Source: Dioscorea cayenensis subsp. rotundata (Eukaryota > Streptophyta > Magnoliopsida > Dioscoreales > Dioscoreaceae). Taken from it: 64,000 nt of DNA. Position numbers and translations under genes: made by a program. The notes beneath the pieces are model-generated. The model was not told the DNA's origin. It saw nothing but the letters and a program-made list of their open reading frames with translations, and made no database searches. Of the stretch, positions 1 through 64,000 are shown one piece after another (the stretch's first letter is position 1; each line of letters begins with the position of its first letter). The stretch is taken from positions 186,001-250,000 of the forward strand of contig NC_052489.1 in NCBI RefSeq assembly GCF_009730915.1, written 5' to 3'.

Positions 1-446
1 TTTAACTTGTTCTGAACCTTGTTCATCGCTTTTGTCATCGTTTTATCTTCCTAGTGATGTGTTCTGTAATTCATAGCATATTTTATATATACAGTGTCAT
101 ATTTCTTAAGTATCTTATAACCTTCATTACACTGGATCAATCTCAGTCAGCAAAGACCACCTGTTAATGTTTTGTTGTCTTACATTTTTTTTTTGGATTT
201 AACTGCCAATGGACAAATATTGAGAAAGAGATTGTATTAAGTAATTTATTGTTTGTTACTCACAGTTGTTTGCCATGTGATGGTAAATCTCTACTTGAAA
301 TAGCTAATCAAATTTTATTGCTTTCTCTGCTGGTAGCTTAGTTCTGTATTCCCTTTTGATTCAGCAGATCTCTCTTGAAGTCTGCTGGTATCACCAAACA
401 AATTCCACTATTTTCTCTAATAATATTCTGCTTTTGATTTCTGCAG

Positions 447-2430
447 ATCCGTCTTTAAAGATACTTGTATCTGGACCATACGGACTTATATTTGCCTCTT
501 TTGTGCCTTTCTACTTTGATATTCCTGTTTCATCTCGGTTTACTATATTCAGCTTACAGTTAAGTGACAAGTCATTCATATATTTGGCTGGTCTTCAGGT
601 CAGGCATTGATCAAATCTTTATCTGTTATAGAGTGGTGGTGTTGTACATGTCTACTGCTGCATGTCTTACCTTTGATTTTTTATTCAGCTTCTTTTTTCA
701 TCCTGGAAACGGTCTCTTATACCTGGCATATGCGGTGTATTGGCTGGTTCCTTATACCGTCTAAATGCTTTTGGCATACGTAGAGTAAAGGTTAGTGTAA
801 CCATCACTATAAATTTACAAACTCCTGTACTTTCTCCTTTGTTTGAACTAATGCCAAACTCTTATACATTGCATGCATGATTTTATTGTCTCGAGCATAT
901 TTAAAAATCGGTGATTTCATCTAACCGGAAATTGGCTCCAATCATTAATTCCTAGGAGGAAAGAATTAAGGGTTATTGCTTGGGCAACTTCTGTTGATGA
1001 TTTACTCTCATAGCAACAGAAAATGCCTTTTGGAGGTAACTTTATTTTGTATGATAGGCACGTTTTAAACATGACATTCTTAGCCAATTCTTTAGTTAAA
1101 TCCTTGGTGCAATATCGGGCCTACTGGATTGTTTCTTGGGATTCTCTTCAGTAAAATTTGTGCTCTCTGCCTCTCTACACACACACGCACATTTTCTTTT
1201 TTAACAGAAAGGATTTATCAACTTCTTTTGCTGAATATGCCTTCCTGAACCATGTGAGTGCTCACAGTTTCCAGATGCTTTTACGGATTCTCTGTCAAGG
1301 CTATCATGGCCTTCTGGTAATTCAAGGCAGACTTCATCAAGTGCCAATGTTATAGGAAGCATACCATCTTATCCTGGTCATCAAGTGGAGGTTAGTTATT
1401 TGTATCATTTTTTAGTTGCACTTGTTTTGCCACTATTGCTCTTGATTACCAGAGAAAGTATATAATTACAGGCAGTAAAAAAATATTTTCCTTTGTAGTC
1501 TCACTTATCATTTTGTTTTTAATGTTGATTACATTGACATTTTGTCTTTTTTAGATGTTCAAGAGCACTACTGCCACCTAAATGGCACCTTCCCGCATGT
1601 CAGCTAAAATTAAAAAAAGAAAAAGAAAAAGAAAAATAGCCTATGCTTATCCCCATATCCAGCTTTAATGTTTGATAGGAATTAAAGTTGATAGAAAACA
1701 GAAAGATATATTTCAAAAATAAAAGTAACTTATGGAGTTTCTGTTTGAATGAAGGAATGCTGAAAGCGCTTCATGATTTAATTACAGTGAATGAATAGAT
1801 GTAAAGGGTCTCCACTGATAGAATGGATTTCTGTTTCTATCAAAACTGACTCTGAAGTGCTTGTTTGAATGATACCTGTACAATGAAAGAGCTTGGTATA
1901 AGAAATACCCCAGGTCTGTCTCCAGACTGAGATTTAGCTGATTCTGGTGCATGCCTGATGCATGATAGATGTACCACAAGTTGGTTGCTAGCTGATTTGA
2001 GATATTTTATAGCTGTTGCATACCATGGTGCACTTGGTCAATCGGAAATTTAAATTTTAAGGAATGACTCCATTGAAGGGATCTAATGTTTTCTTTCTTT
2101 TTTCTTATTCATTAGCTATAGAAGTTGGTCGAGCTTGAGATCTAGAGAAACTTCTGCTTTAATTAGAACAAATTTCATCGTGAGAAACTCATTTGGTGGA
2201 AAAGCATGTTTAACGAACGTGAACTTATTCTTTATCATTATGTGGACTGAATGATGCAGGGAGACGACTTTTTTCCTACTGGAGTTGCAGTTCAGGAGCC
2301 TTTAGAGTCTGCTGTTGCCACACTGGTCTCTATGGGGTTCGACAGCACTTCTGCCAGGCATGCCCTTGTTCAGGCTAGGAGTGACGTCAATGTCGCGACT
2401 AATATTCTACTTGAAGCACAAACCCATTAG
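447..2430 (+). CDS. UBAC2: UBAC2-like rhomboid/UBA-domain protein, 3' exons only
   Basis: Exons read at 447-598, 689-790, 1268-1390 and 2260-2430 (stop TAG), all in consistent phase with GT-AG borders. The first visible exon carries the hydrophobic rhomboid-like segment with [20 protein letters not shown], the next continues [20 protein letters not shown], and the third is a serine-rich linker. The last exon is a C-terminal UBA domain (motif [15 protein letters not shown], ending [11 protein letters not shown]). This order of an ER-membrane rhomboid-like core followed by a UBA domain matches plant UBAC2 proteins, which bind ubiquitin and are linked to ER quality control and trafficking. The N-terminal exons lie left of the window: 1-446 reads as intron, with no preceding UBAC2 exon recognised. 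The 3' end is about 1.15 kb upstream of the next gene in the same orientation. The family call is firm; which paralogue it is cannot be decided. Confidence 0.85.
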
Positions 2431-3583
2431 TATGAGCACCAAAACTTGTCAGCAAGCCGAGCAATTTGATGTAATGTATATATTTCCATAGTAGCGAGTT
2501 TGAAAAAGAAAAGATAAATTGTTTCGAAGTGGTCTGTTATAATGATTTCGGAATTAGCAATTGAAACAATGGCTGCACAGCATACAAAATCTTTTCCACC
2601 AGTTGATTTCGTAGTTCTAAAATTGCTGGCAATTGTCTGATACTGTTTTTGATAGCTGGAGTTTTTCTCATTCTGTAAGTATGACATGCTTTGAAGAGAA
2701 ACAGGAATTCTCCATGCTTTGCAAAATGCTTGTACCAAAACATCACGTCACTGGGAATCTGTGAGTAATGTGAGTTATCTTTTCCTCCATAATTGTTTAT
2801 TAATGTAGAACAGCAATTCTATGTATGAATGAAGTCCATGGCTACTCCTGGAGTTGGTATTTCATTTGAGCAGGACCATCCTTGTTGCAACAGGATAGTT
2901 GGTTTCTTTCTTTTTTTTCTACTACTATTACCCTTGGTTTGTCAAAAATGTATGGGATAATTGTAAGAATATAAGATCATAAACTTGATACTAAACAAAC
3001 CAAATTTACTAAAAGAAGAATTTCTTAGGATAAAACTAGGAAAACCAAAATTATTTGTAATTAACCAATCCATGGGACGGTAAGATAAAGAAAAAAAAAA
3101 AATTTCTTAAAATAAGATAAAATGGTTCTCATTAATCTTGCTATCCATTGCTTGTAATTTTGTTGTCTTTAAAAATTTAAACGAGAAATTGTTTAATTAA
3201 TTAATTGTATAATAATAACATTTCAATGTGAATATACGGATGATGGATGAGTTGCAAAGGCATATGAAGCAGGTCACTCGTAGTAGGTGCCTGCCTAATA
3301 AATAGAATTTTTTGTGAAGAGACTTGAATCTATTGTAACTCGTGTCATTAGTCCTTTGGGCGCAACCCCAACCCCAACCCCAACCCAAAAACACCAACAC
3401 CACCTCCTCGTCCCACTGCAGCAAAGCAAAGCAAGGCCCGCGTGAACAAAGAGCCGGAGATGATGTGACACAACCCGAGGCCGAGAAGAACCACATCGGA
3501 CAACGCCCTCCCCCTCGCTGCCCTGCCCTCCTCCTTCTCCTTCTCCTTCTTTCCCCTTCTCCCAATTCCAAAACCCCCCCATT
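2431..3583. other. Intergenic: UBAC2 3' flank and FORGETTER1 promoter/5'UTR
   Basis: About 1.15 kb between the UBAC2 stop and the FORGETTER1 start. The left part is the presumed 3'UTR. 2940-3200 is AT-rich with A-runs. The right part turns GC-rich and holds a short CCCCAA tandem (about 3364-3386) and a CTTCTC-type pyrimidine tract (about 3528-3552) just ahead of the start codon, typical of plant 5' leaders. No clear TATA box and no other gene were recognised. Confidence 0.5.
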
Positions 3584-6500
3584 ATGGGCCAACCCTCCGG
3601 CACTCCGCCTCTTCCCGTCCCTCCGCCACCGCCTCCCCCTGGAAGTTGCCAGGTCCGATGCGCGAGGTGCCACTCTATCCTCACTGTGGCACCGGGGATG
3701 GTGGAGTTTAGTTGCCCCAAGTGCCAGCTCGCCCAGATGCTCCCGCCGGAGCTTATGATGACTGGCGGACCCCCACGTCGCCCCCCGCCTCAAGCCCAGG
3801 GCATCGATCCTTCCAAGATCCAACTCCCTTGCGCCCGATGCAAGGCCATCCTCAACGTCCCTCATGGCCTTAATCGCTTCAATTGCCCCCAGTGCGGTGT
3901 TGACCTCGCTGTCGACCTTTCCAAAGTCCAACACTACTTGGCCTCTTCTACCTCCTCCTCCGCCCTCCCTGGCCTCCTTTCCGAGCCCCTTGAGGAAATC
4001 AACGAGGTAATTGTCCAGTAACTTGTTCTTTTCATTCATTTACTGCAAATGCGGTGTTTTCATTGGTTTGAAGGGATGCCTTTTGTCTTACCTGCTCTTT
4101 TCTGAATGTCAGATGGCCTTTTCTTGATAATTTATTAGTTTATCTTAGACAAATATGTTACAATTGAGATTAGATATTTCTGATGTCCGAGTTAAAGAGC
4201 TACTTGACAATGGTTTGAAATGCTTTAAAGGTGCGTAATCACCTTCTCTTCGATTTTATCTATATGTTTGTAAGTTTGGGCTAAAAGGAACCCATTTTCT
4301 GCACGCTAAATACTTTTGTAGACAAAATGGTTCTCAAGATAGGAATGCCTACTGCAAAATGGATGAACAAAACATGTTGCCTCTTTTCCAGTTTATTTGG
4401 AAATGATTAAGGGTTGAGTAACTTTGTTGAGAGAGATAGGATTATGTATGGTGATTTGAGGAATGCAAGGCTTTCAGATAGTTCTCTACCATGCTTTGAA
4501 TCTGCAAATGTACCATCAACATTGAGCAGAAATGTGTCACCTAGTTAGATTATGCTGAAAATGCTGTTTACAAATCCATGGTTTACCGCCACTTTGTGTG
4601 ACTCTATTTGAATGTAACTTATTGTCCATTGAAATATTTGGTACAATTATTATTAGCCAGGGATACACACAGTTTCTTTGCGAGAAATAATCAGCATTAG
4701 CTGGACTTTGTTTTTTGTTATAAATGTGCTGACTTGGGTGCTATATGTTGGTTGTCGGAGGTGGGAGTCACATCTATTACATGAACTGCAAGGATATATC
4801 TCCTGCTTGTATGAATATTCTTTATCTGCTCATTCTGAAACCTTGATTATTCTTTAGCAACTCATTGTTCATCCCTTAATTTTCTATTTGAATTTTAGGT
4901 TGCCATTGATGTGGAGAGAGAAGAAGATGAAGGTGGTACTGCTGGAGAAACCTTTATGGATTATGTAAGTCTTATTTATTTGAATCTTTGTATGAACCTT
5001 GTTTTGGTGACAAAGGATCTTTTACTATGGATTTTATTCTCTTGAATTTTTTGCTTGTAACAATATTTGGCTTATGTTGTTGATTTATAGAATATTTTTA
5101 TTGTCTGTGGACTCATTTCAGCGACCACTGAAGATATCTCTTGGTTATCCTCATCCAGACCCAGTTGTGGAAACATCATCCTTGTCTGCTGTGCAGCCTC
5201 CGGAACCAACATATGATCTGAAAATTAAGGACGAATTGGAGAAGTCCAGGGCACTTTCATGTTTGCAGATTGAAACAATAGTTTATGCCTGCCAGGTCAC
5301 CTTCTTTTACCCGTTTTAAGTTCCTATTACGTGTTTACGGTTTTTGTGCCAGGTTTTACTAAGTAGATGTGACAGTAGCGCAATCATTTTCAATGACAGA
5401 GGCATCTTCACAAACTCCAAAGTGGTGCAAGAGCAGGTTTCTTTATTGGTGACGGAGCTGGTGTGGGCAAGGGTCGGACTATTGCTGGACTGATATGGGA
5501 AAATTGGCAACATGGGAGGCATAAAGCATTGTGAGTATTTTCAATGGAAAATTCTGCGCACCTCAGTTAAATAACTCATTGTAGATGCCTGAATTTTTTC
5601 CATGTTTTCTTATATGAAAATTTGTTCTGTTATTATTATTATCTGTTCATGTTCTATATTCACCTCTTCTCTTTGGCTTGCTTTTGTTTCCTCTGTTGAA
5701 TATCCTTAAGGTGGATTTCTGTTGGTTCGGACTTGAAGTTTGATGCACGCAGGGATCTAGATGATGTGGGTGCTATGCCTGTGGAAGGTATAGAGCATTG
5801 AATCTTAAGGCACATTTAACATGATTTGTTTGCTTGTCGAGTTCTGATTATCTTGTGAAACAGTGCCATCTATGTTTGCTCATCTATTTCTCTAGTGTAT
5901 GCTACCCACTTCTCCCATGCTAGTATTTTGTATACTTCAGCTTTTTATAGAGTTATAGTTTCCTAAGGTACCTCCATTCTCTTTGTGCACAATTGTTCTG
6001 TAAATTGATCCTGATCTGTTATAATACATGAGAAATTTGACTCTACATAATAGAAAAAGGAAGAAAAAAAAAACAAAATAAAAAAAAAGATTCAGAAGTT
6101 AAAGTCCTTTTTGTGAGCTTAGTGCGTTACATACTGAATGATAGGTATCATGCCAGTTCTTTAGTATTTTTTTGAGTTTGTTTAAATTGTTCAAAAAGAA
6201 TTCAGGTATTTATTGACCTACATAGACTTGTACCCAGCATATGCTGATGGATAAATTAGTTTTCACTTCTTTGGATGCAGTGCATGCTTTGAATAAACTC
6301 CCTTACTCTAAGCTTGATTCCAAAGCTGTTGGTATCAAAGATGGGGTCCTTTTTCTAACATACAGTAGCCTGATAGCATCGTCCGAGAAGGGACGCTCTC
6401 GTTTGCAGCAATTATTGCAATGGTGTGGTTCAAATTTTGATGGTCTTGTGGTGTTTGATGAGGTACTGGAATGCATGATTGTTGTATATTTCTGTTCCTT

Positions 6501-7704
6501 TTAACTTGGCCATCCTTCCTGTTACCTGCACCTTCTGTGAAACACACCTGGCTGCTCCGTATTGTTTTTTGAATATCTTCTGTGATCCACATCTCTATTA
6601 ATTTTGCACAATCCATTGCAGTGTCACAAGGCCAAAAATTTGATTCCTGAAGCAGGAAGTCAAGCTACTCGTACTGGTGAAGCAGTCCTTGAGCTCCAGG
6701 TGTCTAATACCTGCCATTAAATTTATATTGTACATACTAGATTGTGGATAAATATTTTGCTTTTCTTATTAGCCATGATTTTGTGCATAAATTGATGAAA
6801 TAATTTTGTCTCTATATAAACATATAAAATTTGCATTGTGTGATATTTTGAAGATTTATTACTAACATTATGCAATATAAACTGAACCTGAAGCTTTCTT
6901 TGTGCCATTATTACAAGATGAAATTTCAATTTAAAACCATATCTTAGGTGTAAAAGGCTCCCTCTTAAAATTCGAAATGCCTTTTAGATCTTTTTGAACT
7001 TCATTTTTTTTTTTTTTTGGAAATTCAGTGATGGCATCTTATGGTGTTATCTTGTTCAAGTTATATATGCATGTATATTGTTAAACTTCATAAATTTACA
7101 TTTGAAATCAGAGAAGGTTAAGTCCTTAGAATTAGCTGAAGTTTGTCTAACATTGCTGTTTCTGCTTTAAATTTTGTCCTTGTTTTATCCAATTGCTTGT
7201 CTCACTTTGTTACTGTAAAGTATAAGCTTTTCTATTGGCAGGCTCGATTACCTGAAGCCCGAGTTGTTTATTGCTCTGCAACTGGTGCATCTGAGTCACG
7301 TAACATGGGTTACATGGTTCGCCTTGGCCTCTGGGGTGCTGGAACGTGTTTCCCTCGATTCCATGACTTCTTAGGTTTGCTTTTTTGGCCAACTCTTTGT
7401 ACGCTTCCAACTATTTTGTTTTGTGGGTTCAGATTCTTGTGTGTGTGTGTTTGTGTGTAAATTTTTTCAAAGTTGATCCTCTACTAGGATATGGATAGGA
7501 ACCTACTCATAACATTAAGAACTTTCATTTAAAAATCAATACTGATTATGCTTAATACTATTCATGTTCACCATTATGCCTTAGCATGCTTATTACAACA
7601 ATGATTCTATCGACATGCATGAAAAATTTAATATGTTTAAGCTTGGGCAACTATGCCAATTTTAAACTGATTTTTTATCTATTTCCTTTTGTCTGTGTCT
7701 GGTT

Positions 7705-7743
<39 letters not shown>

Positions 7744-10700
7744 GGACATGGTAATTGGTAAATTTGTGTAGAGGCTCTTGACAAAGGTGGTGTTGGCGCG
7801 CTGGAACTTGTTGCAATGGACATGAAGGCAAGGTTAGAGAATGCGTAAATTTGTAGATGCTTACCTTGTGTTTTCTGTTGTTTCTACTATTGAATGTCTT
7901 TGCATTGTTTAGGGGGATGTATGTTTGTCGTACTTTAAGCTTTAAAGGTGTAGAATTTGAAGTGATCGAAGCACCGTTGGAAGAGAAAATGAAGGTATAC
8001 TGCCATATCTTTTGCTGTATAAAGTTCTGTGCGAGATATGTGGGCCTTTACTTCAGCTTTCTACTAGGTGTTGTCATAATTATTCAAATCCTCAACTACA
8101 AATGCTTGAGTTGGGTTATGTTCCTTCTCAGAGATGAAGCCACTACGGCTTAATATCCTCTGATTCCATTTGTCAGAGTTGATGTTTGTATGCTGAATTG
8201 TTGATCTCATCAATTAGTCTGCATGATTTCAGTGAACTTGTACTAAAATTTGATTCGAAATTTTTGTTATTGCCATGGTTTTTTTATGTTAACTTGATTT
8301 GATTGGTTTACTGTGTGGTGCCTGGTTGTGGTGATTTTGATATGTTTTCATTAAAATGTTTTGTATTCATTATTAGGAAATGTATAAGAAGGCAGCAGAA
8401 TTTTGGGCCGAATTACGTGTTGAACTATTGTCTGCGAGCACATTTCTTTCAGAGGAGAAGCCCAATCCTAATCAGGTGTGGCGGTTATACTGGTCCAGCC
8501 ACCAGGTATAGTGTTTGTAAATTTCTAGGAATATCATGCTCTGATGCTGCGATGTTTTCATCTCTTATGTGTTATGACGTAGCCTAACTTTTATTTTGAT
8601 TCTTTTAATTCCCTCAGCGCTTCTTTCGGCACATGTGTATGTCAGCTAAGGTGCCCGCTGCTGTTAGACTAGCTAAGCAGGCATTAGCTGATGGTAAGTG
8701 TGTTGTGATTGGCCTTCAGAGTACAGGAGAGGCTCGAACAGAGGAAGCTGTGACAAAATATGTAAGTTTATTCTTTGCATTTGTGCCTCAATCTCTGTTT
8801 ATGGTTGCATTCTTTGGTTACACTATTCTTGCTGATTTGATCTTTTGCCATCAATAACTGACATTTTAATTACCAGAGCAAATGTGCACCATAAGAAGGT
8901 TTTGTTGGTTTGGTCATGATGCAGGGCCTTGAGCTAGATGACTTTGTTTCTGGTCCACGAGAGCTGTTGCTTAAACTTGTGGAGGAAAACTACCCTTTGC
9001 CTCCAAAACCTGACCCAGTATCAGGTTGTTCTCAACTCTTATTTTTTGCCATTTCAGAACACCATACTCATTTCCAGTTTTTTATTTTACATGTTCTCAG
9101 GTGAAGAAAGTGTTAAAGAACTTCAGCGGAAGAGGCATACAGCAAACCCAGATGTATCGTTTAAAGGAAGAGTGCGAAAGATTGCGAAATGGAATGTTAC
9201 AAGTGACAGCGAAAATGATCTGGAGTCTCTAAGTGAGTCTATTTTGTTGATCATGATGATAATAGAAGTGGATGACAAATGAGGCAAATTAACTAAGTAT
9301 TTAGTCTGAACCTTGTTTTTGTAAGACCTGATTTATAAGATTCCTATTTGGTTATAAATCATATTTGGCCTTTGCCTGTAAGCCCTCTTATGATCCCTTT
9401 TGCAGATTTGTCAAATTCTTGTTTGGTTGATCTATAATATATACTAAGGGTGGGTGAAAAGGGTTATGGCTGGCAGCTAAAAAATAAATGAAAATGAATT
9501 AGGAGGTTGCTGTTACGGTAGTTATATCATTTTAGATTCCGGTGATTATCTATAAGTATACGTACCAAAGTTGATGTAGTTATTGTTTTGGATCCTTATA
9601 TTGGGTATTAAAGACATCGGCCTTACTGCCTCAGAATATAATACACTTTTGGTAGAACCTTTGATTTAACAATGGTGCTGACAAGAAACTGGTCACTTTT
9701 AACAAGAACTCTGAACATAAATGGTCATCCTATGGCGGACCTTAAAATAAATTTCTTCCAATTTTTTAGCCAGACAACTTTATTAGAAATGCATGTGTAG
9801 TGCTCAACGTAAAATGTATTTAAAATGGGTGAATGGTGCAGTATATAATTTCAAATTTTATATTATTTATGCAGCTGAGTCTGATCATGATTCATCTGAA
9901 TCTGATTATGATTTTCAAATCTGTGACATTTGCAATGGTGAAGAGGTAACTCTAGTGTTGGAGTGTTGAATTCTTTGTATTTTCTTTATTTTTTCTATTG
10001 TGACTGATTTTTTTATTGATTTTCAGGAGAAGAAGAAGCTACTTCGCTGCACATGTTGTGGACAGTTGGCCCATCCCTCTTGTATAGACCCTCCATTAAC
10101 AGATGGAGTACCTGCTGATTGGTTATGTTACTCATGTAAAGAAAAGACAGAAGACTACCTGCAGGCAAGAGATGCCTACATAGCTGAGCTTACTAAGAGG
10201 TACTCAGAATTTTCATTGCAGTGTCATGATAATGTTTGAGCAATCACTTTCATTGCAGTACAGAGTTAATGGATAAATGATTAGGTACGAGGCAGCTGAA
10301 GAACGTAAATTGAAGATATTGGACATTATTCGTGGTTTGGACCTGCCTAACAATCCTCTCGATGATATTATTGATCAGGTTAAATCCTTGTTGTCACTAT
10401 TGTTTTGTTTTAGCTGTAGTATTTCTCAATTCTTATGTTCCAGAGCAATTTAAGGTAAATACAAGGTATTCATTTTCTTTTTAGTTGTGTTATTACATGC
10501 AAAATAGATTTGGAACTCAAAAATCATAAGCTGAAAGTTTGATTCCTATTTTTTATTTCAAAATCCTTCCAAAGAACAAATTTCGTTTGGATAGAATGTG
10601 GGGAATGCTTCAACACTTACATGTCATACTATGTTAATTGTCCACTCATTGAAATTTGAATGAAAATGCTTCTTATAGATGTTCTGTTTATTTGGTGCAA

Positions 10701-13700
10701 TATCTTGATTTGAAACATTATGATTAATCATTCAAGATATGTTAGTTTTTTTAGTTTAATCAATTAGAGGGAGAAGAATTCTATATCTTGAAACTAGATG
10801 GAGCACAGCTGTTCTTTACCTTTATATTCTACCTTGGTTAATTCTTTCTGTAAAGATCTACAAAATGAATTTCCAAACTAATTAACTCTCCCTGTGCTTT
10901 TTACATATTTGGAAGAAATGTCTTCCTTTCATAGTTTCATACTTAGGTTTTGCATGTGATTGCAAATCAGAGGTTGCCTGGTATAGGAAATATTGCAAAT
11001 GTGGATAGTGATTCATATGATTTAAGTTATTTTGAAATGCTATTTTCATAATAGGATGATTCCTGGTTAACTAGTGGCTATTCTAGTTCTCTTCTTCCTG
11101 TAGGTTTGACAAAATTCTAGTACCTATTGTATGCTGCTGTTTTGTCTGTTTAGTTCATTTGCCTTGTGGCTTTTCTGGTGATATTTGTTTACAGTTCACA
11201 ACTTTATTAGATTACAATTTGACTCCGCATATGCAATGTTTTCTTTTTCTCTTTATTTCTTTTGTAAGCTGAAGTGATGAGTTAACACTGATCAGTGTCT
11301 CATCCAAAATTGGTATGATATTTTGTATATACTTTGCTGTTAATATCAGCAGCTTCCTCCATTGTTTTGTAGCCTAGAGGTATCTGATTTACCACTTATC
11401 AAATTTTGTATCACCTGAAATTATGCTTCACATGATTACCTGCAGCTGGGAGGCCCAGAAAACGTTGCAGAAATGACTGGCCGACGAGGTATGCTAGTAA
11501 GGGCTGCAGGTGGAAAAGGTGTTGTGTATCAAGCTCGAAACACGTGAGCCGTGATTTTATGGACCTTGTTTCTTTATCTGCATTAATTCCATTGACATCA
11601 AAGAAACTTTGTTACAGAAAGGATGTTGCCATGGAAATGGTGAACATGCATGAGAAACAATTATTTATGGATGGTAAAAAACTGGTTGCTATCATATCTG
11701 AAGCTGGATCTGCTGGTGTCTCACTTCAGGCTGATAGAAGGGCCTCAAATCAGGTATTGCTCTAAGATGACTCTGGCTTTTCAAAAATTGAATTCTTTCA
11801 TTTTTTGTGAGATTATAGACTTCTGAAAAATATAGCTTCAAAAATTTAATGTTTATTTCTCAACATGTGAACTTTCACATGCCAGAAAAGAAGAGTTCAT
11901 TTAACTCTTGAACTTCCTTGGAGTGCTGACCGTGCCATACAACAGTTTGGCCGAACTCATCGTTCTAATCAAGCATCTGCTCCTGAATATAGGTAGATTG
12001 GTATTCCTTAAGCTCATCTATTTCTCATACATGCTAATTACCCCATCTTTGTTATTTTATCATATACTCTGTAAGACCATTCTTATTGGCTAATTTCTCT
12101 CAATTGTAAGTTTAATGGTTTTGTTTGTAAATTCTAAGCTGTTACGATGCTGCAAGAAAACCCCTATCCTTGTAAAAATTGTAGGAAATTTGAAGATTTG
12201 AAAGTGTAATTCTCAGATGTCCTGCTATCTCTTAGATCCTCCAATACTATTCAGTTTTGACCATCTGATTTTTCCAGCCAGTCCAACCTACATATGGATG
12301 AGATTATCCTTGAATGCCCTGTTTCTACATGTCATTTGCAATATATCTTATATAAGGTGATGTGAAAGCTAATAGAAAAGGCATGTCTGTTTAAGTCATT
12401 TGCACATGACTTAAGATTTCCCTTTTACTCAACTGCAATGTCCTAAAATATCTCGTATGTCCATATCTAAAAATTTTTGATAAAAAAATCAAATAACCTT
12501 AGAAATTATTTGAAAATAATAAATGCACGTATTTCACATGTCAAATCAATATCTTTTTTATGGTTGAATTTCAAAGATTGATTGGAAAATATATATTTTT
12601 TGTTAAGTTAGTTCAATTAAAATTAATCAAAATTTGTATTTGAGACATTGATGAGATTGATTAAATTACTTCATGGACATTAATAACTATAGTATTCATT
12701 AAAATGTAATCAATTTGATGTAATATAATTCTATATTTGAAGTAAACTTCACTAAGATTTGTTACAGAATAATTAGCTTAAATTTTTTTAAATTTTTTTA
12801 TAAATGATAAAAATGTTGATCGTAAAAAAAGTAAATTGCATGCTTGATTAAAGTTTATTATATTTTAGTGTTTGATTTAATGCATAATTAGCGGAAGTAT
12901 GTTCCATTTGTTATTTGGTATATATTTATGAAGCATAGCTGGTTGAGCTACCCTTTATGTGAAAATATTTACACTATTTAATGTGTTTAATTTTCTCTTA
13001 TTATATCACATCTCTTCCTAGTGCTGAGGGTACCATTATTCTTTGCTGAAAGGAAGCCGTTTTGGATCCGCACCACATGAAATGCTATATTTATCTTTCT
13101 GGCCCTTTTTGGTCTAGAACACCTCATTACAGGTTAATAAACAAAATTTAGAAGAATGCTTATTATTTGATGGTTGAAATAACAGGGGTGTTGTTAACTG
13201 TGGTATGGTCAGTTTATTTGGGTCTTAGAGCCCATTGTGAACTGCAATTTACATTATTAGTTAAGAATCTAACCATCATTTTAGTTTTGGTGCTATTTTG
13301 TATTCTTTTAATTTTTTTATGATTAAATTTCATTGAATTCAGGAAAATTTGGAAATTTTAGCAAAGCATGAGAAAATGTGGGCATGCTCCATCAAAGATG
13401 CTTCAATGGTTTATAATCACGATAGCTATTCACAGTACAATAGTACCTTCTATTACCCTTGATTGCAATATGAGATACTGGAAGGCATAAGGAACTAATA
13501 ACTAATAATAACATTAGATAAACGAAATACTTAAATGCAAATTATGATCTAGCATAAATGGCTGTTAGAAACATATGTGATGCGCGGACTTTAGTTTATG
13601 GTAACCTTCAGTGTTTGTATGGTAATAGTGGAGTTGGATAATAACACCATTTTCCAACAGGTTCATTTGTTGAATGCACTGTATATCATCACTCATGGTT

Positions 13701-15546
13701 TTCTGAATCAGTTTGTGTAAAAAGTATATCATTCTGAGTTCATGTCATATCCATGATTCTTGGAATTCAATGCCACCACAGTTGGCATGCTTAATTTACT
13801 TCTTAAACAGGATGCTTGTTTTTCATTCATAACTCAGGCTTTTGTTCACAAACCTGGGTGGTGAACGCCGCTTTGCGTCAATAGTTGCAAAGAGACTAGA
13901 ATCCCTAGGTGCCTTAACACAAGGAGATAGAAGGTGAGGTTATTCTGAACTGGATACTTTCTTGGAATATGTATCCTACTTAAATTCGATGCTATTATTC
14001 ATGTTACCAATTCATCTATACAGGGCTGGGCCATCTCTGAGCGCTTTTAATTATGATAGCTACTTTGGGAAGAAGGCCCTTATGATGATGTATAGGGGGA
14101 TAATGGAGCAGGTTCAGAATTTGATCTTTGCTCAGAATACTCTTGTTGCAGAGATATGCTCATTTTTTAGTTTTTCAGGACCCTCTGCCAGTTGTCCCAC
14201 CTGGATGTTCTTCTGAAAATCCAGTTACCATTCAGGAGTTCATCATGAAGGCAAAAGCTGCTCTGGTATCAGTAGGAATCATCAGGGATACAGTTCTTGG
14301 CAAGTACTTGTGATGGTCTATTTTTTATTTGTTTAATTTGGAAAAACTTAACTAACATGTATTACATTTTATGTTGTGTGTCACCTTGGTATTTATATAA
14401 GGCAGACGACATATGATTTTAATGCTTGATTAAATCAATTGTATAAATTTGATACAACTTATTTGCAAATGCACGTATCTACACTATATCTATTTAGAGC
14501 ATGGATAAAGATTGATATTTTTCAGCTATTAATTGCACATGACATTAGAATTTGTGCTAGTGGGTTTCAATTTGACGATTTCAGGTTCATGTTGATTTTT
14601 CTTAATTGCGCTAGCCTTGATCAGATAGTTTTTACAGGATTCTCCTAACTGTCTTTATCATTTTAAAGCTAAATATTTCATACTGATCCATTAATACGCT
14701 TGCACTTAAAAAATGACATCTTAGGAATTTTTTTTTGGCTTTTGGAATTCCTAAGAATATCAGGCACTGGAGGGAGTTTCCTGCTGTCTTCAAAGATTAT
14801 TCTTTTCTCTGTTTCAAGTCAAAGGATAACATGTGCTTTGACGCAGGCAATGGAAAGGATGCTGGCAAGGTTTCTGGTCGGATAGTGGACTCTGATATGC
14901 ATGATGTTGGTCGTTTTCTAAATCGTCTTTTAGGGTTGCCTCCTGACATTCAGAACAGGTCTATGATTTGATTTCATGTTCCATAGTTTGGGTAGAAGTT
15001 ATTGTTTAGAATACTCATTGACATTTCTTTGCCAATTTTCAGACTTTTTGAGCTTTTTATTAGTACTCTCGATGTGCTTGTGGATAATGCACGTAGTGAA
15101 GGACAGTTTGACTCTGGAATTGTTGATGTTAAAGCTAACACTATCGAACTGCAGGGACTACCAAAGGTACTATCATCAAGATTATTTATTAATAAAAATT
15201 CATTTACGTACTTGTATATTGCATCTGCAGACGGTCCATGTCGATGAATTGTCTGGTGCTTCCACTGTATTGTTCACCTTTACTGTCAATCGTGGGATCA
15301 CCTGGGAGGTAGAAATTCCTACAAAATATACTTTTTTCTTCAATCCATATTTGTTAAGTACTCCCAAGATCAATAATGATTTCTATATTTGACCATTATA
15401 GTTTGCTAAAGACTTACTTGATGAGAAGCAAAAGGGTGGACTTAGTTGCAATCCAGATGGTTTTTATGAGTCCAAGAGGGAATGGATGGGAAGGAGACAC
15501 TTTATTTTAGCATTTGAAGGGTAGGCGGTCTTTTTTCATACCTTTT

Positions 15547-15598
<52 letters not shown>

Positions 15599-17524
15599 CT
15601 TTTCTTTTTCTTTTTTTTTTTATAAATACCATTGTTTGGCTTTACCATGATTTGGGATCCTCATTATGCTCTCATAATATGATACTAGACAGATATTTAC
15701 ATGTTACTTTAATATGAGAACTTTTGAATAAGCATTTTTGTTCAGTTTGATTTGCTGTTATATCTCCAAATGTTGGTGGGAAAATTAATCTGCTTTTCTT
15801 CTATTTTTCCTCACAGTTCAACTCCAGGAGTTTTCAAAATATTTCGGCCTGCTGTTGGTGAAGCACTAAGGTAGAAAGAATGGTGATCATACTTTTTACC
15901 CCCTTCAAGATTCTTCATTTTAAAAGTCAAGTCTCATGACCCTATTTCCTTCTCTCCAGGGAAATGCCTTTGGCTGAGTTGAAAAGCAAGTACAGGAAGG
16001 TTTCTTCAATAGAGAAAGCTAGTAAAGGCTGGGAAGATGAATATGATGTTTCATCTAAACAGGTGCTTGTCTTATTTATTGTTTATTTGTTGCAGTTTAT
16101 GTAGCTTTTAAAAACTCCATTAGTCACTTCCTTGCTATTACTTGTTTATCGGATTAAAGTGCATCGCCAGGTCAAAGTTTTTGAGCTAATTTGTTCCTCC
16201 TTTTTTGTCTGAAGTTATGCTTAAATTGATTAGATCACCGTTTAATTAGAACTATACTCTTATTGCCATTATACAACTTTTTGTATTCATATTGTAGTGT
16301 ATGCATGGCCCAAAATGCAAAGTTGGCAGCTATTGTACAGTAGGGAGAAGATTACAAGAGGTGAATGTTTTGGGTGGACTTATTTTTCCTGTGTGGGGAG
16401 CTATCGAAAAGGCCCTTTCTAAGCAGGTACCTGTTTCTGCTTCTGGTACATTGGCTTTTCTTCGTCATCACTATTTCTGCACTGTTATTTTCTTCTATTC
16501 ATATCTTTGGTTTTCAGCTGCTTCAAATTTCTACAGCTTTTTCTATTCTCTTACACAAGTTCTTGACATTTTCTTTAGATCATCAAATTGGTTCTTAATG
16601 CTTTTGGAATATTAGTGTGAAAGGATCAACTAACTTTTAGTGGAAGCAATATGTTTATACTTCAGTGTGAGATTGCTCTTATGTTTGATCATTTTAAGTG
16701 GCTAAATTCTACTTACTTTCAGTTGGTTGATTAGCGGACTTAATTCTTAGTCCTTTTTGTTGGGCAAATCCATTAATCTTTATGGCTTTCCCCAACTTTA
16801 GTCATTAAGTCTTTTAAAGGAGTATTTTCAATTTGGTATTTTACTGGTTGTACTGCTCATAATAAGCAGAACATCATTAATTGAAAAATCAACTTGGTTT
16901 AACAGTTTTTGGGAAAAATTGGTATCCCATCAGGGGTATGGCATGCCTTTTCTTTTTATTGTTTCTTTTCCTTTGCTTTTGTGGCTAAATGCTTGCTAGT
17001 GCATGATTAATTCGAGTAAAATTTGGGTATACCTGTAATTGAGATGCAAAATTTCATTTTCTTTACCCTACTGATATTGTTGGCCATATCAAAGCACATG
17101 CCAATTAAGTGTTTTAAATTTCTTACAGGCTCGTCAAAGCCATAAGAGGATACGTGTTGTGCGCCTAGAGACAACAAGTGATCATCAGCGGATTGTTGGG
17201 CTTCTTATTCCAAATGCAGCTGTTGAGTCCGTGCTGCAAGGTGTGTTCAACTCAACTATATTTGAGTCCACAATCTTGAGCTTTTGCAACTTTTATTTAT
17301 TTTATTTTATTTATTTATTTATTTATTTTGCAAATAAATAAAATCCATTTTCCCCATGATTTCATTATTTCCCTTAGAGATGGTATCAATCTTTCATGTG
17401 AATTAACAATCTTGGTTGGTTTGCTTCATACATGAAATTCATCTTGTTGATTTCACATGCTCACTGCTATAGCTTTTGTTTTCATGTGCCAGATTTATCA
17501 TGGATTCACCAGATTGATGATTGA
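3584..17524 (+). CDS. FGT1: FORGETTER1 / Strawberry notch-type helicase-like co-regulator
   Basis: Complete gene, 32 exons, about 1252 aa (Arabidopsis FGT1 is about 1295). Exons: 3584-4006, 4899-4964, 5122-5295, 5400-5530, 5711-5787, 6281-6462, 6622-6699, 7242-7374, 7772-7832, 7913-7994, 8377-8505, 8618-8761, 8925-9024, 9101-9232, 9875-9945, 10027-10199, 10285-10378, 11446-11543, 11618-11753, 11886-11992, 13838-13933, 14024-14111, 14179-14299, 14847-14958, 15043-15166, 15231-15308, 15402-15520, 15817-15870, 15960-16062, 16298-16426, 17129-17240, 17493-17524. Two LSD1-type zinc fingers (C26/C29/C44/C47 and C83/C86/C101/C104) precede the helicase core: Walker A with GKGRT at 244-248, DECHK at 350-354, SATGASE, a PHD finger at about 654-698, and motif [11 protein letters not shown] at 849-857. 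Known family role: nuclear; FGT1 associates with SWI/SNF and ISWI remodellers and sustains heat-memory gene expression. The intron after exon 23 uses a GC donor. The last exon has 32 nt. Confidence 0.95.
7708..7740 (+). repeat. (TC)n microsatellite in FGT1 intron
   Basis: About 16 TC units, directly upstream of exon 9 and serving as part of its polypyrimidine tract region. Confidence 0.9.
11993..13837 (+). other. Longest FGT1 intron (1.85 kb), no nested gene seen
   Basis: Intron between exon 20 (helicase motif VI) and exon 21. AT-rich, especially 12430-13010. It has ordinary GT and AG borders (ATAG|GTAGA and CTCAG|G). No open frame, tandem array or recognisable transposon end was found in it. 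Confidence 0.6.
14300..14846 (+). other. GC-AG intron in FGT1 (intron 23)
   Basis: Exon 23 ends ...GTTCTTG and the next bases are GCAAGT. The matching acceptor is ...ACGCAG at 14846. Joining there gives LGNGKD, which fits the family sequence and keeps phase (1 nt + 2 nt). No GT near 14300 gives the same reading. GC-AG introns are a known minor class, and the rest of the donor (AAGT) is strong. Confidence 0.8.
15551..15594 (+). repeat. (TC)n microsatellite in FGT1 intron
   Basis: About 22 TC units followed by a T-rich tract, in the intron between exons 27 and 28. Confidence 0.9.
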
Positions 17525-18872
17525 CATGCACAGCAGAATCCATAGTTCAATTTATTCTGATCAAGTTTTGAAATGACTAGAGGAAAAAAAAACTACAAAT
17601 ATAACTAGCGCAATCCAGCTGTGTCCCTGCGCATTTTGTCACTGAGATCCAGCATTACTGGAAGTCAAGTTACCCTTCCCTTAAGAGCTTCAGTTGTGTC
17701 TTGGGAGAAGGGGGGAGGGGGGCCCCTTCAAAGCCGAGGAGGGTTACTTAACAGTTAACGTATTGCCCTGTAATATTTGAGAGCTTACCACCGTGTAAGA
17801 AGTTAGTACCACCAATTCATCACCAGCCTTAGCGAGCGGAATAGGCGGTGCTGGGCAGGCCAATATTCTTCAGAAGCCTGTGGTTCGGGCATTGAGGGGG
17901 TTACTGATTACTTTGATCATAGCACTCCCTGTTTTGTATGTAGTATCACCTCAACAAATACTCTTTTTAATTTTTCTGTATATTGGTGTTCATGCCTCGA
18001 TCAATTACGAGTAAGTTTTACCAGCTCCAACTTATTTTTCAAAAGATCTTTTATGGTAGTAATTTTTATATATATATATATATATATAGCTCTTTTTCAG
18101 ATGTCCCATCTCATCCAATTATGTAAACTTGACTCTATTTTTGTGTTTCATTGAAACAATCTTATCTGTTAGTTTCCACTTTCCACCACCTTGTGGACCA
18201 ACAATCTTTTAATTAAATCAAGAATTATTTTAAATAACTACAGACAAAATAAATTAAGAGTTCTGTTTCTTTTTTTGCTTACAGGGCTAAACATATTTAT
18301 ATAGTACTAGAAATGAGGGGGCAAGGATATTGTGTTTTTTTTTTTAAATAAAAAATAAAAAATAAAAAATAAACTTTTTTTTTAATGATAAATCATGCTG
18401 AGTTAAAGAGGATGAAAATCCAATTAAAAAATAATTACAACAAATTATATTATAAATTTCAATAGAAAAAAGTAAAATATAAAACAAAGGTCATATTTAT
18501 CTTTCTGTTTCTCAAAGCTACATCGAATTAGGAAACCATTGCCAATCGAGTCGAGTGACTGTGATTCAACTCAAGTGTCGTGTGTGGTCCGCCTAGAGAG
18601 AGACCCACAGTCCACGGTTCACACTTCAAATGCCGAGAGAGTGAGAGAGTGAGACTTCATCCTCGTCATCGTCCCTGCTAGCGACGTGGAGCCCACTGTC
18701 TTCTTTTGTTATTCTAATTATTCTATAAATATCGAACCTCTTCTTCCCTTTTTTTTGTTTCCCTTATTTCGCTGTCTTCTTCTTTCGCGGGCTCTGCTTT
18801 TTTCCTCTCTCGTCTCCTCACCCACCCAACCCAATCCCACTTCTTTCTTTACATCTAAGAACCCTAACTCTA

Positions 18873-18874
<2 letters not shown>
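17525..18874. other. Intergenic: FGT1 3' flank and MOM1-like promoter
   Basis: No gene recognised. 17700-17730 has a G-rich run with GGGGGGAGGGGGG, and a TA dinucleotide tract lies at about 18068-18089. 18330-18480 is AT-rich with repeated AAATAAAA. 18540-18860 becomes C/T-rich and is the likely promoter and start of the leader of the next gene. No convincing TATA box position was chosen. Confidence 0.5.

Positions 18875-18914
<40 letters not shown>
18875..18914 (+). repeat. (CT)n tract in the MOM1-like 5' leader
   Basis: About 20 CT units followed within ten bases by AAACCCTA (18923-18930), a telo-box-like motif common in plant 5' leaders. CT tracts near transcription starts are frequent in plants; any regulatory role here is inference. 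Confidence 0.8.
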
Positions 18915-18916
<2 letters not shown>

Positions 18917-18948
18917 ATCCCCAAACCCTAGAATCATCACTCGCCGTG

Positions 18949-19093
18949 GTATCTCTTTCCCCCCTTCCCTTTTTTTTTCTTCTGTTTTTGTTTTTTTGGG
19001 GGGTTTTTGTAGTTGGTATTTCTTCAAGAGACTTGCTTTGCAGCATTGTTGCTAACCTGTTTCTTGTGTTGATTTTTCGCGTTTAATCTGCAG
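18949..19093 (+). other. Probable 5'UTR intron of the MOM1-like gene
   Basis: A donor GCCGTG|GTATCT at 18949 and an acceptor ATCTGCAG at 19093 enclose a T-rich stretch in the untranslated leader, 64 bp before the chosen start codon. Inferred from splice consensus only. Confidence 0.5.
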
Positions 19094-19156
19094 GTCTTCG
19101 GCTAGGTTTACCTACAGGGAAAGCTTGACTGCTTAATCTCTACTGTTGCTGCTTCA

Positions 19157-22100
19157 ATGGCTTTTAACTCAAGCAACCAAGGTTATACTCGTGTTTTTTT
19201 TTCTTTCTCTTGTTGTTTGAGTATACCGGACAATATCTTGTGGTTTTCTATTTGTGTTTCATGTTTGATGACTTCTTTTTCCCCTTTTTCACTCAGCAGC
19301 ACACTGTGCTTTCACTTTTCAGAGTTTGTTTGAGGATTGAGATGAAGGGAGAGATAAAGAACATAGTTAAGTCAATGAAAAAGAGTAAATTAATATTCAT
19401 AAAATTTTTTAAATTAATTATTAGCAGAACCATTAATAACTCAAGTTAGTTCTCAATTTAGTTTGGTATTAATAAATACAACCACAAAGATAGTAGAAAA
19501 TTTATAGCTTGAGTAGATCCTCATTGTTACGTTAAAGTGTGTTACTCTGTTGTTCAGCAGAGTCTCAATTCCAAAAGGATACTCTAGTGGCAAGTTGCTA
19601 TTGATTGCGACCTCTCTTTGGAAATGAAATATTTGATTTTTGTCTCTCTTGTTTTCTGCCCTTCACTTTCCTTTTATTTCCAAAGTTTTCTTTTTGGTCT
19701 TTTTATCAATGTCTTCATCTTGTGCTTACATTGATTTATGGACTTATTTCTTGTTTTCAAATGGGATCTGGGATCTGGCCTGCATATTTTCTTTTAACAA
19801 TTCATATTGATCTTCTACTGTGCTTGTGCACATTGTTTTCTGCTCTTGGGACAGTTTAAGGGCTTTGCTGAATTCATACATCACAGGACTAGTTTGACCT
19901 TTAAGATTCTCATCCTCAAATCTACACATATTTATTTGATTGTTTTCACTGCTTACTTTTGCCATTGACATGCAAGTGATATCCAAAACTTTCCTTGTTT
20001 TAAGGTCACCTTGGTGCTTCAAAGAGATGTAAGTGTAAACTTGGTTTCATAAAGTCTAATAAGTTCTTGAGTTTATCCAATCTTGCCAAAGAAAATGGAT
20101 TACTAGGTTCACTGAGTTGAAACCTTGTTAATCAGATCTTATTTGACATCTGATCTGCAGCAATCATTATGGAACCAGATGTTGCTTCTGGTCAATCTCA
20201 TTCCCAGCTTCTCAAAGAGATTGAATCATGGAAAGCGGAACTCCTGACGAAACGGATTGATTTGGTTGAGAAAACTTGTGAGCAAAGAATTGAATTACTG
20301 CTTCAGAATCAACTAGAAGAGGTTACAGAATTCTGCAGGTATAGGGAAGCAGAAAGGGTGAAATTACAGAAAGCACATGATATGGATTTGGACCGTATGC
20401 AAGCTCTGCGTATCGATACTTATGTTAAAATTAATAAGATGAACTTATTGCATGAGAAGTTTTTGGTAAAATTGGACGCATTTGATCATCACATGAAGGG
20501 CCAGCGTAGGAAACTTATTGTCAAACAGTTAGATGCAAGGGCTAAGGAAGGGCGGTTGCGTGATCGTTGGTTGGAAGATGTTAAAGCTGGTAGACTCTCA
20601 GAGACTTTTGATGAACTTGCTTTATCTGGTACTGGATTTTGTCTGGAACGGTTCAAGTATGGTGAGAGTGATGGAGTTGGCGATGAATGCCCTGGGAGCA
20701 AATTGCGCGACTCTGGTCTTTCTTTAGGCAAGCAGAGTGCTGATAAAGTTTCAACTGGATCAGCAGAACGTGCTGACATTTGTGGAAGTTATACCAAAGC
20801 TTCCATAAATTCTACAAATGAAAGTGCAGCAGAGGCACCTACCGAACCTGGAAAGTTTGTTTCTCATTCCTGTAGTTTGGGTGCAGCAGAAACAATCGTT
20901 CAACCTATTAAAACCGCTGAAGTTTTGGAAATTGGTACTAATACGACAAAATGTGACGCTTCCCATCAGACTGAGACCCTATTGTCTTCTTTTGTCGTGA
21001 TAGATGCGGCAGTACACAAGCGTGATGCATTTATTTCTAATTCAGAAGCAGTCACTGAAGCTGGAATTGCTGTTGAAGCTAAGTCATCTCATTCTGAATT
21101 GGGTGGCGTAAGTAATCTACTTAATGAGTTTGATGCTATCCCTTCTAGATTAGTGACACCACCACCAGTTGACAAGCCCGATGAGATGGGAACTTCATTA
21201 TTGTCATCTTGTGTCAGGAATAAAGCAGACTCTAAGCATGATTCAGTGGTTTTTAGCTCTCAAGGAACAGATGGAGTCTGCATCCCCATTGTAAACAATA
21301 TACTTCAATTAGATGGCATAAATGCAGCATCAGATGAAGTTGAAGAAATCCAGCCTAAACTAATGGCAAAAGCAAGAGTTGACAATCCTCTCGAGACTCA
21401 AACTCCTTCTTCACCAATAATCAGGAGTTCAGCAGTTAATGAGCTTGATATTATCACTAACGCAGAGGCAAACTCTGGAGTTGGCATGGTCCTTGACAAT
21501 GTAACTCTTTCATCATCATCAAATAAGGAAAAGGTGGTATCCTGTGATTATGAGCCAACTCCTGCCAAACCAGGAGCAGCATCAGGAGTCGGCAGTCCTG
21601 TTGAATGTGAGTCTCCATCTCTATCCACTGTTAGAGATGCAACAGTCAATGGGGTTGGTGCCTCTGTTACTAATTTGGAATTAACAAATATAGTTGGGAT
21701 ACCGCGTGAGGAGAAGATTCTGCATTTGTCAGATGCGACAAATGTAGCAGCAGACAAACCTAATGCGGTTAACATTGAACTGGGACCTGCTGCTGAATTT
21801 GATGGCGAGCTTGATAATGTGGTTACTGATTTGGAAGCGGCAAACAGGGTTCGTGTGCCTCTTGTGACAAAGAGTTTGCATCCATCAGATGCGACAAATG
21901 CAGCAGCAAACGTACCTAACGAAACAATTGACTCTATCTTGGAGCCAACTGCTAGAATGGAAACAACCTTCGGAGCTGAGATGCCACCTGCATCTGATGC
22001 CATGTTTGCAGCAGCTGGCAAATTTGATGCAATTTATACTTCCTCTGCGGGGAGACAACTTAATAATCCGCAATATCAATGTGTGTATTCTGATAGTGCT

Positions 22101-24280
22101 TTTTTGACATCCCTTCCTCTACAAAGTCAAATAGAGGTCCCTTCCTCGAGCCAAGTCTGGCCAAGCTTTGCATTAGAAAACCCTATGGCATCTAATCAGG
22201 TACACATGTCTGGCCAAACTTATTTTGCATCAGGTTTTAAGTAGGAAGATCTTATATGCATTTGCTTGTAAATCCTAAGTTTAAATGAGCCTGCTAACTT
22301 ATTGACAAAATTGAAAAACAAATGTAAAAGCATGAAAACTGGTGTGCATGTCTCAAAGATATTCAAAGTATATTAGAAGTATGGATGCATAGTTAGTAAT
22401 TTTGCTTTATCAAAGAGAGGAACGGGTAGCTATAAAATTATATAAACTTACCTAATGATGTAACATAAAGCGTCTTTTATTAGATCAAGTTAAACATAGC
22501 ATTTTGACAAGTTCTGGGAAATCATTCCCCAAAAAATTCTTACTATGCGTGGCATATTTGGCTGTGGCCAATTAGTTTTGGAGGCGTACCTTCTGCTGCA
22601 AAAGTTGAGGGCGAAGTTCTGGAGTTTTGGGGGAGCTCCTCTAATCCTTAACAACTACTTGGGTATGCATGGAATTATGATTGTTTAGGAAGTGTCTTGG
22701 AATTTGTTATAATAAACCGGAAACACTGTGTGTTGGGTGAGGTGGTCCTAGTTTCCTATCTCCGGAAATAAGACAGAACTGTGCATTTTCTTACGGGAAT
22801 GGTGTAATTGACAAAGTATAACATATTCTGGAAATTTTGCCTGACCAGGCTCTGGATGCTAGCAACCAAGAATGTGGCATCAATAACAGACCGGTGGTTG
22901 ACCAAGAGTTATCTCCTCTACCAAGCATGTTTCCTGCATTGAGGTCTATTATTTCTGAGCCTTCCCAAGCACCGCAAATCAATCATAATTTGGTGGGATC
23001 AGGTTGTTTTCAACTGAACCATCCCACACCTAATGAAACAGAACATGGTGACAATCAAACAAGCGCAACTGAACAAGGACCTTACCAAATTGGTTTTTCA
23101 AATCCAGATATCTCAGAGCCAAACATTGCTTCCCTCTCACAGTTTGAACCATCTAATCAACCATTCTCACAAGCTCCTGTGCAGCCAATGTCTTCACCTG
23201 CTAATATTCCAAGAGAAGGAATGCAATCACAGGACGTTGGAAGCATCTCTTCGGTGTCAGGCAATCTATTGAATGAACTTCAAGCACAACTGAGAATGCA
23301 TCCACAATGTCTGCAATCAAATCCATTTGACAATGAATTGACGAAGATTTCTAAACTGAATGAGGTTTTGAGCCAAATGCATGAAGATAAGGTTTTCCTC
23401 TCGGACCCTTGTATTGAGGCTTCATTATCCTCTCATTTTCAATCCCTTTGTACTTGCCTGATATCTATGCTTTGTCTGACAGAAACAGAAAATCAAATTG
23501 GAATGTGAGAAAGATCTTGAATCTGTCAAGAGGAAGTATGAGGCACTGATTCAGGAGGCTGAGCAAAATTTTGTGCAAGGGAAAAAATTATTTCAGACAA
23601 TATCAGAGAGAGTGAATAACAATATAATTTTAGCAGCACAATTCAGGGACAAATTCTACGAAAGCAAGGGAAGAACTCCTGCCGCATCTTGTGGTATACA
23701 TCTCAGCATTATTCCCTGCTTGTCTGTCTGATTGTATTCTTTCCTTGTCTTGCTCAGCCTTACGTAATTAGTCCTATTTGGTACATGTTGTCCATAGTTA
23801 AAAGTTGATGTTGATAATCTGTCAAATTCTACTTCCTGTACTCGTTTTCCAGGTGCAACGATGACACAGCAGATTCCTCAGGTATGGCAGCAGCCAGCAA
23901 TTCTGCGGCCCTCTTCACCATTAACCTCAGCACCAGCTCCTGCCCGAGCTGGTCTTCCTTCAATGCCTGCAGGTTCTCCTCAGTTAGCAATGCGGCACCA
24001 AGATGCGGCCTTTCCTCATCAAATGTTCCAGTACACTCATCCAATCTTTCCGGGCAATTCAGACAGATGCAACTTCAGCATGGCACTACCTTCACAACCA
24101 CAACCACCAAGTCGGCAAATTGGAAGGGATATCCGATTACCTGCTCCTCATCTCCAATCATCAAGATACCGACCATCATTGCTCACCCCAAGTCAAACAT
24201 CTGGGCTCCAAACTGGCAGTTCAATGGGTCGTGAAAGTACTTGCACCGGCATGGGGCTTGGTGATAATAATATCCTCTAA
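19157..24280 (+). CDS. MOM1-like protein with CMM2 domain but no SNF2/helicase region
   Basis: Five coding exons: 19157-19181, 20161-22199, 22849-23391, 23483-23693, 23853-24280 (stop TAA); 1081 aa. The start was chosen at 19157 because MAFNSSNQ joins in phase to the big exon; 20169 is an internal alternative. Residues about 25-156 form a charged, coiled-coil-like block (LLKEIESWKAELLTKRI onwards). Residues about 300-690 are a serine/alanine-rich linker with degenerate repeats. Residues about 846-935 (NPFDNELTKISKLNEV, then KLECEKDLESVKRKYEALIQ) resemble the MOM1 CMM2 segment, a coiled coil that dimerises and binds PIAL SUMO-ligase-like proteins. The tail is Pro/Gln/Ser-rich. Chromodomain, PHD and SNF2 parts of full MOM1 are absent: a CpG-rich leader and promoter-like sequence precede the start. 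The likely role, by family, is transcriptional silencing in the nucleus; that is inference. Confidence 0.75.
21031..21915 (+). repeat. Degenerate ~50-aa coding repeats in the MOM1-like linker
   Basis: A module of the form I/V-T/S-N/D-x-E ... G-I/M/V occurs at about 21031 (ISNSEAVTEAGIAV), 21452 (ITNAEANSGVGMVL), 21666 (VTNLELTNIVGIPR) and 21822 (VTDLEAANRVRVPL). The last two are tandem with a 156-bp period and both run on into the nearly identical SDATN-AA segment (about 21729 and 21885). A third shorter SDA-AA piece follows at about 21994. In frame throughout, so expansion left the coding sequence intact. Confidence 0.7.
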
Positions 24281-26180
24281 TTCTGAGAATGCGCCCCTTA
24301 TAAACTGTATGTCCAGCAATGCTACATTCTTGTGATGCTGTTCAGGTTGGAGGTTTGCTGGCATTGCCTGCGTCTAGGACTTGATGCTCCAGATCTTAGT
24401 AATTGTTGCAGCAGGTGGTGTCTGCTGATCAAGTTTGGAAAGGGTGATGCTGCGCATCTTCTAACATTTTGCAACATACTTGAGTTTTTGTTTTTATTGT
24501 CTTGTTGTTAAGAAATGCAGGCATGATGCACATGGGGGTAAGTTGCTGTTGTCGTTTGGAATTCTGTTTCTGTTTCATTGTCCCTAATGTATAGACATTA
24601 AGATAAATTTATAGTTAGATGGTAGTGTTCATAGCTGTTGCGTACTGGGCTTTTTTAACTAGAATTTTTATTTTATTTTAAATTATTTATAAAAGTTATT
24701 ATATATATATATATATATTTTTTTTTTTTATAAAATGGATAAATTCACAGGAGAGAAAAATGAACATTCAAATATTCAATCATGCACTCTTACTCCTGGA
24801 TGTGTTCCACTCTGGTAGTAAATCTGAATTTACGTCAAAGACTCGTTATTATTATTATTTTGTTATTATTATTTTATTGAGAGAATTTAAATTTACGATA
24901 ATAAAAGTTTCCCACCTCTTAAATAGTGTTGTGCGGTTGAGTTATAAGCTTGTTGGCATAATTATATAAATTATTTTATTAGCATTCCGAAAACCTGGAT
25001 GGGCGGCCAAGCATTGTTTAAGCTAATCAGCGTTGTGGACCAGGTCTCACGGTGTTGTGTTAACCTACATGGCCACGTGGCCCAAAAATCCCGTCCAATC
25101 TGAATAAAACGCACCGTGGAGCACGCGGAAGAACGCGTGGAAAACCGGCCTGACACGTATCCGTACCGTGTCACATCTTCTCCGCAGATGCTCTCGCGCT
25201 CACTGCTGTCCCACAACACACCTCAACAGATAGACACGTGTACGGTCAGGATATGGGTTTTCTCATGTAGTAGCTTAGTAGTAGCAGCAGTAGTACGTAC
25301 TACTACTAGTAGTAAAACAGCAATAAGAATAATAATAATAATTATATATTATATATTACAAAAAAGGGTGGGACAGCAGGAGGCGGTTGGAAGTGAGTGG
25401 GTGGAGGGGTCCAGCACCGAGTAAGACCCAAACTACACATCTGGCGCGTAAACGTGAAAGGAGAAAGGGCCAAGTGGCTGGGCATAAGCGGTGCACGGCT
25501 CTTGCCCACTAATTTCAAGACAACAGTCACTAGGACGACGGCAGGAAGGACACATTAGCCGCTCTTGAACTCGTTGAAAACTCTTCATTACTTTAAAAGG
25601 GTAAGTAATCCTCTCAATGCTCTCATCCTGCGTGTCACCACGCACCGCGTGTCACGTTGTTTCCTCTCTCTTCCTTGTTTACTCGGAAACATCTCTCTTG
25701 TTTTTCCTTCTTCCCCCTTAACATTCTTATATTTACCTTTAAACTCTTTGTTTTTTTTAAAACTTTTTATATATATAATATATATATATATATATACATA
25801 CGAGCACTTCTTTTGAAAATAATTTTTATATAAATTATATATAAATACACTTTATTAAAAAAATATATATTGTTGAATTATTTATTTTTTTAAAAAAAAA
25901 TTATTTTCTCCAATATTTTGATATGTATATATAAATGGATGAATATCATTGAAATGATGGGGTTAATAGCAAAATAAAATATTGACATTTGAGAGGGGTA
26001 TAATGGAAACTTGATATATTTATTTTTTTAATAGCAGCCATGGGAAGCCGGGGGCGGCGGGCAAAGGCAGTCAAAGCACTCATTGACCACACCGAATGTT
26101 CACTCTCTCTCTCTATCTCTGTTGTTTGCCGCTCCACCCGCAACTTCCTTTTGGTTCCCTCTTTCTCTCTCTAAATCTCT
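24281..26180. other. Intergenic: MOM1-like 3' flank and ERF promoter
   Basis: 24281-24650 is the probable 3'UTR. 24660-24960 and 25740-25960 are AT-rich with TA tracts. 25263-25315 holds an AGT/ACT repeat centred on the palindrome AGTAGTACGTACTACT. 25050-25240 contains several ACGTG/CACGTG-like cores. Near 26080 lies TTGACC, a W-box type core. No gene recognised. Confidence 0.5.
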
Positions 26181-26183
26181 TGG

Positions 26184-26324
26184 TCTATATATATCCCCAC
26201 TTCTCCCCCAACCTTTCTCACTGCTTTCCTCTCATCATCAACAACAACAATAAGAAGGGAAGAAGAGTAGAAGAGAAGATCCAGGTGGTACTACTCCTCT
26301 CTCTCTCTCTCTCTGTCTTCATTC
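26184..26324 (+). promoter_or_regulatory. TATA-like box and CT-rich leader of the ERF gene
   Basis: CTATATATAT at 26184-26193 is followed by a C/T-rich segment, a CAACAACAA stretch and a (CT)n run at about 26297-26313, directly before the ERF start codon at 26325. The placing fits a short 5'UTR; no transcript evidence is available. Confidence 0.6.
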
Positions 26325-26918
26325 ATGGCTCCCAAAGAGAAGAAGCCCCGTGCTTTTGTCAAAGCTCCGGCCATCAACGACAAGGAACCGCACTACAGAG
26401 GCGTCAGGAAGAGGCCCTGGGGAAGATACGCGGCGGAGATACGCGACCCTGTGAAGAAGAGCCGTGTCTGGCTCGGTACCTTCGACACCGCCGAAGCTGC
26501 GGCGAGGGCTTACGACGCTGCCGCCCGTGACTTCCGTGGTTCCAAAGCCAAGACCAACTTCCCATCCCTTGATTCCCGTCCTGGTAGTCCTAGTAGCACC
26601 GTTGAGTCCTCCAGCCGCGATCCTTCCGCCACTCCTCCCGCGCTTGATCTCGGCCTTGATCTCCTTCACCGAAGCTTTCGGTTCCCCTTCCAGCCTTACA
26701 CGCCCGCCTCCGGCATCCACCCCATGTTCCTCTTCGATCCTAATCGGCACCGCTTTGCCGTCGATCCGTCCATGGGATTGAGGGATCCTCACGGTCCGGC
26801 CCAAAGCGACTCGGATTCATCCTCCATCGTCGATTTGCACCACCAGCTGTCACCACCGCCGAGGAAGATGGTCTTGGATCTGGATTTGAATCTCCCCCCT
26901 CCTCTGGACATCCTTTGA
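26325..26918 (+). CDS. AP2/ERF transcriptional repressor with C-terminal EAR motif
   Basis: Intronless, 197 aa. Residues 23-81 form one AP2/ERF DNA-binding domain: [19 protein letters not shown], then the second half [17 protein letters not shown], ending KTNFP. The Ala and Asp at the ERF-diagnostic positions of the second strand (AAEIRD and LGTFDTAE) point to an ERF rather than a DREB factor. The middle is Pro/Ser-rich. The C-terminus has [10 protein letters not shown], an EAR repression motif of the DLNxxP/LxLxL type that recruits TOPLESS-type co-repressors. This matches ERF group VIII (AtERF3/4/7-9 relatives), nuclear repressors that bind GCC boxes in ethylene, ABA and defence responses. 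The coding region is far more GC-rich than its flanks. The exact orthologue cannot be assigned. Confidence 0.92.
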
Positions 26919-29572
26919 TCTCTGATTAGGGTTTCCAATCTTCTCTAATCTTTTAGTTGTTTTGCTGTGTTTTTTTTTTAAAAAAAATCTTAAACTTCTT
27001 TTTAAATTATTAAAATCTTGCTTGGAAAAAAGTATATGATATGTAAATACTAGAGCTTCACTTTTTTGCGCCGAGAAAAAAACTTGGAATAAATACTCGC
27101 AAGTTTTTCTCAGTGTTATATGTAGCTCAATATTATTATTATTATTATTATTATTAGTTTTTCCTTTGTTAATGTAACGCAATTTGTATTCTGAAAGAGA
27201 TAATGTTGTTATTAATTCCATGTTCACTTCAGAGCCTGAGATCTTCTTATTTGTGTTTGTTTCTCTGGTTTCATATTAAAGCTTATATGGTGTGCTGCAG
27301 GATTTTGTTGAAAAATTAAAAAATAAATTAAAAAAAATGTAAGATTTAATCCCAAAATTGCAAGTGTTATCTGTTTTTATTTCCAAGAGGCGAAATGAAG
27401 ATTAGACATGAAATAATTAATTAATATTTGGGCATAAATAATACATTATCATTATTATTATTTATTCAAATTATAATATCAGGTCTTGTTAATTGAATAG
27501 TAGTATGCTTTTTAAACCATCATCAAAACAGGATTTAATAAAAGCTAAATATATTACTAACAAAAAAAAAAAAAATTATGAGAAGGGGAAGCTAGTCAGG
27601 AAGTCGGTTAAGACTAGACAGGTATGTACAAAGGTGTGAAACTGAGACTTTGAAGAGTACAAAGTAAGCACTAAACAGACGAGCCATGGCATCAACATAT
27701 ATATTCATATTTTCATATTTGGACCACCACAAGCATAACAGTATAACACAACATCAAAAAGAAGAAATTAAAGAAGCAGGGAGAAGACTTTGAGACTTGA
27801 GAGTAGAGTTGAGGGACAGGGGGATGCGCGTTGATCTGGTCTCCGGATATGGAGCTAGGTGGTGGAGCCCACGTGTCGCGCAAAGCATTCTGGTTTAGTT
27901 GCCACTTGGCATCAACAACAACAATATAACACAATAAGAAAGCAAAGCCAGCAACCACTCGCTTTCGCTTTTAGCCTTAATTATACTTCTACTCTGTTAA
28001 TATTTTCTGTTATTCTAAAACTTTTTCTTTATTCAAGTCCCACATCCGGTTCACGCGGGGCGGCTCAATTGCTCCTCCTCCTACTCCTAACTCCTAACTC
28101 CAGCCAATGACATTGACATGGTCGGCACCCTCTCTCTCTCTCTCCTCTTCCTTGGTGGCCCCTTTATTTGTCTTTCATCCTCTGTTCCCACTTCCCACTT
28201 CCCACCCACTATTAAATTGATATTTTCATAAAATATAAATTACGATTAATATAAAACTCTGTACTATTACATATATATATATATTTTGAGAGAAAGGGGC
28301 TCATAATTATTTAATAAATATATTTTAATCAATTTTTTAATTTATTTATAAATAAGTATAAGTAAAAAAAAAATTCAATGTGTTTCTACATGCAATAGTC
28401 TAGCTCCCAATGTATAAATGAAGTTTTATAATAAAAAGGAAAGTAGATGTAAAGTGGTTTATTCACACTCTTTTGAAAAAACCAAACAAGTGCTCATTAA
28501 CCTCTAATAATTATTAAATGATTACCTTAATCTCATACATATATTTATAGATATATACACACACAAGTTGAATGGAGACTTTATGAGGTACACATTTAGG
28601 AAATAGTACTCTTATTTCAATCATTCAAATCAATTTATATATATATATATATACACACACGTGTATGTGTCTGTGTACGTGTGTGAAAGGAGAGAGAGAG
28701 TGTGTGTGATGGAGAGCTGGAGAAGTGGGAGGAAGCATCCGCAGGGCAGGTGACATGACAATGGCGCTTCGTGCAGCCCCGTTCAGGTGGGCCCCACACA
28801 ACACCCGCGTGATGTCTCGTCATGTGCGTGTGGGGCCTACTTTGTTACTGCTTCTAAGAAGCCCGGCACAAAACACTACTCCTCGTTTAGTCTTTTCTTT
28901 TCTTTAATAATAGCTGGCTACCTATGTTACTTATCATCATCCCTTCTTACTTAATATACATGCTTATCACGTGCTTTTCATCCTCGATAATTTTTATTCT
29001 CTCATAACTTTGATTCTTTTTTCATTTTATAATAATAAAATGTGTTATAAGGTTAATTAGTGCAATGTTTTTTTTAGAAAATTTAGTACTAAATCATCTT
29101 TAGAAAATCACAAGGGTCATATTATTATTTTTTATTATGCTTTTGATAGTTTAATTTTCCTATCGGTCAAAAGAAACTTTACCATGTATGAATAAAGAAT
29201 AGAGAATAGAATTACATAAATGTCACCAGAAAAGAGACACAATGAAAGCTTGCTACTTTTCTTTTCAAAAACATTTCTCCACCTTCAATTAATGGGACAA
29301 CACATCACTCACTCTGAAAACAAGAAGAAAAAAAGGCCACACTGGAAGTCAATGTGATATCAGGCGCTAGAATTCACATGTATTCGTACTTGGTACAAAC
29401 GCGTATTCTTGACTTTCAAGATCTAAACAACATTTGCATGATGATCACGTGGTGGATCGATGCTAAATAAAAATTAAATATATATATATAGGACTATATA
29501 TACTACCTTTATATCATGATTAAAAAAGAAGGGGTGCCTTTGATCATCAGAAAAGCAAATAAATAATAAGCA
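26919..29572. other. Intergenic between convergent ERF and MAP1B genes
   Basis: 2.65 kb with no supported gene. It contains the ERF 3'UTR, an (ATT)n run at about 27130-27157, CT tracts near 28127-28143, and an (AT)n/(AC)n/(GT)n composite at about 28637-28686. 28774-28850 is GC-rich with GTGGGCCCCAC and a nearby GTGTGGGGCC. Short open frames here lack any recognisable protein feature. Confidence 0.5.
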
Positions 29573-32500
29573 TCAGCACTTTGTGAGAACCTCTGCACCA
29601 GTCCGGGTGATTAATATTGTGTGCTCAAATTGTGCAGCAGGGCTGCCATCGGCGGTGAGTGTAGTCCATCCATCATCCCATGTAATGCAATCTATGCTTC
29701 CCATTGTCAGAATGGGCTCTGCAAAAACTTATCATTGTTAAAATACACTAGAACTTAAGTTGGTTATCATTCCTATTTTACTAAATGTTTGAAGAGAAAC
29801 AAACAATCATATCTACATTTCTGTCTATGAATATGATAAAATATATAAGTTGCATTTTTCAGAGCTATACTACTATAATCCTCTTATCTTATTCGTGCTT
29901 TTTATTCCACCATTCTAATATTTAACTAGTCCAAAGCTACTAATTAATGTGACCCCTAAGAAAACATAATTCCTTGGTGAAAGTTCCTATTTATAAATCT
30001 AAGCATGGAATAACATGCACATACCTATGGTAAATGTTTGGCCTTCAACCATTCTTCCTGATCTGTCATTTCCTGTAGAACATCAGATCAGGAGACAAAT
30101 TATCAAAGAACATTACAGTCCAAGATGCATGTTATTTAAGTGTTATTATTCAGAAAGAAAATTTGAAGAAGTCAAATTGCAACCATGTTTATCATTCTAA
30201 TTGCAAATATATTTGAAGCGTAACTTCGGGTTAATTATAGATGACTGGGTGCCAGATACACCATTTATCATAAAGAAGATTACTAAAAGCAAAACACATC
30301 ATGAAAATAACTTGAACATATCACTCACGGTGATGTAATATAATTGGTTCGGAGTGAAATACAGTTCCAACACCATGCCCGACAAACCGGTCGACAATAC
30401 CATAGCCATATCTTTCAGCATGCTCACTGTGAAAATTAGAAAGTTGGAATGAAATTAAATTCCTCAGACAAACTTAAATCAAATAGAACACAAGGATGAA
30501 AAATAATCAACTAACATATCCAGGCATATTATACATGCAAATAACACTGTTTATTCTTAGAGCAATTGCCACGCACTGTAACTAAAGTGTTTCCATTAAA
30601 CATTAGAAAGAAATCTGTGCATTTTCCAAGAAATGCGAACCAAGATGATGAGGCGTGTACAACGATAACAACAACAAGGGATATGCCGGCCTGGTTACTG
30701 GTCCTGGTTACTGGTCAGGGTGCAGGGTATAAGACCAATGAATGGCATATTCCAACCAAAGTGATGACACGAAAAGTGAAATTATGATCCGTGAATATTA
30801 AGGTGTATGCCAAGGTGCCACATGAGAAAAAAAAAACATGAATGCACAAGTTGCTTACAGAATTCAGGACGCATTCATGAACCCTAAAAAAAACAGGTTT
30901 TGGACTTTGATCCTCCCGTAGAAAGAAAGGTGCCAGTAACGCAAAATTCTTGGCATCACTAAAAAGAACTGTATACAACAAAATCTAATTGATTTATGGA
31001 CTAGCAAACTACCATCTACAAGACACAACTGCCAGTGGAATACGATTAAAAACAAAGTATTCACATTTAATTATATATCCTCGAACGTTTCATTGGCAGC
31101 AAAGAATCTAGGGCACATGGCATGAAAACCACCTCTCCTTTATTATGAAGGAATAAGGCGGCTACATTTAACCATTTCCAAGCACTATACATTTGTCAAC
31201 AACAAACGCGGTCATTAAAAATATCCCATTATAATGTTGAAAAGTATGAATGATTTGGTTGAGATATTACCAGGATCAAAGGAGATTTGATAGCTGTAAT
31301 TTTGCATATCCCTATGAATTAGCAGAGTTTAAAATAGAATAACAGTAGTAGTTATTTCTTTCCTGATTTCATGCTCTGTATAGTCTATAAGAAGAGTCGT
31401 AAACATTATTTAATACGATAAGAGGAAAAGGTAGTAATTGGTGTTTGATTCCTCAACCCATCTTTGCCTTTTCATATATATTTCATCGGTGGTAGCGTCT
31501 GCATTAGTTTCAACATATCACTATAGCTGACCTTATTCTTTTGCCGATCTTTTTAAAGCTGGCGCCATCTTTGCAGACAGAAATTGCCCTTTGCAAACAT
31601 TCTTCAGTCACCTAATGAGGAAAAACATAAGATACAGAAATGAGTAATTTCTGGATGAAATAATCATCAAAACCTAATGCTTTTACTATCTAGTAACTAA
31701 AAGGACAAATATGCAACAAGAAAAAATTTCAAATATTCTCAAATCTTTAACTGAAGTCTGTCTTTGAAAGTTTTGCTTAGCTGTGGGTTAACCTAATGTG
31801 GGAAATGGATTCTTCATTTTATGGGATCAGGATCCAATCTGTTTTGGATAGTTTTTGGGTCAGTGGGGCATAAAGAACATTGCATAAGGTTAAGCACTAA
31901 TTCATAACTTTTACGCCTGAACAAATAGAAAAGTTCATCTGAAGAAAGTCTGCATAAGTTTTCGCTTCCTCCCTATTAAATTTGTGTATCTTCCTGACAA
32001 TCCTTGGCATCCTTAACTAAAGAAGCCAGAGTTTGAAAGGAGCAAGATGCATAAAACTTTAGCTACAGCTTTTACGAGTTGCATTGATTACTTAATATCA
32101 TGAATTATGGGTGATGAGCGTGTTAGATGTGTTAGATGTTCCCCATCAGACCTGGCTTTACAACCCAAAACAGTAAATTCATCAAGTTTTAAGTCATAAA
32201 ATGAGTTCTAACAGCTAAAACTCTAAAACTAGCTTGTAACTTGCATTACAACGCATACTGGCTGAAGTCCTTAGCTCCTTGTTTTTCCCTCTCATTTTGT
32301 TTTTTCCCTCTCTACTTCTCTTTCATATTTACCTTTTAGTTTTTGCCTTGTCTCCACATCTAGTGGAGTGTTTAATGGCACCTCTCTTACTATCTTCTTC
32401 ATTGTTCTTCTGCTTGTACCCTTTTTTGTCTTTTAATATATCATGGTTTATGCACATTTTCACAGAGAAAAAAACTTGCATTACCACGCGCACTTATTAA

Positions 32501-35500
32501 TGAGCTATAGATCTATGGTAATCTATTTTTCAGTTATATTGGTTATGCTCTTGCATATCATCCATTTCCAAATCTCAACTTCCAAATGACTGTTTCCACA
32601 CCAAAATTTGGCTCAAATAGTTGTGAGTTCAGAAAAAATATCTTAATCGAAAGAATTCAAGAAATAGTCTGCTTTTGCAAGTATGTTGCATCTTCCTAGT
32701 AAAAGTAAATTTTAATCTCAATCAGCTATATGAGATCTCCAAATTGCTAAATCTAATTCCTAGTTGACATTCAAAAATTTAAGGAACCACATAACACATG
32801 TATCATAAAAAAAGGTAAATGAAGTAATTGATGAACCAAGTAAATTCTTTACCCGCACAAGCCGTTGCATAGGTTCATTAACCTTGCCACACAAAAATGT
32901 TTTAGAAGTGTCCCCATGGTAGCCCTGAGACAAAAATTGCAAGCCTTAGCATTAGATAGGAAAGGTGTTAGTAATTACATTTACATGCGGAATTTGTATC
33001 TCCTCTGGGAACTATTCTTTAGCAGCATTGAAACTGTAATTAATTTAGAAAATGAAACTTGAGCTGAATTTATTTCCCACACTGAAGCATAAGAAAAATA
33101 AGTATGGGTATCAAGAAAATTACAATTAAAGGAGCATATTTAGTTGCCCATGTTCACTTTCAGCACAAAATCTATAGCTAATGCAATCTTTCGCATGATT
33201 TCCACCATGCCCATCCAAGTTTCCTCCAGTTTGTTTTTTTTCTGGCTTTTCTTAAGTCAGCTGACAATAAACTAAAATAACCGGTCTGCATGAATAGGTA
33301 AATCATAGATTATACATGAACAATCAAATCCCCTCAAGATGTATTTAATGGCACATTAGCAATCTCAAGAGGATGTTTGGCTCTCCCTATAAACCTAATT
33401 TAATAGCAGGCTCTTATTTGCTTAAACTCTTTGTACAATGGATACTAAAGCAATAGCTCAAGATCAAAGTTTATGTCAAAACGAGAACAATAGCACCTCA
33501 AGATAGGAAAATATCAAAGAATCGTGAGTAATCAAGCGCATAGAGTAAGAGGAAGAAAATAAATGAAAACTGGAACATACATTCAAATAGACTGTCACAT
33601 CAATGTTGATAATATCCCCATCCTGCACAAACAAGGTAAAGTTTTGCAAAGAGAATTATATAGCTCATGTCTCTTGTCGATATGATTGAATAAAAGAATA
33701 ATAAGATGATAGTCAAATTCCAAAACCTGTAGACGCCTAGAATCAGGTATTCCATGGCACATACACTCATTTACCGATGTGCAGACACTTTTTGGAAAGC
33801 CACCATACCCAAGGGGAGAAGGATAAGCCCCAGCATCAATGATCATCTTGTGTACTGCTTTATCAATTTCATTTGTTGTTATAGTTGGCTGACATAAAAG
33901 CATATCTTAGCAATCATTTCATGCTGTAGTCATAGTATAAAATGATATGCTAGGGAAATTAAAAATACTTAATTTGCAGTAGACAAAGAAACAGCCAAAA
34001 GAATCTTCTTTTAGGATCAAAACTAATAGAAAATTATAGTTTGTTTCTTTAAAGTTGATCCACGACCTGGCAAGATTAAACCAAGGGCCTTCCTGCAAGA
34101 ATGTGCTGTCTGGCTCCTACTAACTATCATAAGAATTGATGGGCCAAAAAAAAACTCATGTTACCAGACTAATATTATCAACAATATTACTATGTTCCAT
34201 AATATAGAAATTGAAAGGCAACTGGCAGATCACCTAAGTGGTACCTCAATTCATGGTCATGTAGTGGGCATCTGAACATGAAATGAAATGCATAAAAGTT
34301 TACTTGATAAATATACTTAACGGAAGTACAAGTATTGCAATTTCTTTCCCTGGTGACAAGTCTCATGACATATGTAATCATGCTACAAGTAATTAACTAT
34401 TGTCCAGCAATGACATCATACACATTAATCCAATTTGTTTGGTGGCCCACATGATCAAAGTTTTACTTCCTAGAAAATTAATGTTTGGAGACACTTTGAA
34501 ATGAAGACTACCAATTTTTCCTCCAAACATCTGACAGGAGAAAATATGCATTAGAATTGATGCAAAGGAAAAGAGATGAACCTTAATCTAAAGTGGCGCT
34601 CTGTGTTGATATATGATATCTACCAGCTACACATGTAGCAGGTACCAAAATCAGTGTATAAAGCAACTGTTTATGATGATGAGCTATTACAATTTAGGTC
34701 TGCTCATCTTTTTTTTTTTAAAAAAAAGGTGACCTTTCCTTCAGTAGGTTATTGAGTGAAAGCTAAGAATTTCATTGCCAATATAACCATACAAGAAGCT
34801 GGTAATTAATCAAAATAATCACTCATACACTGAAGAATCACCATGTAGTATTCCTCAGAAAGCTCACAAAGTACCATATACAGTTCCAGAGATAACCAAT
34901 ACACCAGCAAGAAGCAACTCTCAACAGTAGTGAACTATGAAATTATAATGTAAAAGCAGATACCAGAACAAAATACAGTGATAATGGTTACTTCAACAAA
35001 GGAATGAGTGTGACTTATATCAGAAGTTTGGAACTACAGCAAGGAAATATATGGAAGTGAAAAGTTCAAAGAAATCGTCAAAATTGGATGATATCATTGC
35101 AAGAACCCTGGCAAACTGACAAAGTAAAGTGCATGCTTACCCTGACAAGTGTTCCAGCAAAGTCCAAAACACGTGCAGCAAGCTCACAGGAAGCTCTCAT
35201 ACGTGAGATTCCCTCTTCATCATGAACTTGATGCTCAATTGAAAGTTCAGGCAACACTTCTGAACCAGCATAAGGAGGTTTAGGAATGTGGTCTGGCACA
35301 AGGAGGCGCCCCGTGACCCTCCCACGCTTTAATGGAGGCCTTTTTCTTACTTTTACTGATTCTTCACTTTCTCGTGACCTACAAGAAATTAACATGTTGA
35401 ATTACTAAAATCGGTTGTCTGGCCTTTTTTCTTCCCTAATTAGTTAATGATATAATTGAGGATACATCAGCAATGAAGTTTGCCAGAGAAAATACTAAAT

Positions 35501-37073
35501 TAGCATGGTTCAGGAAATTTTAATGGCAGTTCACTCAAATACATTGCATGAGGATTTCATGCAAATGAATGAAAACTCTATGGTATCATGCTCCCATAGG
35601 TTTTTGCATAGGTTATTTTCAGCTAGTAATACATCTCCGTCAGGCTTCTACTTTGCTTTTCCATCATTAAGTTGATTGTAGTAAGTCAATAATTTATGCA
35701 AAAGACCACTAAGACATCAAGACATGCAACATGATAGAAAGATGAGCTCTCACTGTGGTCACACCATCCTCAGATTAATCAGATAGATGCAGATTCCAAG
35801 AAGGTGAAATATGCATGTCTAAGGTCCCCAATCAGATAACGGTAAAGATGCAAGACTATGTTCTTCAAGCTAGACAATGTCATCAAGCACAGAAAGGAAA
35901 TAAAGGCACTAGGAGAAATTAAAGATGGCCCAACACAGATGACCTACAAGATGAGCTTTTAAAATCTTACGTTAATAAAATCCACTATTAACTAGTCTTT
36001 CAAAACTTTTAGCAAAAATTCAAACTAAATGAAATCTTTTATCAAATGTAATGGATTACTAAATATCCAAGTCAAAATCCTATACTTGCCTATCTAGAGT
36101 CCATTTAACCAGTCAAGCAAGTAGAGAATATAATATTACATTAGCAGAAATAACACTCACAAGGCGCACAATATAAAGAATGAAAGCTCATGGCATACCT
36201 TCTTACCCTCATGGCCTCCTCTAACCCAAACAATCTTCTTGATACAATAACATTGTGCTTTTGATCAGGTGTTGTCCCTTAATCAAAGGAAAACATTATT
36301 ACTATCATCCTACTCTAAAAAAAGAATAATATGATAAATAAGGATGAAAATTCTCCATTAAAACAAATCATGGTTGTGTACAGAATAAATGGAAAACATA
36401 TGAAAATGGAATTTAGAAAGGATATATATTTCCATTAAAGAAGAATGTGAGAAGTTCATATCGCATAGTCCTACGAAGACAGTTTCCAATTGTTAAGACC
36501 AAAAACACAGACAACACACAATCTCTATACACTCGAATATAAGATCATCTTCTTTGATTTATCTCATGTTTTAGTTTTGATAAAAAAAAAAATATTTATA
36601 TATATATACCAATAGAGTGTAAGCGAAATATCTAAGCATGACACAGAAAGGTAGAACCTTCAAACTGAAAAGTGGTAGCATTACCATTGGGCATTCGCCA
36701 TCACAACATTTCTAGATACATTGATAGCATCCGAGTATTGTAAAGTTACTCCAAAAAAACTAGCCACCATGGTTTCATTTCATCACATGAACATCATTTA
36801 CCAGCAAATCTTAGTTAAAATACTGATTGAAAACAATGAGTAAAACGAATCAATGCAATAAGCACCAATTGATCATCTCGAATTCATGCAATTTTCTCCA
36901 TAACTTCCAAAATATAAGCAATCAGACAAAACAATAGAAGGGGGAATACCTCGGCGACTAATGGGAAGGAATTGGAGCCTGAGAGGCCGGCCAACAAGAA
37001 AAGGCCGCTCAGAGATATCTATAAAGGAGTGAGGCGATGGACAGAGCCCACCAATAGAGGCCTTCATCGCCAT
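29573..37073 (-). CDS. MAP1B: Chloroplast methionine aminopeptidase, type I (MAP1B-like)
   Basis: Ten exons on the minus strand: 37073-36950, 36277-36199, 35378-35141, 33888-33727, 33622-33581, 32924-32853, 31611-31532, 30426-30329, 30072-30025, 29718-29573 (stop TGA); 362 aa against about 369 in Arabidopsis MAP1B. The first two exons encode a Ser/Arg-rich N-terminus read as a plastid transit peptide. [11 protein letters not shown] and [10 protein letters not shown] precede the pita-bread catalytic fold. The five metal ligands are all present: D209 (NIDVTVY), D220 (YHGDTS), H283 (GHGVG), E315 (FTIEP) and E346 (QFEHT). It removes the initiator methionine from plastid-synthesised or imported proteins. 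Arabidopsis MAP1C and MAP1D are close paralogues; the N-terminal linker favours MAP1B. Head-to-head with the LEA gene. Exon 2's donor was set to AAG|GTATGC because the nearer GTAAG breaks phase. Confidence 0.92.
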
Positions 37074-37743
37074 GGAATCAGTTTGGAAGAATCAAAGAAG
37101 AAGAAGAGCACAAAGAAGAAGGAGAATGAAAGCTCGAAGTATGTGAATACTTCTCTCGAGCCTGCGAGAGTGATGAGAAGAGGGGAAGGCCGACCTTGGC
37201 CCTTGAGTTGTGGATAATGATCTATTCATCAATTGGACGGCTGAGATGCGATGAGTTGCGTTGCGTGGATTCTTTCACACCCTCCGATTAGACGTTGTTA
37301 AATTTACATTGCTTGCGGTCTTTGATATCGAGTTATTATTCAAATATATATATATATATATATATGCCATGTTTGCATCTTTAATATATGTGAGCCATCC
37401 ATTTTATTAAAAATAATAATAATAAACATAAAAATTGGATATGTATCGGGCTTCACATTTCACAGAAAATAATCATACAAGAAAATAACATAAAAAATAA
37501 ATAAATATATACACGATTAACTAACCAGTGGAGACAGGGAGAGAGAGAGAGAGAGAAAGACTTAAAAGAACAGGTGTCTCTTTCTCCCGCGACGCAGAGG
37601 CAAAACTATCCAGCATGCAGGATACGTGTCACAGTGCCACCGCCCCACATTCCCACGTCGCTCCTCTATATCCTTTCCAATTCTCAAAACTCTCAACTAA
37701 TTAAATCCCATCGAGTCTTCTGCACTGCATTAATTAATTAACC
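37074..37743. promoter_or_regulatory. Shared promoter between MAP1B (-) and LEA (+)
   Basis: 670 bp between divergent start codons. Toward LEA there is ACGTGTC at 37624-37630 and CACGTC at 37654-37659, ABRE-type ACGT cores typical of ABA/drought-responsive LEA promoters. A TATA-like TATATCC follows at about 37667-37673, some 75 bp before the LEA start. Toward MAP1B there is no TATA box, as is usual for housekeeping plastid genes. A (TA)n run lies at about 37345-37364 and (GA)n at 37540-37556. Confidence 0.6.
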
Positions 37744-38481
37744 ATGGCAGCCATATTGTTTGGAGCTCGAAGCACCATACTCAAGACCAATGTCACCAAG
37801 TCCCTCCCCCCTCTCCGTCCTAAGGCCAACAAGCTCTGTTTCCCAGCTGCCTCCAAATCCTCCAAGGTATATATATATACATATACGTATACAAACACTC
37901 TGAATTAATACATATATAACAATTAATGGGTTAATTACGGTTTGAATATTATTGTTTAATTTGTTTACTTGCAGGCCAGGGATGGTGGCACTTCCTCGTC
38001 TTCGGATGATGAGAGAGAGTTAAGAGACAAGACGAAGGAAGCAGCAGAGAGGACCAAAGAGAAGGCTAAAGAAGGAGTTCAGAAAGCTGAGGAAACGTCC
38101 GAAATGGCCAAAGAGAACACCAGAGAGAAGCTGGACAAGGCCAAGGAGGGAACAAAGTCCATGGGAGAGAAGGCCGAGGAGAAGGTAAAAGAAGGAGCGA
38201 AGAAGGCCCAAGAAGGAGCAGAGACTGCCAAGGAGAAGACCAAAGAAGGAACGAGCAAGGTGACCGAGACTGCCCAGAACTTGGGAGAGAAGGCCAAGCA
38301 GACTGTGCAAGGAGCTTGGGGAGCAGCCAAGGAAACCACGCACAAGATCAAGGAGACGGTGGTGGGGAAGGCGGAGGATGATCTTAATGCTGCTGCTGCT
38401 GCTGATGCAAAGAGGGAGGCTGATCTCAAGGCTGAGGCTAAGAGACGCGCCAGAGAGGCCACTACTAAGGATGATTTCTGA
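37744..38481 (+). CDS. Group 3 LEA protein (LEA_4 family), organelle-targeted
   Basis: Two exons: 37744-37866 and 37975-38481 (TGA); 209 aa. Residues 1 to about 45 are Ser/Thr/Lys/Arg-rich without acids, resembling a mitochondrial or plastid targeting peptide, and the intron falls just after it. Residues about 55-160 are degenerate 11-residue repeats rich in Lys, Glu, Ala and Thr (for example TKEAAERTKEKAKEG and AGAKKAQEGAETAKEKTKEG-type units), the hallmark of LEA_4 proteins. These are unfolded in water and become amphipathic helices on drying, protecting membranes and enzymes. The C-terminus is Ala-rich and ends TTKDDF. Promoter ACGT elements upstream fit ABA or desiccation control. The start codon has the good context ACCATGGC. 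Whether the target is mitochondrion or plastid is not settled. Confidence 0.9.
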
Positions 38482-39239
38482 GTTTTTTTTTCCCCACTTT
38501 TTTACAATAATCTTTTCCTTGAAATGCCTAAAGCACTGTGCCGCTAATATGTTATCATTTACCCCAAAAATATATATCAATATATATATATATATATATA
38601 TGGCTAAACATCATCTGCGGACGTTCGTAGAGTCGTCCGCAGATGATGTATAATATTTTTCGTAGGGTTGGATGACGCGATCGATTCGCCATCGCTACTG
38701 AGATCGACTGGGACTGGCTCGGATCAAAACACCGCAGCATCCCACTTTTTTTATGTACTTTATGAATAGTGCAGATAACGTTCATCGCTCACGTATCAGC
38801 GCTGCACCGCTGGATTGAAATTCAACGGCCCATATCAACGTTCACAGATTACGTTTCTGTGAACGTTGACAGAGGATGCATCCTCTATATATATTTATAA
38901 AGAGAATAAAAAATATTATAAAAAAATATATATTAAGTAGGGAGTTTTTGGAATTGGAGTGGATGAAGTCATAGATCGAAAAATAGTACTCTCACCAGAA
39001 GTGAGTAAAGAGCTGGTGAGTAAAGAGCTAGGAAAGACAGAAGGAAAAAAAAATAGATAGAAAGTGAGTAAAAAGCTAAGAAAGAAAGAAGTAAAAAGAG
39101 AGAGAAACAGAAAATGAAGGCAGCGAGATTGGTGAAGGCAACTGATAAAGCAACTAATTGGTGACACAAGTGACTCTGGAGTTCATGAAATCGAGAGAAT
39201 GTTTAATCTTTGCGAAGCTTCAGAAAAAGATTGTTGATG
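38482..39239. other. LEA 3' flank, inverted-repeat cluster and unexplained spacer
   Basis: After the LEA 3'UTR and a (TA)n tract (38581-38601) there is a segment with three perfect inverted repeats (listed separately), then AT-rich sequence. 38999-39080 carries three near-copies of GTGAGTAAAGAGCT. 39210-39239 may belong to an antisense L1 relic interrupted by the next element. No gene recognised. Confidence 0.5.
38609..38886. repeat. Cluster of three perfect inverted repeats
   Basis: (1) 15-bp arms 38609-38623 and 38634-38648 (CATCATCTGCGGACG and its complement), 10-bp loop. (2) 13-bp arms 38835-38847 and 38857-38869 (TCAACGTTCACAG and its complement), 9-bp loop. (3) A 16-bp palindrome AGAGGATGCATCCTCT at 38871-38886. 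The stretch is GC-richer than both flanks. It could be a small non-autonomous DNA element or a fold-back, but no terminal repeats or target duplication enclosing the whole were found. Confidence 0.8.
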
Positions 39240-41302
39240 TGTCACGTCCCAGCCCTACAACCGGGCCCGCGGATAGATCGGCCGCATCCAATGGGACTGG
39301 GCCCCACTGGGTGCAAGGCCTCAGTCTTGACCTGGTCAGAGTCAACCCTAACAAGCAGATATGAACAGTAACACAATAGCACAAATAGGATACTGGAAAC
39401 TGAAACACTACAAGTACGGGCTTTAGCAGCCCTACAGAATACAAATACAGTCATAATACAAGCCTTACACTCACAGAAAAGAAAAATACAGAGATACTGA
39501 TAGCGCAGACAATACGACTCCCTGACACCCCCAAATCTAAACTTGATCTTCTCCTGCGAGAACAGAATTCACAAAGTGTATGAGCCACAAGGGCCCAGTA
39601 GGATCTCAGGAATAAATACAGAATAATACAGATATAGCATAATAATTAATAATTCAGACAGAATACAGAAATAATAAAAAAAAATACAGAAAAACACGCA
39701 GAAAACATATATGTACATCTCCTCGATCGATAATGAAAATCAACAAAGACGAGGTCGGATCATCGATCGTGAAGTCGAATGCACGTAATATCAACAAATG
39801 GAGTCGGATCTTCGACCGCAGTCGGAACGACACGCATGTCCGGTAGCGCTACTACAGAAAACATGTGCGCATGGCTAGGACTTGCTCCTCCTAGTTGGGT
39901 GAGCCAGGAATGGAGATGTACAAAAACCGCTAAATACAGGGATACTGAATAATGTAAATACCGAATAAATAATGCAATAATAAAATAAATAAATAAATGA
40001 AAACATTAAACAATGCAATAATTAAATAATGATTATTGCCAGAAATATGGAATTATACAGTGCGAGAGCCTACCCGGCTCCGAGCTACGTGAGTTGGGTT
40101 CACCAAATCCCACGCACTAAGATTCTCTACGTAAATCTAACCCTAACAAAAATAAGCTAGCTTAGATTTACAAGACTAAGACCTGGGTTTATACTTGCAA
40201 ATAACAGGATAATTTCAAGAGGAAGAACAAGCATTAAAAATAAAAATGATCATTTTAATTTCTAACTAACCACACACCTGCAGAACCCACTAACCCAACA
40301 AAAATCAAAACATATTATCAGGTTACTATGCAAGCTATATAACATTCTCCATGAATGCTATCAAAATAACAACCATCACAAAGCTTCCACTAACCCAAGA
40401 TTTAAAATGAATAAATTTAAATCTATAAGCATACACACATTAACTAAATAAATCAATTCAGGAAACATGCTTTGCAGGCTTATAATTCCAACACAACTTG
40501 ATTTAAAGAAATCAGAAATGCAAAATATATATATATACACACACACACACCTATATATATATATATATACACACACACCAAACCCTATATGATAGCAATT
40601 AAAAAAAAACCAACTAATCCTTGGCCTTAATATAAAGCCTGCAGTAAGGTTCACAAAAATTCAAGGTGAATTAAACTAACAGAATCAAGGGAGATTAGTA
40701 AATTCCATGACAAGAATCGCCAGAAAGTAAAAAAAAACTGAAATGTATGCATGCTTTCATATATATGTATATACATATAACATCAACTAAAAACCCTATT
40801 AAAGCTTTAACCCTCATAAGATTCAAGCAACCAAGATACTACATGCAGCAGAATCACACATGCAAAAAATAAGATTCAGTTACAAGCTATAATATAACCA
40901 ATAATAACCAAACCAAAGAGAACCATAATAAGGATGAAAACCTTGAATCTTGGAGAAGAAATAAGTCCGGTAAAACTCCGATTCTCTAGCAGCCTAAGAG
41001 TTCAAGGTGATGCAACAAATCCCCTCTTCACAATAAACTCCTTAGCCAAGAAAACCAAGGTTTGGTTGATGCACAAGATGAAGAAGGAGTTTATTGAAGA
41101 AGCACACACTCACTGCCAGCTTAACAACTCAATGATTGAACATACAGTAACCCCGACCAGATCTGCTAATCAAGGGATTAAGAAAAGTTGTGGGCTCCCA
41201 AACAAGCTCAGTCAAAGTCAAGGTGGTCAACTTGGTCAGCAGCTCCATTGTAAAAGATATTACATGATGAGCTTGCGAAGAGTTTCCTGAGTCTCTGTGA
41301 CA
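39240..41302. mobile_element. LTR-like element (solo, probable Ty3/gypsy type), old
   Basis: Starts TGTCACGTCCC, a sequence typical of the start of plant Ty3/gypsy LTRs, and contains the LTR-like GAGCCACAAGGGCCCAGTAGG segment near 39582. A possible right end is at TGTGACA (41302), or a few bases earlier near 41287, where L1-like sequence resumes. No flanking duplication, second LTR or internal protein domain is seen, so it looks like a solo LTR remnant. The right border is uncertain. Age cannot be estimated without a partner LTR. Confidence 0.45.
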
Positions 41303-41640
41303 TAAGACTCAAGTGTCAGTAGTATTATGATTGCGTTTATATTTGGAAAGGTTTGTGAGTGTAAGCATTTTATCTTCTCAGCTTTGCTAGGAGAGTGAAT
41401 TTTTCAAAATTGAGGATAGAGTGGGCTTTCCATCGATGAGAACCTTGTAGAAGGATTTAACTGAGAATGATCTATTTTTTTCAGAGACCAGATGAATAGG
41501 TCATCCTGGTCCGAAGAACAGGTTGGTATAGATCTCAAGATTGGCGATAGATCATTTATTATAGCTGTGTGAAAAAAATTTCGGGGTGACTAATGTTTTG
41601 AGAGAATAGAGAGCATCTTTGCCGTCCATTTGTACCTCGA
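41288..41640 (-). mobile_element. L1-type LINE relic, zinc-binding (zf-RVT) region, antisense
   Basis: Read on the minus strand, pieces of the C-terminal reverse-transcriptase zinc-binding region of plant L1 elements appear in several frames: a DDLFIWSL block, SFYKVLIDGKP, a SPSKAEKIK block and a DT-x-VLCH zinc ligand cluster near 41300. It is much decayed, with several stops and shifts. It resembles the same region of the L1 copies at 56300 and 59300. Confidence 0.6.
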
Positions 41641-42304
41641 GATTGGCTTTTTCATCATTGTTGAGAATACCGATCTCGGAGAGAAATGGACGGGCAGATT
41701 ACTATTAAGGACTCTATATATATATATATATATATATTGCCGAGATGAGAGTTTAGGGCTGTGGAAGGAGGTGGTAAATCAATGGGGTTGTTCTTTGGCG
41801 GCTCTCTTCAAGCTCGTAATGTTAACCCATCTCTCTGGATCTCAATCTTTCTCTCTTTCTCATTCTTTGATAAATATAGGGTCCTCTGTTCTCTGATAAG
41901 GGTGATCGCCGATATGTAATGCATGGCGAATCTCCATGAACAGAACAGAGGAAGATCAATTTGTCGAGATATCGTTTCAGTCGCCATTTCAGCCATTGGT
42001 GATTCGATTGTTGCTCGCCAACATTCCCATCTTTTCTCTTGTTAATCCTTTTTATTGTTATTTGTTTTTCAATCAGCTTCAGAGATGGTTTCTACTTGGT
42101 TGGAAAAGGAACGAAATTTGAAACTTTTATGAAATGTTTAACTAGATGTAATATTATTTTCCTTTTTTTTTTTAAAAAAAAAGGGGGGATTTTTGCGTTT
42201 GGTGAATTTTTTTTTGGTGAAAATATGGTTTTGTTTTAAAGACACCATGATCAAATATATAAGTTCAATAGTGCAGAGAATATATTTTTTTTTTGGGCAA
42301 TGAT
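41641..42304. other. Spacer without recognised gene
   Basis: Contains a (TA)n tract (about 41717-41738), a CT-rich segment near 41848-41870, and a T/A/G homopolymer mix at 42161-42215. It could extend the antisense LINE relic, but no family motif could be read in either direction. Confidence 0.4.
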
Positions 42305-42320
42305 TTTTACATAGAAGTTT

Positions 42321-42598
42321 TTGAAATAAATGTGGATAAACCACGCCTTTTATTGAATAAAAAGAGACAGAGAAGATAAGATAAAAATCTCTCACCGTGA
42401 GTGAGGAGAGGAACTAAAAACAACGGGAAAAATAAAAAGACAAGGAGAGAAGGAGCTGGGAAGGCGGAAGACACCGTCCAGTCCCCTCGAGCCTATCCAA
42501 GCCATCAAAAGGAGCAACTACTCCTGCGCATGATCAGAGTCCGCTTCTCCAACAGGTTTTGAGTCTCTGGCGCTGTAGAAGTTAAGAGAGCGCTTGAG
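42321..42598 (-). mobile_element. Short 5'-truncated LINE insertion with 16-bp target duplication
   Basis: The 278-bp segment is bounded by direct repeats TTTTACATAGAAGTTT at 42305-42320 and 42599-42614. On the minus strand it ends TTTATTCAATAAAAG...GGTTTATCCACATTT, the same 3' tail as the other L1 copies in this window. Length and perfect flanks indicate a severely 5'-truncated, fairly young insertion. A related SINE-like origin is less likely, as no tRNA-type promoter boxes are seen. Confidence 0.75.
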
Positions 42599-42614
42599 TT
42601 TTACATAGAAGTTT

Positions 42615-43415
42615 AAATCAAAGAACTCTGTTTTTCTTTTATGATAAAAAAAATTATATATTTTTCATTCGCTTATATGTTTGCCTAAATCTTTTACATT
42701 AACTAGAATGATTTTGATTATATATTCATGTAAGTTATTATGTTTGTTGTGTGTGAAAATCTTTATGTCCACTCAGTTTCGTAATTTCCGTTGTTTTATT
42801 TGAATGTGTTTGCCATTTCTTTCTGAGAATATTGTTGTTCTTTCAAATATCATAATTAAAATTTACATAATTAAAATCCTAATCACAAACACACATTGCT
42901 GATAAATGATAAAAAGGATACATCAACCCCCACAAGATTCACACATTGGTTAATAAAGCAAAAAAATTTTACTAAAAGAAATACATCAGCAAATAGTCAT
43001 TTCTGTGAAAGAATGTGAACAAATGTCTCTGAAAAGCGTGTTGGTTTGGCTTCAAACTTCCAAGTCATCCAAAACCCATGTTAGTTAACCTACTAGATTA
43101 GCTTTTGAACCACTTAATTCTTATTCTTGGTTGATAAACATTGATCAGTTAACCGAACAACCAACCTCCATTAAGTTTTCCTATACTTCATGAACCAAAA
43201 CATGCATACAAGATCAGCAGCAGCATTTTCCTATACATATACATACAAGCAGAGACAACCATTTCACTCTCAGAAAATCAAGAGAAGCGCTCTTTTCAGG
43301 TACCTTCTTTGTTCTCCCCATTCCTATACTTTTAGCAATATATTTCTTGCATTCATGCTGATAAAGCACTTGCTTATATAAAGTTAGTACAGGTACTCTT
43401 TGTGTATATTGTGGT
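42615..43415. other. Spacer upstream of the small polyalanine ORF
   Basis: AT-rich. A possible transcribed leader starts near 43190-43290; CAG|GTACCT at about 43299 looks like a donor and TACAG at 43390-43394 an acceptor. This suggests a 5'UTR intron just ahead of the start at 43416, by consensus only. Confidence 0.4.
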
Positions 43416-43508
43416 ATGGGATCAGGGACAGCAACAAGTTGGACAAATGGGTGGAACAAGCATGAAATACAGCTGGGAGGAAAGAGGAGCAAGATGGAGA
43501 GTATTAAA

Positions 43509-43543
<35 letters not shown>

Positions 43544-43664
43544 GGGATTAGGCAAGGCCAAGGCAGCAGTGATTGTAGGAGGACACAAGATGAAGAAGAG
43601 GACCTCCACTGTCATCAGCATCAACTGGATCAAAACTCACTGTCACAGAAAGACTTCCAAATAA
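43416..43664 (+). CDS. Small hypothetical protein with polyalanine tract
   Basis: 82 aa, not recognised. MGSGTATSWTNGWNKHE leads into a Lys/Arg-rich stretch, an 11-residue alanine run encoded by (GCT)n at about 43509-43541, then GLGKAKAAVIVGGHKMKK and a basic C-terminus ending HRKTSK. No signal peptide or membrane span is obvious. The run is a trinucleotide microsatellite, so its length is probably polymorphic. Support for being real: the ORF reads through a repeat without interruption, uses a plausible start, and has splice-like signals and an AT-rich 3' flank around it. It could equally be a chance ORF. Confidence 0.4.
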
Positions 43665-44461
43665 AACCTTTTTTGTTTGTATCAATTTTATCTTAAAAGT
43701 ATTTCAATGCTGTAATGAACCCATTCTCTTCTAATTTTGATTTTCCTTTCATTCAACAATCTTGTGTGTGTTTTGCACCCTGGAAAACTATCACCTTGTA
43801 ACCTTGTTATCATAAATCAAGAAATTAGATAAATTAGCTGGCTCTTAATTATGATGTTTCTTCCTTCAAATACTATGACTGGATATACACCTTTAAATTG
43901 TAACATAAACATGTCATGAAATTTTTTTTTTTAATGGTTTTGGCTTTATTTTTTTAATAAATCAGTAATTTATTCTTTTTTTTTATAATTTTTTTTTTAA
44001 AAAAAAATGGGATTAACCCAACCAATCGCTCATGATGATCAATTAATCAAGATGGGCTGACCCAATTTATTTATAAAAGTATGTAAATTAAATTATATAT
44101 ATACATTTTTTTAATCGTATTTTATCAAGTAAGAATCATATTTTTCCCCCCATTTATTTATCATGTTATTTGTATTTTATTCGTTAAAATATCTAATAAA
44201 CGTAATGCATCTATTTGTGGCAATAAAAATTTTATAACTTAAACGTGTGGATGCGATATATATTTCATGTAAATGATAATGCTTATTATGAATATATATA
44301 CTCATAATAAAAAACAATTTCAATCTACTTTCTTCTATTATTTTATTTATTTATTAATATATTGTTTTTGGGGGAAAAAAGGAAAACATTTATTTATTTA
44401 TTTATTTATTATTCGAATTCGATATCGAGAGTTTGGTGGGCGATTTTCACTGAAGGAAGCC
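43665..44461. other. Spacer and APE1L promoter
   Basis: AT-rich, with long T and A homopolymers at 43920-44010 and (TTTA)n at about 44390-44410, 50 bp before the APE1L start. No gene recognised; the promoter of the next gene must lie here. Confidence 0.5.
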
Positions 44462-47400
44462 ATGAAGCGCTTCTTCAAACCAGTGGAGAAGGACGGGCCC
44501 TCGAAGAAACCCTGCTCCTCCTCCTCCTCTTCGTCTTCGCCTGCGCCCGCAGGTGGTGTCAATGCCGAAGCATCGGCCTCGAAAGCAGAGCCGCTCAAGT
44601 TCCTCACTTGGAACGCCAACAGCCTGCTCCTCCGTGTCAAGAACAACTGGGCGGAGTTCTCTAAGTTCATCCAAACCCTAGACCCTGATGTCATCGCCAT
44701 TCAGGTATTCGCCGCTCTTTGTTGCTTGATCGTCTTCTTCTTTCGTGTTTCATCAACTGTTAAGCATTGGGGCTGATGCCATTTGACATCAAATCGTCCT
44801 TTTTGTTAGCTAGATTTCCATTCCATTAATCGTCTGTATCGATTGTTGTCACTCTCTTAATGTTGCATCATTTCCATTTTTTGAGTGCGATAATGTGAAT
44901 TATCTAAATGTCTATAATGGTTTATACCAGGCAAACAAAACATTGCTTAAGAGATATACAAAAGAAATGGCTTTCGTAGACATTGACACCAACATGACAT
45001 TATTCTGTAAGGATAATGTAATTAAGTCATTTGATATTTGTGCTTCATGCCGCTGCTCAAATATTGGATACAGCTCTGCCAACAAATTGGATTGGATGAG
45101 GTTTACAATGCTTGATGAATGATTATGATTGGAAGTGGAAAAAGATCTAATCTCAATCCATTAATCTTTGATTGAATTGGGTTTCTTGTTTTATTTTTCA
45201 TGTTTGTCGGTGATCTGATCATGTATGTTAAGAATGTAATCTTTGCTTTTTCCTTTTCTCTTTGTTCCTTGTATTTAAGCTTAAAGAAATGTGCTCGAAT
45301 TTTGGACTAAAACTGTATCTATATGAGGGATTTTAGGGATGAGAGAAGTATGTGTGCCTGCACCTTGGATACAAATTCTGCGAGAAAATATTCGACCACT
45401 ATAATAGGAGAATTGATATTTTATTCCTGTCCTCAGTCAGAGATTGAGGGTTGAAATATGTGGCTAGTTGAAATATTTTATAAAGAAAAATCTCTATAAC
45501 AGGTTTTTATTTGATTGGATACAGATTGGGTTGGGGTTGGTCTGATACACTCACAGCAAAAATGATATATATTAGCTCAGCGATCTACTAGAATGTCGTC
45601 GACATTTTTTCTGAATAGAAAATATCATAAAGTGGCACTTCTTAGTTGTGTGGCTTCCACTCCTTGGCATGTTGGAAAGATATTTTACTGTCGAAGAGAA
45701 TGGTGTTTGAATCTTGGTGGCATTTCGGTAGTATTTTTATTGATTTATGGCTAGCGTATGAGGCAACATAAGACAGTCGGATCATTCATTTTTCTTTTCC
45801 TAATGTGCTATAAAGATAATTGAATTTATAAGTTTTGACATTATATTATTGATGGCAGGAAGTACGAATGCCTGCAGCTGGTTCGAAAGGTGCACCAAAA
45901 AACCCTAGTGAATTGAAGGATGATACAAGTGCATCACGTGAAGAAAAGAAGGTAATGACTTCCTAGCTAGAGCTGTCTTGGCCTTTAAAATTTTAGTCTT
46001 AGGTATACGCTAATTTTATTATTTTGAATGCAAGGGCTGGTTCATAACCGATAATGCTGAATTCTGGTTCCCATTAATTGTAGCAGTAGTCTTGGAATGG
46101 CATTTAAATTTTTTGAAGTCTTTGTAATGTTGAACAATGATGTGTATATGGATGCACTTTTATTTTTCCTGTATGATACCTATATCTTAAAACTATGAAT
46201 GCTTTGATAATTTTTGTTCCATAGATTGAGCCGCATTGCTCTCTCTGTGGGTACTACTCTATTTGGCATTGAACTAACTACAAAGTACTCAATATGCTGA
46301 GAACTAGTAATCTTTACTGATTTTCTTCAAATACAGATGTTACTGAAAGCATTGTCAGCTCCTCCATTTGGAAATTATCGTGTATGGTGGTCTCTATCTG
46401 ATTCCAAGTATGGGGGGACTGCCTTATTTGTTAAAAAGGAGTTTCAGCCAAAAAAGGTCTCATTTTCCCTGGACAGAACTGGTAATTTAGCCATTTGTGT
46501 TAAGCATTGAAGATTGTTAATGATTTTAAGGTGCACTCTTTCAATAGCCGTCCTTCTGAAATTTGAAGTTGATTTTCTGTGGTTGTTATTAAATCTTTGA
46601 ACCAGCAGAAAGATACTGATAACCTAAAAGCCTATTGTATTTCAAAAATATCCTTACAATGTTTTTATCATGTTTGTATAAATCATGCATCTTAATTTGT
46701 AAAGCACTCCAAGGTATTGATATCTACCTTTAAGTATCATTACATGATCTGTCCACATCAAGTTACATGCATGCCGCCTTCAATAGCTTTTCCTTATTGC
46801 ACTGTAAACCACCTTATTATACTTCCTTCTGTTTGGGGCGAATGCACTATAGACCATTTTATTGAGCCTTATTTTTTGGTAATCAACTCTAGTTGACTTA
46901 GCGATTGCACGTATGTTTTCATAATTTAACTATATCTTCTTCAAGCATTTTGATGATGCATCTTTCTTTTAAGTGAGCTTGCTGCTGTAGGCATATACCC
47001 ATCATTGCTAATTTCTGATTGTCCGTTGCACATACTTAAATAGTTTACTCTATCTTTCATCAAGTAAGTGAATATGCCTTTTTCTTTTAAGTGAGTTTGC
47101 TATTGCATGTCACGTACATTTTGATATTTAGTTATTTTATACCAACTTCTTCACTGCTGTTATTTAAATTTCTCATTCTCTCTGTATACAGGTTCAAAGC
47201 ATGAGCCTGATGGTCGGGTGATTTTGGCTGAATTCAAAACATTTCTTTTACTAAATACATATGTACCGAACAATGGTTGGAAAGAAGAGGAAAATTCATT
47301 TCAAAGAAGAAGAAAATGGGATAAAAGAGTTCTGGATTTTGTACTAAATATGGACAAGCCTTTGATATGGTGTGGGGACCTGAATGTTAGGTATGTTGCT

Positions 47401-50207
47401 TCTGGGAAGTAAGTGACTCTTCAATTTTTAATTTAGCAATCCAGGACAGATCAATCTTCTCTGTTTTACCATACTGTTTTTAAGCATGCACCACAGTAGT
47501 TTCTTTTTTCTGCTTTTACTTCACTATATCTAATTTCTTGTTTGAATTGGCAATGTTTTTCAGCCACCAGGAAATTGATGTTAGCCATCCCGACTTTTTC
47601 AGCAATGCGAAGCTTAATGGTTATGTTCCTCCAAATAATGAAGTAATCTTTGACTCATTAAATTCTAGCATTCTGGCAGTGTGTTACCTACAAGTTTTAT
47701 TTTAGTTCACTAATAGAAATATTACTCTAGTCATCAGATTAGGAAAGAACATAGGAACAGTCTGTCATACATTTCAAGTAACAATGCACAAAAAATGGAC
47801 AAGTTTGCAGAGACACAGTGTGTTTACGTTGTCTAGCTTGATGATTGCTGAGAAGTTTACCTACCAACCTATGTGCACTTAATGAGCCACCTTAATGAAT
47901 ACATTAGGGGACCGATGACACTTGAGATAGCATTGATGAATAGGTCATTTATCTAATGATGATTTATAGCATTGATGATTAATGCTGTTTCTTCAGGATA
48001 TGAGGTGATGCAATTCTTTGGCTGCTCTCTTATTTTATTCACTTTGTCAATTAATATATAATATCTCAAGAACTTTTTGGAAATTGCTTATGTACTTTTA
48101 CATTCTGATATTATATTGGGGTTTCATCATCTTTGTAATATGATGCTTCCTGTTTGACATTCCATTGATTTATACAAGCTTTCAAACTGATTGGGACATC
48201 ACTGCTATTCAGGACTGTGGTCAGCCTGGATTTACCTTGGCAGAGAGGCGCCGCTTCAGTAACATCTTATCAATGTGGGTGGGCCAGATGAGAATCTCTA
48301 TATTTTTGTTTTACATTCATCTTTCTTTCTTCTTGATAGCTGTATTTTTATTTGTACTTTTATGGTCCTTTTTTTAAGCTTTTGTATTTACTTGAGTAAA
48401 TATAACTTGCAAATGATTTGAAGGCTGTTCTCTTGGCGCATTCAGATTCAATTTTCTAGAGATGTAGGCTTGACTCCTGTAAGCAAGAATGAGGCTAGTG
48501 TAGTCATGAGGGCTTCCAATTTTTGGCTATTTATGAACAATTCTTTCAATTATTGAAGTTGTAGGTTTTATTAGTTTTTGTAGACTTAATGGGAATTTCA
48601 TAATTTTCAACTGCATGACACAAAACTGTTTTTGACCTGAGTAGCAATGCTTTCTATTTCCTTCCGTACTTCTGAATCTGCTTTCTTACATATCTTAGTT
48701 GATGTGCATCTACCTTAAAAAAATTATAGTCCTGCTGTATTACTACCTATTGCATTGCTTCTATATTTTTTGGTCCATTTGTTTTATCAGCTTGCTTCAT
48801 TCACGCTCTTTGCAGGGGGAAATTAGTAGATGCTTACAGATTTCTACACAAAGAGCAAGACATGGAGTGTGGTTTTTCTTGGTCTGGCAACCCGATTGGC
48901 AAGTATGAAACTGTTTAAAATTTTGAGTTTTAACCTTGATATTTTCCTGGTTTGAATCCTAGGATTTGTAGACTTGCTTGTCCTTTTGAGATTAATGACA
49001 TCAAAGCTACGCTAGTGCATGTGCGAAGTTGTTTTGGGACTTTGTGTTTGGTTTTTATACCCAAAGTTCCAAAACAAATTGTATAGTTGTTTGTCACCCA
49101 AAAAACTGGAACTTTGTGTGCTTTGGAATGGTTTGAAAATGCTGATGGTTGCCATCATCTGCTGCAATTTTTTCCACGGATAGGCATTGATTTATTGTTT
49201 AATAACCATACCTTTTGGGTATGGATTTCTGAAAACCACTTGGCTTTGATTGGTGATTGCAGGTGCCTAATTCTTTCAGTTACTCATTTTGGAGGATTAG
49301 TATTCAGTGCACATATTTATGACCTTTGTTTTAGTCTTCTAGCACTGTAAAATTTAGTATAATTATTAAATAGTATCTATAAATTTTGTTTAGTCACTTA
49401 TCTTCATTTGATTGCATGCTAATTAATAATTTCATCATTCATTATACCTCACTTTTAAGTCTTTAACATAATACAAGGGCTAGCATTTGATTTTATTTTT
49501 TCTGATTTAGTTCTACTCCTGTTCAGTTCTGTAGATGATTTTGTTGGTTGCAGGTACCGTGGGAAAAGAATGCGGATTGATTATTTCATAGTTTCAGAAC
49601 AGCTCAAGGGTAGGGTTCTTGCTTGTGATATACATGGGCGAGGCATTGAATTGGAAGGTCAGTATAACTTTTTTCTTTCACGAAAAGTGTAATATCTAGA
49701 CTTCAGGAAGAGCATGGCATGAAATCATTGGTATTCGCACATGGTGTGCCTGCTAGATGTTCAAATTTTTGTCAGGGATTTGATTCAATGGAGAAACTTA
49801 ATATTTTTTTAACGCATTGAATGCTCAAAGCATTATTTAAGACAATTCCTTACTGATTGTTTTATTACCTTCAAAATTTGATTTACTTCATGCCAATTGG
49901 TTATCATCTTTCCTTTCCTTCTGGACCACATCTCTTGAAAATCCTTAAGTGCACGTTCAATGTCAATGTGACGTTCTCCACGGCTGAAGCTTAAATGTGT
50001 ACACACTTGATATTAAACCTCAATCACTGAATGCATTTCATTACAATTATACCGAATGAAAGCTTTATTCAGTAAGGTATTTTATTTCCAAAATCATGGA
50101 CACTTAATAATAAATTGTCTGCAGGGTTTTATGGAAGTGATCATTGCCCAGTTACGCTTGAGCTTTCATCGGAAACATCAGAATCGATTGTAACAGATGG
50201 AGCCTGA
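44462..50207 (+). CDS. APE1L: APE1L-type AP endonuclease (exonuclease III family)
   Basis: Nine exons: 44462-44704, 45859-45951, 46337-46481, 47192-47390, 47564-47642, 48213-48274, 48816-48902, 49554-49657, 50125-50207 (TGA); 364 aa. The N-terminus is MKRFFKPVEKDGPSKKP plus a Ser run, as in Arabidopsis APE1L. The endonuclease/exonuclease/phosphatase fold follows: FLTWNANSLLLRV, the metal-binding E82 in IQEVRMP, GDLNV at 222-226, RMRIDYF, and the catalytic GSDHCPV with H344. MKRFF at the very start resembles a PIP-box-like PCNA-binding motif; that is inference. By family it cuts DNA at abasic sites and cleans blocked 3' ends in base-excision repair, and in Arabidopsis acts after ROS1/DME-type glycosylases in demethylation. 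Nuclear. A partial decayed copy lies at the right edge of the window. Confidence 0.95.
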
Positions 50208-51732
50208 ATTTCAGAATGCTGTGTCAGTCTTGTCAGTAACTCACATGGCCTGGTACTGTATTATTCTCACTTTGGTGCTAATTAAATGTGGTAACTGGGA
50301 TTTACCTGGTAGTTTTCACAATTGCCATTTCTCGTCTGGTTTGAAAATGAAGACACCTACACAACTAGCACTAGGTTCGAATCCCTTTTGTATGAGTTTG
50401 TATCCAGATGTTCTGCTTTCTATTTTTCTCTCTTTGATGTTAAAGAGAAACTTTGGCAAACCACTACTTTATTATAGTATTGTATCATTGTAGTTCTCAA
50501 CAATCTCAATCATCTAATTGTGGAAAGCTCTTACCAATATCAGTGTCCCTTCCGTTTTGACATGTAACATCTTATTAAACAATGTAGCTTTCACTTCTTA
50601 AACAGATTAGGTATGACTGGTGGATGATCTGCTGTCATGCTTTCGTTTTCTTGTGGAATTTCGTATTTGGTACCCTCTCTGAAAAGCCATTCGTTCAAGG
50701 GAAGAGGTTATTAGTACTCAACCCATTATTTAATAAAAATTCATTGACTTCCTATTTTGTTAATTGCACCATTTAATTTTATGAGATCTTCATAGTATGT
50801 GAAAATTTCTTGATGTTGTTATTCATCATGTCTAATTGAAATGAACCAACGACCAAATGGTTTATTATTGGTCAAGTTTTATTAGAATCCTAATCATGAG
50901 TGAAGACATATTTCTGAGAGTGTGAATAGTGGTTGTGTGCGGATGGTCTCAACGCTTATATGTGCATGGGCTTCTCTCTCATTTGCTCGTGCACACCCCT
51001 GCTTCTGTCTTTTTTAACAGTTTAACATTCATTTTGGTAAAAAAAAAAAATCTATTTAAATGAGAGTTAGTTTACTTTATTTTATTTTTATAAAATAAAC
51101 TAATTATATTAGGAGTGTGTGTAAACATGAAGTTTATATTTCAATGTATCTGTATGTTCATTTTATATTAGTTCATATTCAAACTTGTTTTTTTGTAAAA
51201 GCATGAACATCCTATGTAAGGGTTCGGTGTGAATTGAGGGGTTGCTAAGCAATAGTTAATTTAACGATTAAATATATTTCGTCCATAAATGTTTTCATAT
51301 TTTAGGAGCATAGGAATTATCATGCACAGAGCTGAGATAGAATTTATTTTTTTAAAAAAAATTTGAATAAACCACTAGCGCTAGGTTATTAAAATCGAGA
51401 AACACTTTCAAGACACGGCAAAAATAAGGCTGCGTCTAAATAACCAGACTACAGCTACCGTTGTGAGAAAGAATTTTGGATTATTAAAAAAATCTCATTT
51501 AATATGTATATATGACGTGAAGAAAGAAAAGTAAACAAGTTAGATGGAAAAACGACTGCCATTTAAATATATATGATATAAAATTAACGCTAAAAAGAAG
51601 AAGTTATATCCAGAAATAGTTTTTAAAATTTTATCATTTCTTATTATAATTAACTTTGAAAAATGCATGCAATATAACCAAGTAACATAGATGTTGTACG
51701 TACATATATAATACTGGCGCATCACAAATAAT
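50208..51732. other. APE1L 3' flank and spacer toward polyphenol oxidase
   Basis: Presumed APE1L 3'UTR to about 50500, then AT-rich sequence with an A-run at 51040 and an imperfect TTAGTTTA/TAAACTAA fold-back at about 51068-51105. No gene recognised. Confidence 0.5.
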
Positions 51733-51956
51733 CATTATTATTATTATTATTAGGAGATAATATCCAGATTTATTCATAACAACAATAATATAACAACAAT
51801 AACAACAATAATAGATCGATAAGCCTGGTAATGCACCTACTTATGTAATAGGAGCATCATATTATTATTATTATTATTATTATTCAGATGTATTTATAAC
51901 AGCAAGAACCACGTTAACAACGATATAGAGTAGATAAGTCTGCGTAGTAGGGTGCA
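51733..51956. repeat. Diverged tandem duplication flanking the polyphenol oxidase 3' end
   Basis: Two copies, about 51733-51834 and 51859-51956. Each begins with an (ATT)n run, continues with CAGAT-TATT-ATAACA, an AACAACAA-type stretch and GATAAG-CTG, and ends near TGCA. The second copy abuts the polyphenol oxidase stop codon. Confidence 0.65.
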
Positions 51957-51974
51957 TGTGCAGCAGCTAGCAAA

Positions 51975-53754
51975 TCACGCTGAGGAAGAGAAGTCGATGC
52001 TAAGTCCTCCGATTTTGAGGTTCTCACTACCTGCCCTCGGCACCACTGTGATGATGATATTCTCATCCCCATCCACACCAAGATCATCAAGAGCCTCCGT
52101 GATGCTCAACTTCAGCCTCGTTGTCATAACCGTCGTCTCCCTGGCCACGTGCATGTGCGTGAGCTCCCGACGAACTCGCTCGCGCTTGGCCCGATCCCTG
52201 CGAACTCCGGAGAATTGATGTAAACGTCGAACTTTATGGCCTTGTCCCCCTGAAACTGAATCCCATCCACCACCAGCACCTCCGTCTCCACTGCCTTCTC
52301 CGTTTCGCTCCTACCGACACGAGGCCTCCTGACGGTGGTGCTGGCGGCTGCTGTCAATGTCAACGGGAACGTTGTCTCTGTGAATGCTGACTTTGCAGCC
52401 GCCTGTGTTGCCTTTGGAGTTGGTCGTTTCCGGAGCCAAGGAATATCAACCTCTTGGTAAGTGTAGCGCAGCAGTTTATTGTCCAGACAGTCTCGGACTC
52501 TCACCCTCACAAGCTGCGCGTTCTCATCATAGAAGAGAAAGGCTGCGTCGAGCCAATCCTTGTCTTTAAAGCCGGTGTTATTCTTCGTCGCTACCTTCGT
52601 CTGCCAGATATACCAGAGTCGATCAATGTTGCCATGGTGGGCGAAAAAGATGGGATCTCTCCCAGCAGAGTAGAATGTGCCCATGTCTTCAATATTAGGC
52701 TGGGTACGATCACCAGTCCACAAGTGCACCGGCCCGTGAGGAACGTTCTCCAAGGAACCAGACCCTGGGCTTGGCTGATCACCTCTCCTATAGGCTGCTC
52801 CAAGGAATAGCTCAGGTGTTTTATTAGCTACCACCTGTACATGATGGTGAGGTTCTGGTCAATCTGCTCTTGATCAGGGAGGTTTTGGTCAGTGAGATTG
52901 TAGTAAAGATCTATCAGGGTTGGTGGCTGGTGCTTGGCGTCACGGAGGGGATCGTAAAGAGAAGTTGATGGTTTGGTGTAGATGGAAGGCATCCTCATAC
53001 CGGCTGGTGCGTCCCAGTTCCAGTAAGGAAGAGCGAAGGTCTCGTCCCCAATGAGCTTGCCAAGGATTCTCTCATTAAAGTAGAGGTAGTAGCGGTGCCA
53101 AGGAAAGAAGAGCCAGCAGTTATGGATCTGGAGCTCGAGGTCTAGGAAACCGACCTGGTCGTAACCTCCGTCACAGTAAGCGCAGTGGACGTTGGCTTGT
53201 TGCATGAAGTTGCGTGGGTCGCTGGCCGGCAGCTCCCTCATCAACTGGATAGCTCTTCTGTACTTATTTAGATACTCGTTGTTGACTAAATGAGCAGCTG
53301 GACGCACACGGAGTGGTGAATTGTGGGAAGGGAGCTTGAAGTCGATGATCTTAGTACCGGACTTATAGGGAGGGCAGCAGTTGATTGGTTTGCCACCTCC
53401 ATCGGCCAGCTCGCACTTGGAGATATCTGGGGCCTGGATTGGGAGTCCCTTTGCATGTGGTGTGCCCGTGGCGGCTGCGGCTCCATATAAACCTGCACCT
53501 CCTAAAGTTATCAGCATGTTTCTCCTATCCAGCTTCATCATCATTTCATGAGAATAATGATCACCATCATGATCATCATTAGACTCTTGCCTATCCAGAT
53601 GATTAGCTTTGCATGACAGCCTCCTTCTCAGGAGATGGTTTGTTTTGACAGCTGCCAGCTGAGGAGGAGAAGGAGGAAGCCTCCTTGTTTGCTTGTTAGT
53701 GAAGAAGGAGCATGCAGGGGATGGAAGGTTGCTTGCAGTGGACATGCTAGCCAT
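51975..53754 (-). pseudogene. PPO: Polyphenol oxidase, plastid, frame disrupted twice
   Basis: Minus strand. 53754-52831 encodes a plastid transit peptide, a thylakoid Tat-type signal (RRNMLITLGGAGLYGAAAA, residues 78-96), and the tyrosinase CuA site with H190, H211 and H220 (VHCAYC, QIHN, FFPWHR). After LTIMYR the frame shifts; 52834-52160 continues with the CuB site (HGPVHLWTGD, FFAHHGNIDRLW), the DWL domain (KDWLDAAFLFYD) and the KFDV domain. Near 52160 the frame shifts again, and the expected C-terminus (ending IDFSSSA, stop at 51975) is in another frame. The first break fits loss of about four bases relative to the family. Intact enzymes oxidise o-diphenols to quinones in wounding and browning. 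Copper ligands are all present, so this is either a recent pseudogene or carries assembly errors. No intron fits either junction. Confidence 0.85.
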
Positions 53755-54121
53755 CGATATATGAATCTAGCTATGAGAGATGCATGATGCTTATTGAAGG
53801 TTATGTCCTCTATTTATAGTGGCGGTGGTGATGGAGATGCATGGTTTGTTGATTGGGTTGGCGTGTGTTAGTGTCTAACAAATCTTGTGAGATCTTCTTC
53901 TTCAATTCTTTTGAAAATTTGCTTGATTGGTGGATTTCATACGAAAGTTTTGAGGTTTAGGTAGGAACCTCTTTTTCTTCCCGGTGATTAATTTTGATCA
54001 AGCGCTCTGATCACTGTCTTGTTAAACAATTAGTGGATAAGCAAATTATATTTTGAATTTTCTATAAGATTATTAATAATAAGAGTAAATATTTTTTGGG
54101 TACGTTCACAAGAACGTCCCT
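53755..54121. promoter_or_regulatory. Polyphenol oxidase upstream region
   Basis: 367 bp between the start codon (minus strand) and the solo LTR. On the minus strand a TATA-like ATAAATAGAGG lies about 60 bp upstream of the start (plus-strand CCTCTATTTAT at 53809-53819). The LTR insertion sits within the proximal promoter. Confidence 0.5.
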
Positions 54122-54126
54122 AGAAT

Positions 54127-55183
54127 TGTTGGGGTTTATCCGGTTTTTGAAACAGTGAAAATCTGCGGAAGTACTGTAGTAATATAACTGTTCACGACTG
54201 CTGTAGTACTGTTACTGTTCACATGCGGCCGGTATGCGGGCGCACACTTGCCCGTGAACCTCACTGGCGAACCTATGCGGGCGCAAGCTTACCCGTGAGC
54301 CTCACTGTTCACCGGTACTGTTCAAGCACTGTAGCAAAATCACTGTTCATGTGCGGGTCTCATGCGGCCGCAAAACACCCGTGAACTTCCCTGGCGATCT
54401 TGTGCGGCCCGTATGCAGCCCGCATAAGCTGCAAAAAACCTAGTAGAGCTTCCTTGAGGCTTCAAATGTCTTCCCAAGTCTTCTACAACCATTCAATGCT
54501 TCAAAAACAAGCATAAAACACTACCAAACCCCTCAATTCTTGTTAGAATGGGATGAACAACAATGCAAAGACACAATTTTATCGTGGAAACCCCTACGAA
54601 TCGAGGGAAAAACCACGGGACTCCTTAGAGCCTCTTAAACATGCATCCACTATGTCAACAATGGGTTACAATGGTTTCTCTCTAGCTAACTAGAGGTTTA
54701 CATGCATGAGGGCAACAACATTCATAAGAAAGGATTTGTATGACATTACCACCATCATCATCAACAAGGATGGATAACAAACAACAAGTAGAGGTGAAGG
54801 AAGGATCAAACCTAATCAATAGGTTGAGCTTCTTGCAAGGAATCTCCTCCCGGAGTTTGAGTGAGATCCGGCGATGTTTGGCCGTCCGATCTCCTTGCCC
54901 TAGCTCCCTCTCTTTCCTTTCTCCTCTCTTGGTTTCTTGGTGGTAGCTTCCTCTCTCTCTCCTTCTCACATGTTGCCCCCCTTGCCCCCTTCTCACAAGA
55001 ATGACTCATTCTCATTCACAAAAGAATGAGAGAATTTAGCCTGTGAAAATACCTTGTTGCCCTCCACTTCTTCATTATTGACATAGCTTCATTTTTTTTC
55101 TTTTTTTTTTTTGTTTAACTTGGGCCAAGCCCAAGCATTATTTCTCTTTGTTGGTAGCCCACCAAATGGGCTGAAACCTAACA
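54127..55183. mobile_element. Solo LTR (probably Ty1/copia-like) with AGAAT target duplication
   Basis: 1057-bp element beginning TGTTGGGG and ending CCTAACA (TG...CA ends), flanked by the 5-bp direct repeat AGAAT at 54122-54126 and 55184-55188. No internal coding region or second LTR, so it is a solo LTR formed by LTR-LTR recombination. The perfect target duplication suggests it is not very old. Copia is suggested by the TGTTGG start. The left part is unusually GC-rich and carries short tandem repeats. Confidence 0.8.
54233..54403. repeat. 41-bp GC-rich tandem repeats inside the solo LTR
   Basis: Copies at 54233-54273 and 54274-54314, and a more diverged one at about 54360-54400. Each starts TATGCGGGCGC (or CATGCGGCCGC) and contains CCCGTGA-C-TC-CTG. 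Interspersed ACTGTTCA motifs occur six or more times between 54168 and 54350. Confidence 0.7.
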
Positions 55184-55188
55184 AGAAT

Positions 55189-55812
55189 TTATAAAGGTAG
55201 GGAGTTATTGAGGAAGAGAGAGACATAGAGATGTTCATGAACAGTGATTGAAACAGTAACCAACGAGTGTATTTTAAACGAATGGGTTGGTATCATGTTT
55301 TTCCGATTTTGTTTAGTTTAATTGATTTTTACTTGTGCATCCCACTTGACACTGTTTACAAGTATTGTGTAACTATTTCACAAATAGTTTATCACCATTG
55401 AATTTAAATCCAACAGTTTAAAAAAACGTCCTAGAATTTATGATTTAAATTTTGAGATTCAACCTCTCATAATAATATTAGTTATAAATATTATTTTTAA
55501 TATATAACACATAATTAACTAATGAATATTATTTTGGGACTTGACATAATTTATGTCATGTTATGGATCGAGTTATGCCACTAAAAAGAATTTTTTAGAA
55601 TAGTTGCCTATTATAGTTTGCCACCCGTATAAAAGAGAATCTTTTAGAATAGTTGGTTGTTATAGTTTTCCACCAATATTGGAAAAGAGTGAAGAAAATT
55701 ATAAGGTATTTATAATGTACTGATTAAAGGTTACACGTTGACTTAAAAGATGTTAATCAATTTCCAAGTCATTACCTCAAAAGACAAAAAAAATTTCCAA
55801 GTCATTGGCTAT
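55189..55812. other. AT-rich spacer; short direct repeat at its right end
   Basis: No gene. AATTTCCAAGTCATT occurs at 55759-55773 and again at 55792-55806, enclosing 18 bp that ends in an A-run. Confidence 0.5.
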
Positions 55813-57190
55813 CCTATTTTTATTTTTATTTTTATTTTTTATAAAAATAGATAAATCATCAATTTATTGAATAAAAAAACCAACAAAGAACAACAAGAGA
55901 ACTAACAAAGAACAAGAAAAAAACTAAGACCAAACAAAAATTAGGAGGCCATCACGGGGGTAATGCACTCCTAAAGATCAACCATCGAAACAACAAAGAC
56001 GGAAAAATAAAGAGAAGTGAAATTAAATAAAGGGTGAGCTCAGAAAATTAAGGTAGCACTTAATGTTCTGAAGAGAGTCACTAGGGAATTGTTGATGTGG
56101 TTCTTTAGCAGCAAAAATACAAACAAATAATATATGAATAATTTTACTAATAATTGAAAAGGGAGGAAGAACATATGATTTAAAAGTACAATTTTTTTCT
56201 TTCAAACCATATATCCCAAAAAATCGCTCTTGAAAGAAGGTCCCAAAGAAGTCGTTGAGCTTCTATGATTTGCTCAAAGAAAAACTAGATGCGCTCAAAG
56301 AATTCACACCTGAGTAGGAGATGATTCGCCATTTTTGGGTCTTTGTGACACAAGACACACGTATCAGTGGCGCTTTGTATGTTGCAATCTTTCTTGGTTA
56401 GGTGGCTAAATGTTAGAATTTTATCCTGACACGCCAATCAACAAAAAAGAGTTATTTTACTCAAACAATCAATTTTTCAAAATTAGGGGTATAATAAACT
56501 ACATAATCCACCATTCATAGGAAACTTATAAAATGATCGCATAGAGAATGTTCTGTTACTCTCTAAAGTCTAGGTCTTCACATCCTCATGAACACTAGAG
56601 CAATCTGCCATTGACGACAGGAGAGATAAGGTTTCAGTAATAAAGACGGTCCGAAATATATATCAACTCTGGGTGGTGAAAATCTTGTGTAAATGGTGTG
56701 AACGAAATCCAATGTAAGATGCAATCATTAAAAATATGGGGCATAAATCTTTGGATCAGAACAGTGTGGTGTAGCACCATTTCTTACAATCTTCGAGGAA
56801 CAAGATCTAAAAAGTAATAGAATCAATGTAATAACTGCCCAGAAGAAAATTTTATTTTTATATAATGAGTGAAATAGTGGTCGTAGAAGTCCTCTGTTCA
56901 AATAATTGAAATGAATGATTTTATATAAATTGTTTTGGTCAGAATAAATTTTCCACCATCATTTGCTTAGGAGTTTTTGTTGAATTTTTGGATATTGAAA
57001 ATACCCCACCTTCCCATATTGCACGTGGTTATCTTATTTTGATTTTGCATGTTGCCAAGATTACAGAATATTCATTTCTGGCTTTGTATTTATGATATCA
57101 AGAGGAGCTAGTTCTTAGAAGAGTGCTAAAAAAAACTCTTATATCTACCACCACTTTGGAAGTATAGTTCAAGAATTCTTATATTAGCAC
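55813..57190 (-). mobile_element. L1-type LINE relic, C-terminal part of ORF2, antisense
   Basis: Plus-strand left end is a T-rich tail (TTTTATTTTTATTTTT), followed by TAAATCATC-AATTTATTGAATAAA, the complement of an L1 3' end. On the minus strand, DTCVLCHKDPKMANHLLLRC near 56360-56290 is a clear reverse-transcriptase zinc-binding (zf-RVT) motif, followed by a SRAIFWDIW block. Upstream on that strand near 57030-56960 is GRWGIFNIQKFNKNS, matching the GGLGI-NL-FN-AL region of plant L1 ORF2. Several stops and frame changes show it is dead. The right border is approximate. Confidence 0.75.
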
Positions 57191-58110
57191 GAGTATTATA
57201 ACCATTTGGATTTTAACCAAGATATATATTTGTTGGCATATTACTATTACAGTACTTCTTGTTACATCATTATGATGCTGGAACCATTACTAAATATTGC
57301 ATATCTTAATTAATTTTTCAAATATACAATTTAATATTCATTATTATAATCATTTAATCTGAGGTGTGAGTGTATTAACATGTATCATATTTTATTACAA
57401 TCATCTATAATTTTATCTTGTGTTTTGGTAAAATTAAAATTCTCAACTATAATAATTTTTTTTTTTATAATTGACTAATGCTATTTGATAATTTATGAAT
57501 TAATTAATCAATAATGTATGATTATTTATAGGATTACTGATAAAATTAGTTGGATATTATTTTAATATATAATATATCACAAACTAATGAATATTATATT
57601 GGGCCTTCATATATATAGATGACATTGCTATAAGTTGGGAGTAATTAACTCATAGTTTTCTTTCAATACTAAGACAAGTGATTTCAACATGCAACATCTT
57701 TGATAGAGCTTGCTGTTTTTATTAAAAATAAATAAATAAATAAAACTTTATATTATTTGTTTAATATCATATAATATGTGTTTATTTTTATATTCAGAGA
57801 AAATATTGTTTATGGATTTTCATCGTGCCAATGTAAATCCATTATGAATTTTGAAAGTATTACCATATCTATGCAAGTAAGACATTCCTTTTTTTCTCAT
57901 CACTTTTGAACCTTATTCAATTTGTGTGTGTATATATATAAGGCCATTATAAAATATTAAATTTTATTTCGTAATCCCATGGCGTAAGATTTTTCTCATA
58001 ATATAGAAAAGTCATTACACATATTTTTATTGTTTAATTACACCTTCTAAGTATTAGAAGGGAGTTGAATCCTCAACTACCCATATAAAAATTAAATACT
58101 TCATACCATT
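57191..58110. other. AT-rich spacer, nothing recognised
   Basis: Long runs of A/T with TA tracts (for example 57930-57940) and an AAATAAATAAAT stretch at 57726-57744. No open frame with a family motif in either direction. Confidence 0.5.
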
Positions 58111-58330
58111 CGATCATTTTTTTAAAGAAAAATTAATAAACTACGTTTTATTGAAAAAAGAGTACAAGGAAAACCAAAAGGATTACAACATAAATAAAAA
58201 GAGGGGAAGGAGAAAAAACAGAACTGTCACCAGAAATAGACCTGTCCTACCAACCGGAGAACAAAAAACAAAAAATATAGAGGATGAAAGGGATAGAGTT
58301 AGACTGTTAGAGCTTAGAAGATTTCTAGCT
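58111..58330 (-). mobile_element. Probable 3' tail of another antisense LINE
   Basis: ATTAATAAACTACGTTTTATTGAA at 58131-58155 (plus strand) resembles the complement of the L1 3' ends seen at 42330 and 55850, preceded by a T-run. The following purine-rich stretch is like the 55880-55940 segment. No target duplication was identified. Confidence 0.4.
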
Positions 58331-59297
58331 TGATAACTATGGCATCATCTTACCATTAAATGAGTGGTTTGTCATCCCGCCATGTGATCATTATCTAGAT
58401 GGTTTAGAGCAGGAAAATTCAATTGCAATAATAATAATAATTTAGGCGTTTGCTTTCATTTTATTTCGCACTTCTTCATCTAAGTTTGGAGAGGCTTTAA
58501 TTTTAACTGTTTATGCCCTATCACAAAGTCAAAAGTTATGCATTGACGAATTCAGTGTGGTGGTTCTATCATATAGATTGCATATTTGATATTATTGTTT
58601 TATTTATCGAGGAAGATGACTTCAGTGGTATATAAAATAAAAGAAAAAACTTTCCACCATTCATAAATATTGGTTAACATACATTGTTTCTTCATTAACT
58701 TCGGCAACACAAATTCTTTTAAAAAGTGGATAGTAACATAAATAGTACAGAGCACCTTTTTGTTTTCGTTTTTATTTTTATTTTTGGTTTTGGATCAGTA
58801 CAAAATAATTTACAATTGGAAACCGTGGCAAGGAGGGATGCATTTTCAAAGAGATCACTTTAATATCTGAAAGTCAATAGTTGATTTTTTTTTTTTTTTC
58901 CTTTAGAAAAGTGACAAGCACAAGAATAGTTGATCTTCTTATTCGCTTAATTAATGTTAGTAGAAACTTTTTCTTTTTTATATCGATTTGCTGACCTAAT
59001 TAATCTCTTCTGACATATGTCAGTAAAAATTTTAGATGCATTTTAAAAAATAGTTTACAATCAATTTTTGATATTTTTAGATAAAATCTTTGATCAGTCT
59101 TTCAATATATATATATATACATGTTTATTATAGTGGCTTAATGATTCTCTAAAAATTTATCATTTGAAACATACTAACACATAAAACAAGTCTTTCAACA
59201 TTCTTAATATTAACATTAAGAATGTCAATATTGACATTTCAAATCCATGACATAATATGAATCCAAATTTAGTTTTTTTATTTGTATTCAAAGTTTG
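58331..59297. other. AT-rich spacer, nothing recognised
   Basis: No coding motif. A T-run at 58886-58900 and a (TA)n tract at about 59107-59119 are the only clear low-order features. 59196-59236 has a fold-back between CATTCTTAATATTAACATT and AATATTGACATTTC-type sequence. Confidence 0.4.
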
Positions 59298-59310
59298 AAT
59301 GGATTAATAG

Positions 59311-60282
59311 ATCAGCCACTACAAATGATCTTACCAGACTTCTAAATTCTTTACCGGATTGTTCCAATGATCATGATGATTCTTACTCCTGGTCATTAGA
59401 AAAGAATGGAACTTTCACAGTCAAATATTTTTACAATTTTCTAATTGATGGAGGACTTCGCAATCAACTTTATCCCAATTTCTGGAAAACTAAGTCTCCT
59501 AGCAAAATCACCTTATTCTGTTGGCTTGCCTGGGATAACAAAATTCTAACTCTTGAGAACCTATTCAAAAAAGGGTGCAACCCTTCTGCCACTGACACAT
59601 GTACCCTTTGCCATAATAACACTGAATCAGTGGACCACCTTTTCTTAAACTGTCTCTATGCTGAGCGAATTTGGTCATTCTTCAAATGTTTATTCGATAC
59701 CGAAACTCTTCCCTCCTCAGTATATAACATTTGGACCAATTGGATTCCCTCCATTTACTCTCCCCTCAGAAATATCTAGGACCTCTGTTCCAGAGCCATT
59801 TTCTGGAATATCTGGCTGGAACGCAATAACCGTATTTTTAACCAAAAATGTTCACAAACTTCTGTTACAATTTATAATACGGCTAATATGATTCTTTCTT
59901 GGATTACTGCAGACTCTGACTCCCACATTTTAAATGACTCGGAGGGTACTCGGGAAGATCAGCGCTCCTTAAACTTCCTCGACTCATGGATCCTCTGTCT
60001 GCACCGGTGATCTGGCGCCCGATCAGATTCAGGAGTAGTCCGTTACCTTCTTCTCTGAGCTGGCCTGTGTCTCCATATGGTTGACTTCGCCGGTTTCAGA
60101 TTGCTCCTCTTTTATCTTCCTTTTTACATTCCTTGTTCTCTGTTATTCTCATCTCTGGTGAGGATAGCAGACTTCTGCTTTGCTCCAGTGTTTGTTGTAT
60201 TTTCATTTGTACTTTGTTGCTTCCAGTTTGCTCTTTTTTAATAAATTTGTGGTTTATCCACTTTACTCAAAAAAAAAAAAAA
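59311..60282 (+). mobile_element. 5'-truncated L1 LINE with poly(A) and target-site duplication
   Basis: About 970 bp bounded by ATGGATTAATAG at 59299-59310 and 60283-60294. The open frame begins at the truncation point and encodes the C-terminal part of L1 ORF2: SWSLEKNGTFTVKYFYNFL, SPSKITLFCWLAWDNKILT, then the zinc ligands CTLCHNNTESVDHLFLNC. One in-frame TAG (at 59777) is followed by SRAIFWNIWLERNNRIF and continues open to a TGA at 60008-60010. The 3'UTR ends GTGGTTTATCCACTTTACTC and an A-run of about 15. Only one stop in roughly 230 codons and perfect flanks imply a young insertion. Confidence 0.9.
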
Positions 60283-60294
60283 ATGGATTAATAG

Positions 60295-62655
60295 GATTAT
60301 AATTGTACTATTCTTATATTTATTTATTTATATCATTTCTAAATGAAAAAAATGAAAATTCAAACAATGCCTCAACTAGAAAATCACTTATGAATTAACA
60401 TTTCCAAATATACATATTAAAAGCTTGACTAAATCCTTGGGCAAAATTGGCTACTTAATAAATTATGAATGAGTTTTTATTTAAATAAAAAAAAAAATTA
60501 TTCATAATTAAGCTTGAAACTTCCTTCCGTGAGCATCAAAATTTTTTGTGTTTCCAAGGGACATTACGGTTTATATCACCCTTAAGTGATGCATATGTAC
60601 GCATGACAATGCAAATAAAAAAGGGGCAGAATAATTCTTGTTTTGCAGTCCTAATACTAATAGTATGGTAGTCTTAATGGTAGTAATTAATTATATTATA
60701 TTTGATATTGTGGGTATGTAGTAATAACAGATGTATTATGATATCCGTACGTAATAGTTGTATGGTAATATATGATTGTAGTAGTAATACTAGTTATACT
60801 AGTCGGATGTTATTGCAGATTCATTTTTGCATGCCTTCAGTTGCTCACGTTTTGATTAACAAGAGCAAGCTCAAAGATTGAAAAACTAGCCATTAAGGAA
60901 AAATTAAGCACTAATTTATACATATATATCAGATCTATATATATTGTCCTTGTAATTAATACCGCATCTTCTCTTTAATATATATATATATATATATCTT
61001 TTAGATGATTTTTTTCATTTTTATTAAAAAAAAAAAAACTAATTAAGGACCGGGCATGAAGTGGCCACTTCACCAATCAAGCAAATTACAAAGTCAATCT
61101 CATCATCCACGTTCCCCGTTTACCTACGGAGAGTTGAGAAATGATCAGTGGTTGTATTTTATAATAAGAGAGCTAGCTAGCTAGCTAGCACAATTTTCAT
61201 CCAACCCAATATTAATGTATTATTATTCACAAACTGACAGGGAAAACGATTCTTTATAACTAGTACTTCATCAACCACTCCTATATATATATGTCAGTAT
61301 GTCACGATGCGACTTTATTTGGTTTGCCAAATTCAATGGCGTTTTTTGAGACAATTCACATTATTAATTAATGTTATAGATACACATCGAATGACAAGCA
61401 AACGCTTTAATTGGAATATCATGCTGTCATTGTGAGCACATCAACCACTTATAATCAAGTGGAAAAAGTATATATGAAAATGCATAATCCAAGTAGCCTT
61501 ATAAAATATTATAATTACTAGTCATTCTATTTTAATCCTGCTTTTGATGCATAGATGACACCAAACTTAATTAGGATATTGCGTGTCATCCCCTTCGTCA
61601 GCTCTTTGATCGGGATACTTTTCTTCTTATCTTCTCATTTATACTAGTTAGTATTCTAATTGATCTCTTTGAAGAGGTAATTATTGAGCTTTAATTATTA
61701 TTTCACACTAGAGGTTGTTCAAATTAAGAAAAGAAAAGCATTGATGTGAATAAAGCGCTTGACATGAGTATAATATATATGGTTACGTGTGAATGAGTTT
61801 GATATGGTGGAGGTTGAATCCGACTCGCAGATTTTAATACCGGGTATGTCTACAGGCACATTTTAAGGGCTCATTGTTGGAAATCCTTATTGATGATTGC
61901 TCATTCCTAGCTGAGTTTTATAAAGATGTAAAATTTTCATTTGTGAGATGGTATGCAAGTTGGGTGTGATCCATTCTTTGGTGAAGAAGATTACCAATTT
62001 TAACACAGATTGTCAAGATTGGCTTACAACCCCTCCTCAGCTCAATTCTTTTGGATGTTATGCATGCAAATTTGCTTGAATAATGTTCACTTAATCAATT
62101 TTTTTTTGTTAAAAAAAAATTTAGACATGTGCGTTTCAAGTATATATATATATGTATTGCTTTAATTTCGGACAAATACTCATACAAGTTTCTCTTTTGT
62201 TACTAGAACAGTTATTACTATATATACTACTAATTATAATACCATGCACGGTCAATATTATTACTACTATATATAATACTACTTCACAATTTATATCTAG
62301 CTAGTTTACTTACTATCTATGTATATAACAGATTCTGCCTTTCTTATGAAAGACTTATTTCTAATTTTTATAATATCATTTACAATAAATATACAATAAG
62401 TATAAAGCAAATTAAATCAATTATTTGAGTCCAAATTATATTTATATATGTAAATTTAGCAATCATTCATCTCAGGCTTCAGCATGCAGCTGGACGTACA
62501 CGGAACGGCTTGAAACAGATGTTATTGGAGCATAACGGGACACCAGTGCAGTTGACGAGGTTGGCAATGCATGGGAGAGACATGAGGTCTGGACTGGAAG
62601 CCACATTGCCTGCCTCCCTACGTATCCTGTGCCTTCATGTGTGTATGTATATCAG

Positions 62656-62687
<32 letters not shown>

Positions 62688-62846
62688 TGTATATGCTCCC
62701 TCGTGAACGTGTGTGTTACGTGTGTGTGTGTGTGTGTGTGTGTAAATATGAGCATGTTAATTTCGCCTGTCTGACGGGTTTCACTTGACCAGGTTCATGT
62801 TTCATCGGCCAACTAAGCCACATCAGAACGGGTAACTAATTTTGCA
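60295..62846. other. AT-rich spacer, nothing recognised
   Basis: 2.5 kb without a supported gene. It contains short TA tracts (60979-60998), a GCTAGCTAGCTAGCTAG run at 61172-61188, and the microsatellites listed below. Open frames here are short and without family features. Confidence 0.5.
62659..62743 (+). repeat. (GTAT)n and (GT)n microsatellites
   Basis: (GTAT)n at about 62659-62692, then after about 25 bp a (GT)n run at about 62718-62742. Confidence 0.9.
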
Positions 62847-64000
62847 TATATAGCCATTTTGTCTTAAGAATTAAAGAATTTTAATGATTTTTAAGGTGCA
62901 CTCTTGCAATGGCATTCCCTCCACAACTTGATGCTGATTTTAAGTAATAGTACATGATCCATCCGATTAAATTTACATGCATATTGTAGTCAATAGGTTT
63001 TCCCATTGCACTATCAACCACCTTATCATAATCATACTACCTCTTTGTCATAGAGCTAGCCTTCTGTCTGGTTGACTGCACTATATATAAACTACTTTAT
63101 TGAGTTTTAAATTTCTGGAGATCAATTAATTCTAGTTAACAAGGCGATTGCACACACACACATATATATATATATTCATAATTTTACTCTTTATCTTCTT
63201 CAAGCAATTGAATGATGCATCTGTCTTTCAAGTGCATGAGCTTGCTGCTGCAGGGCATGCATGTACCCATCATGGCAAATTAACAATTGGCCGTTGCACA
63301 TATTTCAAAAGTGAACTCTATCTTAGTCAAGTTATTGAATATATGCCTTTTTCTTTTTCTTTTAGGTGAGCTTGCTATTGAAGTTCATGGTTCATGTACA
63401 TTTTGATAATTAGTTATTTTACAGCAGCTTCTAAGCAGCTGTTACGTAAATTTCTCATTCTTTCTGTTTACAGGTTCAAAGCATGAGCCGGATTGTCAAA
63501 GTGATTTTCGGCTGAATTTGAAACATATCTTTTAGTAATTACATATGTACCAAACAATTAATGGATCGAAAGAAGAGGAAAGAAAATTCATCCCAAAAAA
63601 GAAGAAGAAAATGTTATAGAAGAGTGCTGGACTTTGTACTAAATGTGGGAAAGCCTTTGATATGGTGCGGGGACCTGAATGTTAGGTATGTTGCTTCTAG
63701 GGTGTAAGTGACTGCTTCAGTCATCAATTTTCTAATCCAGGAAAGATCAGTACGTCTTCTCTGTTTTAGTTCACTAATAAATATATTAGTCTAGAGTCAT
63801 CAAATGAGGGCTTTGATTTATAATTGCCTTTGTACTTACCTGTTTTTTTTATATGAATGAATGTAGTTTATCCATTTATTCAAATATGTATATATATATA
63901 TATATATATATGCACCAAAAAACATAGGAATGGTCTGTTATACATTTCAAATTACAATGCATAAAAAATGGAAAAGTTTAGAGACACAGTATGTTTATGT
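62847..64000 (+). pseudogene. Partial, decayed copy of APE1L (intron 3 to intron 5)
   Basis: Collinear with 46489 to about 47830 of the APE1L gene 14 kb upstream, in the same orientation. Intron 3 sequence matches along its length (for example AAGGTGCACTCTT, TTGCTGCTG, GTACATTTTGATA). Exon 4 is recognisable at 63474-63685 with both splice sites kept, but at 212 bp instead of 199 it has indels and in-frame stops. Exon 5 is absent: the copy jumps from the CTTCTCTGTTTTA of intron 4 to the TTTAGTTCACTAATA of intron 5. A segment of about 120 bp at 63800-63920 with a TTTATCCATTTATTC tail and TA tract has no counterpart in the parent and looks like a LINE tail. The copy runs off the window. Introns are retained, so it arose by DNA duplication, not retrotransposition. 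Confidence 0.85.

Follow-up and report, generated by a model that had tools for sequence, protein, structure and literature searches.

Sequence relationship of a short gene in Dioscorea cayenensis subsp. rotundata to the C-terminal half of MOM1

Described MOM proteins

MOM1 is a CHD3-derived silencer which contains an SNF2 domain or its remnant, with several homologues also having a PHD finger and chromodomains, and its CMM3 includes a C-terminal SUMO-interaction motif (VVCLS in Arabidopsis). CMM2 together with a nuclear localisation signal (NLS) is enough for part of the MOM1 silencing in Arabidopsis (PMC2507757, PMC3276543), and the so-called miniMOM1 required this NLS (PMC2507757). Besides the longer MOM1 (At1g08060), Arabidopsis has MOM2 (At2g28240), a C-terminal-half MOM1 homologue, which is described as keeping CMM3 and a tandem-repeat region (PMC2507757). 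MOM2 was reportedly found by IP-MS with MOM1, PIAL1/2, PHD1 and AIPP3, bound PIAL2 in yeast and promoted silencing when tethered, for which PIAL1/2 were needed (PMC10338684). At the loci examined there, MOM2 seemed to be of minor importance (PMC10338684), and mom2 mutants are reported to have no silencing defect at TSI (PMC2507757). Truncated derivatives of PtMOM1, namely PtMOM2 and PtMOM3, are described from poplar, with PtMOM2 retaining a complete SNF2 domain (PMC2507757). No other short MOM proteins were found among the papers listed in a literature search, nearly all of which were off topic.

The window gene and a longer MOM1 in the same genome

The window, i.e., the whole analysed stretch of 64,000 nucleotides from D. 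cayenensis subsp. rotundata, contains a gene on the + strand (19157-24280) whose five exons, when joined at GT-AG borders, yield 1081 codons plus a stop. This is the length which a previous sequence-only reading had given for its five-exon frame. The features of the gene are as follows, with C22 denoting the contig that carries the longer MOM1 of this genome:

18875..19156, + strand, CT-rich leader and 5′UTR, read from the sequence
19157..19181, + strand, coding exon 1 (8 codons and 1 base), followed by a GT-AG intron at 19182-20160
20161..22199, + strand, coding exon 2 with the N-terminal coil and then a long linker, self-match in the genome search
20253..20657, + strand, coil (residues 40-174), homologous to the C22 coil that lies behind the Pfam MOM1 domain
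22849..23391, + strand, coding exon 3, CMM2 starting in its last 25 codons, phase-0 junction after MHEDK common to C22
23317..23671, + strand, CMM2 (residues 845-932), interrupted by the intron 23392-23482, match to C22 CMM2
23483..23693, + strand, coding exon 4 with most of CMM2, modelled as a helix over 2-61 of 70 residues (mean pLDDT 92)
23853..24280, + strand, coding exon 5, Pro/Gln/Ser-rich tail without CMM3 at its end, from the joined reading frame

The CT-rich stretch (approximately 18875-18914) and a probable 5′UTR intron (approximately 18949-19093, by consensus GT..AG alone), both of which the sequence-only reading had described, are visible in the sequence.

The longer MOM1 (C22:411000 to about 425430, partial gene model) was located via PF25029, a domain named MOM1 in Pfam with 13 matches in the genome. 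It comprises a chromodomain, a degenerate SNF2 and a helicase-C (both sub-threshold), the Pfam MOM1 domain, a coil, CMM2 and CMM3, its last coding exon ending in DVVCISDDEN. A PHD finger is not listed by Pfam for this gene; a PHD-like cysteine pattern across two frames was seen on C22 by eye only. The idea that the window gene is the only MOM1 of this genome was therefore rejected. Among the 72 genome matches to PF00176 (SNF2) none is on C22, and 29 loci covering part of these matches, which were partly scanned or translated, exhibited nothing MOM1-like in the parts examined. The CHD-type loci seen lie on C6, with a gene which we take to be CHR4/PKR1-like, and on C3 and C19, where they appear PICKLE-like. 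Searching the genome with a CMM2 fragment from Arabidopsis gave no candidates, which is uninformative as the CMM2 present on C22 was also missed. A dispersed repeat in the genome was seen to carry a piece of the MOM1 gene.

When the whole genome was searched with the window protein, six matches resulted, four being its own exons and two lying in the C22 gene. The match to C22 is colinear and covers the C-terminal half alone, with the homology starting inside what is one exon in C22. The N-terminal coil and the C22 coil share 55 of 135 residues (41%) without a gap (E 3e-32), and the respective CMM2 segments 38 of 88 residues (43%), likewise gap-free (E 1e-25). The intron within CMM2 is located at the same codon and in the same phase 0 in both genes, between MHEDK and the following K, and both also have a phase-1 junction where the CMM2 exon ends, while exon 5 matches the last coding exon of C22 weakly (E 0.003). 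The gap-free colinear match together with the common intron indicates, on the level of sequence, that the window gene is paralogous to the C-terminal half of MOM1 and can be compared with Arabidopsis MOM2. This supports one of the two options in the sequence-only reading, a derived paralogue, and the genome, which that reading proposed to search for a full-length MOM1, holds the longer gene on C22.

The N-terminal block is predicted to form a single long helix (residues 6-139 of the 165-residue piece modelled, which starts at protein residue 12), in agreement with the coiled-coil block previously noticed there; the model is based on a single sequence, with a mean pLDDT of 85.4 for the best and 65.3 for the worst of five models and a pTM of 0.46. 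The best PDB match of the window CMM2 is 3VEM, the CMM2 of MOM1, which ranked first of 177635 PDB sequences with both query trims (E 0.029 with 131 residues), although with 88 residues only just (E 0.7, next match 0.79). This direct match is weak alone, yet it becomes firm as C22 MOM1 links the two (C22 CMM2 against 3VEM: E 8e-7), so that the CMM2 resemblance first noticed in the C-terminal segment holds. A chance match between coiled coils was rejected, since 3VEM came first for both trims and the link via C22 is firm, whereas the N-terminal coil did not match 3VEM in the PDB sequence search. The end-surface residue L1737, tested in Arabidopsis, aligns with Asp in the window protein. The hydrophobic power of residues 847-918 lends unspecific support: at the hendecad period (11/3) it was equalled in 14 of 10000 shuffles, compared with 28 for the plain helical 3.6 and 8918 for the heptad period; the peak among the periods tried was 3.636, and the hendecad is not separable from a plain amphipathic helix. 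Relatives of exon 4 were not found on the viral contigs scanned.

Parts missing from the window protein

The window protein had no Pfam match at E ≤ 1, and no Pfam domain was detected at E ≤ 0.1 in the + frames of 17525-20160, the second intron and 24281-26300. With these thresholds neither an SNF2 domain or its remnant, nor a PHD finger, nor a chromodomain was found in the protein, its + strand flanks or this intron, which confirms that, as previously stated, these regions are missing. PF25029 was also not matched by the protein, and the window lies outside its 13 genome matches. The window protein shares CMM2 with Arabidopsis MOM1 and C22 MOM1, and with the latter also the coil and the position and phase of the intron, but lacks the chromodomain, SNF2, helicase-C, the Pfam MOM1 match, the RKKRRK signal, which in C22 MOM1 lies within the missing half, and the C-terminal CMM3. 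A CMM3-like pattern was not found in the + frames of 23400-25599, and the protein ends in GMGLGDNNIL, i.e., without the SUMO-interaction motif of MOM1; three loose SIM-like matches (110, 389, 528) are internal. A scan for nuclear-signal patterns gave one minimal KKQK (869) and one loose bipartite match (124). Unlike the published description of Arabidopsis MOM2, no tandem-repeat region was detected, as TRF (score 40) reported no arrays in 20161-24280 and self-BLAST at E ≤ 1 no internal repeats in residues 176-690. Residues 294-698 did not align to C22, whereas the coils did, suggesting selection on the coils.

Directly upstream and on the same strand lies a helicase-type gene with FORGETTER1 zinc ribbons, AAA_34 and Helicase_C_4, which also exhibits a PHD match below the cut-off (21.1 against 24 bits; approximately 10027-10137) between the latter two. 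FORGETTER1 (strawberry notch) is helicase-type and adjoins the window gene but belongs to different Pfam families, and its frame ends in a separate stop at 17522-17524. The sequence-only reading had named a transcript connection to upstream helicase exons as speaking against its proposal; such exons do exist, but they belong to this separate gene. Its other refuting point, a lack of similarity to CMM2, is contradicted by the CMM2 matches described above.

Proposed role and rival explanations

The window gene encodes a divergent paralogue of the MOM1 C-terminal half, and we consider it fairly probable that this works as an accessory subunit of a MOM1 complex. By analogy with what is reported for Arabidopsis MOM2, its CMM2 would form pairs, either homotypic ones or with the CMM2 of the longer MOM1, and may bind PIAL-type SUMO-ligase-like proteins. 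A second MOM subunit would thereby join the complex that is linked to MORC and to RNA-directed DNA methylation. As the pattern scan gave no strong nuclear signal, the protein would probably be imported together with its partners. The gene, whose own leader and first exon are seen in the sequence, may have arisen by partial duplication or by later loss of its 5′ part. The subunit role may be minor, considering the lack of a TSI defect in mom2 mutants and the small role of MOM2 at the sites tested in Arabidopsis.

Several other explanations have to be weighed against this accessory role. That the gene is a drifting, functionless paralogue, the label first given to Arabidopsis MOM2, whose frame is still intact by accident, seems unlikely: the absence of CMM3 and of a clear NLS, the 41-43% identity of even the best-kept parts and the reported lack of a TSI phenotype in AtMOM2 mutants (PMC2507757) would all fit, but 1081 codons are open and the splice borders intact despite deep divergence, and both coils are gap-free while residues 294-698 are unaligned. 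The view of the sequence-only reading, a naturally minimal MOM1, holds for the MOM1 kinship, the CMM2 and the missing remodeller half. It is weakened by miniMOM1 having needed an NLS in Arabidopsis, as the pattern scan gave no clear one in the window protein. Its further suggestion that this lineage can do without the remodeller part is not supported, because the same genome carries the longer C22 MOM1 with its chromodomain, MOM1 domain and sub-threshold SNF2 and helicase-C. A stand-alone protein silencing by itself thus appears improbable, even though CMM2 is present and, once an NLS is added, is enough for some of the silencing in Arabidopsis (PMC2507757, PMC3276543).

We regard as equally improbable a competitive regulator that ties up CMM2 or PIAL partners, leaving fewer active MOM1 dimers; retention of CMM2 with the other parts gone would suit it, but tethered Arabidopsis MOM2 promotes silencing and needs PIAL1/2 to do so (PMC10338684). 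Finally, the same-strand helicase-type gene with its sub-threshold PHD match might hint at an incomplete gene model, with remodeller exons upstream or lost in assembly. This was rejected as highly improbable, since the upstream gene has FORGETTER1 domains, with the PHD match between its last two, and its own stop, and no domain was seen in 17525-20160.

MOM1 silencing still lacks a good explanation. A protein of coil and CMM2 that occurs naturally beside a longer MOM1, and in which no remodeller, strong nuclear signal or CMM3 was found, offers a test of CMM2 on its own. It also offers a test of whether a short MOM of the Arabidopsis type belongs to the complex as a conserved subunit or has arisen repeatedly by accident. 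It is conceivable, albeit tentatively, that a MOM system of two parts persists in plants outside the Arabidopsis lineage, the longer MOM1 pairing through CMM2 with a short MOM (coil and CMM2) that is old and has a promoter of its own. If so, the "non functional" MOM2 would exemplify a subunit of the MOM1-PIAL complex which is either conserved or has evolved repeatedly.

Gene and protein in the window

The five-exon gene at 19157-24280 (+) comprises 1081 codons plus a stop (24278-24280), with GT-AG at all exon borders, and starts at the first ATG (19157) 3′ of a probable 5′UTR intron, as read from the sequence. As the sequence-only reading had reported, its product contains a coil and a CMM2-like C-terminal segment and no remodeller region; a Pfam scan at E ≤ 1 assigned it to no family. 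An extended linker separates an N-terminal helical block from another helix, which lies within residues 845-932, and the tail is rich in Pro, Gln and Ser. In a single-sequence structure model the N-terminal block is predicted to form a single helix (residues 6-139 of a 165-residue piece). Exon 4, which encodes most of residues 845-932, when modelled alone is predicted to be helical over 2-61 of its 70 residues. Neither the Pfam MOM1 domain (E ≤ 1) nor a C-terminal CMM3 nor a strong nuclear signal was found in the protein, which includes three loose internal SIM-like matches. The remodeller half was also not found directly upstream, where the same-strand neighbour carries FORGETTER1 domains instead.

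Other genes and fragments in the window
3647-17524, +, FORGETTER1/strawberry-notch gene directly upstream (FGT1 zinc ribbons, AAA_34, Helicase_C_4)
26328-26915, +, AP2/ERF transcription factor (PF00847; EAR-like DLDLNLPP near its end, by eye)
37960-38481, +, Lys/Glu/Ala-rich frame, LEA-like by eye (no Pfam match at E ≤ 0.001)
52127-53766, -, polyphenol oxidase (Tyrosinase, PPO1_DWL and PPO1_KFDV matches), spread across two overlapping frames (short intron or frameshift)
59273-59776, +, retroelement fragment (zf-RVT match)

The FORGETTER1 gene has a sub-threshold PHD match between AAA_34 and Helicase_C_4, and ends at the stop 17522-17524 (splice inferred) with what we take to be the FORGETTER1 C-terminus. 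With these domains and this stop, the idea of remodeller exons hidden directly upstream was rejected.

CMM2 identity and a longer MOM1

Among 177635 distinct PDB sequences, the top match of a 131-residue query was 3VEM, the solved CMM2 of Arabidopsis MOM1 (E 0.029); an 88-residue query also placed it first (E 0.7, runner-up E 0.79). Taken alone, this match is suggestive only of CMM2 identity. The N-terminal coil did not match 3VEM. CMM2 has been described as a hendecad coil (PMC3276543). Over residues 847-918, a range picked by the analyst, the hydrophobic power at period 11/3 was equalled in 14 of 10000 shuffles, at the heptad period 3.5 in 8918 and at the plain helical period 3.6 in just 28; for the shorter range 853-903, period 11/3 was equalled in 111 shuffles. 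None of these three periods was present in the N-terminal block. As 11/3 is rare in shuffles and 3.5 common, with 3.6 also rare, the C-terminal coil is clearly not built on heptads, and hendecads are allowed rather than proved.

The identity of the coil was decided by evidence from the rest of the genome, a 584-Mb assembly in which the window occupies C19:186001-250000. Two of its 13 matches to the Pfam MOM1 family (C22:419996-421628) sit in a gene on contig C22. The reading frames of this gene between C22:411000 and about 425430 begin with a PHD-like cysteine pattern, judged by eye alone, and a pair of chromodomain matches. SNF2, helicase-C and MOM1 domain matches come next, then a coil, CMM2 and finally a CMM3-like C-terminus ending in DVVCISDDEN. 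In one scan its SNF2, Helicase_C and both chromodomain matches lay under the Pfam cut-offs, in another one chromodomain lay above, and C22 was absent among the 72 SNF2 matches of a genome-wide profile search, as is expected of a degenerate, intron-split remodeller. The C22 gene has RKKRRK in the half that is lost from the window protein.

The alignment of the window protein is confined to the C-terminal half of the C22 gene, in which coil (55/135 identical, E 3e-32) and CMM2 (38/88, E 1e-25) align gap-free and in the same order. Together with the match of the C22 CMM2 to 3VEM (E 8e-7), this bears out the proposed CMM2 likeness. Both genes have a phase 0 intron within CMM2 after MHEDK, and the following exon likewise has a phase 1 end in each. 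When the whole genome was searched with the window protein, the nine best candidates yielded at least six matches: the four larger exons of its own gene and two hits on C22 (E 7.6e-27 and 6e-9).

Several CMM2 residues have been mutated in Arabidopsis (PMC3276543, PMC6084981; numbering derived from construct 1700-1814). Of these, F1736 and L1740 are unchanged in the alignment with the window protein, L1761 is Ile, L1765 is Cys, as in C22, and L1737 is Asp. A CMM2 dimer is plausible. Over 54 aligned CMM2 residues, the identities, which are pairwise figures and not a tree, amount to 23 for window/C22, 18 for Arabidopsis MOM1/C22 and 15 for Arabidopsis MOM1/window. These figures hint at a duplication that may be no older than the divergence from Arabidopsis; alternatively, Arabidopsis MOM1 may simply be fast-evolving.

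The window protein is a MOM2-like paralogue of the C-terminal half of MOM1 that lacks CMM3. The earlier interpretation as a naturally minimal MOM1, either a derived paralogue or a sign that the remodeller part is dispensable, is half right: the paralogue is supported, and dispensability in this lineage is not, because a longer MOM1 that carries remodeller-half domains is present in the same genome.

A MOM1 piece in a dispersed repeat

The remaining 11 Pfam MOM1 matches fall outside the C22 gene, all on the same segment of the profile (12-62). Stops occur within the matched stretch in nine of them, as also in the C22 exon's own match.

Repeat copies with Pfam MOM1 matches (loci of the genome) and source of the piece
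L031, L033 and L034, repeat copies
L037:3334-7208, repeat copy
L038:3531-7340, repeat copy
C22:419708-420150, source of the MOM1 piece, in the C22 gene

Three copies that were compared have 2.0-3.1 kb in common (93.9-96.8% identity); two include 443 bp of the MOM1 gene, made up of intron and exon sequence (93.2 and 96.6%), and the third 158 bp of it (98.7%). Copies on contigs C21 and C19 share 3.88 kb (93.6%) with sharp ends; a check of them for terminal inverted repeats showed no long ones, and short ones are possible. Pfam detected only the MOM1 piece on L037. It seems that part of a transposon-silencing gene has been taken up by an element that is dispersed and apparently mobile. A review describes how captured gene fragments and their donor genes can interact through siRNAs (PMC8616336).

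A probable accessory role

CMM2 is reported to dimerise and to bind PIAL1/2 (PMC3276543, PMC6084981). AtMOM2, which is a C-terminal homologue and contains CMM2, was recovered by IP-MS alongside MOM1, PIAL1/2, PHD1 and AIPP3, bound PIAL2 in yeast and, when tethered, acted on FWA in dependence on PIAL1/2 and MORC6 (PMC10338684). Against a strong role, TSI silencing is reported to be intact in mom2 mutants (PMC2507757) and little role of MOM2 was apparent at the sites tested in PMC10338684. The window protein resembles AtMOM2 as a C-terminal-half MOM1 homologue with CMM2, although it has no CMM3. By this analogy, it is probably an accessory subunit that would work via CMM2. The short kind of MOM is already known. 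This member adds a lineage, and through the comparison the function of short MOMs becomes open to testing.
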